Below, piece by piece: positions 1 through 64,000 of a stretch of 64,000 nt of DNA. Position 1 is the stretch's first letter. The number at the start of each line of letters is the position of its first letter. The position numbers and the translations under genes were made by a program. The stretch is from Pleurocapsa sp. PCC 7319 (GTDB lineage Bacteria > Cyanobacteriota > Cyanobacteriia > Cyanobacteriales > Xenococcaceae): assembly GCF_000332195.1 (NCBI RefSeq), contig NZ_KB235922.1, positions 1,299,902 through 1,363,901 of the forward strand, written 5' to 3'. The notes under the pieces are model-generated. The model was not told the origin of the DNA. It worked only from the letters and a program-made list of their open reading frames with translations, and searched no databases.

Positions 1-302
1 TCTTTAGAACATTTACTAATTGCTTTTAGTATCTATTTTGGCAAGATTGATGTGTCGATCGCCAGAAATTTTAATTTGATTGGTAGTAAGTAATATAGTA
101 GTTCTCGAATTAGTGAAGTACACCTCGGTTAGGATAAGTTCGGAATTCGGAGTTCGGAATTCGGAAAATTTTGTACCTCACCTATTTTGAGAAACGCTAT
201 ATATGAGAAACAAACTAGAGGATACGTTACAATCTATTACAGATGAATTGTGGGCGGGCATAGTCTAGTCAAGCAATTCCCAGAATTTAACTGTTAAGTA
301 AC
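1..302. other. Intergenic region upstream of mnmG
   Basis: No convincing gene is visible. The stretch is A+T-rich and contains a tandem repeat built on TTCGGAA/TTCGGAG at about 138-164. A 21-codon ATG reading frame at 203-268 has no support beyond being open. A promoter for mnmG presumably lies here, but I cannot pick boxes with confidence. Confidence 0.5.
138..164. repeat. Short tandem repeat (TTCGGAA/TTCGGAG units)
   Basis: Near-identical units GTTCGGAATTCGGA occur twice in a row, with EcoRI-like GAATTC centres. The same motif reappears at about 31296-31311, so it belongs to a dispersed intergenic repeat family. Confidence 0.6.
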
Positions 303-2228
303 ATGACCGTATCTCATCCTATAGAGTTTCAAGACGCTTTCGATATTATCGTGGTTGGTGGTGGACATTCTGGCTGTGAAGCTGCCTTGGCTGCGGCAAG
401 ATTAGGCTGCCGCACTCTAATGTTAACTCTCAACCTCGATAAAATTGCCTGGCAACCTTGTAACCCTGCAGTGGGAGGTCCTGCTAAATCTCAATTAACT
501 CACGAAGTCGATGCCCTAGGGGGAGAAATTGGCAAGGTCAGCGATCGCACTTACCTCCAAAAACGAGTCCTCAACGCATCTCGTGGTCCGGCAGTATGGG
601 CATTGCGAGCGCAAACCGACAAGCGGGAATATGCCGCAGTGATGAAGCAAATTGTGGAGAATCAAGAGAATTTGAGCATCCGCGAGGGTATGGTCACAGA
701 TTTAGTACTGGGAAAAAATGATGAGGTGATCGGCATTGAAACTTACTTCGGTACATGTTTTGCTGCTCAAGCTGTAATCCTCACCACAGGTACTTTTTTA
801 GGTGGCAGAATTTGGGTTGGCAATAAGTCTATGGAAGCAGGACGTTCGGGAGAATTTGCCGCTACAGGTTTAACTGAAACTTTAAATCAACTGGGTTTTG
901 AAACAGGCAGACTGAAGACAGGTACTCCTGCCAGGGTTGACAGACGTTCTGTTGACTACAGCAAAATGCAACCTCAGCCCCCCGATGAGGAATTACGCTG
1001 GTTTAGTTTTGACCCCGAAGCCTGGATAGAAAGGGAGCAAATGAACTGTCATTTAACCCGTACTACTGCTGAAACCCATAAAATTATTCGGGATAATCTA
1101 CATCTGTCTCCTGTTTATGGAGGTTGGGTAGAAGCCAAAGGACCTCGCTACTGTCCCAGTATTGAAGATAAAATTGTGCGCTTTGCGGATAAAGAGAGTC
1201 ATCAGATCTTTATCGAACCAGAAGGTAGGGAGATCCCTGAACTCTATATCCAAGGTTTTTCCACAGGATTACCGGAAAAATTGCAATTGGCAATGCTCAA
1301 AACTCTGCCAGGACTAGAAAACTGTGTCATGCTTCGTCCTGCCTATGCGGTGGAGTATGACTTTTTACCGGCTACTCAGTGTTACCCGACCCTAATGACC
1401 AAAAAAGTTGAAGGGCTATTTAGTGCAGGGCAAATTAACGGTACTACTGGCTACGAAGAAGCAGCAGCTCAAGGCTTAGTTGCCGGGATTAATGCAGTGC
1501 GGTTTGTTAGAGGGGAATCAGAAGTGATTTTCTCTCGGGAACAAAGTTACATCGGTACACTAATTGATGATCTCTGTACTAAAGATTTGCGGGAACCCTA
1601 TCGAATGTTGACCAGTCGCTCAGAATATAGACTTATTTTGCGCTCTGATAATGCCGATCGCCGTTTGACTCCTCTGGGTAGAGAAATCGGTTTGATTGAT
1701 GACCGCAGATGGCAACTTTATACTGCTAAACAGGAGAAAATTACTGCCGAAAAAGAAAGACTCTATGAGACGCGGATTAAAGAACGAGATCCTGTAGGAA
1801 TTGCGATCGCCGCCGAAACTCAGCAAAGAATCAAAGGCTCAATTACCCTAGCTGATTTACTTCGCCGTCCTGGATTCCATTATGCAAATCTCAAAAATCA
1901 CGATTTAGCTACTCCTGAACTAACTATCGCCGAAGCAGAAGGAGCAGAAATCGACATTAAATATTCGGGTTATATCAAACGTCAACAAACCCAGATTGAA
2001 CAAATTAGTCGGCATACTCAGCGCAAATTACCGCAGGATTTAGACTACCTCACGGTGGAAACCCTGCGGATGGAAGCAAGGGAAAAACTCAATCAGGTCA
2101 AACCGTTAACTGTTGGTCAGGCTACTCGTATTGGTGGAGTTAATCCAGCGGATATTAATGCTTTGTTAGTTTATCTGGAAATTAGATCTCAAAAACAAGA
2201 ACAAATTGTGGCAAAAGCTAATAGCTAA
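303..2228 (+). CDS. mnmG: tRNA uridine-5-carboxymethylaminomethyl modification enzyme MnmG (GidA)
   Basis: This is the FAD- and NADH-dependent partner of MnmE. The complex installs the (carboxymethyl)aminomethyl group at C5 of the wobble uridine U34 of several tRNAs in the cytoplasm. The 641 residues match the normal family length. The N-terminal Rossmann motif [10 protein letters not shown] (residues 19-28) binds FAD, and the conserved CNPAVGG segment follows at 53-59. A second conserved block, TGTFLGG, and the C-terminal helical domain with YSGYIKRQ (about 555-562), where MnmE docks, are intact. The gene begins at an ATG and is transcribed alone; the next gene downstream lies on the opposite strand. 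Identification is secure. Confidence 0.97.
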
Positions 2229-2264
2229 AGAAATTTAGATATAGCAAACAGGTACAATATTCAG
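2227..2264. repeat. Direct repeat copy 1, resembling the 3' end of the neighbouring methyltransferase gene
   Basis: About 32 of 38 bases match 2484-2521. The shared core is ATAGCAAACAGG followed by ACAATAT. Read on the minus strand this copy encodes NIVPVCYI and then a stop, against DIVPVCYV-stop in the intact gene. It therefore looks like a leftover tail of a duplicated methyltransferase gene. Confidence 0.55.
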
Positions 2265-2483
2265 ACCATGGATTAAGATGTATCCAAGGTTCCAAATCCG
2301 ATAATCTTACCACAGTAGCATTTTTTAGAATATCCTTGATCAGGATTTTCTCTTTTCTCCATGAACCTATGATATCTATATTTCTAAAAAGAGTACTCTA
2401 TCTATGTGGGATGTAGTACTATGTTGATTGATCGAGAATTGAGAACCAAAAGCAACAACTCCATAGAGCCAAATCTAATCCTT

Positions 2484-2521
2484 AAAGAATCTAGACATAG
2501 CAAACAGGAACAATATCGAGA
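2484..2521. repeat. Direct repeat copy 2, overlapping the methyltransferase 3' end
   Basis: This is the partner of the repeat at 2227-2264. It covers the last codons and the stop of the methyltransferase at 2491-3273. Confidence 0.55.
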
Positions 2522-3273
2522 TACTTTTTTCCAAGCATTTTGGGTCTTAAAGGGCATTCTTTAGTAGGCCAATGACTACGATCCTCATAGACGTATAATT
2601 GGTACTTGCTGGGCAATGAATCAGAATTAATTTGCTCAACTTTACTGAAATAAGGCTTTAAACGCTCAAAATAGTCTAAGCCAGGCGCGCGAACATGATA
2701 CTCTTCGTAGGGATTTGGTTCAGGATATTCAATTGTAGTTTCTGCAACCAATGGTACTGGCAGTATGGCAATACCATTAGGCTTCAAGATCCGACGAATT
2801 TCCGAGATTGCCTGGATGTCATTGGAAATGTGTTCTAAAACATGAGAGGCAAAGATAAAATCGTAGCTTTGGTTGGCAAAAGGAAGGTTTTGTAAATCAA
2901 CTTGATGATTTACATTAGTCATATGCAAATCTGCCGTTTCATATTTGCCAAATCTAGGAGCAAAATATTCCTGAAAAAAAGCTTCTGGGGCAAAATGCAG
3001 CATCGCCAAATTAGCAGTTTCTTTATTTTTCAATAACTGATTAACTACTAAATATTGAAGGCGATGTCTTTCTAAAGCACCACATCTAGGACATTGAGAG
3101 TGTTTGCGGGTACTAGTAGGGGGATGAACGTCTTTAAACGCGCCAGTATAATTGCATACTGGACAAGTAAATTGTTCTTTGTTGAAATTTTGTAGTTTAA
3201 AGATCTCAGATATAACCTTTTTTTTGAGTTCTCGCGCCTTATTTTTGAGATTCATTGATGTAAAGTAACTCAA
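2491..3273 (-). CDS. Class I SAM-dependent methyltransferase with N-terminal zinc ribbon
   Basis: A 260-residue protein. Paired cysteines at CPVC (37-40) and CPRC (61-64) form a probable zinc-binding ribbon. A methyltransferase type 11-like core follows, with the post-motif segment FIFASHVLEHISND near residues 140-153 and the RRILKPNGIAILPVPL strand typical of small-molecule or sugar methyltransferases. The classical glycine-rich SAM loop is weak. It heads the surface-polysaccharide locus, so methylation of a sugar or a glycan end is the likely role, but the substrate is unknown. It is transcribed leftwards towards mnmG. A degenerate copy of its last codons lies at 2227-2264. Confidence 0.85.
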   Translation of the reverse strand: MSYFTSMNLKNKARELKKKVISEIFKLQNFNKEQFTCPVCNYTGAFKDVHPPTSTRKHSQCPRCGALERHRLQYLVVNQLLKNKETANLAMLHFAPEAFFQEYFAPRFGKYETADLHMTNVNHQVDLQNLPFANQSYDFIFASHVLEHISNDIQAISEIRRILKPNGIAILPVPLVAETTIEYPEPNPYEEYHVRAPGLDYFERLKPYFSKVEQINSDSLPSKYQLYVYEDRSHWPTKECPLRPKMLGKKYLDIVPVCYV

Positions 3274-3441
3274 GTTGCTTTACAAAAAAAGTATTTTCAT
3301 CTCAAAAATAAGCCTACCGAAAAATTACTTATTTTTGATAAGTCGAATTATTTTTTTCAGTAGAAATACTAGTTTTTGCTCAAGTAGGTAGGCATAATAA
3401 TTTATACAACCCAGGTAATTAATCTTTTCCCTATCACCCAT

Positions 3442-3459
3442 CCCCTAACCCCTAACCCC
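3442..3459. repeat. Heptamer tandem repeat (CCCTAAC)
   Basis: Two and a half copies of CCCTAAC lie in the spacer between the methyltransferase and sulfotransferase genes. They resemble the short tandemly repeated repetitive (STRR) heptamers known from cyanobacterial spacers. Confidence 0.5.
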
Positions 3460-3496
3460 GGCAAAAACTGTTTTATATTTAATTTCACCCACCTAC

Positions 3497-4366
3497 TTAT
3501 GATTGCCACTGCTCAAGAGAAAGTCCAGTTAAATTCGCCAAATTGTGATTTTTCTCAGCAAAATATTCACAGAGAAAAGTACGTTCGTCATCTGCCATTT
3601 GGGGAACTTTTTGACCTAGATTTATAGTAAGTTTGTGCACAAGTCTTCTTACAAGATATGGAGCCAGAAAACCCAATCCAGAATAATCTAATTCAGTAAA
3701 TATTTTGTTGAATCTACGACCGACAAAATTGATACTTCTGGTCCGGTTTTCATGCTGTTGCAGATTAACTTGAATATTTTCAGAGTCAATCTCTAAAAAT
3801 TCAAAGCATTGTTTGGCTACTTGTTCGGGATTATGTTTCAGATCCTCGAATAAAAGAAACAAAAACGATTTAAGCGGAAAGTATTCTAACCATAAAGTTA
3901 ACTGACCATAGTAATTGCTGATATCAAGATAGAAATAGTCATTTCTAATCGCTTCCCCAAAACTTTGATGTTCTCTTCCTGTATTAAGGTTATGCAAATA
4001 GCTTGAATAAGTTCTATCTACAGGATCTCTTACAAGATAAATAAATTTAGCGTTGGGATTTATAGAGTAAATTCTCTGAGGAACATTGCGAAATTTTTGA
4101 TTATTATATTGGGAGTTATTGACGCTTAACTGTCCGAAAGAATAACTGGTTGAGGCATCAATGCAAACATTATTTTCGTAGTTAGAAAATTGCTCCTGAT
4201 ACCAAGCTAAGTCCTTAGCAGAGTCACCTGAAAAATAATGGGTGAAATAATGTGGTTCTTTATTTTTGGCAACACATATCTGTTGATGCTGAGATAATAT
4301 AGATGCCAAAGTTGTAGTCCCAGCTTTCTGAGCACCAATCAGATAAACTTCTGGTGGAAATGACAT
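3497..4366 (-). CDS. PAPS-dependent sulfotransferase
   Basis: A 289-residue protein that should transfer sulfate from PAPS to a hydroxyl or amino group, probably on a surface glycan. The 5'-phosphosulfate loop GAQKAGTTTL is at residues 11-20. The 3'-phosphate-binding block LVRDPVDRTYSSYLH is at 111-125. Both are canonical for the Sulfotransfer_1/3 families, and the length is normal for a soluble bacterial sulfotransferase. There is no signal peptide. Its position among methyltransferase, glycosyltransferase and flippase genes suggests that the exported polysaccharide is sulfated, as many cyanobacterial capsules are; that is inference. The ATG start is the first in frame. Confidence 0.92.
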   Translation of the reverse strand: MSFPPEVYLIGAQKAGTTTLASILSQHQQICVAKNKEPHYFTHYFSGDSAKDLAWYQEQFSNYENNVCIDASTSYSFGQLSVNNSQYNNQKFRNVPQRIYSINPNAKFIYLVRDPVDRTYSSYLHNLNTGREHQSFGEAIRNDYFYLDISNYYGQLTLWLEYFPLKSFLFLLFEDLKHNPEQVAKQCFEFLEIDSENIQVNLQQHENRTRSINFVGRRFNKIFTELDYSGLGFLAPYLVRRLVHKLTINLGQKVPQMADDERTFLCEYFAEKNHNLANLTGLSLEQWQS

Positions 4367-4592
4367 TTCTAAAACCTCGCCAATATAAATTTATTAACAG
4401 CTTGAATGCTGAAATAAAGCATGAATATCAGAAAAATTTGGTATCTGTGTTAATTCTTAAATAGAATATATTAAATACATAAGTACTGCGTAATTATACT
4501 GTATTTTCGAGCATTAATATTATATATCAACCCTTAAAACCAGAAAATTCCTAGTTGCCCTAGGAATAAGGTTGTTTACGAGTAAATCAGAC

Positions 4593-5174
4593 TCACTTTG
4601 TACCGTAAAAATATGTAGCTGCAATCAGTGGAGTCCTTGCCCAGAATTCACAGCCACAGGCGATTTCATGAAAATCTTCTAGCCAAACTCTCAAACCATC
4701 AGGCGAAACACGCCAATAATCTTTAGGTGCTTCATGGAAAGGATATAAGAAGGGCAACTGTACCCAAATTTTTCCATCGGGTTTGAGTACTCTATGCAAT
4801 TCTCTAATTGCCTTTTGTGGATAAGGGACGTGTTCTAAAATGGACCAGCAAACAACAGCATCAAAACTTTCGTCCTCAAATTTCAAATCATGAATATCAT
4901 AATGGTAATCAATAAAATCTCGCTGATCGTATTTGTCAACACTGACCCAGTTGGTGCCAAACTTGTCTCCAATGCTGTCTTTGACACCAATTTGTAAGCA
5001 TTTCTTGTCTTGGCAGCTTGTGATGAATTCATTAAAAAGCTCGTTTCTTGGCTTGCCAACAGAATGTATATTTTTCGCAGCTTTTCGGTATATGTTGGTG
5101 AAATATAGTGAAGGTAATACTTTACCTAACTTCAAGTAAACGGGTTTCAGTAACTTTTTCATTGAGGCTGACAT
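4593..5174 (-). CDS. Small class I SAM-dependent methyltransferase
   Basis: A 193-residue protein of the methyltransferase type 11 group. The recognisable part is FDAVVCWSILEHVPYP followed by RELHRVLKPDGKIWVQLPF and then FHEAPKDYWRVSPDGL. The same HEEP/HEAP-x-DYxR signature occurs in the gene at 8253, so the two are related. Motif I is degenerate (KCLQIGVKDSIG rather than GxGxG), which leaves doubt about SAM binding. The protein is short, with about 60 basic residues before the core. It probably modifies a glycan precursor of the surrounding locus; the substrate cannot be told. Confidence 0.82.
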   Translation of the reverse strand: MSASMKKLLKPVYLKLGKVLPSLYFTNIYRKAAKNIHSVGKPRNELFNEFITSCQDKKCLQIGVKDSIGDKFGTNWVSVDKYDQRDFIDYHYDIHDLKFEDESFDAVVCWSILEHVPYPQKAIRELHRVLKPDGKIWVQLPFLYPFHEAPKDYWRVSPDGLRVWLEDFHEIACGCEFWARTPLIAATYFYGTK

Positions 5175-5491
5175 CCTTTAACTGCCTGGGCAATAATTAT
5201 ATCTAAATCGGGAACATCCCCACTTAGAGAGCGACCATACCAATATTTACGATATCTCGAAAGATGTTGTTGAAGAACTTAATATAAGTAAGGTTTAAAT
5301 CAATCAAGTTCTTGGCTATTTAATTCTGATTCCTATAGCGACAATTAAATAGGTGAGGTAAAGTAACAAGCGCAAGTAAACTAGTTCCAAATGTCCGGCA
5401 AAATAACCAGACAACAAAAGTATCTTGCTAGGCTGCAAATCTACAAGTGCGATTAAATTAATAGTTAACTGAATTATGAAACGGGAAAGAA
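5175..5491. other. Divergent intergenic region
   Basis: This spacer separates two divergent methyltransferase genes. I see no RNA gene, clear hairpin or repeat. It must hold the promoters of both directions. Confidence 0.4.
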
Positions 5492-6511
5492 GTGAGCATG
5501 AACGAGATCAAATGTATATTTTGCAATATTGAAAGCGATCGCGTTGTGATTGAGGAAAATGGATATGAGGGTAAACAGTGTTCTCAATGTGGACTAATAT
5601 ACATATCACCCCGACCTTCTTTTGAGGAAATAGTTGATTTATATGGTCATGACGAAGCGCATATTTCTGCCCAATCTCATATCTCTGCTGATTTTGCCAA
5701 AAGATTATATGCTAAGCATAATTTAAACATTATCCGTTCAGTTGTTAACAGTGGTTCGCTTTTGGAAATTGGTGCTGGAGCGGGTTACTTTTTGGATGAA
5801 GCGCGTAAAATTGGTTTTGAACCGTATGGACTGGAGTTTAATCCTGTTCAAGCCAACTTCATGAGAAATCAACTCCAAATCCCTTGTGAACAATCTCCAT
5901 TAAGCACATCAATCTTTAATGGACAAAAATTTGACGTTATTTATCATTGTGATGTAATCAGCCATTTTTTTGACCCGATCGCAGATTTCCAAAAAATGAA
6001 TGAGACGATGAACGATGAATCTTTTTTGATCTTTGAAACAGGGAATTTTGCTGAGGTAGACCAGAAATATTATCAGTACATTCCCAGTTTTCAGTATCCA
6101 GATCATCTTTTCTTTTTTAGCGTTGATAATTTAGCTGAACTGCTTGAGAAAACAGGTTTTCAATTAATAAAGATACATCGGTATTCAATGTTACCTCAGC
6201 TACTCACAATGAAAGTTTTATCTAATATTAAGCAGTCAATCAAAAAAATATTGATCAAATCGCCAGATATTAGTTCTAAACCAGGAAAGTCTACTAGTGA
6301 GCCTTATGAGACCAATAAAACATCTATTTCTAACTTCAAATCATCTAATATAAAATCTTCAATCAAAAAAAATATCAAAAATATTTATAATTTTGGGTAT
6401 CATTATTTCAATTATCTGCTACGCTATAAAATTGGAAAACTAGCACCTAAAGCTCAACGTCCTCAAACAGTTATAGTTATTGCCAAAAAGGTAAAAAGTG
6501 TTGCTGGGTAA
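5492..6511 (+). CDS. Class I SAM-dependent methyltransferase with zinc ribbon (Methyltransf_23 type)
   Basis: A 339-residue protein. The N-terminal CIFC...CSQC pairs make a zinc ribbon. An intact SAM-binding motif I, LLEIGAGAGYFLDEA, lies near residue 90, followed by FDVIYHCDVISHFFDP. The last 100 residues are rich in Lys and Ser with no recognised fold. The listed start is GTG at 5492, but ATG at 5498 is two codons later and a GGGAAAG purine run at about 5483 could serve either; the difference is trivial. It is the first gene of a rightward run of polysaccharide genes. A sugar or glycan methyltransferase is likely; the substrate is unknown. Confidence 0.87.
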   Translation: MSMNEIKCIFCNIESDRVVIEENGYEGKQCSQCGLIYISPRPSFEEIVDLYGHDEAHISAQSHISADFAKRLYAKHNLNIIRSVVNSGSLLEIGAGAGYFLDEARKIGFEPYGLEFNPVQANFMRNQLQIPCEQSPLSTSIFNGQKFDVIYHCDVISHFFDPIADFQKMNETMNDESFLIFETGNFAEVDQKYYQYIPSFQYPDHLFFFSVDNLAELLEKTGFQLIKIHRYSMLPQLLTMKVLSNIKQSIKKILIKSPDISSKPGKSTSEPYETNKTSISNFKSSNIKSSIKKNIKNIYNFGYHYFNYLLRYKIGKLAPKAQRPQTVIVIAKKVKSVAG

Positions 6512-6548
6512 ATAATAGTTTATAAACAAGTTTAATTAGGGCTAATTT

Positions 6549-8069
6549 GTGTCAACGCAGAAAAACCAAACCTCAGAAGCTAAGTATTACGATTATTTTA
6601 ATACCAACCACTTAAAATCAAATTTAAAACAACGTTCTGTTCGTGGTGGCGTAGTTACTATCACAGCCCAAGCAAGCAAATTTATCTTGAAATTCGGCTC
6701 GACAGCAGTGCTAGCTCGTCTGCTTGTTCCTGAAGATTATGGGCTAATTGGTATGGCAACTGTAGTCGTGGGCTTTGTTGAATATTTTAAGGATTTAGGC
6801 TTATCAGCAGCTACCATTCAAAGAGCTGAAATAAATCACAAGCAAGTTAGTACTCTGTTTTGGATTAATTTGGGGGTTAGCTGTTTAGTAGCTCTAATTG
6901 TTGCTTTACTAGCACCAGCGATCGCCAACTTTTATCATGAACCCCGCCTGAAGAAAATTACCCTGGGTTTGGCAATCAATTTTATATTTGGTGGTTTAAC
7001 AGTACAACACCAAGCCCTGCTGAGAAGGCAAATGCAATTTACTAGCTTGGCAAAAATTGAAGTGGTCTCGATGACTTTGGGGGTATTTACGGCGATTATC
7101 GCTGCTTATTCTGGCTTAAGATATTGGGCGCTAGTGTTAATGCTAATAGCGATCGCTATTAGTAATGCCATTGGAGTTTGGCTTGCTTGCGGTTGGCGAC
7201 CTGGATTACCCAGTCGTAATTCTGGAGTGCTTAAAATGCTAGCTTTTGGTGGTAATTTAACTGGTTTTAACTTAGTAAATTATTTTTCCCGTAATCTTGA
7301 CAATGTTTTGATTGGTCGACGTTGGGGTTCCCAAGAGTTAGGACTCTACGCTCAGGCCTATAAGCTGGTGCTATTACCAATTCAGCAAATTAATAATCCA
7401 ATTAGTAGTGTTGCATTACCAACTCTTGCTAGTTTACAGTCTCAACCAGAGAAGTATTGCAGGTTTTACTATCAGGCAATGCTATCAATTAGCACTTTGG
7501 GAATGCCCATAATTGGATTTTTGTTCGCTTCAGCGAATGATGTTATTTTGTTGCTTTTGGGAGAGCAGTGGTTAGAAACTGTTCCTATCTTTAAATTATT
7601 AATGCCCGCAGCTTTTAATGCCACTATTGGAGTGGGTATGGGTTGGGCTTATCAATCTCTGGGCAACGTCGGTCGTCAGTTTCGTTGGGGAATAGTTTCG
7701 TCGATGCTGAATGCAGTCTTGTTCTTTATTGGCGTTCGTTGGGGGGCAATTGGTGTGGCAGCAGTTTTTGGTTTATCCCGCCCATTTTTTCTGTTAGCCG
7801 GATTTACCTACTGTTTCGCTCAAACTCCTTTAAAATTAACTAAATTAATATCTACTCTCTCGATGCCCACTCTAGCCTCGATAGGAGCCGCAATTATACT
7901 AAGCTACATTAAATTAGTGTTACCTATAGAGATTAATACTTTGATGATTGTCTTAATTGATTTAGGGTTCTATACCTTGTTATATTTGCTCATCTGGATT
8001 CTGCTTCCCAACGGCAGAAAGACTCTATGGGAGATGGTACAATTATCCAAAGTTTTGAGACAGAGGTAA
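6549..8069 (+). CDS. Lipopolysaccharide/exopolysaccharide flippase (Wzx/WzxC-like)
   Basis: A 506-residue polytopic membrane protein of the MOP flippase superfamily (polysaccharide biosynthesis protein family). It should translocate an undecaprenyl-linked repeat unit across the inner membrane. The N-terminal signature KFGSTAVLARLLVPEDYGLIGMA and the central SRNLDNVLIGRRWGSQELGLYAQAYKL block are typical of WzxC-type flippases. Hydrophobic segments are spread along the whole length, about 12-14 in number. The start codon is GTG. It lies 37 bp after the methyltransferase, so the two are probably co-transcribed. Together with the EpsG-like protein at 12435 it indicates a Wzx/Wzy-type assembly route. 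Confidence 0.93.
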   Translation: MSTQKNQTSEAKYYDYFNTNHLKSNLKQRSVRGGVVTITAQASKFILKFGSTAVLARLLVPEDYGLIGMATVVVGFVEYFKDLGLSAATIQRAEINHKQVSTLFWINLGVSCLVALIVALLAPAIANFYHEPRLKKITLGLAINFIFGGLTVQHQALLRRQMQFTSLAKIEVVSMTLGVFTAIIAAYSGLRYWALVLMLIAIAISNAIGVWLACGWRPGLPSRNSGVLKMLAFGGNLTGFNLVNYFSRNLDNVLIGRRWGSQELGLYAQAYKLVLLPIQQINNPISSVALPTLASLQSQPEKYCRFYYQAMLSISTLGMPIIGFLFASANDVILLLLGEQWLETVPIFKLLMPAAFNATIGVGMGWAYQSLGNVGRQFRWGIVSSMLNAVLFFIGVRWGAIGVAAVFGLSRPFFLLAGFTYCFAQTPLKLTKLISTLSMPTLASIGAAIILSYIKLVLPIEINTLMIVLIDLGFYTLLYLLIWILLPNGRKTLWEMVQLSKVLRQR

Positions 8070-8252
8070 AACTGGGAACTACAATTTCTGCCAAAAACTT
8101 TTTGCTAATCTTTCATCGGATTTATATCTACCTTCAATGGATATTGGAAAATATTGAGATCGAACCAAATATTCTCATAATTATAAAGAACTTACTCTAA
8201 AAATTCTCAAAAATACGGATAAAAATAATGAATTAATTGCCAGAAAATTGAT

Positions 8253-9062
8253 ATGAAAAATGCCACTAATTGGAAACCAACTAAAATTGAAAATCGCGGT
8301 GATAAATTTTATGTTAATGAGTTAGGAGTATCTTCGGGAAGTTTATTTATGACTTTGGAAGATTTTCGCGTTATTAATTCATTCAAATCCTACCTAAAAG
8401 GACATTTAATTGATTTAGGATGTGGCAATGCACCTTATTATCAATGGTATAAAGATCGAGTAGATCGAGTAACCTGTATCGACTGGCCACAAAGTAAGCA
8501 AAGCAAAAATGATGCTAAATATGTTGATGTCTTTGCTAACTTGAATGAAAGCGTTCCCCTGGAGGATAATTCAGTAGATTTTGTTTTTTCAACTTCTGTA
8601 TTAGAACATATCTGCGAACCTCTAATATTGCTTAAAGAAATTAGCAGAATTTTAAAGTCAGATGGCTACTTATTATTGAGTGTACCGTTTATCTATAATC
8701 TTCACGAAGAGCCTTATGACTATTATCGCTACACCCCCTATAGCCTTGAACATCTTGCCGAAAAAGCAGGATTAGAGATAGTAAGCCTCAAACATTATGG
8801 TTGTGGCTTTGGAGTATTAATAGATGTTTCCTCAAAAATAATTCAAGCTTTAATTGAAGTCATTCGTAAATCTTTGCCTAGATACATCGGATCGCCAATT
8901 AGCAAACTAGGAAATATGCAATTACGTTTATTTCAACAAATTTCCTTTATAGTTTTAAACCAAAAACAAATAGTGAACATAATTGAGCGGGCTAATTTGT
9001 CGTCTAGAATTGCTCTAGGATATGTGGCTATTTTGAAAATCAAGCAAAATACAGAAATATAA
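8253..9062 (+). CDS. Class I SAM-dependent methyltransferase
   Basis: A 269-residue protein. Motif I LIDLGCGNAPYY (about residues 52-63) and the acidic VTCIDWP that follows make a complete SAM site. FVFSTSVLEHICEP and SRILKSDGYLLLSVPF complete a methyltransferase type 11 core. The HEEPYDYYRYTPYSLEHL segment matches the smaller protein at 4593-5174, which suggests the two act on similar substrates. It is followed 29 bp later by another methyltransferase. A role in methylating the exported glycan is inferred from context. Confidence 0.88.
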   Translation: MKNATNWKPTKIENRGDKFYVNELGVSSGSLFMTLEDFRVINSFKSYLKGHLIDLGCGNAPYYQWYKDRVDRVTCIDWPQSKQSKNDAKYVDVFANLNESVPLEDNSVDFVFSTSVLEHICEPLILLKEISRILKSDGYLLLSVPFIYNLHEEPYDYYRYTPYSLEHLAEKAGLEIVSLKHYGCGFGVLIDVSSKIIQALIEVIRKSLPRYIGSPISKLGNMQLRLFQQISFIVLNQKQIVNIIERANLSSRIALGYVAILKIKQNTEI

Positions 9063-9091
9063 TTCAAAATATTGACTTCATTATAATAATC

Positions 9092-9868
9092 ATGAATAAT
9101 TCAACTGAAGTTAAACAGTTTTATGACAACTTTACAGACACCAGAATGGTGCAATATAAGCTGTATGGTAATCCACGTATTGATAAAGCTGTAGAGCTAA
9201 TTTCTAGCTATTTAAGTCCAGACAGCAATATTCTTGATATCGGTTGTGGCATTGGCATCGTTCCAGAACAAATAGCTACTCAACTAAAACAAGGACGAAT
9301 TTTAGCTTGTGATTTAAGTGAAAACAATATTAATTATGCTCGCCAAACTATTGAGTCAGATAAAATCGAGTTTTTTAACGTCAATGTAATAGAAAACTTT
9401 GATGCAATTCGTAAAAAACTAACTACCCCAATTGATTTAGTAACCATAGTAGACGTAATTGAACATTTACCACCTAATAGTTACGATGGATTATTTAATA
9501 ATTTAGCTCAAATCACCAGTGAACAAGCTAAACTGATTTTGACTTATCCTAGCCGAGAATTTCAAACTTATTTGCGGGAACATAACCCAGGAGAATTGCA
9601 AATCATTGATGAAGTAATAGAAGTAAGTCATTTAATGCAGTTTGCTCTCAAATACGGATTCAATTTAGAGTATTTTGCTTATATTGATGTCTGGAAGAAG
9701 AATCAATATATCCATTGTGTATTTAGTAAACAACGACCCTGTATTCCAGTTTCAGAACCAGGTATATTAGAAAAAATCAAAGGTAAAATAAAGTCTTATA
9801 AATCAAGATTGCTATTGCCTTTTTTAAAAAGAAAATATATTGATCGCGTCAATCAATCAAAAAAATAA
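9092..9868 (+). CDS. Class I SAM-dependent methyltransferase
   Basis: A 258-residue protein with a textbook motif I (NILDIGCGIGIVPEQIA) and an acidic post-I strand (ILACDLSENNINYAR). VTIVDVIEHLPP and the QAKLILTYPSREF strand complete the fold. The C-terminal tail is basic. It sits between a second methyltransferase and a GT4 glycosyltransferase with short spacers, so it is probably part of one operon. The substrate is unknown; an O-methylation of a sugar in the repeat unit is the simplest guess. Confidence 0.88.
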   Translation: MNNSTEVKQFYDNFTDTRMVQYKLYGNPRIDKAVELISSYLSPDSNILDIGCGIGIVPEQIATQLKQGRILACDLSENNINYARQTIESDKIEFFNVNVIENFDAIRKKLTTPIDLVTIVDVIEHLPPNSYDGLFNNLAQITSEQAKLILTYPSREFQTYLREHNPGELQIIDEVIEVSHLMQFALKYGFNLEYFAYIDVWKKNQYIHCVFSKQRPCIPVSEPGILEKIKGKIKSYKSRLLLPFLKRKYIDRVNQSKK

Positions 9869-9904
9869 GCATAGGTAAATAATTCAATTTTTTCAAATTA
9901 AGAA

Positions 9905-11158
9905 ATGCGAATTGCTTTTATTGTCGATCAATTTCCCAGCTTATCAGAGACTTTTATTTTAAATCAGATTACAGGATTAATCGATCGCGGTCATGAAGTA
10001 GATATTTATTGTGATCGCCTTGGTAACACTACTACTACTCACCCAGAAATACAACAATATAATCTTTTAGAACGGACTTACAATGCAGCAATACCCACTA
10101 ATTTTATAGTGCGTGTTATTAAGGCAGTTTTACTATTTAGTCTGATTTTTTTTAAAGCTCCCAAAATTTTACTTCAAGTCTTAAATTTCACTAAGTGTAA
10201 TCGCTCTCACTATGGAGAACAAGCAAATTTTTTAAATACTATTTATTTAGTTATTCCCTGGTTAAATAAGACTCCCTACGATATTCTTCTTTGTCACTAT
10301 GGACGTAATGGTCTCAAAGCAACTTTATTAAAAGATTTAGGACTAACTAACGGCAAAATAGTGGTCATTTTTCATGGTTATGATATTTCTCTTTATCTCA
10401 AAATGTATGGATATGATATTTATGACTATCTCTTTAAACAGGTAGATTTACTGCAACCAATTAGTCAACATTGGCAGCAGAAATTAATTTCTTTGGGATG
10501 TAATCCAAAAAAAGTGATCGTACATCATATGGGAGTTGATTGCCAAAAGTTTAATTATATAGCTAAGCAATTAAATAGTGCTTCAATTCATCTAGTTAGT
10601 ATCGCTCGTTTAGTCGAAAAAAAAGGTTTGCAATATAGTATTCAAGCCGTAGCTAAATTGATTGAGCGTCATCCTCAGTTGAAATATCAAATTATTGGGG
10701 ATGGTGTTCTTAGAGAAAACTTACAACAGTTAATTGAGCAATTAAATTTGAGCAACCATGTTGAATTATTAGGCTGGAGAAAGCAACAGGAAGTCTCTCG
10801 CATTATTGAAGAGTCAGATATAGTAATAGCTCCCAGTGTGACTGGAAGCGACGGTGATTGCGAGGGAATTCCTGTTTCCTTGATGGAATCGATGGCAAAG
10901 GGTTTACCAGTTATTAGTACTTATCATAGTGGCATCCCCGAATTAATTGAAGATGGCGTGTCGGGGTATTTATTGGCAGAGAAAGACGTTGACAATTTAG
11001 CTCATAAAATAGAGCAATTAATTATTAATCCAGAATTAAGACAAAAAATGGGGCTAGCTGGTCGTAACAAAGTCAAGAGTGATTATAATATCGAAGTTCT
11101 AAACGATCGCTTAGTACAAAATTTACAGCGATTGATGCCAACGACTGCTAATAGTTAA
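9905..11158 (+). CDS. GT4 family glycosyltransferase (WcaL/ExoL-like)
   Basis: A 417-residue GT-B fold glycosyltransferase that should add a sugar from a nucleotide donor to a lipid-linked oligosaccharide at the cytoplasmic membrane face. The N-terminus, with FPSLSETFILNQI, is characteristic of colanic-acid WcaL-type enzymes. The C-terminal donor domain holds the retaining GT4 E-x7-E element in EGIPVSLMESMAKGLPVIST and GIPELIEDGVSGYLL. The length is typical. Donor and acceptor sugars cannot be read from the sequence. Confidence 0.93.
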   Translation: MRIAFIVDQFPSLSETFILNQITGLIDRGHEVDIYCDRLGNTTTTHPEIQQYNLLERTYNAAIPTNFIVRVIKAVLLFSLIFFKAPKILLQVLNFTKCNRSHYGEQANFLNTIYLVIPWLNKTPYDILLCHYGRNGLKATLLKDLGLTNGKIVVIFHGYDISLYLKMYGYDIYDYLFKQVDLLQPISQHWQQKLISLGCNPKKVIVHHMGVDCQKFNYIAKQLNSASIHLVSIARLVEKKGLQYSIQAVAKLIERHPQLKYQIIGDGVLRENLQQLIEQLNLSNHVELLGWRKQQEVSRIIEESDIVIAPSVTGSDGDCEGIPVSLMESMAKGLPVISTYHSGIPELIEDGVSGYLLAEKDVDNLAHKIEQLIINPELRQKMGLAGRNKVKSDYNIEVLNDRLVQNLQRLMPTTANS

Positions 11159-11243
11159 GTGAATTATCAAGTTTATAACCAGAATACATGATATGTTGGC
11201 GGATGTTTATTTATAATTTCACCAATTATTCGGCAAATTTCTA

Positions 11244-12188
11244 ATGAGTGAAATAGATAAAAGGCTGCTAATTAGCGTCATTATCCCGACTTACAATCGA
11301 GCTGATTTAATCCCTAGAGCGATCGCCTCAGTAACCAAGCAAACCTATCAGCACCTGGAAATTATTATTGTCGATGATGCTTCTGAAGATAATATCGCTA
11401 GTGTTGTTCAATCAATAAAGGACTCCCGCATCAAGTATATTCGTCATCAAACTAATCTGGGTGGCTCAGAAGCCAGAAATACTGGCATCAAAAATGCTCA
11501 GGGAAAATATATCGCCTTTCTCGACTCTGATGATGTTTGGCTACCAGATAAACTTAAACTACAATTAGCTGCTGTTTCCCAGCAAGAAAACCAGGAGAAT
11601 TTAGTTTGCTATGGTAGATTTCAAATCAGCCCCCGAGTTTTCTATAAAACCTCAGTTTTTCCTGCCCGAGCTAAACAAGAAAACGAAACTGTTCCTGACT
11701 ATTTTTGGCTATTTAGAGGAGAAGTATTAACTAGTACTCTGTTAATTTCTCGTACTTTAGCAGTAGTAACCATGTTTAAGCCTGGATTAGCTAAGCATCA
11801 AGATTTAGATTTTGTAATTAGGTTAGAAAAACAGGGGGCAAAATTTATTTTTGTGCCTCAAATTCTAGCCATTTGGCATAATGAGGCGAGAAGCGATCGC
11901 ATTTCCAAAAAAGCTAATTATCAAATTTCTCTCAATTGGATTGAACAATATCGTGAGCAGATATCTGAGCGCGCTTATCAAGGATTTTTACTCAAAGAAA
12001 TAGTGCCAAAAATGATTCTAGAATCAGAACAAAAATCCACAGTAGCTAGTTTGATCTTTAGGGCATGGCAGAATGATGTCGTTTCCCTCTCCTCTAGCTT
12101 AGCGCTACTGATTAAGTTGGTAATTCCTCGTAAATATCAACAACAAATCAAAAACCTTTTTAAACCAACTACTATTGGTTATCATTAG
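11244..12188 (+). CDS. GT2 family glycosyltransferase
   Basis: A 314-residue GT-A fold enzyme. The start of the domain, SVIIPTYNRADLIPRAIASV, the nucleotide-binding IIIVDDASED and the metal-binding FLDSDDVW are all in place. No membrane segment is present, so it is probably a cytoplasmic transferase that acts on a membrane-bound acceptor. It follows the GT4 gene by 85 bp. The acceptor and donor are unknown. Confidence 0.92.
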   Translation: MSEIDKRLLISVIIPTYNRADLIPRAIASVTKQTYQHLEIIIVDDASEDNIASVVQSIKDSRIKYIRHQTNLGGSEARNTGIKNAQGKYIAFLDSDDVWLPDKLKLQLAAVSQQENQENLVCYGRFQISPRVFYKTSVFPARAKQENETVPDYFWLFRGEVLTSTLLISRTLAVVTMFKPGLAKHQDLDFVIRLEKQGAKFIFVPQILAIWHNEARSDRISKKANYQISLNWIEQYREQISERAYQGFLLKEIVPKMILESEQKSTVASLIFRAWQNDVVSLSSSLALLIKLVIPRKYQQQIKNLFKPTTIGYH

Positions 12189-12360
12189 GCAGATCAAAAA
12201 ACTCTTGATCCCTATCCATAAAGACAGACTTGTCAATTAATCTAAATATAATTCGATAATGCATGTAGCTTTAGTACTAAAAAAGAATATTAATAAAAAT
12301 ATATTATATTAAGTACGGATAATTAATTGAAATAAACAGGCTTATTGCAGACCTGAAAAA

Positions 12361-12392
12361 CTTATTACTTGTTACTTATTACTTATTACTTG
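12361..12392. repeat. Heptamer STRR (TTACTTA) in spacer
   Basis: Tandem TTACTTA-type heptamers with one variant unit (GTTACTT). The same unit is repeated at 21812-21848, 9 kb away. Confidence 0.65.
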
Positions 12393-12434
12393 ACCCCATT
12401 CCTAATTTAAGTATTCAACCGAACTTGATATTAT

Positions 12435-13781
12435 ATGCTCGATCAAACTTTTAATAAGCTTAAAAATATTCAGAATGTAACTGAGTTAAAATTACCATTA
12501 CTCTTTTTTAGTTTTGCTATTTGGGTAATTTGTCCAATCATAGGAATTTTTCCTTTACTATTAGTCGTTCAATTAGATTTATTACAAGCTAATAAAAAAC
12601 TTGACAAATTTTGGTCTTTAAATAGTTTTATCTTAGTTTTAGTTGTACTTACATTGGCAACTTATCTGTCTTCTTTTGATGTCTTTGCTGATACTAAAGT
12701 TTATTTAAATATTTACAATAGTTTAGACCGACAAACTCCTTTTGAAAATGGGATTGCTGAACAACGATTTGAGTTTGTTTTATTTGTATTTTTTGCTGTA
12801 ATTCACTACTTAAGTAATGGTTCAACTTTTTGGTGTCTATTTTCTTTTGCCCTTTTTAATAATGCACTAATTATTTTTTATATTAGTAAAAAACTTTCAC
12901 CAAAATATTTTCCGAGCTTACTAATCATTTTATTCTCAAGTTACTTTTATTATTCTCAAGTTTTTTATATGCGTCAGTTTTTTGCTCTAATCTTTGTTTT
13001 AGCAGCAATTGTAAGTTTGGAATCTAGTATAATTTCGTTTATTATATTTAGTCTTTTGGCTATTTTTTCTCATACCACTAGTGCTATTTATATCTTGACA
13101 TGTATTTTTATCAAGGTTGGTGCAGCTATTGGTCAGGTTTTTCAACGTATTAAGTGGCAAAAAAGAGATAAAACAATTCTTTATTTTTGTCTGGCTGTCA
13201 CTATCTTTTTAATAATTTATAGCGCATGGCAAATTTATCAAAATCCCAAAGCAATATATAGGCTGACTAACAATTTGATTGAATATCTCCCTCAAGAACA
13301 AGTTAGTAGCTCTATTCAGGGTAGGATAGAAAACAATGACCAAAGAGATATTGAAGTGTTTAGTATTACTAAAAATTTAGCTGCTGCTATTTGCTCTTTA
13401 AGTGTCTTTTCTTTTATTAGAAGCTATAAAAAGATTAGCCTGAAAATACTATCTATGATCGCTTTTTATATTATATCATTACTACAAATATTGTTTATTT
13501 TAGCTACAGGATTTAATCAAAGAATTGCTTATTTATTCTTAGGCTTTTTTGGCTTGTTTTTCTGTATTGGCTTAGACGATCAAGCACTAGGTAAAACCAA
13601 TAAAATCAAAAACTTTTATCTAGTTTCAATTATCACCTTTTTGATGGCAGCATTGAATACCCTCATTTTTATTAATCTAAATGCAAATATGAGCAGAACT
13701 GTGGGATGGTCTTTTTTCGACAAACAACCTTTAAGTATGTCTCTATATGACTATATTGTTTACTTTTTTGATTCTGTCTAA
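12435..13781 (+). CDS. EpsG-family membrane protein, candidate polysaccharide polymerase (Wzy-like)
   Basis: A 448-residue integral membrane protein with about ten hydrophobic segments. It matches the EpsG pattern: an early extracytoplasmic loop with the acidic FADTKVYLNIYNS, then EQRFEFVLFVFFAVIHYLS, then a Tyr-rich segment ending in FYMRQFFALIFVLAA. EpsG-type proteins are thought to polymerise repeat units in Wzy-dependent capsule and EPS systems. Its place between glycosyltransferases and a beta-helix secreted protein supports that. Polymerases diverge so strongly that the assignment rests on topology and a few motifs. Confidence 0.78.
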   Translation: MLDQTFNKLKNIQNVTELKLPLLFFSFAIWVICPIIGIFPLLLVVQLDLLQANKKLDKFWSLNSFILVLVVLTLATYLSSFDVFADTKVYLNIYNSLDRQTPFENGIAEQRFEFVLFVFFAVIHYLSNGSTFWCLFSFALFNNALIIFYISKKLSPKYFPSLLIILFSSYFYYSQVFYMRQFFALIFVLAAIVSLESSIISFIIFSLLAIFSHTTSAIYILTCIFIKVGAAIGQVFQRIKWQKRDKTILYFCLAVTIFLIIYSAWQIYQNPKAIYRLTNNLIEYLPQEQVSSSIQGRIENNDQRDIEVFSITKNLAAAICSLSVFSFIRSYKKISLKILSMIAFYIISLLQILFILATGFNQRIAYLFLGFFGLFFCIGLDDQALGKTNKIKNFYLVSIITFLMAALNTLIFINLNANMSRTVGWSFFDKQPLSMSLYDYIVYFFDSV

Positions 13782-13879
13782 ATTAATTCTTCTTTTTGGA
13801 GTTTTATAATAGTAACTAATCAGGCTCTAATTGCCTAATCTCCAATCAATTAAGATTTATTTGTACCCAGCTTATCAAT

Positions 13880-15997
13880 ATGTTGCGTCGAGTTTTTTTG
13901 CTACAGATTCTACTAGGCTGGTTCATTGCTATTACAAAAAAGCTAGTTACTGGTATCTCCTACAAGTCAGCCTCTGCCGCCCCATTATTTTCTGACGTTG
14001 AGCCAATTATTTTCTTTGTTGCTCCCAATGGCAATGATGCATGGTCAGGAAGACTAGAGGTCGTTAATCCAGAAAATAGTGATGGACCCTTGGCAACTTT
14101 AGAAGGAGCAAAAATAGCAGTTAGAAATTTAAAATCTAATCAATCTTACATTGATCGCCCCATCAAAATTTTATTGCGAAGCGGTACATATTTTTTATCT
14201 CAGCCAGTTTTATTTAAACCAAAAGACTCGGGAAGTATTAATCAACCAATTACTTATCAATCATATCCGCAAGAAAGGGCAATCATTAGTGGGGGAAAAT
14301 TAATTACGGGTTGGCGTAAAGAAATAGTTAACAATCTAGAAATGTGGACTGTAGATTTGCCTCAAGATTCGTCGAATGATTGGCAATTTCAACATCTCTG
14401 GGTTAATGGGAACAGGCGATCGCGATCGCGTTATCCTAGTCAAGGATATCTACAAGTTGAGGCACTAGACACCAGCAAAGATCAAGCCTGGCATGAGGGG
14501 CATGATAGTCTGCAATACTATGAAGGAGATTTACCTAGTACTAATGTCAGTACTTTTGAAGGTGCAGAACTTGTAGTTATGAACCGTTGGGTGGAATCTC
14601 GCCTTCCTATTACGAAGATTGACCCTGTTCAGCGACAAATTTACTTTGGTAAATCTAGTGTTTTTAAACTAGCTCCTGGAGATTTATATTATTTAGAAAA
14701 TTCTTTAGACTGGTTGAATACCCCTGGAGAATGGTATCTAGACCGTCAGCAAGGTAAAGTATATTATCTGCCATTTCCTGAAGAAGACATTAGCACCACA
14801 GAATTTATTGCTCCTGTTCTTAGTACTTTATTGGTATTTCGAGGCAATATCCAGAAAAATAGATATGTTCAACATTTAAAGTTTAAAAATATCACTTTCT
14901 CTCATACCGATTGGCATCTACCTCAAAATGCATCTGGTTACTCTCAAAATGCTTGGGGAGTACCAGGAGTAATAAATGCGATCGCGCTGAAAAATTGTAC
15001 ATGGAGTTATTGTACTTTTGCTCATCTGGGGAATTATGCATTGGAACTAGCCGATTATTGCCAATATAATCGAATTTCTTATTGTTTATTTTCCGACTTA
15101 GGTGGTGGTGGGATTAAAATTGGACGAAAACTAACTAAAAAAACTGGCTCCAATATCTCTGAGAGAACAAGTTATAACCAAGTTGTGGGTAATCACTTCT
15201 TTAATGGGGGAAAATTTTTTCACAGTGCTGCTGCAATTGTGGTGGTAAAAAGCCATCATAATTTAATTGCTCGCAATAATATTCACAACTACTATTACAC
15301 TGCTATTTCGGTGATGGGTACATGGGGTTTTGAACCAACTCAAGCGTATCAAAACCTAATTGAGCATAATCATATTCACCACATAGGTAAGTTAAGTAAT
15401 GGAGATGGTCCAATTATCAGCGATATGGGCGGTATTTATACTTTAGGCTCTCAAAAGGGTACAGTCATCCGTCATAATAAAATTCACGATATCACTGCTC
15501 TACGTTATGGTGGTTGGGGAATTTATCTTGACGAGGGTAGTTCTTACATCACTGCTGAACATAATCTTGTATTCAGAACAAGTCACGGTGGTTTCGCTCA
15601 ACATTACGGCAAAGAAAATCTAATTCGTCATAATATTTTTGCTCTGGGTGATCAAGCCCAACTCCATCGCTCATTTAAAGACTTAAAATTTGCCCGAGAA
15701 GGAAATTTTATTAGCTTCCACTTGGAAAATAACATTTTCTATTGGCAAAAGGGAAAGTTCATTTCTGGTTTAGGCAGAAATTCTCAGTCTCATGCGATTT
15801 TTAACCACAACATTTACTGGAAAGTCGATCAACCTAATTTTTTGCTCGGTGGTTTAGCTTGGAAACGATGGCAACAAAGCGATCGCCATTCTGTAATTAC
15901 CGATCCATTATTTATTGCTCCTCAAGAAGATAACTTTCAACTGCGACCCAATTCTCCTGCTTGGCAATTGGGCATTAGTAAAATAGGACGCGATTAA
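13880..15997 (+). CDS. Right-handed parallel beta-helix protein, probable secreted polysaccharide lyase or hydrolase
   Basis: A 705-residue protein. A hydrophobic N-terminus (residues 5-20) and an Ala-rich stretch ending SASAAP look like an export signal. The first region, with DAWSG, GPLATLEGAK and LRSGTYFLSQPV, is typical of right-handed beta-helix enzymes. The second half carries repeated NxIxxN/HNxIH rungs such as NLIARNNIHNYYYTAISVMG and HNKIHDI, the PbH1 pattern. Such proteins cleave or modify acidic polysaccharides. Its position just after the polymerase suggests it trims or releases the polymer made by this locus. Family-level activity is uncertain. Confidence 0.85.
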   Translation: MLRRVFLLQILLGWFIAITKKLVTGISYKSASAAPLFSDVEPIIFFVAPNGNDAWSGRLEVVNPENSDGPLATLEGAKIAVRNLKSNQSYIDRPIKILLRSGTYFLSQPVLFKPKDSGSINQPITYQSYPQERAIISGGKLITGWRKEIVNNLEMWTVDLPQDSSNDWQFQHLWVNGNRRSRSRYPSQGYLQVEALDTSKDQAWHEGHDSLQYYEGDLPSTNVSTFEGAELVVMNRWVESRLPITKIDPVQRQIYFGKSSVFKLAPGDLYYLENSLDWLNTPGEWYLDRQQGKVYYLPFPEEDISTTEFIAPVLSTLLVFRGNIQKNRYVQHLKFKNITFSHTDWHLPQNASGYSQNAWGVPGVINAIALKNCTWSYCTFAHLGNYALELADYCQYNRISYCLFSDLGGGGIKIGRKLTKKTGSNISERTSYNQVVGNHFFNGGKFFHSAAAIVVVKSHHNLIARNNIHNYYYTAISVMGTWGFEPTQAYQNLIEHNHIHHIGKLSNGDGPIISDMGGIYTLGSQKGTVIRHNKIHDITALRYGGWGIYLDEGSSYITAEHNLVFRTSHGGFAQHYGKENLIRHNIFALGDQAQLHRSFKDLKFAREGNFISFHLENNIFYWQKGKFISGLGRNSQSHAIFNHNIYWKVDQPNFLLGGLAWKRWQQSDRHSVITDPLFIAPQEDNFQLRPNSPAWQLGISKIGRD

Positions 15998-16049
15998 TAT
16001 TAAATTCAAGCTAAATTGTTAGCTATCTTCTAAGTTTGGGGAACTCTAT

Positions 16050-16112
16050 AAGCGATTGCGAAGCGTACCCGGCGGGTAATCGCCTCTGGCGGTGAGCTTG
16101 GCTCAATCGCTT
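16050..16112. repeat. Structured intergenic repeat with nested inverted repeats
   Basis: AAGCGATTG (16050-16058) pairs with CAATCGCTT (16104-16112). GCGATT at 16052-16057 can alternatively pair with AATCGC at 16079-16084, around an inner ACCC-GGC-GGGT hairpin. The element is followed by TTTTAG, so it could end transcription of the beta-helix gene. The motif GCGAAGCG recurs near 53137, so this is part of a dispersed structured repeat family. Confidence 0.6.
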
Positions 16113-16143
16113 TTAGTTGTTTTGGCAGGTAGAAATATTTCAT

Positions 16144-17598
16144 ATGCAACCCGAACTTAAACCCCCACCCCAAAAGTATTCAACATTAGTAGTTCTCGGT
16201 GGAATCGTAACCGCAACGTTAGCGATCGCTAGTTTGACGTGGCTAGCCAATCATTTATCTAAAGACAATGTTGAGGAAATATCTGAATCCAGTCCAACTA
16301 AATCTGTCGTGGAAAAATCACCAACATTAGAAGCTTTATACGCTCTACAGGATAGCCAATCGTTAAAATTACCAGGAACTAAAGTCACAGCTAAAGAGTT
16401 AAAAGCGACCAAAGTTCCCTACATTCCAGCTAAAGCAACTAAGTTGACTGCAACAGAAATGGAGGTAGCCCAAACAGCCTGGAAATACTTTGAAACTAAC
16501 TGGAATAAAACTAGTGGTTTAGTAAATTCTGCCGATCAGTTTCCGTCCGTAACTTTATGGGATCAAAGTGCAGCGATCGCTGGTTTAATAGCCGCCAAGG
16601 AATTAGACATAATTGACATTCAAGAATTTGAAACTAAGATGAGTCGGCTCTTAAAGACTCTAGCAAAACTTGATTTGTATAACGATGAATTACCCAATAA
16701 AGTCTACAATGCCAAAACTTTAATTCCTGTTGACTATGGTGGTATCGAACAAAAGGCAGAAATAGGCTGGTCGGCGATTGATCTAGGGCGAATGGCTATT
16801 TGGCTAAAAATTATTGGTGCTAAATACCCGAAGTTCAAAACTCAAGCCGATGCCGTCTGGGAAGCTTGGGATGTGGAGAGGCTCACTAAAGACGGCAATA
16901 TGTATGGTACCAGCATTAGTAATGGTGAAGAACAATATAACCAAGAAGGGCGTTTAGGTTACGAAAATTATGCTGCCTTTGGCTTAAAACTTTGGGGTTT
17001 AGATGTAGAAAAAGCTTTAGATTATGAAGATAAAACAGCCTTTGTCAATCTCTATGATGTTGGTATTCCCTATGATTTAAGAGATGCTCAAAATTCTGGA
17101 GCAAATAACTATGTCCTAAGCGAACCCTATTTTCTAGATGGGATGGAAACTGGTTTTCAAGCCTTACCCAAAGCCTATAGCGATCGCATTTTACAAGCAC
17201 AAGAAGCCCGTTATCAGAAGACCAAGCAATTAACAGCAATTACAGAAGACAATCTCGACCGAGATCCCCGTTTTGTTTACAACACCTTATTTGTGAATGG
17301 CAAACCTTGGTCGACGATTACGGATACTGGAGAAAACTACAATCATTTACGCTTTTTAAGTGCTAAAGCGGCGATCGGTTGGCACGTTCTTTACGATACT
17401 GCCTATACCAATCAGCTATTTGATTTTGTAGTGGAAAACCTAGAATCAAAAACCGGTTGGTATAACGGCTACTACGAAACTCTAAAAGAACCAAATGAAG
17501 CTTTGACTGCTAATAATAACGGCATTATTTTGGAGTCTCTACTTTATAAACAAGTGGGTAAGCCTTTATTAGTATGGGCAGGAGTTTCTAAAAAATAA
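16144..17598 (+). CDS. Membrane-anchored DUF3131 protein
   Basis: An open frame reaches back to a TTG at 16117, which lies next to the structured repeat. I prefer the ATG at 16144, which gives 484 residues. A single membrane segment near residues 14-36 is followed by an acidic linker and one DUF3131 domain (about residues 100-480). Conserved DUF3131 elements are TLWDQ (about 137-141), LPNKVYN, GWSAIDLGR, QEGRLGYENYAA (about 267-278) and TEDNLD. DUF3131 domains have a helical, glycoside-hydrolase-like look and are often encoded near glycan synthases. Here the gene is followed 17 bp later by a triple-DUF3131 protein and then by a cellulose-synthase-like enzyme. The function is not established; a periplasmic glycan-processing role is inferred. 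Confidence 0.88.
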   Translation: MQPELKPPPQKYSTLVVLGGIVTATLAIASLTWLANHLSKDNVEEISESSPTKSVVEKSPTLEALYALQDSQSLKLPGTKVTAKELKATKVPYIPAKATKLTATEMEVAQTAWKYFETNWNKTSGLVNSADQFPSVTLWDQSAAIAGLIAAKELDIIDIQEFETKMSRLLKTLAKLDLYNDELPNKVYNAKTLIPVDYGGIEQKAEIGWSAIDLGRMAIWLKIIGAKYPKFKTQADAVWEAWDVERLTKDGNMYGTSISNGEEQYNQEGRLGYENYAAFGLKLWGLDVEKALDYEDKTAFVNLYDVGIPYDLRDAQNSGANNYVLSEPYFLDGMETGFQALPKAYSDRILQAQEARYQKTKQLTAITEDNLDRDPRFVYNTLFVNGKPWSTITDTGENYNHLRFLSAKAAIGWHVLYDTAYTNQLFDFVVENLESKTGWYNGYYETLKEPNEALTANNNGIILESLLYKQVGKPLLVWAGVSKK

Positions 17599-17615
17599 AG
17601 GATGAGGGATGAAGG

Positions 17616-20600
17616 ATGAAAAGAAAAAGGGGTTTCAAATTAATTGCCTCATCTGTAATAGTAACGTTAGTATCTCAGTCTTTGATTGGGATTTCTCAAC
17701 CTAAATTAGTTTTGGCACAAGAAAGTGGGAATAGCTGCGCTAATATTGTTAGTCCTCTGACTCCTGAAGAAGAGACTTATGCCCGCAGTGCTTGGCAATA
17801 TTTTCTCAATAACTATCAAGAAAGTACAGGTTTCACCAACTCTTTTGGAGGCTATCCCTCCGGTACTCTCTGGGATATGGGAAATTACCTGATGGCATTG
17901 AATGCGGCTCGCTGGCTTAATCTGATTGACCAGACAGATTTCGATCTTCGTTTGAATAAGTTTTTAGCTAGTCTCAGTGGACTGCGCTTATTTGAAGACA
18001 GCTTACCTAATAAAGTGTACAACACCGCAACAGGAGAAATGGTGGACTATGGTAATAACCCTGTAGAGAGAGGTATAGGCTGGTCTGCTTTGGATATTGG
18101 CAGAATTTTAGCTGCTTTTCACGTACTAAGAACTTGTAATCCTCAATATAGTGAATGGTTACAGTCAATTGTTGATCGCTGGGCGGTAGAGCGATCAATT
18201 CAAGATGGTTATATGTTTGGGGCAACAGTACTCGAAGATGGTCAAACTTTGCTAGTTCAGGAAGGACGTTTGGGCTATGAGGAATATGCAGCCAGAGGTT
18301 ATGAATTATGGGGCTTTGCTGTACCAAAGGCATTATCCTATGAACCTTTTAAAATGGTAGAAATCTATGGCGTACAGCTACCAGTAGATACCCGCAGATT
18401 TCAAGAAACTAACGCCAATAATTATGTTGTCAGTGAGTCATATATTCTGGATGGGATTGAATTCGGCTTTTTAGGTCAGCAACAGGAATATGCTGAAAGA
18501 GTATTCGAGGTACAGCGCAGAAGATATCTTGCCACAGGACAGTTAACGGCAGTGACTGAAGATAATATTGATGGTGCGCCTTACTTTCTTTACAACACAA
18601 TCTTTTCCAATGGCAACGCTTGGGCGACAATTACAGAAACCAATGAGCTTTATCCAGAAAAAAGAAGTATTAGCACTAAAGCTGCTTTAGGTTGGCGTTA
18701 TATCTTTCCTGAGAGTGAATATGCCCAACAACTATTTCAGGTAGCCACAGGCTTGATGAGTCCTGATGGAGGAGGTTTTTATGCTGGTTTATATGAAGAG
18801 ACTAATCAACCTAATAAAGCTCTAACGGGGAACACCAACGGTTTAATTATGGAAATCCTCTACTACAAAGCAAGAGGAAATCAGCCTTTAATTGGAGGAG
18901 ATTTAGTCAATGCCTCTACGGGAGAACCTGAAAAATATGAAGTAGTTGAGGGTTTTCCTCCACCTCCTGGAGTAGATAATTCAGCTTTGGATCACAATCA
19001 AACAGATCGGGATGAAGGAGAGATCGGGAAACAGGAAGATAGTGAGAGCGAGAAACAAGGAGAAGAAGAGACAAATACTACTGTTGAAAAAAAACCTCAA
19101 CCAACTAACTTTATTACTATTGCACCAATTCCTTCTGTCGGAGAAATTCGCTCTTCTAGCTGTTCAGATTTAACCCGCCAGCTAACTATTCCTGAAAAAC
19201 GCTATGCCAAAGTAGCCTGGAAATATTTTGAAGCAAATTACCAGCCAGAAACAGGTCTAGTGAGCGATCGCAGTGATATGAAAGGAACAACCCTCTGGGG
19301 TATTGGCGATTATCTTGCTGCTCTTCAGTCGGCGACTGCTTTAGAATTAATTACCCTCAATAAGTTTGACTTGCGTGTCCGTCAACTATTGGCAACTCTG
19401 CAAAGACTGCCTCTTTTTTCTGGGGAATTACCTCATCGTGGTTATGATATTCGTTCCTTAGAACCTGTAGACTACGGCAATAACCCAACTCCAGAAGGAA
19501 CGGGATGGTCTGGCTTAGATGTGGGCAGAATCTTACTGGCATTACATAACTTGAAAAGCTGCTATCCTCAATATACTGAAGCGATAGATAACATACTTTT
19601 AGAATGGTCTTATCTTAGAGTAGTTAGAAATGGCAGATTAAATAGTGCGGTAGTCGAGCCAGATAATTATAATCGCCGTTTAGCTAGGGTACATTCGGTT
19701 AATCAATTGGGTTATGAAGAATATGCTGCCCGTGGTTTTCAGCTATGGGGGTTTAATGCTGCTCTGTCAGCAGTAGGCGGAGAATACCAAACTGAATCTG
19801 TAGATGGCTTCAAAATTCTCTCTCAACGAGAACGTCCAGGAAAACAGCCCGAACATAATTATATAGTTGCCGATCCTTTTATTCGTTATGGTTTGGAACT
19901 GGGCTTCGATCCGCAAATGCGATCGCTGGTTTACCCGATGCTGCAAGCGGAAGCTAGACGTTATCGAAACCAGGGCTTATTTTCTGCTGCCAATACAGTT
20001 TTAATTCAACAAGAACCCTATATTATTCACAGCACAATTATGGGGAATAAGAAACCTTGGTCAACTTGGTCGGCAGATAGCAAGACAGAAGATAAACATC
20101 GTATTACCAGTGTGGCAGCAGCTTTTGCCTACAGGGCATTATTTCCTGAAGATGAATATACTCAGAAATTACAACAAGCGATAGTAGATTTATATAATCC
20201 TTCTTTAGGTTACTATGAAGGGTTTTATGAGACAAATGGTAAGCCAGCACTGGGTTTTACCAGTAGTACTAATGCGATTGTTCTGCAATCTTTACAATAT
20301 CAGTCACGCAATGGACAACCTTTATTACTAGATAACCTAGACCTCAACTCTCCTTGGTGGAAAGCGATCGCTGAAGGGACTTCTGGAAATGGTTTACCTC
20401 TAGATGCCAAGCCCCAAATTTATCTAGCTAAAGATGAATCAGGTATCCATTGGGATAACTTAAATCCAGTTGATTTTTCTGATACGAAAACCAACAACTA
20501 TCTTTCCTCAAACAAGAAGGCAATGGATACTCCCTTGCGCCGAGCAGTTAATCAAGACGAGACTCAACAATTGTCGCTCAAAACTTCCCCCCCAAATAAT

Positions 20601-21788
20601 CAACCCATAAGTTTCCCTACTAGAAACTGTTCAGCTCATCCTAATCAGGAATTTGATTTATCAGCAGCAAAGCAGGCTTGGCAATATTTTGAACAGAATT
20701 GGCAGAAAAAAACGGGCTTCGTTAACGCTGTGGAAAATTATCCTTGGACAACTTTATGGGATCAGGGGAGTGCCATTTTAGGTATTCATAGCGCAAGACA
20801 GTTAGAAATTATTGACCCAGGAGAATTTGAGGGCAAAATAAGTAAACTTCTATCTACTTTAGAAACTTTACCTTTACCAGCAACAGGTTTACCCAACAAA
20901 GCCTATAGTACTACTACGGGTGAAATGCGTCAGTTAGATAATACTCCTGACTCTGAGGGTAAAAGCGGTTGGTCTGCATTAGATACGGCTAGGTTTCTAA
21001 TCGCACTGCATACTTTAAAAATTCATTACCCAGAATATTCAGCAAAAATTGACAAGATTGTCAGTCGTTGGGATTTAAGTAAATTAGAACAAGACGGTTG
21101 GTTATATGGAGGTATCCCTACTCAACAGGGAACAATAAAGTATTTTCAAGAGGGCAGACTAGGTTATGAACAATATGCAGCTCACGGGTTAAAACTTTGG
21201 GGAATTGAAGCTATTAATGCCCTTCATAATCCACCCACTAAAAATATCGAGGTCGAAGGCATTACTTTAAAAGCAGATCGACGCAACTATGCTAATTCTA
21301 ATGCAGGTAATTATTTAACCAACGATCCTTATCTGCTCTGGGGATTAGAAATGGGTTGGTCTAGCGATAATAAATCCCAGGTTAAAAACCTTTTGCAAGC
21401 CCAGGAAAAAAGATATCAAAGTACCGGGATTCTAACTGCTGTTAATGAAGATTCCTTAGATCGCTTTCCTCATTTCTTGTACTATAGCGTCTATGCTAAT
21501 GGCGATCGCTGGAATGCAGTTAACAACGAAGGTGATTCTTTTCCAGAACTAAAATTTCTCAGTACTAAAGCGGCTTTTGCTGCACACTCCCTATTTCCGA
21601 ATAATCACTACACCAAATCTTTAAAACAAGCTGTGGAGAAAACGGGAGTGAACAATCGTGGCTATCCAGCGGGTATTTTTGAAAATAAAACCCTAGGAGT
21701 AAACAAAGTATTCAACGTTAACACTAACGCCGTAATTCTAGAAGGTATTTTGTATCAAACAAGAAAATGTCCTTTAACAAGTAAATAA
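17616..21788 (+). CDS. Secreted protein with three tandem DUF3131 domains
   Basis: A 1390-residue protein with a signal peptide (basic start, hydrophobic 10-26, likely cleavage after LVLA at 34). Three DUF3131 copies lie at about 48-425, 520-905 and 1010-1385. They are separated by an acidic, probably disordered linker (450-500) and a Pro/Ser-rich linker (930-1000). Copies one and three keep the acidic signatures: LWD at 85-87 and 1047-1049, QEGRLGYExYAA at 215-226 and 1178-1189, and ED in TEDN/NEDS at 315-316 and 1278-1279. Copy two has LWG (560-562), VNQLGYEEYAA (695-705) and ANTV (792-795), so all three acidic positions are altered. It lies between the single-domain DUF3131 gene and the glycan synthase, probably in one operon. 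A periplasmic or extracellular glycan-processing role is inferred. Confidence 0.88.
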   Translation: MKRKRGFKLIASSVIVTLVSQSLIGISQPKLVLAQESGNSCANIVSPLTPEEETYARSAWQYFLNNYQESTGFTNSFGGYPSGTLWDMGNYLMALNAARWLNLIDQTDFDLRLNKFLASLSGLRLFEDSLPNKVYNTATGEMVDYGNNPVERGIGWSALDIGRILAAFHVLRTCNPQYSEWLQSIVDRWAVERSIQDGYMFGATVLEDGQTLLVQEGRLGYEEYAARGYELWGFAVPKALSYEPFKMVEIYGVQLPVDTRRFQETNANNYVVSESYILDGIEFGFLGQQQEYAERVFEVQRRRYLATGQLTAVTEDNIDGAPYFLYNTIFSNGNAWATITETNELYPEKRSISTKAALGWRYIFPESEYAQQLFQVATGLMSPDGGGFYAGLYEETNQPNKALTGNTNGLIMEILYYKARGNQPLIGGDLVNASTGEPEKYEVVEGFPPPPGVDNSALDHNQTDRDEGEIGKQEDSESEKQGEEETNTTVEKKPQPTNFITIAPIPSVGEIRSSSCSDLTRQLTIPEKRYAKVAWKYFEANYQPETGLVSDRSDMKGTTLWGIGDYLAALQSATALELITLNKFDLRVRQLLATLQRLPLFSGELPHRGYDIRSLEPVDYGNNPTPEGTGWSGLDVGRILLALHNLKSCYPQYTEAIDNILLEWSYLRVVRNGRLNSAVVEPDNYNRRLARVHSVNQLGYEEYAARGFQLWGFNAALSAVGGEYQTESVDGFKILSQRERPGKQPEHNYIVADPFIRYGLELGFDPQMRSLVYPMLQAEARRYRNQGLFSAANTVLIQQEPYIIHSTIMGNKKPWSTWSADSKTEDKHRITSVAAAFAYRALFPEDEYTQKLQQAIVDLYNPSLGYYEGFYETNGKPALGFTSSTNAIVLQSLQYQSRNGQPLLLDNLDLNSPWWKAIAEGTSGNGLPLDAKPQIYLAKDESGIHWDNLNPVDFSDTKTNNYLSSNKKAMDTPLRRAVNQDETQQLSLKTSPPNNQPISFPTRNCSAHPNQEFDLSAAKQAWQYFEQNWQKKTGFVNAVENYPWTTLWDQGSAILGIHSARQLEIIDPGEFEGKISKLLSTLETLPLPATGLPNKAYSTTTGEMRQLDNTPDSEGKSGWSALDTARFLIALHTLKIHYPEYSAKIDKIVSRWDLSKLEQDGWLYGGIPTQQGTIKYFQEGRLGYEQYAAHGLKLWGIEAINALHNPPTKNIEVEGITLKADRRNYANSNAGNYLTNDPYLLWGLEMGWSSDNKSQVKNLLQAQEKRYQSTGILTAVNEDSLDRFPHFLYYSVYANGDRWNAVNNEGDSFPELKFLSTKAAFAAHSLFPNNHYTKSLKQAVEKTGVNNRGYPAGIFENKTLGVNKVFNVNTNAVILEGILYQTRKCPLTSK

Positions 21789-21811
21789 TAATTGCTCTCC
21801 TTTATCCAACT

Positions 21812-21848
21812 CATTACTTATTACTTATTACTTATTACCTATTTACTT
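21812..21848. repeat. Heptamer STRR (TTACTTA)
   Basis: Four to five TTACTTA/TTACCTA heptamers fill the short spacer directly in front of the glycan synthase gene. They match the array at 12361-12392. Confidence 0.7.
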
Positions 21849-21853
21849 AAAAA

Positions 21854-24220
21854 ATGAATGAACCCAGTTTCCAAGGTAATATTCAATCATATTTAAAAGA
21901 CAGAACATTATTATTCCGCTATTTAGTTATTATTAACCTGATTTTTGGCGCTTGGTACTTACAGTGGCGCATTACTCATTCTCTTAATTTTGCAGCACTG
22001 TGGCTTTCAATTCCGCTTCTTCTAGCTGAAATTTATAGTTATCTCGGAGGGGTAATGTTTCTGATTGGTTTATGGCAACCAGTGGTCAGAAAAATTAGAT
22101 CTTTTAATTGTTTGGTCCCCAAATTTCTGGAAGCAGAATATCCAACTATTGATATTTTTATCACTTGCTACAATGAACCAGCAGAAATGGTTGCAGAGAC
22201 AGCAAAAGCATCGCTAGCGATTGATTACCCTGTAGATAAACTCAAGGTATATATCCTGGATGATGGTAATTCTTCAGATATGAGAGCAATGAGTGAAAGT
22301 CTATGTTTGCAAGATTTACGCAGTTCTTTACTCCAAAAGCAAGCTACCAGAATTGAGCAAGAGCGATCGCAACTCGTAAATCGTTTACAACAGCTAAAAA
22401 ATATCACTCCTGATATTGTTGCCAGCGATGAATATTTACAGACATATAAACTACAGACAAAATCTGATTTAGGGGAATTAGTAGAAGTATTAGATTGGTT
22501 TAATTCCCTAAAAACCGATGAGATTGATGTTCGCTCCTGGTTAGAATTCCAGACTATTTTGGGAGAAGCTTTTGATAATGTTGTCGGTCATGCCCATCAG
22601 GGATTACCAGAAAATACTCCAATTGATTTGGAAATAGCTATTTTAAGTCAATCATTGGTACTTAAAATCTGGGACTATGGCGTAGAATTCGACCTAAAAT
22701 CCTATAAATGCCAATTACCAGATGTGGTTGAACCTGAAGCTGAAAGTGGAAGAGGCATCTTAATCATGGAAGAATTAAGTGATTATTTTAGCTACACTAG
22801 ACTAGACGATGGACGCAATTGTTTACTGGTAATCAAAGCTTACTCCCCTGTATACACTGAAAATACAGCGAAATCTAACTGTCCACTTCCAATTCAAGGT
22901 TTAGGACAATTATTTTCTTTACTCAATCCCCAAGACAAACAACTTCAAGATTGTTTATCCAGAGAACAGCAAGCTTTAGAACAAGCTATTTATCAAAAGG
23001 AGCTTGAGCTAAGTGAATTGTCGCGTTGTCGATATATTGCTCGTCCTAAACCCAAGGGCAAAGCCCATCATGCTAAAGCAGGTAATATTAACCATGCCAT
23101 TTTTTCAGGGGAAACTTCAGGAGAGTTTATTGTCACCTTAGATGCAGATCATATTCCGAAACCAGAATTTCTCAATCGAGTTTTACCCTACTTTTATCAA
23201 TATAATCTTCACACAGGTAAATACCAACAAAATCAAATCGCCTTTGTCCAAACTCCCCAAGCATTTTATAACTTACCCCCAGGCGATCCTTTTGGACATC
23301 AAGCACATCTATTTTATGGACCCATTCAACAGGGCAAAGATGGTATGGAAGCAGCTTTCTATACAGGAACAAATGCCATTTTACGTCGAGAAGCTCTAGT
23401 TAGTGTTGGCTTACAAAATTTTTCTGATGAATATGAGTTAGATAATAATCGTCTTGATGAATTTGATTTAGTTGGCGGTGTATCTAGCAATAGCATCACA
23501 GAAGATATGAATACTGCAATGCGTCTTCATGCTGCGGGATGGAAGTCTGTTTACCATCATGAAGAATTATCCGTCGGTCTGGCTCCTGATGATCTGAGTT
23601 CAACGTTGAAACAAAGATTACGTTGGGCGCAAGGAACTATCCAGGTATTACTCAAAGAAAACCCTTGGTCAAAACCAGGCTTGACTTTTTGGCAAAGACT
23701 GCAATATTTCCAAACAATGTATAGCTATTTTGCTGGATTTTTTATTGTTATTTTTATTGCTTGCCCTTTAATTTATTTCTTTACGGGAATTATTCCGGTA
23801 CGTTCATTTAGTGCTGACTTTGCAATTCACTTTTTACCTGCTTTTATTCTCAATCGACTTACTTTTATCGTTGCTACTTGGGGTATACCTGCTAGTGAAG
23901 TTTGGCGTTCTGAACAATATGCGATCGCTCTATTTCCTTTGATGATTCGTGCAGTCTGGAGTATTTTTAGTGGTAGAGATGTCAAGTTTCAAGTCACACC
24001 TAAACAAAGACAATCAGGTAGATATCTACATTTGGTAACAGCTCAGTTATTGGTATTTGTGCTCACAATTTTAGGTATTATTTATTGTATTTATCTGTTG
24101 GTTACTAGCAACTTAGAAAATCCCTGGACTTATTTTATTAATTTCTTTTGGGCAATTTATAATTTATCTCTACTGTGGGTAATTATTAAAGCAGCAGTTT
24201 GGCAACCTAAATCAAATTAG
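21854..24220 (+). CDS. Cellulose-synthase-like GT2 glycosyltransferase with inserted RsbW-type ATPase domain
   Basis: A 788-residue membrane synthase. Two N-terminal membrane segments (about 21-40 and 47-72) precede the GT2 domain. The donor-binding YILDDGNS is at 133-140, DADH at 430-433, TGTNAILRR at 504-512, the TED motif at 549-551 and QRLRW at 587-591. Several membrane segments follow. These are the D, DxD, TED and Q(Q/R)xRW signatures of processive beta-glycan synthases. Between the first D motif and KGKAHHAKAGN lie about 245 extra residues. Within them, 205-328 form a GHKL ATPase of the RsbW/SpoIIAB class: N-box EAFDNVVGHAH (238-248), G1 box DYGVEFD (274-280; second Gly replaced by Glu) and G2 box ESGRGILIMEEL (297-308). 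Flanking 150-205 and 355-390 look helical or coiled-coil. No C-terminal PilZ domain is present. The polymer made is unknown. Confidence 0.93.
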   Translation: MNEPSFQGNIQSYLKDRTLLFRYLVIINLIFGAWYLQWRITHSLNFAALWLSIPLLLAEIYSYLGGVMFLIGLWQPVVRKIRSFNCLVPKFLEAEYPTIDIFITCYNEPAEMVAETAKASLAIDYPVDKLKVYILDDGNSSDMRAMSESLCLQDLRSSLLQKQATRIEQERSQLVNRLQQLKNITPDIVASDEYLQTYKLQTKSDLGELVEVLDWFNSLKTDEIDVRSWLEFQTILGEAFDNVVGHAHQGLPENTPIDLEIAILSQSLVLKIWDYGVEFDLKSYKCQLPDVVEPEAESGRGILIMEELSDYFSYTRLDDGRNCLLVIKAYSPVYTENTAKSNCPLPIQGLGQLFSLLNPQDKQLQDCLSREQQALEQAIYQKELELSELSRCRYIARPKPKGKAHHAKAGNINHAIFSGETSGEFIVTLDADHIPKPEFLNRVLPYFYQYNLHTGKYQQNQIAFVQTPQAFYNLPPGDPFGHQAHLFYGPIQQGKDGMEAAFYTGTNAILRREALVSVGLQNFSDEYELDNNRLDEFDLVGGVSSNSITEDMNTAMRLHAAGWKSVYHHEELSVGLAPDDLSSTLKQRLRWAQGTIQVLLKENPWSKPGLTFWQRLQYFQTMYSYFAGFFIVIFIACPLIYFFTGIIPVRSFSADFAIHFLPAFILNRLTFIVATWGIPASEVWRSEQYAIALFPLMIRAVWSIFSGRDVKFQVTPKQRQSGRYLHLVTAQLLVFVLTILGIIYCIYLLVTSNLENPWTYFINFFWAIYNLSLLWVIIKAAVWQPKSN

Positions 24221-24487
24221 AATTTTCACCTCGAGCAGAGGCGCAAAGAATGACGCAAAGTTATTGGTCAAGCGATTATTGACTTGTATTATGTAGACTT
24301 AATCTAAGATTAATCTATAATATAGCGATCGCGATAAGATTAAAAACAGACTAAAAAAATATTTTGGTTCGTTTGCCGAATACATTGATTGATGTCGTAT
24401 TGTACAGTGATGAGATCGCCAGTCTCGATTTGGATAGCTAGTTTGTGGTATTGATTAAGATGCGCCATCTATACTTATTCAAATACT
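24221..24487. other. Intergenic region after the glycan synthase
   Basis: No clear gene. It contains a short degenerate repeat (GCGCAAAGAATGACGCAAAG, about 24241-24260) of a type common in cyanobacterial spacers, and a HIP1 site near 24325. A 42-codon minus-strand frame at 24340-24468 is open but unsupported. Confidence 0.4.
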
Positions 24488-24873
24488 ATGTCCGCTTCTA
24501 ATCCTGCTGCTATCAAAGCAAGAAATAATCTTCTGATAATGTTTGTCGCCCTAACATCCTTGATATTGTATTGGTAGCAGTTTCGCAGGATTTATGGGCA
24601 ATTGGACGGATTATAGTTACCGTTGCCGTGATGTATTTTGCCATGCAAGGATATAAGTGGGCGAAATGGGTTTTAATAGCAATCTTTAGTTTGGTGGTTG
24701 TGCTGCTGACAGCCTTAATTGTTGCCTTACATTCCAAATTATCTACTTTTTTGGTTGTTGGCAGTTTGATTATGATTATTCTGACTATAATTGTTGGTAG
24801 TTTTATGATTTTCAATCGAGATTTAGCTCGTTATTTTACTGATCGCAGAAAAGCCGCTATCAAACCAAGTTAA
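24488..24873 (+). pseudogene. Small two- to three-span membrane protein, apparently frameshifted
   Basis: The longest open frame (24571-24873, 100 residues) would have to start at TTG inside a membrane segment. An ATG frame starting at 24488 encodes MSASNPAAIKARNNLLIMF and then an incipient membrane helix, but it stops at 24575. Adding one base near 24560 (ACATCCTTG) joins the two frames into ALTSLDIVLVAVSQDLWAIG. That gives a plausible protein of about 128 residues with a cytoplasmic N-terminus and three or four membrane helices. A one-base deletion, natural or from sequencing, is the simplest explanation. The alternative is a genuine 100-residue protein starting at TTG. No family is recognised. 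Confidence 0.6.
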
Positions 24874-24997
24874 AGTAATAATCCTACCGAGCAAGATATG
24901 TAATTAAGACAACATAAATGTTATGGCAGAATAGAAGCATAAATTTTTAGATTTACTGCGATCGCTGTTTTAAACTTAGTTACATTAAAGATAATTT

Positions 24998-25951
24998 ATG
25001 ACCTCCGATTTACTTATAGGAGAAATAGCTAAAAAGTTTGGTCTGTCTACTCAAGCCATTCGTTATTATGAAAAACTAGGTTTAATTGAATCTCCCTGCA
25101 GAAGCGCAAAAGGTTATCGATTGTATTCTTCCATCACAGTCGAGCGATTACAATTGATTCAATATGCTCAAAAATTCGGTTTCTCTCTCAATCAAATTAA
25201 AGAATTACTGGAGTTTGCTAATTTACAGGATAGTACTGTCGCTTTAAATAAAATGCTCGACGATCGGTTACAAGATCTAGAGCAACAGCTAAATCAAATT
25301 CAATTAAACACCAAAGAATTAAAGCAAAGACAGCAACAATTAAATCAATTAATTACTAATGAAAAATCCGATAAATACAGCGTTGTAGATAATTATTTAT
25401 TGCACTTATTTAGAGATATAGAAGCAAGCTTATCTGCGAATAATCAAACTGCCAATAAAGCTAATCGGCTTTTAGAACTATACAGTACAGGAGAGCGAGA
25501 TTTCCAAGCCATAGAATTAATTGGCGCTGAGTTAAATGGCGCATTTCTTTGTAATGCCGACTTTAGTTTTGCTGAGATGATGTTAGCTAGCTTAAATGAA
25601 GTTTCCATGGTTCAAACTAAGCTTAATCGAGCTTATCTTAGTGGGGTGGATCTAATCGATGCTTATTTACATCAAGCAGAATTAATTAATACCAATCTTA
25701 TTGGTGCCGACTTAACCCAAGCCATCCTTACCGAAGCAAATTTAACAGGGTGTAACTTAGGTGGAGCAAATTTAACTAATGCCGATTTAAGGGGAGCTAA
25801 CCTGACTGAAGCTGTTTTAATTGGTGCTAATTTAACTGATACTAATTTTCAAGGAGCAACCATTTTAGGGAGTAATTTTTTAGAAGCTAATTTAGAGGGC
25901 GCAATATTCGATCTTGGGGTTAGAGAAAAGTTACAGCTTGCCAATAGTTAA
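24998..25951 (+). CDS. MerR-family regulator fused to a pentapeptide-repeat domain
   Basis: A 317-residue protein. Residues 1-70 are a MerR winged helix-turn-helix: IGEIAKKFGLSTQAIRYYEK, then the GLIESPCRSAKGYRLYS wing. A long helix about 85-125, rich in Gln and Leu, would be the MerR dimerisation coiled coil. Instead of an effector or metal-binding domain, the C-terminus (about 172-305) is a run of A(D/N)LxX pentapeptide repeats such as GANLTNADLRGANLTEAVL, which should fold as a right-handed quadrilateral beta-helix. Only one Cys pair-like position is visible and no metal site is recognisable. The gene stands alone, so its targets are unknown; MerR proteins usually act on nearby or divergent promoters. 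Confidence 0.9.
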   Translation: MTSDLLIGEIAKKFGLSTQAIRYYEKLGLIESPCRSAKGYRLYSSITVERLQLIQYAQKFGFSLNQIKELLEFANLQDSTVALNKMLDDRLQDLEQQLNQIQLNTKELKQRQQQLNQLITNEKSDKYSVVDNYLLHLFRDIEASLSANNQTANKANRLLELYSTGERDFQAIELIGAELNGAFLCNADFSFAEMMLASLNEVSMVQTKLNRAYLSGVDLIDAYLHQAELINTNLIGADLTQAILTEANLTGCNLGGANLTNADLRGANLTEAVLIGANLTDTNFQGATILGSNFLEANLEGAIFDLGVREKLQLANS

Positions 25952-26124
25952 CTTAGGCAACTTAATTTTGGCTACTCAATCTTGGAAATCAAGACTAATA
26001 AAGGACTTGAGCAAAAGATAATTTTTACTTATATATTCTTGCGGAAAATTGCTATTGACCTTAAAGCTGACTGCAATGTTTATCTTCGTAACATACAAAT
26101 TTACAAAATATTATTTTACAGAAG

Positions 26125-29100
26125 ATGAATAAATACGGAACTAATAACCAAGATCAATTATTTGGCTCTACAGAATCTGATATTTTAATGGGTTACGAAG
26201 GGAATGATACTCTTGGCGGAGGAGCAAGTGACGATCCTTGGCTCGATGGCGATCGCGGCAACGATGTTATCGAAGGTGGTGAAGGTAATGACTCTTTAGC
26301 TGGTGGCGAGGGGAATGACTGGGTACATGGAGATTATGGTGACAACAATTGGAAAAAAGATGAAAATGGCAACTATATATATGTAGGGGAAATAGATACT
26401 ACTGGTGCTGCTGGTAGTGAAGAAAGTTCCTCCGCAACCGAAGATACTGACCACGACTACATAAGTGGCGGTGCTGGCAACGATATTCTGATTGGTGGTA
26501 CTGGTGATGATGAGATCGCTGGTGGTACTGGTGATGATGAGATCGATGGCGGAAATGGTGATGATTACTGGCTAGCAGGTCAAGAGGGTGATGACACCAT
26601 TAATGGTGATGCGGGTGACGACATCATGGAAGGAGGCGAAGGAAATGACCTCCTGAATGGTGGCATCGGCAAGGATAAATTGATGGGAGATATGGGAGAG
26701 GATACTCTTCAGGCTGGAGATGGAGAAGACTACGCCGATGGTGGCGATGGTAATGATTTAGTTGATGGTGGTGCAGGGGCAGATACTGTTAAAGGTGGAC
26801 TAGGTGATGACAAAATCCTGGGCGGGACTGGTAACGATATCCTCGAAGGAGAAGCTGGCAACGATGAATTAATTGGTGGTGACGGTGACGACTACTGGAT
26901 GTCTGGAGGAGATGGAAACGATACTCTCTACGGAGAAGCTGGACATGATGTTATGGACGGTGGTGCTGGCGAAGATCTAATGTATGGCGGTGCGGAAGAT
27001 GATGTCATCTTGGGGCAAGAGGGTTCAGACACTATCTATGGAGGAGAAGGAATTGATCGTATTGATGGTGGTGCAGATCAAGATTTAATCGTTGCTGGTG
27101 ATGGTGACGATGATGTTCATGGTGGCGATGGTGACGATATTGTTAACGGAGAAACAGGACAAGATGTTCTCTATGGCGATGTGGGGCAAGATTTAATCGA
27201 CGGTGGCAAAGGACATGACTATCTTAACGGTGGAGATGATGACGATACTCTTCTTGGTGGCGATGGTATGGATGCTATTGATGGTGGTACTGGAGACGAT
27301 CAAATTCATGGCGGAAATGATAACGATAGTTGGTTATTCGGTAATGCTGGGGCAGACACTATCCAGGGTGATTCGGGTGCAGATGTCCTTGATGGGGGTG
27401 ATGGCAATGACTTACTAGAAGGCGGTACTGACAATGATGTTCTTATGGGTGGTGCTGATAACGATACCCTCAATGCAGGAGAAGGAGATGACTACTGGGT
27501 TGACGGTGGAGCAGGCAACGATATTGTTCACGGTGATTGGGGCAATGATACAGTTGCTGGTGGTGCTGGTAATGATTCGGTTAGTGGCGATACAGGTCTG
27601 GATGTGGTTTTGGGTAATGAGGGAGATGATACTCTCTTTGGCGGTGCAGATAACGATACTGTCGATGGTGGCTCAGGTAACGATCTTATCGATGGTGGTT
27701 TAGGTGCGGATGTCCTTAAAGGCGACACTGGTGATGATGAAATTTCTGGCGGAGAAGGTAATGACTACATTGAAGGTGGTATCGATAACGATGAAATTTC
27801 TGGGGATGAAGGCGATGATGTAATTTCTGGTGGTGCAGGTTCGGATCGAATTGAAGCTGGCTCTGGTGATGATGTCGTCATGTTCGACAGTGAAGACACT
27901 GTAGTTAAAGGTGGTGACGGTTACGATATTGCGATCGCCGAAACAGAACAAGCTGTTGTCCTCGACTTAGGCATTAATAGCTTTAACGAAGCCAAAGGTA
28001 ATGCCGGCAACGATGTCTTTACTCATACCAATGGTGCAAGTGCAACAGCTAATTATTCTGTAGCAATGTACGGAGAAGCTGGCAATGACTCCATGACTGG
28101 TGGTGCAGCTAATGATTACTTTGAAGGTGGCACAGGCAACGATACGATTATTGCTGGTGTCGGAGAGGACTACGCGATCGCTGGTGCCGGAAATGACTCT
28201 CTGACGGGAGAAGCAGGACACGATCTACTAGAAGGTAATACTGGAAATGACACTATCTCTGGTGGCGACCATAACGACAATATCATTGGTGGAGAGGGTA
28301 TAGATGAACTTTATGGTGATGCTGGCAATGATATTCTGACATTTGATGCTCAAGATACCGTAGTTGATGGAGGAGAAGGTTACGATGTCGCGATCGCCGA
28401 AGGTGATACAGCAATTACTCTCGATTTAGCTACCAGTCAGATTGAACTGGCTTACGGTACAGCACAGGATGATATTTTGACTAACTCTGGCAATGATAGC
28501 GTTGAAATTCATGGTAAAGCTGGTAACGATACTCTCTTTGGTGGCAGTGGCAACGATATCCTTAAAGGTGGATCTGGTACTGATGCTCTCTATGGTGAAG
28601 GCGGAAACGATAAACTAACTGCTGATACTGGAAGTGATTTACTCGATGGTGGTAGTGGCAACGATACTCTCTTTGGTAGCAACGATAATAACCAACTATT
28701 CGGTGGTTCTGGAAAAGATATTCTCTACGGCATTGATGGTCAAAATCAACTTTACGGAGGAAATAATAAAGACTGGTTATTCGGTGGTTCTGGTAACGAT
28801 GAACTCCATGGAGATAGCGGAAATGACGAACTCTACGCCGAGGCTGGTAACGACTTCCTCGATGGGGGAATTGGCAATGACTTGTTACTAGGTAAAGAGG
28901 GTAACGATACTCTAGTTGGTGGTAATGGTGATGATATTCTTATCGGTGCCAATAGCTCTACTAATCAAGGTAACGGTTCAGTCGATGTGTTAACTGGTGG
29001 TGCTGGTGCAGATTACTTCATTCTTGGAGATATCGATGCATTCTATAAAGGAGGCTCAGCAGACTATGCCTTAATTACTGACTTCGATAGCGAAGAAGAT

Positions 29101-29256
29101 CGTATTCAATTAAGTGGTGTCGCTGAAGACTATAATCTTGGTGCTGCTATCTCTGAAATTGATGGTTTTGGAGTCTACTTTCAAGATGAATTGGTTGCCA
29201 TTATTCAAAGTACAACTGACTTTGATTTGACTGATACATCTTTTATCTACATCTAA
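26125..29256 (+). CDS. Large RTX calcium-binding protein (hemolysin-type nonapeptide repeats)
   Basis: A 1043-residue acidic protein built almost entirely of GGxGxDxLx nonapeptide repeats, which bind calcium and fold as a parallel beta-roll outside the cell. There is no N-terminal signal peptide. The C-terminal 100 residues (GADYFILGDIDAFYKGG, LITDFDSEEDRIQL, ending DTSFIYI) look like the uncleaved type I secretion signal region of cyanobacterial RTX proteins. Two non-repeat islands, about 590-640 and 760-790 with AEGD-type sequences, break the array. No enzymatic domain is visible, so a surface-layer-like, adhesive or motility role is possible. No type I exporter gene lies nearby. A strong terminator follows at 29309. 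Confidence 0.93.
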   Translation: MNKYGTNNQDQLFGSTESDILMGYEGNDTLGGGASDDPWLDGDRGNDVIEGGEGNDSLAGGEGNDWVHGDYGDNNWKKDENGNYIYVGEIDTTGAAGSEESSSATEDTDHDYISGGAGNDILIGGTGDDEIAGGTGDDEIDGGNGDDYWLAGQEGDDTINGDAGDDIMEGGEGNDLLNGGIGKDKLMGDMGEDTLQAGDGEDYADGGDGNDLVDGGAGADTVKGGLGDDKILGGTGNDILEGEAGNDELIGGDGDDYWMSGGDGNDTLYGEAGHDVMDGGAGEDLMYGGAEDDVILGQEGSDTIYGGEGIDRIDGGADQDLIVAGDGDDDVHGGDGDDIVNGETGQDVLYGDVGQDLIDGGKGHDYLNGGDDDDTLLGGDGMDAIDGGTGDDQIHGGNDNDSWLFGNAGADTIQGDSGADVLDGGDGNDLLEGGTDNDVLMGGADNDTLNAGEGDDYWVDGGAGNDIVHGDWGNDTVAGGAGNDSVSGDTGLDVVLGNEGDDTLFGGADNDTVDGGSGNDLIDGGLGADVLKGDTGDDEISGGEGNDYIEGGIDNDEISGDEGDDVISGGAGSDRIEAGSGDDVVMFDSEDTVVKGGDGYDIAIAETEQAVVLDLGINSFNEAKGNAGNDVFTHTNGASATANYSVAMYGEAGNDSMTGGAANDYFEGGTGNDTIIAGVGEDYAIAGAGNDSLTGEAGHDLLEGNTGNDTISGGDHNDNIIGGEGIDELYGDAGNDILTFDAQDTVVDGGEGYDVAIAEGDTAITLDLATSQIELAYGTAQDDILTNSGNDSVEIHGKAGNDTLFGGSGNDILKGGSGTDALYGEGGNDKLTADTGSDLLDGGSGNDTLFGSNDNNQLFGGSGKDILYGIDGQNQLYGGNNKDWLFGGSGNDELHGDSGNDELYAEAGNDFLDGGIGNDLLLGKEGNDTLVGGNGDDILIGANSSTNQGNGSVDVLTGGAGADYFILGDIDAFYKGGSADYALITDFDSEEDRIQLSGVAEDYNLGAAISEIDGFGVYFQDELVAIIQSTTDFDLTDTSFIYI

Positions 29257-29308
29257 AAAGAACTAATCTTTACAATTGCCAAAAAATAAGTGTTCATTTG
29301 TTTTGTAG

Positions 29309-29342
29309 CTCATTCTACTGATATTGTAGAGTGAGTTTTTTC
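29309..29342 (+). terminator. Rho-independent terminator of the RTX gene
   Basis: Stem CTCATTCTAC / GTAGAGTGAG (10 bp with one G-T pair), loop TGATATT, then a run of seven T. It lies about 50 bp after the RTX stop codon. Confidence 0.85.
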
Positions 29343-29391
29343 TTAGCATCAATCATGTTCTGATTAATTCAAAAATCATTATCGCAATCAA

Positions 29392-29829
29392 CTATTCACC
29401 ATTAATTTGAATTAAGACATTACGGTGCCGAGGACCATCTAATTCAAAAAACAATATCGATTGCCATGTTCCCAATGCTAATTTCCCATCAACAATAGGA
29501 ATGGTTTCACTATTGTTAAGCATCATAGCTATTAGGTGAGAATGAGCGTTGATCGGTTCATCAGGAGGAACATCTCTTAAATGTAAATCATTGTGTAAAT
29601 ACTTAGCTGTGGCTGGTGCTAGCTTGTGAAAATGATTTTTTAGATCCTCTAGTAACCTAACTTCATATTCGTTAATAGCTAAAGCAGTTGTTGTATGACG
29701 AACAAAGACAATTACCTGGCCATTTTGGATCGCGGTATTGGCTATAATCGCTTCAATTTCAGGAGTTAGATTATGGATATTGATCCCTGCTTCAGTCTCT
29801 ACCTCAATAAATTTATTAATAATTGGCAT
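29392..29829 (-). CDS. yjbQ: YjbQ family protein (secondary thiamine-phosphate synthase)
   Basis: A 145-residue protein of the UPF0047/YjbQ family, with the typical length. Conserved parts are VFVRHTTTALAINEYE, the HNDLHLRD segment, NAHSHLIAMMLNNSETIPI, LALGTWQSILFFELDGPRHRNV and the C-terminal beta-strand. Members have a weak thiamine-phosphate synthase activity; the physiological role is unclear. It is a single gene on the minus strand, convergent with the RTX gene. Confidence 0.95.
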   Translation of the reverse strand: MPIINKFIEVETEAGINIHNLTPEIEAIIANTAIQNGQVIVFVRHTTTALAINEYEVRLLEDLKNHFHKLAPATAKYLHNDLHLRDVPPDEPINAHSHLIAMMLNNSETIPIVDGKLALGTWQSILFFELDGPRHRNVLIQINGE

Positions 29830-30014
29830 TTTCTGGATTTTACGCTTTAGCCCTCTGTAATGTGTACTATAGCAATACGTCCTTAAGTTAGGACATAAAA
29901 TTTCGATTCAAAAGCTACAGGCAACAGAAAATGTTTTAACCTAATTTAATACAGCTATATTAGATCTGCTCTTGAGATAATAAACTATATTGAGTGACCA
30001 GTTCAAAGTCTAGT

Positions 30015-31274
30015 TCAAAGTTCAATTTGTAGCTGACCAGTAAACGATTGATTATTGTAGTTACTATTCCCAGTTTGGCGATCGCGCACATTAGAATAGG
30101 TATAGCCTAAGTCTAATTTGAGATTGGACAAAAGCTGCGCTCCACACAAGGCTTTGTAAGTCCAAGCATTATCAGTTTCACTATCTAGCCGTTGTTGACC
30201 AAAAGCTGCGGATAACTTGCAATCCAAAAATTCATCAAACATTGTTCCTTGCCAAGCTAATTCTGCATTATAGACTAGGAAATCTGAGGGAGAGAAATAG
30301 CCGCTTACGTCACCTAAATCTTGTTCAAAGCTCCAGGTAAATAAATTGGCAGCTAAAGAAAAAGAACCTAATTTTTTTTCTAAACGACTAAAAGACTGAA
30401 ACTCTTGATTACCATCATTAAAGGTGCCGTATTGACCTAAACTAAAAAGACTAAAATTAGGTCGAATCTGCCAATAGATACTGGGTGTAAAACGCCAAAA
30501 ATTGATTTCATTTTCTAGGGTTTCGGCATTAAATTTATAAGCCTGATATTGAGCTTGTCCTGACAGAACAAATAAAGATTTTAATTTACCATCCGCAGTG
30601 ATACTACTAAATAGAGGTGAACTGGCTTTTAGGGTTAAGGTTGGTACAGCAGCTAAACGATCAAAGAAATCCACTCCACCTGTTACAGTTAAATCAATAT
30701 TTTTCAGCTTTGTTTCCCAAGCTAAATATAGAGGAATATTATTAACTGTCTCAATTTCGTCTTGCTTAAATAAGTTAGTACCAGTTTTTAAGACAAAAGA
30801 TTGATTGTATAAATTAAACGCAATAGATTCTTCAATAAATTGATTTGTTTGTCCAAAATTATCAAAATCACGCTGAAAATCTAAGGTTAAGTTTTCTACA
30901 GTGAGTTGGGAAGAACTAGGGTTTTTAGTTGAATTTGGTTTAGTTTTTAATTCGATGTCTGCTGTACCAGATTTGATCGATGATTCATTAGATAAAGTTG
31001 GTGATGCTTTTGTAGGAAGTACTGTTTGAGGTATAACTTGGGGTCTAGATTCAGTTGGTATTTTTTCTTCATCATTGCTTTGTTGTCCGTCTTTTCCATG
31101 TGTTTCTGTAATGGGTAGAGATTGCAATTTGGGATTAAAGTTTTCAGGTGCCGCGATCGCTTTGGGGATAGTAAAAATGCTAATCGCGATCGCCAAGCTA
31201 GACCAAAATATTCGACAAATAACAAATGGCTGATGCTTGATAGAGTTACAGCAGTTTATTGAGCTTAGTGACAT
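30015..31274 (-). CDS. Probable outer-membrane beta-barrel protein, uncharacterised
   Basis: A 419-residue protein. Residues 20-42 are hydrophobic and end in an AIAAPE-like cleavage site, a probable Sec signal. Residues 43-125 are low-complexity and Pro/Ser/Thr-rich. From about 125 to the end the sequence alternates hydrophobic and polar residues with aromatic ends, for example QFVLKTGTNLF-like strands, NFSLFSLGQYGTF and LKLDLGYTYSNVRD, and it finishes in SFTGQLQIEL. That is the look of an outer-membrane barrel. No named family is recognised. It is transcribed alone. Confidence 0.65.
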   Translation of the reverse strand: MSLSSINCCNSIKHQPFVICRIFWSSLAIAISIFTIPKAIAAPENFNPKLQSLPITETHGKDGQQSNDEEKIPTESRPQVIPQTVLPTKASPTLSNESSIKSGTADIELKTKPNSTKNPSSSQLTVENLTLDFQRDFDNFGQTNQFIEESIAFNLYNQSFVLKTGTNLFKQDEIETVNNIPLYLAWETKLKNIDLTVTGGVDFFDRLAAVPTLTLKASSPLFSSITADGKLKSLFVLSGQAQYQAYKFNAETLENEINFWRFTPSIYWQIRPNFSLFSLGQYGTFNDGNQEFQSFSRLEKKLGSFSLAANLFTWSFEQDLGDVSGYFSPSDFLVYNAELAWQGTMFDEFLDCKLSAAFGQQRLDSETDNAWTYKALCGAQLLSNLKLDLGYTYSNVRDRQTGNSNYNNQSFTGQLQIEL

Positions 31275-31648
31275 TACGGAAGGTAATTAAACGTGAGTTC
31301 GGAATTCGGAGTTAGAAGTTAGGAGTTATGTTGTTCTTAAGGAAACAATCAGGACTTTAGAGATTTAGAAATTAGAAAGTTGCGAAATATTTAAGTTTTT
31401 TCCACCTCGTCGAACTCACGTTAATTAAATTCATGTTTGCTAGAAAAAATATCTTTGTCTCTTGCTCTTTTTGAAGTTTATTCGGTGTTTATCAAAACCG
31501 CTATAGTCATGCTGGTTTTTACTGCGCTTTTCACCTTAAAAAGCTGTCAGCTTTAATTAACTACCTGCGTAGTAACTGATAGCTGATAGCTACAAACTAA
31601 TTAATTATCAGCGGAGTCTATCCAATTGAAAACAGCTGTAAGTTTGGT
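31275..31648. other. Intergenic region between the barrel protein and the hybrid kinase
   Basis: Besides the MITE-like element, a TGATAGC heptamer repeat (about 31576-31592) and a small AAAGCTGTCAGCTTT inverted repeat (about 31539-31553) are visible. The latter could end the kinase transcript. No gene is seen. Confidence 0.5.
31285..31426. mobile_element. MITE-like element with inverted terminal repeats
   Basis: AATTAAACGTGAGTTCG (31285-31301) is the reverse complement of CGAACTCACGTTAATT (31411-31426) apart from one inserted base. About 110 bp of non-coding sequence lies between, including GGAATTCGGAGTTAGAAGTTAGGAG-type short repeats. No transposase is present. The TGAGTTCGG core recurs at 48112-48120 and, in variant form, at 52515-52690. 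Confidence 0.5.
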
Positions 31649-34600
31649 TCACAGTTTTGTCAGAAACGAGTGCAAATCCTGATGAACTTGTTTAAATTCT
31701 GTTTGGGCTTTAGATAATATCGGCTGAGTATTATCAATTGTTCTTGATCGCCCTAGTTGTTCTAACTCTTCGCATAGTTGCGCTAGCTTGACTGCACCCA
31801 AATTAGCACTACTAGATTTCATACTGTGGGCTGCTTGTTCAATGATTTCTGCATCAGCCAGGTTAATAGCTTCAGCGATCGCCTTTAACCGGGCTTCAGT
31901 ATCAGTAAGATAGCTAGTAACCATCTCTTCGATTAGTAAATTACCTTCTTCTCCTGCCATTTCACAGATAGACTCTAAAACAGAAAAATCAACCGCTGAC
32001 TCTATTGTTTTCTCTATCTTTTCTATTTCCATAGGAGCATTTGGTAAATCATCCCTATCTTTTATTTTTCCAACTATTTGTTCGACAGGCTGACACCGAC
32101 TTAAGGCTTCTCGTAACTCTTCTACTCGGATGGGTTTGCTAACATAATCATCCATCCCAATTGCCAGACACTTTTCGCGATCGCCTGTCATGGCATTGGC
32201 AGTCATGGCAATAATTCGCGGACGAGATTCCGCCGTCCATTCCCGGCAAATTAGCTCGGTAGCAGTTAAACCATCCATTTCGGGCATATGTACATCCATA
32301 AGTACTACATCATAGTGCTGACGGCGTAATGCTTCGAGGACTTCTACTCCATTACTGGCAACATCGGCACGATAACCCATTTGCTGCAAAATTAATAAAG
32401 CAACTTTTTGATTAACTACTATATCCTCTGCCAATAATATATCGAGGGGTAAACTATCAGCTAAATGTGGCTGAAGAAAAGCCGTATCAGTAGCTTTGAC
32501 CCGGACTAATTTTCCACTTACAGCGCGAGTTAGTACTTGATACAGTTTGGATTGAGCAATCGGCTTGTTGACAATTGCTGACAAGTTAACGTCTTGAGCT
32601 TGTTGAATAATTTCTTGTTTGCTTAAGGAGCTTAACATTACTAGAGGTAAATCTTGATAATTTGGTTGCTGACGGATAGCTCTAGCTAAACTTAAGCCAT
32701 CCATAACCGGCATCTGCATATCCAAGATTCCTAAATCAAATTCAACTCTCTGAGAGATTAATTCTAAAGCTTTTGCCCCAGATTCTACAGCACAGCTAGA
32801 CATTCCCCAAGATTGAGCTTGTAAGGTTAAAATTTTGCGATTTGTGGCATTATCATCTACGATTAGCAGTTGTTTGCCGATTAAACGATTTTCAGGTAAT
32901 GTGTCTTTAACTAACTCTTGAGCAACGGTAGCCGAGATCGTAAAGTAAAAAGTAGAACCCACGCCAACTTCACTCTCGACCCACATTCTGCCCCCCATCA
33001 TTTCACTTAGCTTTTGACTAATTGCCAAGCCTAAACCTGTTCCACCATATTGACGAGTGGTAGAAGCATCCACTTGACTGAAGGACTTAAACAAACGATC
33101 TAGGCGATCGCTGGGAATACCAATCCCGGTATCTTTAACGGCAAATTCAATTTGATATTTATCCGCGGAATTAGCCCAAGCTTGGCTCATGAAAATACTA
33201 GAATCTCCAAGGGCTGATTGTTCTTTGATTTTCCGACTCCTGACCGATACTACTACTTCTCCTGCTTCGGTAAATTTTACGGCATTGCCAATTAGATTAA
33301 CTAAAATCTGTCGTAGTCGAGTAATATCTCCCACAATATTATTAGGGGTATCAGGTTCAATTAGATAAGCTAGTTCCAATTGTTTCGACTCCGCTTTGGG
33401 AGCAATCAAATTTAGTGCTTCTTCAATACAGCAATTGAGGGCAAAGGGTTGAGCCTCAAATTCCAGTTTTCCTGCTTCAATTTTAGAAAAATCGAGAATA
33501 TCGTTAATCAGGGTAAGCAAAGCATCTCCACTACTGCGGATTGTCTGAACAAAGTCTTTTTGCTGTGGATTTAATTTAGTATTGAGCAATAAGCCTGTCA
33601 TCCCAATCACCGCATTCATGGGAGTACGAATTTCATGACTCATAGTAGCCAGAAACTTACTTTTAGCTTGGTTGGCTGCTTCTGCTTCATCGCGAGCCTG
33701 TGCTAGTTTGGAGCGCGAATTTCTGCGCTCGATTTCGCCACCAATCCACTGTGCCATCAATTCGATTAATTCGATTTGGATGGTTTTAAAAGGTTCGGGG
33801 TGAGGTTTGAGACTCGAAAAATTGAGGGTGCCATAAACTTCCCCTCCAACCATTACTTTTGTGCCTAGATAGGCTGGAGGATTAGTTTCAAGATAACAGG
33901 GATGGGCTTGCCAACTGAGACGTTCGGCATTGTCTGTCTTATCCCCCTGGAAGCTGATGGGATGTTGGGCTTGGATAGTACGCTCACAACAAGTTTGCTC
34001 TACACTAAAAATATCTCCCACACTGACTTCTAAAGTAGAATCAGCAGTTAGTTTAACTGCAACTATACGATAGAGATCGTTTTCAATCTTGCTCAAAATC
34101 CCTACATCTAAATTTAGTTGTTGACAACCCATGAGCAGAATTTGTTCAACTCTGAGGGAAAAACTGCGTTCGGCTCTCGTTGTCACTTCGTAGAGATTCC
34201 GAATTGAAGCTTCGCGATCGCGTAATTCTTGTTCAGCTTGTTTGCGCTCGGTAATATCTCTTTCCACCGATACAAAATGGGTGTATTTCCCTTTTGGATC
34301 GGCAATAGGAATTATATTTAGCTCCACCCAATATTCCCGACCATCTTTGCCATAGTTAATAATTTCCGTTTTAATTGGTAGCCATCGAGTGAGAGATTGT
34401 TTGATTTGAGAGAGAGTCAGGCGATCTGTCTTTCCTCCTTGCAGAATACGAGGCGTTTTACCAATTACTTCTGCTGGAGTATAGCCAGTCATAAAGGTAA
34501 AAGCTTCATTGACGTATATTATTTGCGGATGATCCGGCGCATCTATAGATTCCGCTTCGGTAATAACGATCGCATCATTAGCATTGACCACCACAGATTC

Positions 34601-35923
34601 TAGTAACCTCAGACGTTCATCTGTTTCTTTGCGTTCAGTAATGTTCCGTAGATTAAGCACAATCCCATTTACCGCAGAATCATTTAAGAGGTTATTGGCG
34701 ATCGCTTCGATAGTTAGCCAGGAATTATTTTGATGCCGAAAGGATAATTCTATGGGCGCGGAAACACCAGGATTTTGCGTCGCTTGATTCAAGAACTCGG
34801 CAACAGAAATATACTCTGTTTCCAGAATAAAAGTCAGTATATCTTGACCGAGGATAGCTTCCGGTTGATAGCCTAAAATAGATATAGCAGAAGGGCTTAC
34901 ATAGATAATGACTTGCTGACGATCCAAAATAAAAATTACGTCAGAAGCCTGTTCGATTAAGGAACGAAAATAAGCCTCGCTTTGTTTGATTTCAGTCTGA
35001 GCTTGCTGTAGCTTTTCTTCTCGGGCAATTACTTCCAAGTTAAGATGTTGAAAAGCCTTAGCTAGTTGTCCTGGTTCATCGTAACGACTGGCAATTGAGG
35101 CGATCGCTTGAGACTCTAGTAATGTCTCTGAACCATAGTTAAGCTCCCGCTCTCTCAATTTTTGAGAGACTTTGGTTAATTGCTTAAGAGGTTTAATAAC
35201 TGCCCGTCTGAGTAATAAATTAATGGCATAAATAACTAGAGTAAAAATAGTTATAAAAATAGCGATCGCCAGTAACCAATACTGATGACCTCTGGCAAAT
35301 ACTTCATTAGCTGGTACATAAATAGTTTGTGCGGCAACTATTTCATGTAATCTCCACCCAAAACCATTTTTAGCACCATAGGTATTAACCATGCTCTGAG
35401 GAGCATCTTGCGGTCTTCCATGACATTGCAAACAACTAATATTTTTGATTGCTAAAGGACGGGCAATATAAAATAATTTTTCACCATGACGATCGTAATA
35501 GCCAGTCTTTTCCTTTAAATTAGGATTTTGCCGAAACTCTTCTACCAATCCAGTTTCAAATTCATCTGCTCGATCTCTAGGATTAGTCGGATTTAAAGTA
35601 GCTTCTTTATACAAAAAGCCTTGATATTCTGGACTTTGACGAAAATTTTCAAATACTTCTCGCGCTGAATATGCAGGAACAGTTTCAGGAATAAATTCAG
35701 GTTCAGTTTGTAAACGCTCTGATAATAAAGGTTTAATATTGTTGCTGGTGTAATTTCTGACTGAATTCATTGCTTGAGTGAGGATTTCTGCTCTAGCTAT
35801 TACTTCTTCTTCTGCTCGATTTTGCATGGCAGCAGACAAAGTAACACCACTTACCAAACTTCCGATCATCAAAATTAACAGCAATAAGGCATTGAACTTT
35901 ACACCTAGATTCAGCCTTTTCAT
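31649..35923 (-). CDS. Hybrid sensor histidine kinase: CxxCH sensor-HAMP-PAS-PAS-GAF-HisKA-HATPase-REC-REC-HPt
   Basis: A 1424-residue membrane phosphorelay protein. A membrane helix at about 10-32 and another at about 214-238 enclose a periplasmic Tll0287-like/DUF3365 sensor with a heme c motif CLQCH (164-168). Then follow HAMP (about 240-295), two PAS domains (about 315-430 and 440-560), a GAF domain (about 590-735), HisKA with SHEIRTPMN (His763) and a HATPase with the N-box [11 protein letters not shown] and G1 DTGIGI (931-936). Two receiver domains (Asp1068 in [10 protein letters not shown], Asp1210 in [11 protein letters not shown]) and an HPt domain (His1366 in [13 protein letters not shown]) complete it. 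All phospho-sites are present. It probably senses redox state or a gas through heme. It is divergent from the REC-phosphatase gene at 36218. Confidence 0.96.
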
Positions 35924-36217
35924 CGATTAAATTTTAAATTGATAATATATTTTTATACCGTCGCATCTTAACTTAATTTTTTTGATTTCAAGTGATTATT
36001 GACTACTAATTTTTACCTCTATGCCTTTGAGATAAAAATACATATTCGAGTTTGAATAAATAAAGGATTCTTGGACATTTAAAAAAACATCAATTTTACT
36101 GAAAATCGACAAAATTTCAATTTAAAGAAAAGTCAAACAAAATACATTTAATAATATTTAATAAATTTTGGGGAATTATAAAATCACACTTTAAAGTCTC
36201 TTGCTATTTATTTTGAG

Positions 36218-37390
36218 ATGAATCATAATTCTGCCCCAAAATCGCCATTAGTTTTAGTAGCTGATGACGATCAATCTACGCGAATTCTACTACGTCTTAT
36301 TTTGCGAAAAGAAGGTTATCAAATAATCGAAGTAGAGAATGGACAGGAATGTTTAGCTGCTTGGCAAAAACATCAGCCAGATATGATTTTATTAGACGCG
36401 ATGATGCCTGTTATGGATGGTTTTAGTTGCTGTCAGCAACTCCACCAAATGAAAGAAAATGAATTGAGTATTCCGATCTTGATGATCACCGGATTAAATG
36501 ATAAAAAATCGGTAGATCGGGCATTTGCTGTCGGGGCAACGGATTACATTACCAAACCAATTCATCCTCCAGTACTATGTCAGCGTCTGAAACGTATCCT
36601 CAAAGCCGCTAAAGCCGAAGCAGCTTTGAAGGCAAGTGAAGCTAAGTTACTACAACAAAATTTGCGATTACAATCAGAGCTGAATCAAGCCTCAGATTAT
36701 GTGCGATCGCTTTTACCACCACCGTTAACCAAAAAAATTAAAATCGAACAACAGTTTGCTCCCTCAGCTCAATTAGGGGGAGATATTTTTGATTATTACT
36801 GGCTCGATCCCAACCATTTGGTAGTTTATTTATTAGATGTGGCAGGACATGGAGTCAAATCTGCTTTACTTTCAATTTCAGTCTTAAATATTTTGCGATC
36901 GCAATCCCTATATAACACTGATTTTTATGAACCCTGGACAGTACTAACCGAACTCAATCGCGTTTTTCAAATGAATGAAACAGGAGACAACTATTTTACT
37001 ATTTGGTACGGTGTCATTAACCTAACCGACCGAGAATTAGTTTATGCTACTGCTGGTCATCCCCCAGGTATTTTTTTTTCTCAAGAATGTCAAACTATTC
37101 AGTATTTAGATAACGACAACATTCCCATAGGTATGTTGGAAGAATATGACTTTGAACAAGGTATTTGCTCGATTACATCTGGTGATTCTTTATATATTTT
37201 TAGTGATGGAGTATATGAAGTTTCTCAATCTAACGGCAAGCTTTGGGGATTTGATAATTTAGTTAAGTTAATAAAAAAATACCAATATAGTGACAATTTA
37301 AGTTTAGAAAACATTCGACAACATATTCAAAATCAACATCAAGAGCAAGTCTTAGATGATGACTTTTCTTTGTTAAATATTGTTTTGTAA
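36218..37390 (+). CDS. Response regulator with SpoIIE-type PP2C phosphatase output (RsbU-like)
   Basis: A 390-residue protein. The N-terminal receiver domain (about 10-125) has the acidic pair in ADDDQ (15-19), phospho-acceptor Asp60 in LLDAMMPVMDG and the Lys in TDYITKP. A coiled linker (about 130-170) leads to a SpoIIE/PP2C phosphatase domain with metal-binding LGGDIFDYYWLD, LLDVAGHGVKSALLS and LYIFSDGVYE. Such proteins dephosphorylate STAS anti-anti-sigma proteins. The STAS gene is immediately downstream on the other strand, separated by only 3 bp, which supports a working pair. A divergent kinase gene lies upstream and may be its phosphodonor. Confidence 0.95.
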   Translation: MNHNSAPKSPLVLVADDDQSTRILLRLILRKEGYQIIEVENGQECLAAWQKHQPDMILLDAMMPVMDGFSCCQQLHQMKENELSIPILMITGLNDKKSVDRAFAVGATDYITKPIHPPVLCQRLKRILKAAKAEAALKASEAKLLQQNLRLQSELNQASDYVRSLLPPPLTKKIKIEQQFAPSAQLGGDIFDYYWLDPNHLVVYLLDVAGHGVKSALLSISVLNILRSQSLYNTDFYEPWTVLTELNRVFQMNETGDNYFTIWYGVINLTDRELVYATAGHPPGIFFSQECQTIQYLDNDNIPIGMLEEYDFEQGICSITSGDSLYIFSDGVYEVSQSNGKLWGFDNLVKLIKKYQYSDNLSLENIRQHIQNQHQEQVLDDDFSLLNIVL

Positions 37391-37393
37391 GAG

Positions 37394-37723
37394 TTAATTG
37401 GCACTTACGGTATACTTGGCTTCAAATTCTTGGCGATCGCCATAAACCTGAAATATACGATCCATTCTGGAGAGTTCAAAAATTATGCGTACTTGATCGC
37501 TCAAAGAACAAAGAGCTAATTCTCCTCCAGCAGCTTTAACTGCTTTTAGGGTAGCAACCAAGGCTCCCATCCCCGAGCTATTCATAAAGGTAATGTCCTG
37601 TAAATTTACCAAAACAATTTTGACCCCACTATTAATCAGATCTAGAATTTCGCGGCGTAGATCATTGGTATTAACACTATCCAAAATACCTTCTGGTTGT
37701 ATAATTTTAAAATTAGTTGTCAT
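37394..37723 (-). CDS. STAS-domain anti-sigma factor antagonist (RsbV-like)
   Basis: A 109-residue single STAS domain, the normal length for RsbV/SpoIIAA. The phosphorylation loop is DITFMNSSGMGALVATL, with the candidate Ser in NSSG. The usual D of DSSG is replaced by N. When dephosphorylated such proteins bind an RsbW-type kinase, and when phosphorylated they release it. No stand-alone RsbW gene is seen here, but an RsbW-like domain is embedded in the glycan synthase at 21854-24220. It converges on the SpoIIE-type phosphatase gene. Confidence 0.94.
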   Translation of the reverse strand: MTTNFKIIQPEGILDSVNTNDLRREILDLINSGVKIVLVNLQDITFMNSSGMGALVATLKAVKAAGGELALCSLSDQVRIIFELSRMDRIFQVYGDRQEFEAKYTVSAN

Positions 37724-38075
37724 ATAAAATACTCCTACTTACTTTGAGATAGTAAGTCATATATTTATTTATATAATAGTTCCCATTTTTCACTAAAAAA
37801 TAGAACAATAGAATTTTAAATTAATCGTTTTAATTAACCTCATTTTTAAACATCTTATGTTCTGTTCAAAAACTGGTTTTGATGTGTCTGGTTAAAACTA
37901 TTAAAAGAATATAAAAACTTGACTAGATATTATTTATTGCCTAAATTGCTGATAAACTTATACCGACACTTTTGATACTATTTACTATCGGCGACAAGTT
38001 AGATCAGAAAAAATTCGCATGATGCTACAGGCTTACTAGTCAAGGAAGTAGCTTCAGAGGAGTTAGTAGATATTT
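37724..38075. other. Intergenic region with an orphan promoter-like sequence
   Basis: No coding frame is supported. On the plus strand TTGACT (37919-37924) and TAAATT (37942-37947) are spaced by exactly 17 bp, but no plus-strand gene follows for over 2 kb. Otherwise A+T-rich with no clear hairpin. Confidence 0.4.
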
Positions 38076-38579
38076 CTACCCAAGCATAATTGAGCCTGCT
38101 AAATAATTCTGTATATGCTGGGCATTATCAAAAGAAAGCTCCTCTGCTGGAGGTAGATCATCTAAATCAAAGGCTTTGGCCTCGATGATTTCCAACTTAT
38201 CTTTGATCTTTATTTCTCCTCGTACTTTAGCGACTACAACTGTACAGATAGAGTGAAATCTGGGATCGCGATCGCGTGTAGAATAAACACCAGCCAAACC
38301 TTTTACTTTAATTACCTCTAGACCAGTTTCTTCAGTTAATTCACGACTTGCTGTTTCCTCGACACTCTCTCCCCATTTCATCATTCCTCCTGGCAAAGCC
38401 CAAAGTCGGGTATCCCTCCGTCGAATCAAGACGAGTTTATTGTCAGGTAACAAGGCGATGACTCCAGTACCAGGAAAGGGAAAAGGGCAAATTAGCCCTA
38501 AAATTGAATGGGATAGAGATCGCCAGTTAAATTTGAATCGAAAAGAGCGATTGCCAGACACGGTAATAGACTGAGACAT
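38076..38579 (-). CDS. NUDIX hydrolase
   Basis: A 167-residue protein that should hydrolyse a nucleoside diphosphate linked to another moiety. The Nudix box reads GGMMKWGESVEETASRELTEETGL, with the REL-x-EE-x-G core intact. The frame opens at a GTG at 38588. I choose the ATG at 38579 because that GTG belongs to the AAGGTG Shine-Dalgarno-like sequence in front of it. About 35 residues precede the catalytic domain. The substrate is not predictable. It is a single gene, leftward. Confidence 0.93.
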   Translation of the reverse strand: MSQSITVSGNRSFRFKFNWRSLSHSILGLICPFPFPGTGVIALLPDNKLVLIRRRDTRLWALPGGMMKWGESVEETASRELTEETGLEVIKVKGLAGVYSTRDRDPRFHSICTVVVAKVRGEIKIKDKLEIIEAKAFDLDDLPPAEELSFDNAQHIQNYLAGSIMLG

Positions 38580-38885
38580 TAAAAACACCTTTAGTTATTC
38601 AATTTCAGGTTATGCAAAATTATGAATATTCACAGCTTAGAAAATTTTGATGACAAAACTATGACTAAGTAATGACACTAATATGTCGTTACAGAATTTG
38701 AAACTAGTAAATAACAAATTACCCAATTACTTGAGTAATTATGTCGCGACCAAAATTGATACGCGTTCGCCAATATAACTTACTGCTTGTCTAAGAGCTA
38801 CAGTGCGATCGCTAATAATATTTATTTGTAGCAACTTTTTTCAATTATCCTCAGTTTTCTCATGCGTCTTTCTGTCTGTCCTTAA

Positions 38886-40082
38886 CTAAATATTGTTATT
38901 AATCCATTTAGTTGCTGCTTGATAGTGTTGATATTCTTGTTCACTACGGCGAAATTCAGAAGTATGCACCCTAAACTTACCGTTTACAAATTGCACTCCG
39001 TAATATTTATGTAACAACTCATGATATAGAACTAGTTCTACTACCATCTTGGGAACACTTTGCCGATCTAAAGTGCGACTAATCACAACTCGGTCTTTAG
39101 TACGCTCGTAATGACCTAGCTTACGTTTAGTTGAGATTTGATTCCAAGTTAGGCGAGGTTTAGCCATCTTGTTAGCGAAATATTGACGATTAATATTGGC
39201 AAATAGCTGTTCTAAATCGTAATAGTTGCCTTGGCTTTTTTCGGCATCAATATCAGCAATTAAATCTAATTCTAAAACCAGATCACAATATTCATCTGTC
39301 ATACTGAATTTACGAATACTTTGCTGATGATTATCGATTTTATTTTTTCCTAGCAAAGCCGATTTAATAATGATTTCTAGTAAGGAATCATCAGCACGGA
39401 TAAAACCTTCACTCAACTGAATCTCAATTAGATTACTCGGATGGCGATGGGTTTTATATTTATATAAGCCACTATAGTTACCAAAAGTAATTGAAATTTG
39501 CTTATTAAGGCGATTGTTTTTAATAATTTTGTGAGCCAGCTCATAACCGCGGGTAACAGCATTTAAATGTAGCTGTAAATTATCAGAATTACTTAAAAAT
39601 TTCATCCAAGAATAAGCTCTGCGAGAGGGAGTAGCTAAATCTGTGGGAGTCAGTTGTTTATTGTGACAAATATTTTCTATTTCTGTGGCATGTTTTTGTA
39701 GAGTTATTCGTAGACAACTGGTGTCATCAAGAGTTTGATTTTGAACTGTATTGTCAATCTTTGTTTGAATTATACTTTGCTGCTTAACTACATTTTTGAG
39801 GCGTAAAGTTGACGATTTAATGGGAGGTTTTTTAGTTGATTGTGGAATTTTAACTAACGGCAGATTTGATAAATCAACACTTTTAAGATAATTGTAGGCA
39901 TTTCGTGACGGTTTCGGTAGTTGACTAGGAGAGGTATTATGGCGATCGCAAATTTGTTCAATTTCCTTGAGTGATCGCTTGACAAACTTTTTAAAAGAAT
40001 TAGCTTCAGAGGCAAGAATACCATTTTGTAGGGCGTGTTGTACTTCGTTTGCCGTTTTGACCACTCCTTTAATGCGAATCAT
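38886..40082 (-). CDS. Putative zinc metalloprotease with SprT/DUF45-like C-terminal domain
   Basis: A 398-residue protein. The C-terminal part (about 285-380) has DLEQLFANINRQYF, then MAKPRLTW, and the zinc motif HELLHKYYG (HExxH), like SprT/M48-type minigluzincins. The N-terminal half is unusual. A motif of the form EIxxIC-(x8-9)-PxxL-x2-PSRxAYxxxK occurs at about 38-67 and again at about 132-161, joined by a Lys-rich linker, so it appears to be an internal duplication. It has no signal peptide. The exact function is unknown; SprT-like proteins can act in DNA-protein crosslink repair, but this is not shown for this subgroup. Confidence 0.8.
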   Translation of the reverse strand: MIRIKGVVKTANEVQHALQNGILASEANSFKKFVKRSLKEIEQICDRHNTSPSQLPKPSRNAYNYLKSVDLSNLPLVKIPQSTKKPPIKSSTLRLKNVVKQQSIIQTKIDNTVQNQTLDDTSCLRITLQKHATEIENICHNKQLTPTDLATPSRRAYSWMKFLSNSDNLQLHLNAVTRGYELAHKIIKNNRLNKQISITFGNYSGLYKYKTHRHPSNLIEIQLSEGFIRADDSLLEIIIKSALLGKNKIDNHQQSIRKFSMTDEYCDLVLELDLIADIDAEKSQGNYYDLEQLFANINRQYFANKMAKPRLTWNQISTKRKLGHYERTKDRVVISRTLDRQSVPKMVVELVLYHELLHKYYGVQFVNGKFRVHTSEFRRSEQEYQHYQAATKWINNNI

Positions 40083-40166
40083 AATTCCACTAATTCATCT
40101 CGATTCTCTAACATTAGATACAATCTTAATCTCTAAAGATAGGATTAAAGAATTGTATATGTAACA

Positions 40167-40184
40167 ATGATTAGCGGTAATCAT
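40167..40184. promoter_or_regulatory. Palindrome upstream of ndhF
   Basis: ATGATTA-GCGG-TAATCAT, a perfect 7-bp inverted repeat 40 bp before the ndhF start codon. It could be an operator or a 5'-leader hairpin; no regulator is identified. Confidence 0.35.
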
Positions 40185-40223
40185 CAAATAGTTAAGCAAT
40201 CTATCATAATTTAGAACTAAAAA

Positions 40224-42248
40224 ATGGAACCGCTTTATCAGTATGCTTGGCTAATTCCTCTGTTGCCTTTACTAGGGGCGATGGTTGTCGGAATTGGTTT
40301 AATCTCTTTTAATAAAGCAACTAACAAATTACGTCAGATAGTTGCTATTTTTATCGTCTCCATCATTGGTATGGCAATGGTGATGTCTTTTGCCATTCTG
40401 TGGAGTCAAATTCACGGACATGAAGTTTACACCCACAGTATCGAGTGGGCTGCGGCAGGAGATTTTCATTTGACAATGGGTTATACCATTGATCATCTCA
40501 GTGCCTTAATGTTGGTAATTGTCACCACAGTAGCCTTCTTGGTGATGATTTACACCGATGGCTACATGGCTCATGACCCCAGTTATGTCCGCTTTTACGC
40601 CTATTTGAGTATATTTAGTTCTTCGATGTTGGGGCTAGTGATTAGTCCTAACCTTGTGCAAATTTATATTTTCTGGGAATTGGTGGGAATGTGTTCCTAC
40701 CTGTTAATTGGGTTTTGGTTTGATCGTCAACCCGCAGCTGATGCTTGTCAAAAGGCATTTGTCACCAACCGTGTCGGTGACTTTGGTCTCTTACTGGGGA
40801 TGCTGGGGCTTTACTGGGCAACAGGTAGTTTTGAGTTTGTGGGTATGGGCGATCGCCTGGGAGACTTAGTTTCTAATGGGTCGCTAAGCGCTTTCGTCGC
40901 CACCTTTTTTGCTATTTTGGTCTTTCTAGGACCAGTAGCCAAGTCAGCTCAATTTCCACTTCATGTTTGGCTACCAGACGCGATGGAGGGTCCTACACCT
41001 ATCTCAGCTCTAATTCATGCTGCCACAATGGTTGCTGCTGGGGTATTTCTAATCGCGCGGATGTATCCCGTTTTTGAACATGTGCCTTTGGCAATGGATA
41101 CTATTGCCTGGACTGGAGCATTTACAGCGTTTCTGGGTGCAACTATTGCCTTAACTCAAAATGACATCAAAAAAGGTCTCGCATATTCAACGATGTCTCA
41201 ACTGGGCTATATGGTAATGGCAATGGGTATTGGTTCATACAGTGCTGGTTTATTCCACCTGATGACCCATGCTTATTTTAAAGCGATGCTATTCCTTTGT
41301 TCTGGTTCGGTAATTCATGGCATGGAAGATGTGGTAGGACATAATCCTCTTTTGGCTCAGGATATGCGACTGATGGGTGGCTTGAGAAAGTATATGCCTA
41401 TTACCTCTGGTGCTTTCTTGATTGGTACATTAGCAATTTGTGGAATTCCTCCCTTCGCTGGTTTCTGGTCAAAAGACGAAATCCTTGGACAAGCTTTCCA
41501 GGCTAATCCGATTCTTTGGTTTGTCGGATGGGCAACTGCTGGCTTAACGGCATTCTATATGTTCCGAATGTACTTTATGACCTTTGAAGGAGAGTTTCGC
41601 GGTAATAATGCTGGCATCAAACAACAGTTGATGACCGAAGCAGGATTGGCTTTTGGTCCTGGAGCAATGGATACCAAAGAAGCTGATAGTCATGGTCACA
41701 GTGAGTCTCCTCATGAGTCTCCTTTAACAATGGCGTTACCTCTAGTAGTTTTAGCAGTACCTTCTATTGGTATTGGTTTGATTGGTCGTCCTTGGGAAAA
41801 CTATTTTGAAGAATTTATTCACGCCCCAGGAGAAGTAATCGCTGAAGCTACTCATGCTTTTGACTGGAATGAATTCCTAATTATGGCTGGGTTGTCAGTA
41901 GCGATCGCCGTTACTGGAATTATCGTTGCCATATTGATGTATCGTGCCAAAAAAATCGATCCCGTTGCGATCGCCAAGAAATATCCTGCTCTCTATCGCC
42001 TTTCCCTCAACAAATGGTATATCGACGATATATATAACGAAGTGTTTGTCGTTGGCTGTCGTCGTATAGCTAGACAAATTATGGAGGTAGATTACCGTGT
42101 AGTAGATGGTGCAGTAAATCTCACTGGTTTAGTAACGGTACTCAGTGGTGAAGGCTTGAAATATCTGGAAAACGGTCGCGCTCAATTCTATGCTTTGATT
42201 GTGTTTGCGGCAGTTTTGGGATTTGTCTTGGTGTTTAGTCTTTCCTAA
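40224..42248 (+). CDS. ndhF: NAD(P)H-quinone oxidoreductase subunit 5 (NdhF1)
   Basis: A 674-residue antiporter-like membrane subunit of photosynthetic NDH-1, which pumps protons with ferredoxin as the electron source. Typical features are the N-terminal YAWLIPLLPLLGAMVVG, the core WELVGMCSYLLIGFWFDR, the conserved Lys/His region GPTPISALIHAATMVAAGV and SQLGYMVMAMGIGSYSAGLFHL. The NdhF-specific FMTFEGEFRG is followed by a long C-terminal lateral helix region. The length and motifs fit the NdhF1 form of the constitutive NDH-1L complex rather than the CO2-uptake NdhF3/F4. No ndhD is adjacent. A HIP1-based terminator follows at 42299. Confidence 0.96.
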   Translation: MEPLYQYAWLIPLLPLLGAMVVGIGLISFNKATNKLRQIVAIFIVSIIGMAMVMSFAILWSQIHGHEVYTHSIEWAAAGDFHLTMGYTIDHLSALMLVIVTTVAFLVMIYTDGYMAHDPSYVRFYAYLSIFSSSMLGLVISPNLVQIYIFWELVGMCSYLLIGFWFDRQPAADACQKAFVTNRVGDFGLLLGMLGLYWATGSFEFVGMGDRLGDLVSNGSLSAFVATFFAILVFLGPVAKSAQFPLHVWLPDAMEGPTPISALIHAATMVAAGVFLIARMYPVFEHVPLAMDTIAWTGAFTAFLGATIALTQNDIKKGLAYSTMSQLGYMVMAMGIGSYSAGLFHLMTHAYFKAMLFLCSGSVIHGMEDVVGHNPLLAQDMRLMGGLRKYMPITSGAFLIGTLAICGIPPFAGFWSKDEILGQAFQANPILWFVGWATAGLTAFYMFRMYFMTFEGEFRGNNAGIKQQLMTEAGLAFGPGAMDTKEADSHGHSESPHESPLTMALPLVVLAVPSIGIGLIGRPWENYFEEFIHAPGEVIAEATHAFDWNEFLIMAGLSVAIAVTGIIVAILMYRAKKIDPVAIAKKYPALYRLSLNKWYIDDIYNEVFVVGCRRIARQIMEVDYRVVDGAVNLTGLVTVLSGEGLKYLENGRAQFYALIVFAAVLGFVLVFSLS

Positions 42249-42298
42249 TACAATTCAGTTAATTTCTACTTTTCTGGCTATTGACTTTGAAAACTAAC

Positions 42299-42328
42299 AA
42301 GCGATCGCTCTTGGGGTGATCGCTTTTT
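42299..42328 (+). terminator. Terminator of ndhF
   Basis: AAGCGATC (42299-42306) pairs with GATCGCTT (42318-42325), with an 11-nt loop and a run of five T. It lies between the convergent ndhF and LeuB-like genes and uses a HIP1 site as half of the stem. Confidence 0.8.
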
Positions 42329-42347
42329 CGTTTAATTGTACTCAATA

Positions 42348-43376
42348 TCATTTTGATAATTCATTTAACAGCAGCTCAATTAATTGTTCTGTATTAACTA
42401 AAATTTCTGGAGCCTGAGGATTTAAATCAGCAGTCCGATAACCACACTCTAAAATTTTAGTTTGAGCTTGTTTTAAGCTTTGAACAGCTCCCAATTCTCC
42501 CCATTGTTCTAGCATCATGACTACACTGGCTAGAGTACCTAGAGGATTAGCGATTCCTTGACCTGCGATCGCTGGTGCTGTGCCGTGAATTGCCTCGTAC
42601 ATAGCAAATCCAGAACTATTTAGACTAGCCGAGCCTAATAAGCCAATAGAGCCGACCAATGCTCCCCCTAAGTCGCTCAGGATATCTCCAAAGAGATTTC
42701 CCGCCAAAATCACATCAAACTGTTGGGGATCGATCACCAATTGCATTGCTAAATTATCCACCAGCATTCCCGTAACTGTTACCTCAGGAAAACTCACCGC
42801 TTCTTGGAATACCAAACGAGTCCAAGGCAAATGAGGTAAAGCATTTTCCTTATGAGCAACAGTTAGTAAACCACGACGTTGTTGCGCTTTAGTCAGTGCA
42901 ATTCTAGCTATTCTTCTAATATCGCGATCGCTATAGGTCATTGTATGATAACCAGAGGTATTTTCTTGGGTTCTTCCAGATGCACCAAAATAAATACCGC
43001 TAACCAGTTCCCGCACAAACAAAATATCAACACCTTCTAGCATCTCAGACTTAAGAGACGATTTATCTATCAGACTGGGAAAAACTTTGACTGGACGTAA
43101 ATTAGCAAAAAAATCAAAACGCTGACGTAATTCCAATAATCCGCCTTGAGATACTGCTCCAAATAAAATCCCATCTTTTCCTTGGCATAGTTGTGCTGTC
43201 TCTTCAGGGAAATAAGCTCCCAATTCTTTTAAAGCTGCTTGACCAATTAAACCGTATTCTATGCTGACTGAAAAGCCGTGTAGCTCTGCTAAACGTTTCA
43301 AGATAGTGATCGCTGCAGGAACAACTTCCTTGCCAATACCTTCTCCTGGTAACGCTACGATGTGATACTTTCTCAA
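42348..43376 (-). CDS. Isocitrate/isopropylmalate dehydrogenase family protein (LeuB-like)
   Basis: A 342-residue NAD(P)-dependent beta-decarboxylating dehydrogenase. Substrate-binding arginines lie in LLELRQRFDFFANLRP. RELVSGIYFG matches the LeuB consensus RELTGGIYFG. The catalytic Lys is in VAHKENALP, and the metal-binding Asp residues are in VDNLAMQLV and GNLFGDILSDLGG. The NAD loop is EAIHGTAPAIAGQGIANPLG. It is about 20 residues shorter than usual LeuB and begins ALPGEGIGKEV rather than LPGDGIGPE. It may be a paralogue acting on isopropylmalate, tartrate or a related acid. No other leu gene is nearby. Decayed AraC and SDR genes and a symporter lie beside it. Confidence 0.88.
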   Translation of the reverse strand: MRKYHIVALPGEGIGKEVVPAAITILKRLAELHGFSVSIEYGLIGQAALKELGAYFPEETAQLCQGKDGILFGAVSQGGLLELRQRFDFFANLRPVKVFPSLIDKSSLKSEMLEGVDILFVRELVSGIYFGASGRTQENTSGYHTMTYSDRDIRRIARIALTKAQQRRGLLTVAHKENALPHLPWTRLVFQEAVSFPEVTVTGMLVDNLAMQLVIDPQQFDVILAGNLFGDILSDLGGALVGSIGLLGSASLNSSGFAMYEAIHGTAPAIAGQGIANPLGTLASVVMMLEQWGELGAVQSLKQAQTKILECGYRTADLNPQAPEILVNTEQLIELLLNELSK

Positions 43377-43429
43377 AAAATTTTCCTACTTTAAATTTAT
43401 TTAAAACTTTTCCTACTCTTAAGCCAATT

Positions 43430-43594
43430 TTATCCGCTCCTTTTAATGCTCTCTTTTCTCTTTGAGTAGCTTTTTTTATGATGACTTGTGTTGGCAGGGA
43501 CAATGACAAAATCTCCTTGAATATTTTGTTCTCGCATTAAACGTCCGTCAATAGTTCTTTCTGTTTGAACAGATGATGGCATATGGGAAAGTAA
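43430..43594 (-). pseudogene. AraC-family regulator remnant
   Basis: On the minus strand about 40 codons read SHMPSSVQTERTIDGRLMRE followed by GDFVIVPANTSHH. This matches the beginning of the sensor domain of AraC-type regulators (a basic ...DGxxxRE...GD..I.PA...H pattern). The rest of the regulator, including the DNA-binding helix-turn-helix, is gone. An open frame continues to 43654, but its first 20 codons overlap the SDR remnant on the other strand and are not AraC-like. The break point with the SDR remnant is near 43594. Confidence 0.55.
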
Positions 43595-43912
43595 TCTTTC
43601 CCTGGTTATTCTCGATCGCCTAAAAAAACTAGAAAGCGAACTTCCCAATACCAAAGCTTATGTTTGCGATGTAGGAGATTTACAGGCACTATTGGCAACT
43701 ATAGAAGCAGTGCGATCGCAAATAGGACATCCTTCAGTACTGATTCACAATGCAGTTAGAGCCCCCTTAGAACGTAATGAAAGCCTATCTCCTGACTTCT
43801 TTTGTCAACCCGAAGATATTGTGAAAGAAGTATTTCACGTAGCTTAGCTCATCAGGCGCGATCGGCTTGGTCATTTGATGTTGAGATTAGACCTTTTAGT
43901 GAAAAGTGGTAA
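43593..43912 (+). pseudogene. Short-chain dehydrogenase (SDR) remnant
   Basis: A plus-strand frame without a start codon encodes VILDRLKKLESEL, then VCDVGDLQALLATIEAVRSQ and VLIHNAVRAP, the second half of an SDR Rossmann fold. The Gly-rich N-terminus is missing. The catalytic Ser-Tyr-Lys region is deleted: sequence jumps from PDFF to CQPEDIVKEVFHVA, which is already near the SDR C-terminus. A stop at 43845 and a frameshift (probably a 5-nt GTAGC insertion) follow, after which HQARSAWSFDVEIRPFSEKW and a stop restore the standard C-terminal end. This gene is clearly dead. Confidence 0.8.
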
Positions 43913-43972
43913 TATCGTTTTTCTCGATTTGGCATAAAAGACTAAGTTCCCAAATCTAAAGAGGAAAAAGCC

Positions 43973-44024
43973 ATGATTTGTTATCTAACGATGACATTCA
44001 ATAGCAATCTAGGTAACAAATCAT
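43973..44024 (+). promoter_or_regulatory. 5'-leader hairpin in front of the symporter gene
   Basis: ATGATTTGTTATCT (43973-43986) pairs with AGGTAACAAATCAT (44011-44024); 11 bp are perfect and 13 of 14 match overall. It lies 28 bp before the symporter start and coincides with a short leader frame. It could be an operator, an attenuator or an RNA-stability element. Confidence 0.55.
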
Positions 44025-44026
44025 AA
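43973..44026 (+). CDS. Candidate 17-codon leader peptide of the symporter gene
   Basis: ATG at 43973 is preceded by GAGGA at 43961-43965, a good Shine-Dalgarno sequence at correct spacing. The frame reads MICYLTMTFNSNLGNKS and stops at 44024-44026, 26 bp before the symporter start. The hairpin at 43973-44024 has its two arms exactly at the start and the end of this frame, so translation of the leader would melt the hairpin. Expression is not demonstrated. Confidence 0.4.
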   Translation: MICYLTMTFNSNLGNKS

Positions 44027-44052
44027 ACGATCAAAATTAACCAGGAGTAATC

Positions 44053-45555
44053 ATGACAGAAAAACTTCTGTTTTGGGGAATAATTCTATTTTTAGTTGCC
44101 ACCTTAGCTATTGGAATGTGGGCAGCCAAACAAGTCAAAGGAGATAGCGAAAACTATCTAGTTGCTGGAAGAGGATTAGTATTACCCTTAGCAGCATCCA
44201 CCTTGATGGCACAATCGGTAGACTCTAATGCCACTTTGGGTAATACCGATTTAGCAGCCGAGTTTGGCTTTTGGGCTGGTGCATCTTTACCGATTGGGTT
44301 AGCACTATGTTTATTTTTAACCGCTCTGTTTTTTGCCAAACCTATGAATCGTATGGGTTTAATTACCCTGCCAGATTTCTATCGAGTTAAGTATAATCGT
44401 AAAACCGAGGTTGTAGCTTCTTTACTGATGGTATTGAGCTTTTCCTTTTTACTAGCGGGTAATTTAGTTGCGGGAGGCTATCTATTTCAAGCTTTTTTGG
44501 GTACGACTTACACCGCAGGAGTAATGCTACTGGCAATTACCGTTTTTATTTACACTGCTAGTGGGGGGTTGTTTGCTGTAGCCTATACTGATGCTATTCA
44601 AGTAGGTATTGCTTTTGTAGGTTCGATCGGGCTATTAGCTTTTATGGCTACTAACTTTGGTTTAGAAATACCTGCGGATACTGGTCCTTTAGCGTTGGCT
44701 CAACTAAGCGATCCTGCTGCTGGTGCTGCTATTAATTGGGCAACTTTACTGGCATTAGGATTAGGAGATATTGTGGCGATCGACTTTATGGCGCGTATTT
44801 TTGCTGCCGAAAGCCCTGAAACTGCCCAAAGAGGTTGCTTGATTGGCTCTGCTGGCACAATAATTATTGGCGTTCCTTTTTCTTTAATTGCTCTGTCTGC
44901 TCCCCAAATTTTGGCTGATGCGGGGATTACTCCCGATGGTCCAATTCTTTATGCTCTCCTCAACGGTGTTGTCCCACCAATATTGGGATTATTAGTAATT
45001 GTGGCAATTCTTTCCGCTTCTCTCTCCACCGCTGATGGCGCAATCCTTGGTACTTCTTCCGTTATTGCCCATAATGTCATCGGCATTAATTCCGACGACC
45101 ATAATGCAGCAGGAGACAGATTATTGCTGCTAACCCGGGTAATGGCTTTTGTAATTACAACAATGGGAGTATTTTTTGCCTTAAAAGTTCCTCAAACTGG
45201 AGTTTTATTATTACTAGCTTTCGATCTGGGTTTTGCAGGTTTACTCGTTCCTTTAGCAGGAGGACTTTATTGGAGGGGAGCAACTTGGCAAGGTGCATTG
45301 TCTTGTATTATTTTAGGCTCTTTCACGCGACTGCTATTGTTTGCCTTGATGCCCACAACATTTGGCATTGATAACACCCTGCTATACATACCTAACAATA
45401 TCTTAACCGCCGATTTTGATGGCTTTCCTACTTTAATTAGTCCTTTAGTGGGATTGGCAGCATTTGTAATTATTTCTAACTTAACAGGAGACAATAAAAA
45501 TTCCAGAAACTTGATGCGCTCTGAAGAAAGAGTCGCCCCAACTTATCGTAAGTAA
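44053..45555 (+). CDS. Sodium:solute symporter family protein
   Basis: A 500-residue SSS-family transporter with about 13 membrane helices that should couple sodium entry to uptake of a small organic solute. Recognisable parts are the first helix, WAAKQVKGDSENYLVAGR, QSVDSNATLGNTDLAAEFGFW, ITLPDFYRVKYNRKTEV, FIYTASGGLFAVAYTDAIQ and SASLSTADGAILGTSSVIAHN (the sodium-binding TM8 region). The AGGAG ribosome-binding site and ATG at 44053 fix the start. The substrate is unknown. Nearby LeuB-like, SDR and AraC remnants hint at a former organic-acid utilisation cluster; this is inference. Confidence 0.94.
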   Translation: MTEKLLFWGIILFLVATLAIGMWAAKQVKGDSENYLVAGRGLVLPLAASTLMAQSVDSNATLGNTDLAAEFGFWAGASLPIGLALCLFLTALFFAKPMNRMGLITLPDFYRVKYNRKTEVVASLLMVLSFSFLLAGNLVAGGYLFQAFLGTTYTAGVMLLAITVFIYTASGGLFAVAYTDAIQVGIAFVGSIGLLAFMATNFGLEIPADTGPLALAQLSDPAAGAAINWATLLALGLGDIVAIDFMARIFAAESPETAQRGCLIGSAGTIIIGVPFSLIALSAPQILADAGITPDGPILYALLNGVVPPILGLLVIVAILSASLSTADGAILGTSSVIAHNVIGINSDDHNAAGDRLLLLTRVMAFVITTMGVFFALKVPQTGVLLLLAFDLGFAGLLVPLAGGLYWRGATWQGALSCIILGSFTRLLLFALMPTTFGIDNTLLYIPNNILTADFDGFPTLISPLVGLAAFVIISNLTGDNKNSRNLMRSEERVAPTYRK

Positions 45556-45564
45556 ATACATAGT

Positions 45565-45608
45565 GATCGCTCTTCAATTGAACAATTAAAAATATACAGA
45601 GAGCGATC
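45565..45608. terminator. Possible bidirectional terminator
   Basis: GATCGCTCT (45565-45573) pairs with AGAGCGATC (45600-45608) across a 26-nt loop between two convergent genes. There is no T run, so the call is weak. Confidence 0.4.
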
Positions 45609-45615
45609 GCCTAAA

Positions 45616-45993
45616 TTAACGATAGTATGTGATACCACGATATTTTAGTTTGATTTTCTGCTTTGGCTTGAATGTCTTGGCTTTTTCGAGTTGTATAGTT
45701 AAATCCCAAGCCCGATCTAATCTTTCTACATCATCTAAAGACCAACAATCTTTGAGAAATTCTCTTTTATGTTCATACCAAAAGGTGATGGGGTCGAGAA
45801 TTGGTTTGACTTCAGACTTGTAAAAAAGCTGTTTTATATATGAGATCCAAGGAAATTTAGGATTAATACTGGCTCTCAAAGAATTGCCACGATAAACTAT
45901 TTCTTTCTTTTTTGCTTCTACTAGAGAGATTGAAAGATCTGGATTTGCTTCGTTATACTGTACTCCCCTATAAATTAGTTTCATGGGATTCAC
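45616..45993 (-). CDS. DUF4278 domain-containing protein
   Basis: A 125-residue protein. The N-terminus MKLIYRGVQYNEANPDLSIS (from residue 3) and the later IVYRGNSLR fit the DUF4278 pattern of two YRG boxes, a small domain nearly confined to cyanobacteria. The remaining 85 residues are basic, with a third YRGITYYR at the very C-terminus. Function is unknown. The stop codon is only 8 bp from the inverted repeat at 45600. Confidence 0.8.
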   Translation of the reverse strand: MNPMKLIYRGVQYNEANPDLSISLVEAKKKEIVYRGNSLRASINPKFPWISYIKQLFYKSEVKPILDPITFWYEHKREFLKDCWSLDDVERLDRAWDLTIQLEKAKTFKPKQKIKLKYRGITYYR

Positions 45994-46199
45994 CTCTATT
46001 ACCAGGATATTATGAGGTGCGTTCCTTCAGGATTATTTGAGTTATTCCTTACTTCCGTCTTTCCTAAAGCGATTGTGGAAAAGATGAACGATTTAATTAT
46101 TATATTTTTATGATAATCAAGAATTCCATTGAATTTGAATAGGGAGTTTTAATTTTGGTTACAAATTCTATACTCCAAAACAATCCATAGTCGTTATGA

Positions 46200-46559
46200 G
46201 CACGAGAGCGGATTATTTTCCTAGCAGAAACGGTTGAGCCTGAAATGGCAAATCGAATCGTGGCGCAAATGCTTTTCCTGGAAGCAGAAGACCCTGAAAA
46301 AGGCATTTATCTCTATATCAACTCGCCAGGCTCGACATCTTTTTTACAGGGAAAGGAGCTTGTTGGGGCAACCCTAACTAACTTTGACGAACGAGGGCGA
46401 TCGCTCAAGCTCAAAATCAAGGATGTACAGCCCGATTACCAGGATAAAGACCAAGAAAGCTATCTCTATACCGTTATTTATTACAGTGCTACCGATAATA
46501 TTTGGTATCACCTCCGTCAGAACGATTTAACAGATATTAAACTATATCTCAAATATTAA
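46200..46559 (+). pseudogene. ClpP fragment fused to an unrelated C-terminal sequence
   Basis: From about 46203 the frame reads [20 protein letters not shown], then [20 protein letters not shown] and SPGS. This is clearly ClpP up to the first Gly after the NSPG loop; the catalytic Ser, His and Asp are all missing. A stop at 46197 cuts it off upstream, and a shifted DIYSR-like trace lies just before. At about 46333 it continues in frame into [20 protein letters not shown] and [20 protein letters not shown], ending LYLKY. That second part resembles the last half of a small secreted cyanobacterial domain (possibly ADYC type; unsure). The first ATG is 46245, so a 104-residue chimera could be made. 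It is probably a junction of two gene ruins. Confidence 0.7.
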
Positions 46560-46570
46560 ACGAAAAGACC

Positions 46571-47167
46571 ATGAAAATATACGGCGATATTCAATCGGGT
46601 AATTGCTACAAAGTTAAGCTTGTATGTGCCTTGTTAGATATCGAGAATGACTGGATAGAAGTTGACATCTTGGCAGGGGAAACTAAAAAACCTGAATTTT
46701 TAGAGAAAAACCCCAATGGAAAAATTCCTTTACTAGAGTTATCTGATGGTCGATACCTTTCGGAGTCCAATGCGATTATCAATTTTTTGGCTGCTGGTAG
46801 TAAACTTTTACCTCAAGATGCTTTCGAGCTGGCTAAAGTTCAGCAGTGGCAGTTTTTTGAGCAATACAGTCACGAACCCTACATAGCAGTTGCTCGATTT
46901 ATTGCTAAATATTTAGGCTTGCCGAGCGATCGCCAAGTAGAATATGAATCTAAACAAGCTGGCGGTTATAAAGCACTAAATGTCATGGAAGAACAGCTTA
47001 AAAAATCTAGGTACCTAACGGGGGATAATCTAACCACTGCCGATATTTCCTTATATGGCTATACCCATGTAGCAGAAGAAGGGGGTTTTGACCTGACCAA
47101 ATATCCGGCAATTCAGTCATGGATCGACAGAATTGCTTCAGAACCAAAATACGTTGGTATGAATTAA
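46571..47167 (+). CDS. Glutathione S-transferase family protein
   Basis: A 198-residue cytosolic GST. The thioredoxin-like N-terminal domain has CYKVKLVCALLDIENDWIEVD, the cis-Pro in PNGKIPLLEL and the glutathione-contacting SESNAIINFLA. The all-helical C-terminal domain has LTGDNLTTADISLYGYTHVA, the N-capping Asp motif of GSTs. The length is normal. It conjugates or reduces small electrophiles; the substrate is unknown. It starts 11 bp after the ClpP-chimera stop. Confidence 0.94.
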   Translation: MKIYGDIQSGNCYKVKLVCALLDIENDWIEVDILAGETKKPEFLEKNPNGKIPLLELSDGRYLSESNAIINFLAAGSKLLPQDAFELAKVQQWQFFEQYSHEPYIAVARFIAKYLGLPSDRQVEYESKQAGGYKALNVMEEQLKKSRYLTGDNLTTADISLYGYTHVAEEGGFDLTKYPAIQSWIDRIASEPKYVGMN

Positions 47168-47278
47168 TTAGCATTTATCGAAAGATCGCTTCAAACTAGA
47201 ACATTACTCAGGTATTAATATGGATCAGGTACAAAAGAGCGATCTCCAAAAATCCCAGATTAACAGGCAGTAAAACTA

Positions 47279-47499
47279 ATGCATAAACAAAATATAGGAA
47301 TAGATATAGGAGGCACAAAGGCTCTATTTGTGTCTGAAAATAAAAGCTTAAAGGTAGAAACAGGGGCAGATTTTTCACCAGAGAAACTTAAAGTAATTCT
47401 TGGGGATTTTATTCAGACTAATAAGATTGAGCCAGTTAGCATTTTTGTTCAGGTGAGTTGGTGGCAGCTTTAGGGGCAATGCGTGCAGCTCAAATATGA
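47279..47499 (+). pseudogene. ROK-family kinase/ATPase remnant with internal deletion
   Basis: The frame from ATG 47279 encodes NIGIDIGGTKALFVSENKSL, the phosphate-1 motif (DIGGTK) of ROK sugar kinases or related ASKHA ATPases. It ends after 64 codons in QVSWWQL. In the neighbouring frame, from 47452, GELVAALGAMRAAQI and a stop form a typical C-terminal helix of the same superfamily. About 200-230 residues are therefore missing between. It cannot be functional. Confidence 0.7.
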
Positions 47500-47631
47500 C
47501 AGGCGAAATCACTAGGGCTGGAGTTCAGTTCTTTTGGTGAAAAGTTTTCATTACGCATTCACCAACGCTTATTAAATAAAAATTGTGAAATTTGTGATTT
47601 CTGTAACTCTTACAAAGTAACTGATTGAGAT

Positions 47632-48012
47632 ATGAGTAATCCAATTGAAACACAGATTCTCGAAGCTGAAGAACGGCTTAGGTTAGCAATGCTTAATTCC
47701 GATGTAAAAGTTCTCGATGAATTGTTGGCACCTGAACTTATTTTCACCAATCATCTCGGTCAAGTGTTAGGCAAACAAGACGACCTTGCTGCTCATCAAT
47801 CTGGAAAGTTTAAGATAGAAACTTTGACCCCTTCCGCTCGCCGTATTCAATTGATAGAAAATGTGGCGATCGTTAATGTTAGAGTGCATTTAATCGGTAG
47901 CTACGAAAGTAATGGTTTCGATAATGATTTACGATTTACTCGTATTTGGAATCTCTCTTCTAGTAGTATTTGGCAGATAGTCGCTGCCCATTCCAGTCTT
48001 GTAGCTGTCTAA
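47632..48012 (+). CDS. Nuclear transport factor 2-like (DUF4440) family protein
   Basis: A 126-residue single-domain protein. The first helix EAEERLRLAMLNSDVKVLDELLAPELIFTNHLG and GKQDDLAAHQSG, followed by the beta-sheet ending in FTRIWNLSSSSIWQIVAAHSS, match the DUF4440 branch of the NTF2-like cone fold. Such proteins are small binding proteins or enzymes; no specific function can be assigned. It is an intact single gene in a region of remnants. Confidence 0.87.
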   Translation: MSNPIETQILEAEERLRLAMLNSDVKVLDELLAPELIFTNHLGQVLGKQDDLAAHQSGKFKIETLTPSARRIQLIENVAIVNVRVHLIGSYESNGFDNDLRFTRIWNLSSSSIWQIVAAHSSLVAV

Positions 48013-48106
48013 AACCTATCTCTAAAAGTAGTTGGCAAAATCTGATGATTTATTTGCAATTTAACTGAGAAAGCAATAAAGCACTGCTCAACTTTTTTTA
48101 CTAACC

Positions 48107-48124
48107 TAACCTGAGTTCGGGTTA
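48107..48124. repeat. Dispersed repeat TAACCTGAGTTCGGGTTA
   Basis: An imperfect palindrome (TAACC...GGTTA). A near-identical sequence is at 52515-52534 and in inverse orientation at 52671-52690. Confidence 0.55.
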
Positions 48125-48235
48125 ATTATCTGAAATTTCTGCTTGTTTAATGGCAGCAGACTCCGTTGGTTTATCGCTTCCAATTACATCTGAATTGCGT
48201 TCGAATCTTGCCTAGTACAATTGAAGAGGACACAT

Positions 48236-48256
48236 CTGCCGAGGAAACCTCGGCAG
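48236..48256. promoter_or_regulatory. Perfect 9-bp hairpin before the Uma2 gene
   Basis: CTGCCGAGG-AAA-CCTCGGCAG. It is G+C-rich and lies 33 bp before the preferred ATG of the Uma2 gene, within the open frame upstream of it. It could restrain translation or be a REP-like remnant. Confidence 0.5.
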
Positions 48257-48289
48257 CTCGTGATGTCAGTGCAAATGCCCCTAATTATT

Positions 48290-48910
48290 ATGTTTACAGA
48301 CAGCTTGAACTTACCCATCAAAAGTGATCGCTCTAAACAGCAGGATCAAATTTTGATTTTGCCAGGTATGACCTGGGAAGATTACGAACAGCTAGTTGCT
48401 GCTGAATCTAGTTATTTAATTTCTTATTTTGATAATCAAATTACAATAGTGTCTCCCTCGCCTAGCCACGAAAGATTATCCAGGATTGCTTTAATACTGA
48501 TTGATACTTACTGTGTTCATTTCAATATTAAGTCTTGGGCTTTAGGTTCTACTGATTTAAAAAAAGCCCAGGTTGCTGGAAAACAACCAGACGAATCCTT
48601 TGATATTGGAACTTATAAGGGGACAGTTACCAGTAGAGACTTGGCGGTCGAAATCAACTACACATCTGGCAGCTTCGCCGATCTGGATAAATATAAAGAG
48701 TTTCAAGTTAAAGAGGTCTGGTTGTGGGAGCAACATAAAATTAACTTTTATCGTTTTGACGATAGTGACTATCAATTAATTGAAGTCAGTCACGTATTAG
48801 AAAAATTGTCCTCAAATCTGGTCAATCAGTTCGTCAATTTGAACATGATTTCTCAAGATGACGGCACAATTAAAGCAGAATTTCTGCAAGCACTCGACCC
48901 AGATTTTTGA
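48290..48910 (+). CDS. Uma2 family endonuclease-like protein
   Basis: The frame is open from a TTG at 48221, but the first codons run through a perfect hairpin. I prefer ATG 48290 (206 residues); ATG 48263 is possible. This family, very abundant in cyanobacteria, has a PD-(D/E)XK-type nuclease fold. Family landmarks are MTWEDYEQL, the PSPSHERLSRI helix, QPDESFDIG, the catalytic-strand DLAVEINYTSGS and DKYKEFQVKEVWLWEQ. The biological role is unknown for nearly all members. Its end overlaps the frame holding an Excalibur fragment. Confidence 0.85.
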   Translation: MFTDSLNLPIKSDRSKQQDQILILPGMTWEDYEQLVAAESSYLISYFDNQITIVSPSPSHERLSRIALILIDTYCVHFNIKSWALGSTDLKKAQVAGKQPDESFDIGTYKGTVTSRDLAVEINYTSGSFADLDKYKEFQVKEVWLWEQHKINFYRFDDSDYQLIEVSHVLEKLSSNLVNQFVNLNMISQDDGTIKAEFLQALDPDF

Positions 48911-49103
48911 AGACACCTTGTCTGGACGAGGCGTACAAGAGCAGGGCTGCCTGAGTAGTGATTATATTTACTCAGATTTTACGATTCAAGCCGAAGCACA
49001 ATCAGTTTTAGATAGGTTTACTGGCGACCCTCATCGATTAGATCGCGATCAAGATAGTGTGGCTTGTTCGTCCGAATTACGACAATTCCAATTGCCTGGT
49101 TAA
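48858..49103 (+). pseudogene. Excalibur calcium-binding domain fragment
   Basis: The frame reads SDFTIQAEAQSVLDRF, then GDPHRLDRDQDSVACSSE, which is the Excalibur pattern (DF-xx-QAEAQ-x-DPxxLDxDxDGxACE) of extracellular calcium-binding proteins and nucleases. The expected Gly of the loop is Ser here. The open frame starts inside the Uma2 gene, with no signal peptide or partner domain, and overlaps the end of the DUF1460 gene on the other strand. It looks like the C-terminal leftover of a larger secreted protein. Confidence 0.55.
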
Positions 49104-49986
49104 CATTTCTCACATAATTTTGTAGATCCGGGGAGATAACTACTCGTCCTCTGGGTGAAGCGTGAATGAAACCCAAGTTTTTGGCTGATTGACGATGGAT
49201 AAATCCTGTGTGAGTAAAATCTAATCCAGCAATATTAGTTGCCACACCGATAATATCTCCTGGTTGAAGCTGAGGGTAAATTTGTCTAATGTCTTTCGTA
49301 GGGATGTAGTTTAATGTTTCTGGTAAACTGGATTCGATTGAAGCGATGCATTCAAAGTTAACCTGACTCTTGACTAAATTAGGGTATCTATGGCGATGAG
49401 TTGTCATGAAATCAAGTTTCTTAACTGTATTGACTCCTCCCAATTGTGGCGTAATATTCTGGACATTTCCTCTACGTTGGTTATCAGCAATCCAGTCTGA
49501 AAAGTAATGTAAACGACTGCAATAACCATTCATTTTGCCGTTCCAGTAGCGTTGATTTTCTACATCCCTTGTAAGGGCTTGATAGCTATAATTTTGCTGA
49601 GCAATATTTTTGGCGATCGCCATTACCGTTTCGACAAATAATAGACAGTCAAATTGTTTAAGGGAAATAAACAAAGTTTCCTGAGAAGATTGATCTAATA
49701 GACCAGCTTTGTATTCAGCACCTAAAAATTGTTGAGCAACTGTTTGCACAATATTTCCTATGGGTGACAGATCTAATTGATTGGCAATAGCGTAGTTAGT
49801 TATTGTTTGATATATTTTCCTGTCTTCTGCGTTGGGAAACTCGAAAAACTTTGGCAGTATCTGGCTCTCTTCTGCTAACAAGTAATTTGGTTCAACGTTA
49901 GCAGTTGTCTGAGAATAATTACTAATAATAAAAATAATGAAACCCAAGCCCAATTTAAAGACCCAACTGTTAGTTACTCGATGCAT
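49018..49986 (-). CDS. DUF1460 family protein (NlpC/P60-like amidase)
   Basis: A 322-residue protein. A hydrophobic N-terminal segment (residues 8-26) is a likely signal peptide. The domain has the catalytic-Cys motif QFDCLLFVETVMAIA (Cys near 113), the SRLHYFSDWIADN segment and the His region DFTHTGFIHR. These match DUF1460, whose members include N-acetylmuramoyl-L-alanine amidase-like cell-wall enzymes. Periplasmic peptidoglycan cleavage is the likely role. Its last 28 codons overlap the Excalibur fragment on the plus strand, so the extreme C-terminus may have been acquired by run-through into that fragment. Confidence 0.87.
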   Translation of the reverse strand: MHRVTNSWVFKLGLGFIIFIISNYSQTTANVEPNYLLAEESQILPKFFEFPNAEDRKIYQTITNYAIANQLDLSPIGNIVQTVAQQFLGAEYKAGLLDQSSQETLFISLKQFDCLLFVETVMAIAKNIAQQNYSYQALTRDVENQRYWNGKMNGYCSRLHYFSDWIADNQRRGNVQNITPQLGGVNTVKKLDFMTTHRHRYPNLVKSQVNFECIASIESSLPETLNYIPTKDIRQIYPQLQPGDIIGVATNIAGLDFTHTGFIHRQSAKNLGFIHASPRGRVVISPDLQNYVRNVNQAIGIVVIRTNKPHYLDRDLIDEGRQ

Positions 49987-50057
49987 AGAAAGTTGCCTAT
50001 AAATTAGAGATTGACCTCTATAAGTTAGGTCTCCAAATTAACACAAACTTTTTGGAT

Positions 50058-50924
50058 TTATTGGTCTATTTGATATTTACGACTTTTATTAGTTAGTAAA
50101 GATTGAAAGCCTATTTGTTGACGAAATTGCAACCAAACAGATTCATGGGCAGCCAACTCTAAATATTTTTGGGGGTAAAGATCAATTGCTTTTTCTAAAC
50201 TAGTGATTGCCCAATTAGTATTCTTTAATTGGGCATAACAACAAGCTTGTTGATACCAAGCCGCATCAGATTTAGCATCGAGATTTAAAGCTTGACCAAA
50301 GCAGTCAATTGCTTGGGAAAATTGCTCTAGTTGCTGTAAAACTACTCCTTTTTGATACCAAGACCAGTAATCATCAGGTTTTATAGTTAAAGCTAGATCG
50401 TAGCTTTCTAAAGCTAAGTCTAACTTCTTCCAATGCTGTTGTGCTTCTCCGCGACGGTAGAAAGCCCAAAAATCTTGAGGACGGAATTCTAAAGCTTGAT
50501 TGTAAAAAGAAATTGCCTGTTCATATTGTTCTAACTTACGCCAAGCTTCTCCTGTACGGTAAGTAGCCCAATAGTCTTGAGGACGAGCCACCAAAGCTTG
50601 AGCAAAGCAAGCGATCGCTTGATGATATTGGCTGAACTCATTGAAATAAATACATCCTTGGTCATACCATGCCCAGTAATTATCAGGCTTAATTGCGATC
50701 GCTTGAGCATAACTACTAATGGCATCGGCATAGCAACCTAAAGCTTCAAATACTATACCTTTGCGATACCATGTCCAATAATCACGGGGATAATAATCTA
50801 AAGCGCGGTTATAGCTAGTCAAAGCTTCTTGATAATAGCCTTCAGCACGTAACTGATTACCTTGTTGATACCATTCTTGGTAGCTATCGGGTCGGCATTC
50901 TAGAGACTGGTACATTTTGCTCAA
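50058..50924 (-). CDS. Tetratricopeptide repeat protein
   Basis: A 288-residue protein with about seven successive 34-residue TPRs (residues 13-250). They are marked by WYxxG at the start and A(I/L)xxYxxAL..xP at the end of each repeat, with a repeated DYWxWY junction that is unusually rich in Trp. There is no signal peptide or other domain, so it is probably a cytoplasmic scaffold. The partner is unknown. It is divergent from the DUF790 gene, with 32 bp between starts. Confidence 0.92.
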   Translation of the reverse strand: MSKMYQSLECRPDSYQEWYQQGNQLRAEGYYQEALTSYNRALDYYPRDYWTWYRKGIVFEALGCYADAISSYAQAIAIKPDNYWAWYDQGCIYFNEFSQYHQAIACFAQALVARPQDYWATYRTGEAWRKLEQYEQAISFYNQALEFRPQDFWAFYRRGEAQQHWKKLDLALESYDLALTIKPDDYWSWYQKGVVLQQLEQFSQAIDCFGQALNLDAKSDAAWYQQACCYAQLKNTNWAITSLEKAIDLYPQKYLELAAHESVWLQFRQQIGFQSLLTNKSRKYQIDQ

Positions 50925-50956
50925 TATGGAATTTCAAGTGTTGAATTTAAGTTCTA

Positions 50957-52177
50957 ATGTTAAAAAGTGACTTACTTATTTATAAACGCAATGGCGAAAC
51001 AATCGTACCGAAAAAATTGGAAATCAATAACAGAACTCTTGCCATAGCTGGGGAGAGCATTATTTGTTTTCAAGATTGTGTAGGCAAAACTCAAGGAGAG
51101 TTGGATCGACGTCTTCTTGAGCTAGAAGGAGATAACCCTGATTATCGTGTCAAAAGAGGGATGGCTCACCTTCTCAAAAATACTTTCTCTACTTTTGAAA
51201 TTATAAGTCCTCTGGAACCATCCGTGCTGAGGCAAAGAGTATTTTCTGAAGCAGCCAAGACGGTAACTTTACCCAGTAGACGTAGTGAAACTCTTGAGGC
51301 GATCGCTCATACTCTCTCTGGAGAATTAAAGCGTCCTGTATCTCGTGTAGAAATTGAAACTGGCTTATATGCTGACTTGCAAGAAAATCGCATCTTAACT
51401 CAGTTTGAGCCACCTATCCCTGAATCTCTGCTGCATCGTTATAATCTTTCCCAGGTACAGGGGGTTTTTTACCGTGCTAGTAGTGTCGTTATCAATGCCC
51501 ATCGTAACGATCCTGGGGAATACAAACTGCTATTTCGCTATATTAAGCTATTTCAATTAATGGCATATATCGAAGGAGATGCGGATACTGGGTTTACCTT
51601 AACTATGGATGGCCCGGCTAGCCTATTTAAAGCTAGCACTCGCTATGGCTTGGCTTTAGCTAAAATGATTCCTGCCTTGCTTCATGTGACTAAATGGAGT
51701 CTTCAAGCAAAACTGCAAAACCGAGATCAGTATTCAGGAAATATTAAAACTGGTAAGTTTAGTTTAACCAGCGATCGTTGTGATCTAGTCTCTCACTACC
51801 CTCCAGGTAAGCCTTACGACAGTATGTTAGAGGCTTCCTTTGCTAAAAGCTGGGTTAAGGCAAAAACAGAATGGCGATTAGAAAGAGAAGTCGATTTAGT
51901 TCCTCTGCCTGGTAGTGTGATGATTCCAGACTTTCGCTTAGTACATCCAGATGGAAGAGAATTTTTACTTGAAATTGTCGGTTATTGGCGACCACAATAT
52001 TTGCAAAAGAAATTCTATCAAGTCCGAAATAGTGATGCCGATAATCTAATCTTGGCTGTTTCGGAAAGACTTAATTTAGAAAAAGCGGGAGTAAAATTCA
52101 CCGATTTACCTAACAAATTGATTTGGTTCAAAAGCAAACTCAATCCCAAGACAGTGATAGAGATTCTGGAAAGATGA
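50957..52177 (+). CDS. DUF790 family nuclease (Bax1-like)
   Basis: A 406-residue protein of the DUF790 family. Archaeal Bax1, a member, is a PD-(D/E)XK nuclease that partners with the XPB helicase in DNA repair. Family features are the N-terminal MLKSDLLIYKRNGETIVPK and GKTQGELDRRLLELEG. The core has SVVINAHRNDPGEYKLLFRYIK. The nuclease core has DSMLEASFAKSW, IPDFRLVHPDGREFLLEIVGYW (catalytic D and E-x-V) and YLQKKFYQVR. No XPB helicase gene lies in this window; a TPR gene is divergent and an XRE gene downstream. It is intact and of usual length. Confidence 0.92.
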   Translation: MLKSDLLIYKRNGETIVPKKLEINNRTLAIAGESIICFQDCVGKTQGELDRRLLELEGDNPDYRVKRGMAHLLKNTFSTFEIISPLEPSVLRQRVFSEAAKTVTLPSRRSETLEAIAHTLSGELKRPVSRVEIETGLYADLQENRILTQFEPPIPESLLHRYNLSQVQGVFYRASSVVINAHRNDPGEYKLLFRYIKLFQLMAYIEGDADTGFTLTMDGPASLFKASTRYGLALAKMIPALLHVTKWSLQAKLQNRDQYSGNIKTGKFSLTSDRCDLVSHYPPGKPYDSMLEASFAKSWVKAKTEWRLEREVDLVPLPGSVMIPDFRLVHPDGREFLLEIVGYWRPQYLQKKFYQVRNSDADNLILAVSERLNLEKAGVKFTDLPNKLIWFKSKLNPKTVIEILER

Positions 52178-52514
52178 AAACTATTTAGCTCTATAATATC
52201 AGAGTGATTACGTTGAAATCCATAGGTAAAATAATCGCTTTGGTTAACCATTTATTTTACTTTACATTTTCGACAATAAATCTCTACCTACTCTTTATCC
52301 ACTTCGCCTTTTGCTTATTTTACTATTGTTAGTGTATCCAGGATTTCTTATTTCGCTTATCTTTACTGGCTATTAGCTTTTCTTGATACCTTTTGATTTG
52401 GGTCAATTAGCAGCCGCTAATTTGAACATCAAAGTACTCTTATTATCTTGTATTCCTGATTACAATCAAAATAAGACTCGACCTTTCTCTGCTCCTCACT
52501 AATTAGAGCAGTAT

Positions 52515-52690
52515 TTAACCTAAGTTCGGGTTAAGGCAATTTAAGGGTAAGGTCAGCTCTAAGCTCTAAGCCATAAGCTCTAAGCTTTTTGGGCTTATTT
52601 TTCCGCTAACCTCGTTATGATTGAACGTAAATCACGGTTTTTCGCTCAACTGCACCAGAAGTGTTTCAGCTTATCCCGAATTCAGGTTAT
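52515..52690. mobile_element. Second MITE-like element with inverted ends
   Basis: TTAACCTAAGTTCGGGTTAA (52515-52534) faces TTATCCCGAATTCAGGTTAT (52671-52690); read in reverse complement the latter is ATAACCTGAATTCGGGATAA. The element is 176 bp, has no transposase, and includes a CTAAGCT heptamer array at 52555-52585. A solo copy of the end is at 48107. Confidence 0.5.
52555..52585. repeat. Heptamer STRR (CTAAGCT)
   Basis: AGCTCTAAGCTCTAAG-CCAT-AAGCTCTAAGC: three to four CTAAGCT-type units with one variant. Confidence 0.6.
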
Positions 52691-52781
52691 TTAGCATTTT
52701 GAGGCTGAAGAGATTTCTGATTCCTCTTTCCGTCTGCCTTCAAATAGTGCCACTTTCAATTTAGCTTTCAATTTACCTCTT

Positions 52782-53042
52782 ATGCGTCCTTCTCAAAATA
52801 CTATCTATCAAGTTCTAGATACCGATCATGAGATTACTAAGCTCCGAAAAAACGCCCGTTTAACTCAGGAAGCACTAGCCCGTGCAATAGGAATAACTGT
52901 CTCCACTATTAGACGTTGGGAACAAGGGCAATGTGAGCCTACCATGCAAATCTGGCAAATGAAAGCTTTTTGTGAGGCAGTTAATGTTCAATTTGAGCAG
53001 TTGCCTCCATTTTTAGTCAGATTCAACAATTGCAGCAGATGA
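52782..53042 (+). CDS. XRE-family helix-turn-helix protein
   Basis: An 86-residue protein, essentially one Cro/C1-type DNA-binding domain: ITKLRKNARLTQEALARAIGITVSTIRRWEQG (about residues 18-49), followed by EPTMQIWQMKAFCEAVNVQFEQLP. No toxin or partner gene is beside it, so it may be a small regulator or the residue of a lost mobile element. It is bracketed by repeat-rich spacers. Confidence 0.85.
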   Translation: MRPSQNTIYQVLDTDHEITKLRKNARLTQEALARAIGITVSTIRRWEQGQCEPTMQIWQMKAFCEAVNVQFEQLPPFLVRFNNCSR

Positions 53043-53069
53043 GCAATAACCTAATCTAGTTAACTTGGG

Positions 53070-53091
53070 ATAAATAAAGGGGCTTCGCCCC
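53070..53091 (-). terminator. Minus-strand terminator for the C-methyltransferase transcript
   Basis: Read leftwards, GGGGC-GAA-GCCCC is followed by TTTATTTAT. It lies about 150 bp beyond the stop of the gene at 53244-54485, with the palindromic repeats below in between. Confidence 0.55.
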
Positions 53092-53097
53092 AGCCAT

Positions 53098-53117
53098 AAG
53101 CTATAAGCTTATAGCTT
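53098..53117. repeat. Perfect 20-bp palindrome
   Basis: AAGCTATAAGCTTATAGCTT, an exact self-complementary sequence, in the repeat-rich spacer between the XRE gene and the C-methyltransferase gene. Confidence 0.7.
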
Positions 53118-53136
53118 CTAATCAAGAATCCCTTAT

Positions 53137-53226
53137 GCGAAGCGGTATACCATATCCGAAGGTGTCCCTAAAGGGATACACTTCGATATATCCTTTAGGG
53201 CAAGGGCACAATGTCCTTTAGGGCAC
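53137..53226. repeat. Structured repeat cluster (CCTTTAGGG / CCCTAAAGG)
   Basis: TCCCTAAAGGGA (53165-53176) is a perfect palindrome. TCCTTTAGGGCA occurs twice (53191-53202, 53214-53225) and can pair with it. GAAG/CTTC flank the first hairpin. The leading GCGAAGCG motif also occurs in the element at 16050-16112. Confidence 0.6.
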
Positions 53227-53243
53227 TTTCAGCGATGGGAGTG

Positions 53244-54485
53244 TCAAAGTGCTACCACCTCAGTTGAGACACCCATATCTTTGAGCATCTGAGTTATTTC
53301 TTCAACATAAATGGCATTCATAACAATAACTTTGTCAGGTTGGTAGGTTTTGAGAAATTCAGGAGCCATAATTTCTTTACCTACTCCAGGAATGAACTTA
53401 CCATGACGGTGGGGATTAATATCAACAGCATATTGAATTTTGTCGATAGTTTTGAGGGTGGTCAAAAACGCCACGCATTTAGAACCAGAGCCCCAAACGA
53501 CTACTTTTTCCTGTTTGGCTTGAGCATCTTCAAGATATTGTTTCCAATAGTTCAGCTTGCCTGTGATTTTCTCCGTGAATAGTTGTACATCTCTAGCAAC
53601 ATCTTCAACTGTTTCTTCAAAGGGATGAACTTTATCTGAAGGAATCGCTACAGGCTTAGCTTCAATTAGGAGATATTGATCGCCATAGTCGCAATAGACA
53701 TCTATTACTTCAAAGCCACTGTCACGAAATAAACGAGCAAGAGTACCAGGACTAAAGTAAGAACAGTGCTCATAATAGATATCCTCAAAAGCTTGTTCTT
53801 GCAATACTCTAGTATTGTCTGGGATTTCAAATGCGACAATCGTATCTTGGCGATCGCCAATCGACTTTCTGACAGTTTTAATAAATTCAGATGTGGGTTG
53901 AATATGCTCTAGAGTATGGCGACAACAGATAAAGTCGCCGACATATTCGGCGTGTTTTTCAGAATAATAGTCTTGAATAAAAGTAACTCGCTCCGCTGCT
54001 TTACTTTCTACTCTGCCAGGAACTACACTCGGGTCAATTCCCACACCACGATTATTACCTAGTTCACAAAGTAGTAAGAGAAAGTCACCCTTGCTACAGC
54101 CGATTTCAATAATATCTTTATTGTGTAAATCGTATTTGTCAATTAAATGGTTAGCTAACCTAAGGGAAAACTTATTAAATGTAGGAGAATAGCTTTGCTG
54201 ATCTTCGTAGTTGGGGGCATATGCTGACCATTTAGCATCAAACTCGGTGTTAGTAATAAAGCCACAGCGATCGCAGAAACCCAATACCACATCTCCAGAG
54301 GGAAAATCCACAGCTTCTTTCTGACTCGACATCATCAAACAACTATGAACAGGAACGTCACGAACTTCATAAAAAACTGATAGTTCATGATGACCACAAT
54401 TGGGACATGAATGTTCTATTTTTTGGGAGTCTGATCCCAATTGATTAGTAGATGGATTAGTTGGTGGAACTAAATTTTGTACCAT
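53244..54485 (-). CDS. Sugar C-methyltransferase-like protein (three-domain)
   Basis: A 413-residue protein with the NDP-hexose C-methyltransferase layout (like TylCIII/NovU). There is an N-terminal zinc-binding domain with CPNCG and CDRCG (about 29-75) and a central SAM-binding domain with DIIEIGCSKGDFLLLL. A C-terminal domain contains KVVVWGSGSKCVAFLTTL and the DINPHRHGKFIPGVG segment. CRHTLEHI replaces part of the usual catalytic-loop sequence. It is the last gene of a leftward group with a second C-methyltransferase, an epimerase and rfbF, so it probably methylates a CDP-linked keto-sugar or a derivative. The exact position modified is unknown. Confidence 0.9.
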   Translation of the reverse strand: MVQNLVPPTNPSTNQLGSDSQKIEHSCPNCGHHELSVFYEVRDVPVHSCLMMSSQKEAVDFPSGDVVLGFCDRCGFITNTEFDAKWSAYAPNYEDQQSYSPTFNKFSLRLANHLIDKYDLHNKDIIEIGCSKGDFLLLLCELGNNRGVGIDPSVVPGRVESKAAERVTFIQDYYSEKHAEYVGDFICCRHTLEHIQPTSEFIKTVRKSIGDRQDTIVAFEIPDNTRVLQEQAFEDIYYEHCSYFSPGTLARLFRDSGFEVIDVYCDYGDQYLLIEAKPVAIPSDKVHPFEETVEDVARDVQLFTEKITGKLNYWKQYLEDAQAKQEKVVVWGSGSKCVAFLTTLKTIDKIQYAVDINPHRHGKFIPGVGKEIMAPEFLKTYQPDKVIVMNAIYVEEITQMLKDMGVSTEVVAL

Positions 54486-54626
54486 GATTTAATACTTCCC
54501 TAGAAGCTAATTAGTTTAGTTAATTTTGACTATTATTCATCAGTTAGTGTCCTTGATTGCGTTAGCGAAAAATATTTATATCCCAGAAAAAATCAATTTG
54601 AAATTATCTTGAGAACATTAATTTAG

Positions 54627-55856
54627 CTAAACAATTTTTGGTTCAGGAATAGGAATAATAAATTTTCCGCCAGCGGCTCGATATTCTTGCTGCTGCAGCA
54701 TAATCTCTTCGGCAAAATTCCAAGCCAAAATCAACACATAATCTGGCCGATCTTCTATTAGTTTGCTGGGAGGAAAAATAGGTAAATGATTAATCCCCAT
54801 ATAGCGACCATGTTTAAAGGAGTTTAGATCCACTACATAGTCCAACAGAGTTTTATCAATTCTCAAATAGTTGAGCATAGTTGTCGCTTTAGCCGCAGCA
54901 CCATAACCAGCAATTTTCTTACCTTGTTGTTTTAAGTCCCATAAAATCTCTAACAAAGAAGATTTAAATGCGATTACATTATCGGCAAAATTTTGATAGT
55001 AGCTAAGCTGATCTACTCCAGATTCCTGTTCAGCTTTTAATAAAGATTTAACCGAGTCTTTTACAGCCTCTTTTGGTTCGATGTATAGACGTAAAGAACC
55101 GCCATGAATTTTAGTTCTTTCAATATCATTGAGAAATAAACCGTGCCTCCTAAAGAGCTTGTTTAAAGCTGTAACTGAAAAATAGCAAAGATGCTGATGG
55201 TAGATAGTATCAAATTCACAATGATCTACCAGATTAACTATATAGGGAGCTTCAATTACCGCTACTCCTGTATCTTTCAATAAGATAGCAATTCCAGCGA
55301 CAAAACCATTTAAATCTGGCACATGAGCCAAAACATTATTCGCTAGAAAAACATCTGCTTGTTGACCTTCTTCCCGCAGCTTTTGGGCCAATTCTCGACC
55401 AAAAAAAGTACAAATAGACTTAACTCCAGCCTTAATAGCATTATCTACTGGACCAGAAGCAGGGTCTATTCCTAATACAGGAATATTTTGTTCGACAAAG
55501 TTCTTGAGCATATAGCCGTCATTACTAGCTGCTTCAATGACTAGACTATTGCTGTCTAACTTTCTGGTTTGAATTAAGTTCTGAGCACTATCGCCAAAGT
55601 GCTTTAATAATGATGGTGAAATAGAAGAATAATAGGGATAATCCTGGCAAAATAAAATCTCAGGAGGAACTATTTCCGTAATTTGGACTAAACTGCATTC
55701 AGAGCAAAAAGCTAATTCTAGGGGAGCAGTATACTCCGGTAGATCCAACTGTTCCTTAGAAAGAAGATTGTCTGCTAAAGCAGTATAGCCAAAAGAAATA
55801 ATCGAATCTAGGGCAGAATTGCCACAAGAAAGACAACTTACTTTACTTGCATTCAT
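54627..55856 (-). CDS. NDP-hexose C-methyltransferase-like protein
   Basis: A 409-residue protein with the complete TylCIII/NovU architecture. The N-terminal zinc domain has CLSCG and CSECS. The SAM domain has [17 protein letters not shown] and the conserved [37 protein letters not shown] holds the catalytic Tyr/His region, and the C-terminal domain has [20 protein letters not shown] and [18 protein letters not shown]. These enzymes add a methyl group to carbon 3 or 5 of a keto-deoxy sugar nucleotide. It is closer to the family norm than its downstream neighbour at 53244, with which it shares only distant similarity. Confidence 0.93.
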
Positions 55857-55968
55857 AAAAGACGACTATGTGTTTAACAATATAAGTGCTAACTGAACTA
55901 ACAGGGCAATCATGATGATTGCCCTTCAATTTGCTTTATTCAAGCATTTAACTAAATAAACTTTGAAG

Positions 55969-57015
55969 CTACTCTACAGTTGTTAGCTTTTCCCGTTGCC
56001 AACGTAATTCGCTATCCAACAATTCATTACTTATTAAGTACTTAATATGAGCAATTCTTTGGTATTTAGTTCCTTCAAATTCCTCCAAGGTCAAGCCGAC
56101 TTTCTGATAGGCTTCATATAGTTCAGCGGCACCTTTACGAGCGTTCCACTGAGGCTGAAAATTAGGTAAAACTCTGGCAATTTTACTACAGTCAACTCGA
56201 TAACAACGCTTATCAGGACCAGCATCAGGAGCATATTCAATCCGACAGTTGGGAACTGTTGCTTGAACAATTTCAGCTAAATCACGAATTCGATAGTTAT
56301 CTTCGTTACGACCAACATTAAAAGCCTCGTTATGAATCAATTCTCGTGGTGCCTCAACTACAGCAATAAACGCTCTAGAGATATCTTCGATATGGACAAT
56401 AGGTCGCCAAGGAGTACCATCACTCTTGATGTATACTAAGCCCTTGGTAAATGCCCAAGCCGCTAAATTATTAAGTACTAAATCGAACCTTATTCTTGGT
56501 GATACACCATAGGCGGTAGCATTTCGCAAGAAGGTAGGACTAAAGTCATCGTCAGCAAGCTTACTAATTTCTCGTTCTGAGTTTACTTTAGACAGACCAT
56601 AAGGGGTAACGGGATTAAAATCCGATTTTTCATCGAGCCAATCTTCACCCCCTGCACCATAGTTGCTACAAGAAGAGGAGAAAACATAGCGAGTAACGCC
56701 AGCCTGCTTGGCTAATTTAGCTAGTTTAACCGAAGCTAAATAGTTAATATCCTCAGTTAACTGAGGATTGAGATTACCCAAAGGGTCATTAGAAAGACCA
56801 GCCAAATGAAATACGGCTTCAAATCCTGCTAAATCCTCTAATTCCACATCTCGAACGTCCTTCTTGATTTCAGGAATTTCCACAATTCCCTCACCAAAAG
56901 TACTTCTGGCATATAAATCAGTATCTAGACCGACGACATCATACCCTTTGTCGAGGAGCATTGGCACCATTAGTGTTCCAATGTACCCCTTGTGACCAGT
57001 CACCAATATTTTCAT
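55969..57015 (-). CDS. NAD-dependent sugar-nucleotide epimerase/dehydratase (extended SDR)
   Basis: The frame is open from 57054, but ATG 57015 is the real start. [13 protein letters not shown] begins there, and GGGAGGATC directly upstream is a strong Shine-Dalgarno sequence. That gives 348 residues. The NAD-binding GxxGxxG is GHKGYIG, the active-site Tyr and Lys are in YGLSKVNSE, and a Ser-rich [10 protein letters not shown] strand precedes them. C-terminal substrate-domain elements ([34 protein letters not shown]) are typical. It overlaps the rfbF frame by 77 bp, so the two are translationally linked. It probably dehydrates or epimerises the CDP-sugar made by RfbF. Confidence 0.92.
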
Positions 57016-57793
57016 ATGTTTGATCCTCCCAAGTTTTCCAAGGTGCGTTACCACTAGCCCAAAGAGCTTCTAAGCGACGTTTATCTCTTAAGGTATCCAT
57101 GCATTGCCAGAAACCATCGTGTTTATAAGCCATCAATTGCCCATCTTTGGCTAATCTTTCTAATGGCTCTTTTTCCCACTGAGTTTTGTCCCCATCAATA
57201 TAGTCAAAGATTTCGGGTTCCAAAACAAAGAAAGCACCGTTAATCCAGCCCTCCTTAGTTTGAGGTTTTTCTGAAAATTCGGAGATCTGATTTCCAGCTA
57301 AATCCAAATGACCAAAACGCGCTGGAGGACGAACGGCAGTCAAAGTAGCGAGTTTACCATGAGAACGATGGAAAGCTAGCAACTCTTTCAAGTTGACATT
57401 GGAAACTCCGTCACCCCAAGTAAGCATAAATGTTTCCTGACCCATATAGGGAGCAAGACGTTTGATGCGTCCCCCAGTGTTGGTTTTAAGTCCTGTATCA
57501 ATTAGGTTTACGTTCCAATCTAATTGATAACCCCCATGAGTTTTAACCTTTCCGTCGCGGATATTGATAGTAAGGTTACTATTAATGGCGCAATAATCCA
57601 CCATATATTTTTTGATTACTGCACCTTTATAACCTAAAGCAATAGTAAAGTCTTTAAAGCCATACTTATAGTAGTGCATCATAATATGCCAGAGAATTGG
57701 TTGTCCGCCAATTTCTACCATTGGTTTGGGCTTGTTTTCCGTTTCTTCCGAGATACGAGTTCCTAGACCACCTGCAAGAAAGGCTACTTTCAT
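56939..57793 (-). CDS. rfbF: Glucose-1-phosphate cytidylyltransferase
   Basis: A 284-residue nucleotidyltransferase that makes CDP-glucose from CTP and glucose 1-phosphate. The N-terminal signature [25 protein letters not shown] binds the nucleotide. Further conserved are [37 protein letters not shown] and [18 protein letters not shown]. The usual enzyme ends near residue 257; the last 25 codons here are an extension that overlaps the start of the epimerase gene. It is the first gene of the leftward CDP-sugar group. Confidence 0.95.
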
Positions 57794-58053
57794 AATTTTT
57801 CCCTCGCTGTCAGCGAATGAGGTTCAAATAAAATCAGATAATTCTATTAATCAGCTAAGTAATATTATTTAATCAATACAAATTAGCTTTACGTTAAATT
57901 GATTGTAAATATACTGAGAGTCATTTTAGTTTAAAGTTTTTATAAAGCTATGGTGACAAAATCGTTCTAAATAAACTATTTGTATCTAAAATGAAATACC
58001 TAAGTTGTTTACAACCTTTTAAAACCAAGGAAATTACTCTCTTGATAAAAACT
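57794..58053. other. Intergenic region upstream of rfbF
   Basis: No gene, repeat or strong hairpin is seen. It should contain the rfbF operon promoter. Confidence 0.4.
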
Positions 58054-58830
58054 TTAAAAAGCTAGCATGGGATTTAACCAAGTTAAAACTTCTTGTTTCA
58101 ATTCCATTAAATTTCCAGAAAGTTTTTGATTTACCCACTGTCCGATCGCATCAAAAGGAGTGAATATTTCTCCTGTTTGCCAGCGAATATTTTGGCTCAG
58201 AGGTGTTAGATGAGTTCCGGTTAATGTACGCAAGGTGATCATCTCAGGGAAACGCTTTTGTAACACTGGATTTAAGTCAATAGTCTGATCGAGATCGTCC
58301 TGACTAAATTTAATCAAAAGGTTACGACGAATACAGTAATTATCGGCAATTAATTGTTCTGTTTGTAGCGGAGAAGGAATAAATTCAACATCAAAAACTG
58401 GACTAAGATCAAACTGTTCCATTAAAGGGATCGCTCTATTTGCAGGGTAATTATTAAACGAAATTAGAATGTTGCCAGCTCTTTCTACTTCATACAAGCT
58501 ACCAATCAAGAGATGTAATTTACATCCCATGCTATGACCAATACCATAGATTGGTAGATAACGTTTACCTAATCTATTGGTTTTTTGCAATCGTTCTAAC
58601 GCTGTTTCAAAACGGTTTAAAACTTCACGAGCGATCGCCAAATGATCGAAAGTATTAAGGAAAGGAGTAGCAACAATTCCGTAGCCAGCTTGAGCAATTT
58701 GCTCTAATATAGAAGAATAAGAAAACTGTGGAGCAGTAGCAACGAAGGCCCCACCTAAAAAATGCACGATCCCGATTATCTCTTGACGGGGAAGGTAAAC
58801 CCAGTTACCGGAGATTTCTTGCCATTCCAT
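58054..58830 (-). CDS. DUF1350 family protein (alpha/beta-hydrolase-like)
   Basis: A 258-residue protein of the DUF1350 family, found in cyanobacteria and plastids. Conserved parts are the N-terminal WVYLPRQEIIGIVHFLGGAFVATAPQFSYS, GYGIVATPFLNTFDHLAIAREV, the nucleophile-elbow-like YGIGHSMGCKLHLLIGS and ISFNNYPANRAIP. The fold resembles alpha/beta hydrolases with a GHSMG elbow; the substrate is unknown. It is a single gene, divergent from the PD-(D/E)XK gene. Confidence 0.93.
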   Translation of the reverse strand: MEWQEISGNWVYLPRQEIIGIVHFLGGAFVATAPQFSYSSILEQIAQAGYGIVATPFLNTFDHLAIAREVLNRFETALERLQKTNRLGKRYLPIYGIGHSMGCKLHLLIGSLYEVERAGNILISFNNYPANRAIPLMEQFDLSPVFDVEFIPSPLQTEQLIADNYCIRRNLLIKFSQDDLDQTIDLNPVLQKRFPEMITLRTLTGTHLTPLSQNIRWQTGEIFTPFDAIGQWVNQKLSGNLMELKQEVLTWLNPMLAF

Positions 58831-58955
58831 ATTATTAATAGTTTGGTAATTACTCTTAGTTTTACGATCAAGGTTAACTAATATTTAATTAACATAACTC
58901 ACTTGAATAAAATAAGTTATTAAGAAATAAAGATCGCTCATTATAGAGTATAAAT

Positions 58956-59732
58956 ATGCGAAAAAAATTAGATTTAATTCGTCTATCTCAAAGTCATTTA
59001 AACTTACTCAGTATTTGTCCTCCTAGGTTCCAACAGGTTTTTTTAGACTCTCTGGGTTCACTTCCCGATCCTCAACAAGAAGATAGTCTGAGATGGGGGA
59101 ACCGTTTTCACCTCCTGATGCAGCAAAAACAACTTGGATTACCGATCACATCTTTACTCGAATCTGATTCAGAGCTAGATCGTTCTATAACTGCGTTAAT
59201 TGATGCTGCTCCCCACATCTTGTCTCCAAAGGAAGACCTCTGGCGAGAAGCGGAACATTGTCGCACCTTAAGAAGTGGCAAATTTCTGTTGACGGTAATT
59301 TATGACTTATTGGTTGCTGAAAAAGAGCGAGCAACAATTTTTGACTGGAAAACCTATCGTCAGCCGCCTCGTCGCGATAAGTTGGCTCATGACTGGCAAA
59401 ACCGCTTATATCTGTATGTATTAGCAGAAACTTCTGATTATGCTCCCGAGCAAATCAAAATGATTTATTGGTTTGTTAAATCTGGCAAGCCACAAAGCAT
59501 GATCTTTAACTACAGTCAGCCACAACACCAACAAACTGAACAAGATTTAGCTGATTTATTAATTAACCTAGAAACATGGTGGCAAAATTACCAGGACTAC
59601 GAAGTTGATTTTCCTCATCGAACTAATTGCCAAGATAACTGTCCCTATAGTCATCTGTTAGCGGAGGAAAGTAAAGATCGCCATCAAGAATGGATCAGAT
59701 CAATTAACGAGATTGAGGAAATCTCTATTTAA
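58956..59732 (+). CDS. PD-(D/E)XK nuclease family protein
   Basis: A 258-residue protein with RecB/Cas4-like features: RLSQSHLNLLSICPPRFQQVF, then RWGNRFHLLMQQKQLG. The catalytic region has LLTVIYDLLV and TIFDWKTYRQPPRR (the D-x-K core), and NRLYLYVLAE is the usual QxxxY-like helix. The end has three Cys in NCQDNCPYS, with only CPPRF at the start as an additional Cys, so an iron-sulfur cluster is possible but doubtful. It may act in DNA repair. It is not next to cas or rec genes. Confidence 0.9.
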   Translation: MRKKLDLIRLSQSHLNLLSICPPRFQQVFLDSLGSLPDPQQEDSLRWGNRFHLLMQQKQLGLPITSLLESDSELDRSITALIDAAPHILSPKEDLWREAEHCRTLRSGKFLLTVIYDLLVAEKERATIFDWKTYRQPPRRDKLAHDWQNRLYLYVLAETSDYAPEQIKMIYWFVKSGKPQSMIFNYSQPQHQQTEQDLADLLINLETWWQNYQDYEVDFPHRTNCQDNCPYSHLLAEESKDRHQEWIRSINEIEEISI

Positions 59733-59826
59733 TTTAAAGTTTACCTCTGGCTAATATATTCGAGATCCTGATGGCGACCTGAGAAATATAATGCCGTGAC
59801 CGTTGGTCAATCTAGCAAGAGTTCTA

Positions 59827-60084
59827 TTATTTCTTGGTTGGATAGGCTAAGTTATCCTTTTGATTCTCCTCCCAGGTCATCGATTTTAAGGGTTGACCCT
59901 CAAATTTCTCGCTTTGAGCTACACGAAAGCAAGCTACGGGAAAAGTAGCCAGAAATAACAGCCAAATTCCGACTAAACCCCAAACATATTTGTACAAACC
60001 TCTTTTTTGTGAGGTCTCAACCATTATTTGTTGGCTATTGTTTAATTCGTCAGCAGATTGCTGTTGTTTTGTTTCTTTTAGCAT
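59827..60084 (-). CDS. Small single-span membrane protein, uncharacterised
   Basis: An 85-residue protein with a polar Gln/Asn-rich N-terminus, one membrane helix (about 32-53, VWGLVGIWLLFLATFPVACF) and a charged tail. No family is recognised. It is the last of three leftward genes that all encode small membrane proteins, spaced by 54 bp each, so it probably belongs to the same complex or pathway. Confidence 0.75.
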   Translation of the reverse strand: MLKETKQQQSADELNNSQQIMVETSQKRGLYKYVWGLVGIWLLFLATFPVACFRVAQSEKFEGQPLKSMTWEENQKDNLAYPTKK

Positions 60085-60138
60085 AAGGTTCTATTTGATA
60101 ATTGAACTGAAAAGTAATCTGACAAAATTCAGGTTGAA

Positions 60139-60612
60139 TTATTTAGGCATCAAAGGTAAATAGGGAAACAAAGGATGCCAGTTCATGACTGTGGCAGCAA
60201 CCAACAGAAAAATTAAACCAGAAAAAATTGTACGAGTTTTAATCTCGCGATCGCGCCATAACCAACTGAGAATTAGCCAACTTCCTAACCAGCTAATCAA
60301 TAATAGAGTTTCTTTGCCAGAATAACTCCCAATTTCTCCGTATAGGGGATCGGGGTTTTTACTGCCAGGAATCCATCCTCCCAAGTTCCAAACAATTTCA
60401 TTCCAAGTTTTGAAGATAGTCGTAAAATGCTGATTAACCATCATAAAAAAACAGCCAAAAGCAGCACTAACTAAAGCTGCGGCAGCTGAACCCGATGAAG
60501 AGGGCGGATGTTTTGCCCCTCTAGCTAATATCTGAGGAAAGTATCTCACGCGATCGCCTAGCTTGACGTACCAAGGTGAGAATTGCGAAGATGTCGATTG
60601 TTGTCTATTCAT
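60139..60612 (-). CDS. Uncharacterised membrane protein, middle gene of operon
   Basis: A 157-residue protein with about three membrane segments (about 42-62, 101-119, 128-148) and a polar loop with WIPGSKNPDPLYGEIGSYSG between the first two. The C-terminus MNWHPLFPYLPLMPK is Pro-rich. I do not recognise the family. The gene lies between the four-histidine membrane protein and the single-span protein, with 54 bp gaps on either side, which supports co-transcription. Confidence 0.78.
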   Translation of the reverse strand: MNRQQSTSSQFSPWYVKLGDRVRYFPQILARGAKHPPSSSGSAAAALVSAAFGCFFMMVNQHFTTIFKTWNEIVWNLGGWIPGSKNPDPLYGEIGSYSGKETLLLISWLGSWLILSWLWRDREIKTRTIFSGLIFLLVAATVMNWHPLFPYLPLMPK

Positions 60613-60666
60613 AAGCCCAAATAACTAAGCCAAGTAACACTAAGTAACTAACTGCAAAAATTTAAT

Positions 60667-61296
60667 CTATAGAGAGTGAATTCTAGCGACATTCAAACCA
60701 CTCACTAAACCGCCGATTGCAAAAAACATCATTGCCATTAAGCCCAGGCAAGTAGCTGTCAAGACCGTTCTGTGTTGTCTTTCCAAAATAGAATCGCCAT
60801 ACTTCCACAAACTCCAAGTACAAGCAATACCCAACGGCAGCGTAAATAGTACTGTGAACTCGTGATATTCCATAAAGAGATAATGAACCAAAGGAGTATT
60901 TTCCCTTAACCAAGCTCTTGCTCCATTAACAGGTGCACGGTAGCGCATATAGACCCAATTTCCCGAAGCAATAGCTAAAAAAGCTAAAAAACTCGCCCAA
61001 AAAGTTAAAGTACGCATCTGAGGTAAGATTTTGGCATTTCCTCTGAGCAACGGAAAAGCCATGTGTCCCGCATAAGCAATCACTACAACTGCTAATAAAG
61101 AGGCGCAACCATGAATTGCTCCCATATAACGTTGCCAGGGACTAGGACTGAGGAGATTAACCAATGGTAAAAAGAGAAATAAACCAGCTGATAATAAACT
61201 CAGACCATAGATGCAAACTGTTGCGATATCTTTCCGTTGAACTGGTCTCAAGACTTGTGAATCATGTGAATGAACTGCCATTGTTTCTTTGTTCAT
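60667..61296 (-). CDS. Uncharacterised polytopic membrane protein with conserved-looking histidines
   Basis: A 209-residue protein with five or six membrane segments (about 24-48, 58-83, 96-116, 137-158, 175-202). Histidines lie inside or at the edge of helices: His62 and His78 in AIHGCASLLAVV and AYAGHMAFP, and His138 and His145 in LVHYLFMEYHEF. Such spacing can serve as heme ligation in b-type cytochromes, but no family was recognised and this is inference. It heads the three-gene leftward operon. A degenerate small frame lies just upstream. Confidence 0.78.
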   Translation of the reverse strand: MNKETMAVHSHDSQVLRPVQRKDIATVCIYGLSLLSAGLFLFLPLVNLLSPSPWQRYMGAIHGCASLLAVVVIAYAGHMAFPLLRGNAKILPQMRTLTFWASFLAFLAIASGNWVYMRYRAPVNGARAWLRENTPLVHYLFMEYHEFTVLFTLPLGIACTWSLWKYGDSILERQHRTVLTATCLGLMAMMFFAIGGLVSGLNVARIHSL

Positions 61297-61336
61297 AAAG
61301 GTGATATTTCTCCAAATTATCTAGGTACAAAGGAAT

Positions 61337-61504
61337 TTATTGATTCGGTATTAGATTCTCAACGTAATTTTGATTCAACTGCACGAAGAGCAACAAAAGC
61401 AAACCAATGAATCCTTCAACAGCTACTATGAGAATTTCAGCTAATAATTGATATTAGTTAGCAATACCAATATCAGTAAGAAAATCATTCCAACTAGCTG
61501 TCAT
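61337..61504 (-). pseudogene. Small membrane-protein frame with an in-frame stop
   Basis: From ATG 61504 on the minus strand the frame encodes MTASWNDFLTDIGIAN, then TAA. It continues in the same frame as YQLLAEILIVAVEGFIGLLL LLFVQLNQNYVENLIPNQ-stop: 54 residues plus the internal stop. The second part is a clean single membrane helix with polar ends, placed 40 bp before the membrane-protein operon. It may be a small subunit gene killed by one nonsense change, or chance. Confidence 0.35.
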
Positions 61505-63335
<1,831 letters not shown>

Positions 63336-63337
<2 letters not shown>

Positions 63338-63368
63338 TCAGTAATCAGTAATCAGTAATCAGTAATCA
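63336..63368. repeat. Heptamer STRR (AATCAGT) between atpD and atpC
   Basis: AATCAGT is repeated four times without a mismatch, beginning in the atpD stop codon. It is a textbook short tandemly repeated heptamer within a highly expressed operon. Confidence 0.8.
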
Positions 63369-63451
63369 ACTACCAGTTAGCTTAGATTGATTGCTGATAA
63401 CTGTCTACTTGACGCTGATTAATAATAGATTAATAAATAATAGTTAAACAA

Positions 63452-63862
63452 ATGGCGTTAACCGTAAAAGTAATTACTCCAGACAAAACAGTCTTGGACG
63501 ATCAAGTAGAAGAGATTATTCTACCCAGCACCACTGGACAATTAGGGGTTCTTTCTGGTCACGCTCCTCTCCTAACTGCCTTAGAGGTTGGCGTAATGCG
63601 CGTTCGTCCAGATAAGGACTGGAAAGCGATCGCTCTGATGGGAGGGTTTGCTGAAGTAGAAAATAATGAAATCAAAATCTTAGTTAACGGAGCTGAATTA
63701 GGAGATAACATCGATAAAGATACTGCTCGTACAGAGTTTGAAAAGGCTCAAGCTCGTTTCCAGCAAGTCGAAAATAGTGACGTTCGCCAAGAGAAAATCC
63801 AGGCAGAAACTGCTATGAAGAAAGCCAGGGCTCGTTTTCAGGCTGCTGGTGGTATGGTTTAA
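63452..63862 (+). CDS. atpC: ATP synthase F1 subunit epsilon
   Basis: A 136-residue subunit of the central stalk that modulates ATPase activity. The N-terminal beta-sandwich has [45 protein letters not shown]. The C-terminal helical hairpin (about 90-130) is rich in Ala, Lys and Glu. The length is typical for cyanobacteria (cyanobacterial name atpE). It is co-transcribed with atpD. Confidence 0.97.
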
Positions 63863-63911
63863 ATTAGGATGTTAATTCGTTGTTAAGCGAAAAAAACTGT
63901 ACTCAAAAAAA

Positions 63912-63939
63912 AGGGCAGAATTTAATGTTGTTCTGCCCT
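63912..63939 (+). terminator. Terminator of the atpD-atpC transcript
   Basis: AGGGCAGAA (63912-63920) pairs with TTCTGCCCT (63931-63939) around a 10-nt loop, preceded by a run of A. The downstream T tract is poor, so termination may be better in the opposite direction, where the A run becomes T. Confidence 0.65.
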
Positions 63940-64000
63940 AATCTATTTGATTATTTAAGAGAAATTATAATATTGGATTTAGAAGCTAAGATTTCGAAAA

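Follow-up and report, generated by a model that had tools for sequence, protein, structure and literature searches.

An open reading frame at 21854..24220 on the + strand of the window, a stretch of 64,000 nucleotides from Pleurocapsa sp. PCC 7319, encodes a protein of 788 amino acids, a cellulose-synthase-like (BcsA-like) GT2 glycosyltransferase with an inserted RsbW-type ATPase. The genes for this putative kinase, a STAS protein and a PP2C phosphatase are linked, as partner-switching systems require, with the STAS and receiver-PP2C genes 12-13 kb from the synthase and beside a hybrid histidine kinase (31649-35923). The principal genes are as follows.

16117..17598, + strand: DUF3131 protein upstream of the synthase (PF11329, 5.7e-153)
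17616..21788, + strand: protein with three DUF3131 stretches, which stops 65 bases before the synthase
21854..24220, + strand: the synthase
30015..31274, - strand: putative outer-membrane beta-barrel that recurs near the synthase (weak BCSC_C match, 4.8e-4, under the cut-off)
31649..35923, - strand: hybrid histidine kinase with PAS, GAF, HisKA and HATPase_c domains, two receivers and an Hpt domain, transcribed divergently from the phosphatase gene
36218..37390, + strand: receiver-SpoIIE (PP2C) phosphatase (PF07228, 5.3e-40; PF00072, 1.4e-29)
37394..37723, - strand: STAS-only protein with an NSSGMG motif, from a clade mostly of STAS genes adjoining fused synthases

Immediately 5' of the synthase, four DUF3131 stretches are thus distributed across two proteins (16117-21788); in the open-licence PMC text searched, three papers mention DUF3131, and none does so with cyanobacteria. 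Further polysaccharide-type genes lie 5' of these (8253-15997), comprising two methyltransferases, GT1-type and GT2-type glycosyltransferases, an EpsG-like protein and a beta-helix/GH141 protein. Downstream of the synthase are a MerR-type regulator fused with pentapeptide repeats (24998-25951) and a 1043-aa protein with many RTX-like GGxGxD repeats, read by eye (26125-29256). On a second Pleurocapsa contig, the synthase, the barrel, the histidine kinase and the start of the phosphatase gene follow one another as they do here, and the contig ends at that point. With 14 STAS and six SpoIIE matches in the 7.39-Mb genome, these genes are scarce enough that adjacency of STAS and PP2C genes to the synthase is far above chance. 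The genome has three other short HATPase_c_2 genes above cut-off, elsewhere, which might serve as STAS kinases. A second W/PP2C/STAS module of the same genome, W here being the separate ATPase gene, lies at L119:13404-13778 (C7 at about 2058.4 kb) and has its genes arranged as is usual for cyanobacteria; the W of this module is short, on a long branch and at 21.6 bits against a Pfam cut-off of 27.4, and is possibly decaying.

The glycosyltransferase part of the protein matches Cellulose_synt (E 3.7e-38) and GT2 models of Pfam, and aligns with solved cellulose synthases on both sides of the insert (5ej1, 2e-50). Like BcsA (4hg6, 4p00, 5ej1), it has a GT2 core in which the D, DxD, TED, QxxRW and FxVTxK motifs are all present. 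The first four had been listed in the initial annotation, with QRLRW as the last, and an alignment of 40 synthases (21 with the insert and 19 without; the synthase of locus L012 lies outside it) confirms them, with D136, D137, G138, D430, A431, D432, T549, E550, D551, Q587, R590 and W591 invariant. Likewise invariant are F712, T715, P716 and K717, with V714 nearly so; this stretch aligns with FxVTxK of 5ej1, which we take to be the gating loop of cellulose synthase. In contrast to BcsA, the window synthase lacks a PilZ match, carries a hairpin and an ATPase between D1 and DxD, and scores below the NCBIfam CelA equivalog cut-off (317.7 bits against 699.1). The absence of PilZ, noted at the outset, agrees with the Pfam search, in which neither this synthase nor its relatives L068, L045 and L013 gave a match, and PilZ was matched in the two other cellulose-synthase-like glycosyltransferases scanned in the same genome (L002 and L004). 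The product is probably a cell-surface sugar polymer. In the insert-bearing synthase of L012 (genome G006), DDG has become DEG and the HHAKAGN stretch HLVQTGT, changes that possibly alter catalysis.

Compared with ordinary CesA the insert is indeed about 245 residues long, as the initial annotation had it, but not all of it is ATPase. It consists of a hairpin of about 100 residues, common in the alignment to close relatives with and without the ATPase, and an ATPase of about 135 residues at the hairpin tip.

22325..22447, + strand: first arm of the hairpin, residues 158-198 (alignment; helix 158-198 in the model)
22448..22849, + strand: RsbW/SpoIIAB-type GHKL (HATPase_c_2) domain at the hairpin tip, about residues 199-332
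22886..23014, + strand: return arm of the hairpin, residues 345-387 (alignment; two helices in the model)

In the full-length predicted structure, helices 158-198 and 345-357/364-387 flank the ATPase domain; the model is modest (pLDDT 72, pTM 0.57) and too weak to place the hairpin relative to the active site.

The initial annotation had read residues 205-328 as an RsbW-type GHKL domain and proposed a Pfam search, a structure prediction and a survey of cyanobacterial synthases; profile, motifs and predicted fold bear the assignment out. HATPase_c_2 matches residues 204-328 with 58.9 bits (cut-off 27.4; E 6.5e-16), and the domain has a predicted Bergerat fold, like RsbW/SpoIIAB of Bacillus (6m36, 6m37, 1th8 and 1til). 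It shares with these the N-box E..xN, G1 DxG and G2 motifs, and STAS and PP2C-type phosphatase genes are linked in both systems. The insert differs from RsbW/SpoIIAB in being a domain inside a glycosyltransferase and in its score with the NCBIfam RsbW models, which match the same place (5.2e-07) at 29.2 bits, far below the equivalog cut-off of 145; judged by these profiles, the domain is RsbW-type and not RsbW proper.

The nucleotide-site motifs stand as first described: N-box EAFDN (E238, N242), G1 DYGVEFD (274-280) and G2 GRG (299-301). All 26 distinct inserts retain the N-box Glu and the G1 Asp; the N-box Asn and the first G1 Gly are each present in 25/26, and the first and second G2 Gly in 24/26 and 25/26 respectively. 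The position of the second G1 Gly varies (P 9, G 7, E 4, D 2, F 1, the rest rarer). The loss of this Gly had been taken to suggest nucleotide binding without catalysis; that reading is not supported, given the variability of the position, the N-box Glu in every insert, and B. subtilis RsbW itself (6m36), whose G1 DEGDSFD has Ser at this place. On our reading the domain would bind nucleotide and act as a kinase. In ten pairs the ATPase domain has a dN/dS of 0.055-0.227, with dS above 1 in several of them, and the catalytic half of the same pairs lies lower, at 0.029-0.060.

Among 388 genomes of the class, 40 carry the synthase at E<=1e-150, and in 17 of the 40, which overlap in part with the locus set below, full-length matches include the insert. 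An order-level sample of 195 genomes holds five with the insert, the window's included, and 20 with the insert-less form. The locus set comprises 80 loci kept out of 120 confirmed, 22 with the insert and 58 without. An artefact of a single assembly is ruled out, as the reading frame is open and the same architecture recurs at 22/80 loci and in 17/40 class-level carriers.

Inserted and nearby separate copies of the ATPase are complementary. A separate W gene occurs in the fetched DNA at 0/22 insert loci against 47/58 non-insert loci, a contrast that amounts effectively to one event and not to independent observations, since one change of insert state suffices on both synthase trees, from which the insert columns were left out. 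The comparison is 0/17 against 47/54 at loci with at least 5 kb downstream, and W is missing near 11 of the 58 non-insert synthases. PP2C genes accompany 8/17 insert and 50/54 non-insert loci with 5 kb downstream. A STAS gene follows the synthase on the same strand within 1.3 kb at 12/20 insert and 51/58 non-insert loci with 700 bases downstream, leaving eight of the 20 insert loci with no same-strand STAS in that interval. Ten further non-insert loci have STAS in nine cases, and 26 class-level loci with 1.5-kb flanks, which overlap in part with the 80, have it at 11/15 with the insert and 11/11 without. Loci L145-L164, counted apart, give STAS 3/4 and W 0/4 for insert loci (L148, a duplicate of L046, being kept among the four and among the STAS rows), and STAS 14/16 and W 13/16 for the others; the motif and tree sets omit a further duplicate of L046, L010.

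The typical Nostoc order is DUF3131, synthase, (PIG-L), STAS, receiver-PP2C on the opposite strand, W and a large sensor-like protein, and the common order at insert loci is DUF3131, fused synthase, STAS. DUF3131 proteins are found at 16/22 insert and 56/58 non-insert loci, and relatives of the beta-barrel at 12/22 and 29/58. Of the switch genes, STAS is the one that accompanies the synthase most constantly. It stands beside the synthase also at L211-L213, L215 and L217-L219, loci in which no W turned up; L211-L213 yielded neither W nor PP2C within the locus, and L215 and L217 end shortly after the STAS gene. A PIG-L type de-N-acetylase (L062:12003-12713) or a GH2-family hydrolase (L212:10633-13140, L213:11087-13543) lies next to some synthase and STAS pairs, and these neighbours offer hints on the sugars of the polymer or on its trimming.

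The inserted ATPases form one clade (98/92) that includes two separate W genes paired with STAS. Its sister clade (98/83), a status that hangs on a root placed by a distant protein on a long branch, holds 22 of the 25 synthase-linked separate W sampled, out of 59 distinct ones, in a tree of few columns; those of L090, L155 and L158 branch elsewhere. Both clades exclude the other cyanobacterial W, many of which belong to W/PP2C/STAS modules at a distance from the synthase. The two W-STAS pairs within reach of the inserts in this tree (L125:3385-4322, L126:5076-6097) have no adjoining synthase and belong to two genomes of the window's family; they possibly represent the donor or an excised form of the insert. 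In the STAS tree, the window protein belongs to a clade (98/85) of 17 insert-locus STAS and two from W-STAS pairs, which makes it a good candidate for the partner that the initial annotation had proposed. For 15 of these 17 a fused synthase is no more than 1.3 kb away, the exceptions being the window's and that of L044. Of the remaining rows among the 21 from insert loci, L042 enters the clade one step wider (94/97); L046 with its duplicate L148, and the second STAS of L041, lie outside that one too. Most insert-locus STAS form one clade beside the non-insert-locus STAS, paralleling the ATPases.

Motif changes follow the same division. The STAS motif reads DSSG in 70 and DSMG in two of 72 non-insert-locus rows, and NSSG in 13, NSTG in five and NSSA in three of the 21 insert-locus rows. 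Its second letter is Ser in 93/93 aligned rows, duplicates included, and we take this Ser to be the phosphosite, as in SpoIIAA/RsbV. The G1 Asp, presumably the adenine contact, is Asp in 26/26 inserts and has become Ser in 52/59 synthase-linked separate W, in which the N-box and G2 are kept (e.g. L068:14083-14499); such W may not bind ATP normally.

On the sampled trees, the kinase was fused into the synthase, or else split from it, in about one event. The 62-row synthase tree nests the non-insert group, and the 55-row tree with deeper non-insert rows places the insert group on one side of a branch (73/99); an outgroup branch of about 3.45 changes makes the root unsafe. One fused copy has decayed. 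The synthase of L013 (G172) still matches GT2 models, its ATPase no longer has an N-box Asn, a G1 Gly or a G2 motif, HATPase_c_2 gives no match in it at E 0.1, and the ATPase dN/dS is 0.43 in the pair that includes this copy. At this locus (L013/L147), the roughly 8.7 kb to each side of the synthase contain no STAS or PP2C gene. Four STAS-only genes of G172 (Pfam) fall outside the insert-locus clade; three pair with other STAS genes of G133, the L046 genome, the fourth clusters with genes from G000, G089 and G006, and none looks like a counterpart of the STAS that adjoins the L046 synthase. Loss of the partner together with decay of the domain is the pattern expected of a switch, seen in a single genome, and the case is weaker because in its nearest relative, L046, the STAS next to the synthase likewise lies outside the insert-locus clade.

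We think it probable that the insert serves as the kinase limb in a partner switch of serine kinase, STAS and PP2C that is dedicated to the synthase, whether by fusion or with later fission. The sensor kinase at 31649-35923 would act on the receiver-PP2C phosphatase (36218-37390), which would strip phosphate from the STAS protein (37394-37723). The unphosphorylated STAS would then dock at the ATPase/hairpin of the synthase and switch polymer synthesis, and would be released once the inserted kinase had phosphorylated the first Ser of its NSSG motif. Such a switch would replace the C-terminal PilZ/c-di-GMP control of BcsA. The initial annotation had proposed this substitution, and the genes fit it (a STAS of the right clade, a receiver-PP2C, a separate W in most insert-less relatives and no PilZ), with the gating itself a matter of inference. 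The constancy of STAS beside the synthase, even at loci that yielded no W, speaks for action of STAS on the synthase, with W as the kinase of STAS, and the proximity of the switch genes suggests direct control of the enzyme. We favour activation, rather than inhibition, of the synthase by unphosphorylated STAS, by analogy with SypA, HmpV and SiaC (PMC8256260, PMC6495340, PMC8457831). The full scheme, with a kinase in the catalytic half, a phosphatase and STAS that switch the synthase directly without sigma factor or c-di-GMP, and separate-kinase relatives that do the same in trans, seems to us slightly more probable than its negation.

Information might also flow the other way, with the synthase as a membrane-bound platform that senses polymer or substrate and STAS phosphorylation reporting to motility, transcription or another target. 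HmpUVW and SypE/SypA, in which unphosphorylated STAS is described as the output on an unknown target (PMC6495340, PMC8256260), and the W-STAS pairs of L125 and L126, closely related to the inserts and with no adjoining synthase in their two genomes, lend this some weight; STAS adjoins the synthase even where no W was found (L211-L213, L215, L217-L219), a pattern that favours the synthase as target over the synthase as mere platform, and we consider the reverse flow unlikely. A stand-alone ATP/ADP sensor, by which energy charge gates synthesis and the nearby STAS and PP2C belong to another switch, would account for the conserved nucleotide site, and W/PP2C/STAS modules do exist apart from the synthase (e.g. 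L127-L133, L135-L139, L141). Such a sensor leaves the mirrored STAS and ATPase clades, and a decayed insert with no STAS near its synthase, poorly explained, and appears quite improbable. That relatives without the domain keep their GT2 motifs, and that one synthase still matches glycosyltransferase models although its insert has decayed, would suit a tolerated structural passenger with no regulatory role. Because 24-26 of the 26 inserts retain the site residues, apart from the variable second G1 position, and dN/dS is well under 1, we reject this as the main reading and give it very little probability.

The dedicated kinase limb that we prefer can be set beside several known switches. BgrUVWR of Sinorhizobium meliloti (Baena et al. 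2017, as cited in PMC8457831) is reportedly a partner-type switch that controls beta-glucan synthesis through c-di-GMP; its STAS is said to act on a diguanylate cyclase with c-di-GMP as relay, whereas here a kinase-like domain sits within a synthase-like protein. SiaABCD of Pseudomonas aeruginosa is a partner-type switch whose direct enzyme output is a diguanylate cyclase and whose kinase is a separate protein, unlike the window fusion (PMC8457831). HmpUVW (Nostoc punctiforme) and SypE/SypA (Vibrio fischeri) are described as switches in motility/polysaccharide or biofilm control with a STAS output (PMC6495340, PMC8256260, PMC4517449), and the target of HmpV and SypA is described as unknown (PMC6495340, PMC8256260). 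By locus tag, hmpV (Npun_F5169) stands apart from hmpU/hmpW (Npun_R5135/R5134) (PMC10581220). Identity of the present module with HmpUVW was not adopted: the synthase of Nostoc has the STAS, PP2C and W genes next to it, while the locus tags place hmpV apart from hmpU/hmpW.

The open-licence PMC papers searched yielded no description of a partner-switching kinase inside a polysaccharide synthase. Here the kinase limb is covalently part of its likely target, and relatives hold the same parts as separate genes, which makes both target and mechanism testable with few proteins. If the proposed switch is real, non-sigma partner switches would gain a direct enzyme target, and a BcsA-like synthase would come under control that is independent of c-di-GMP.
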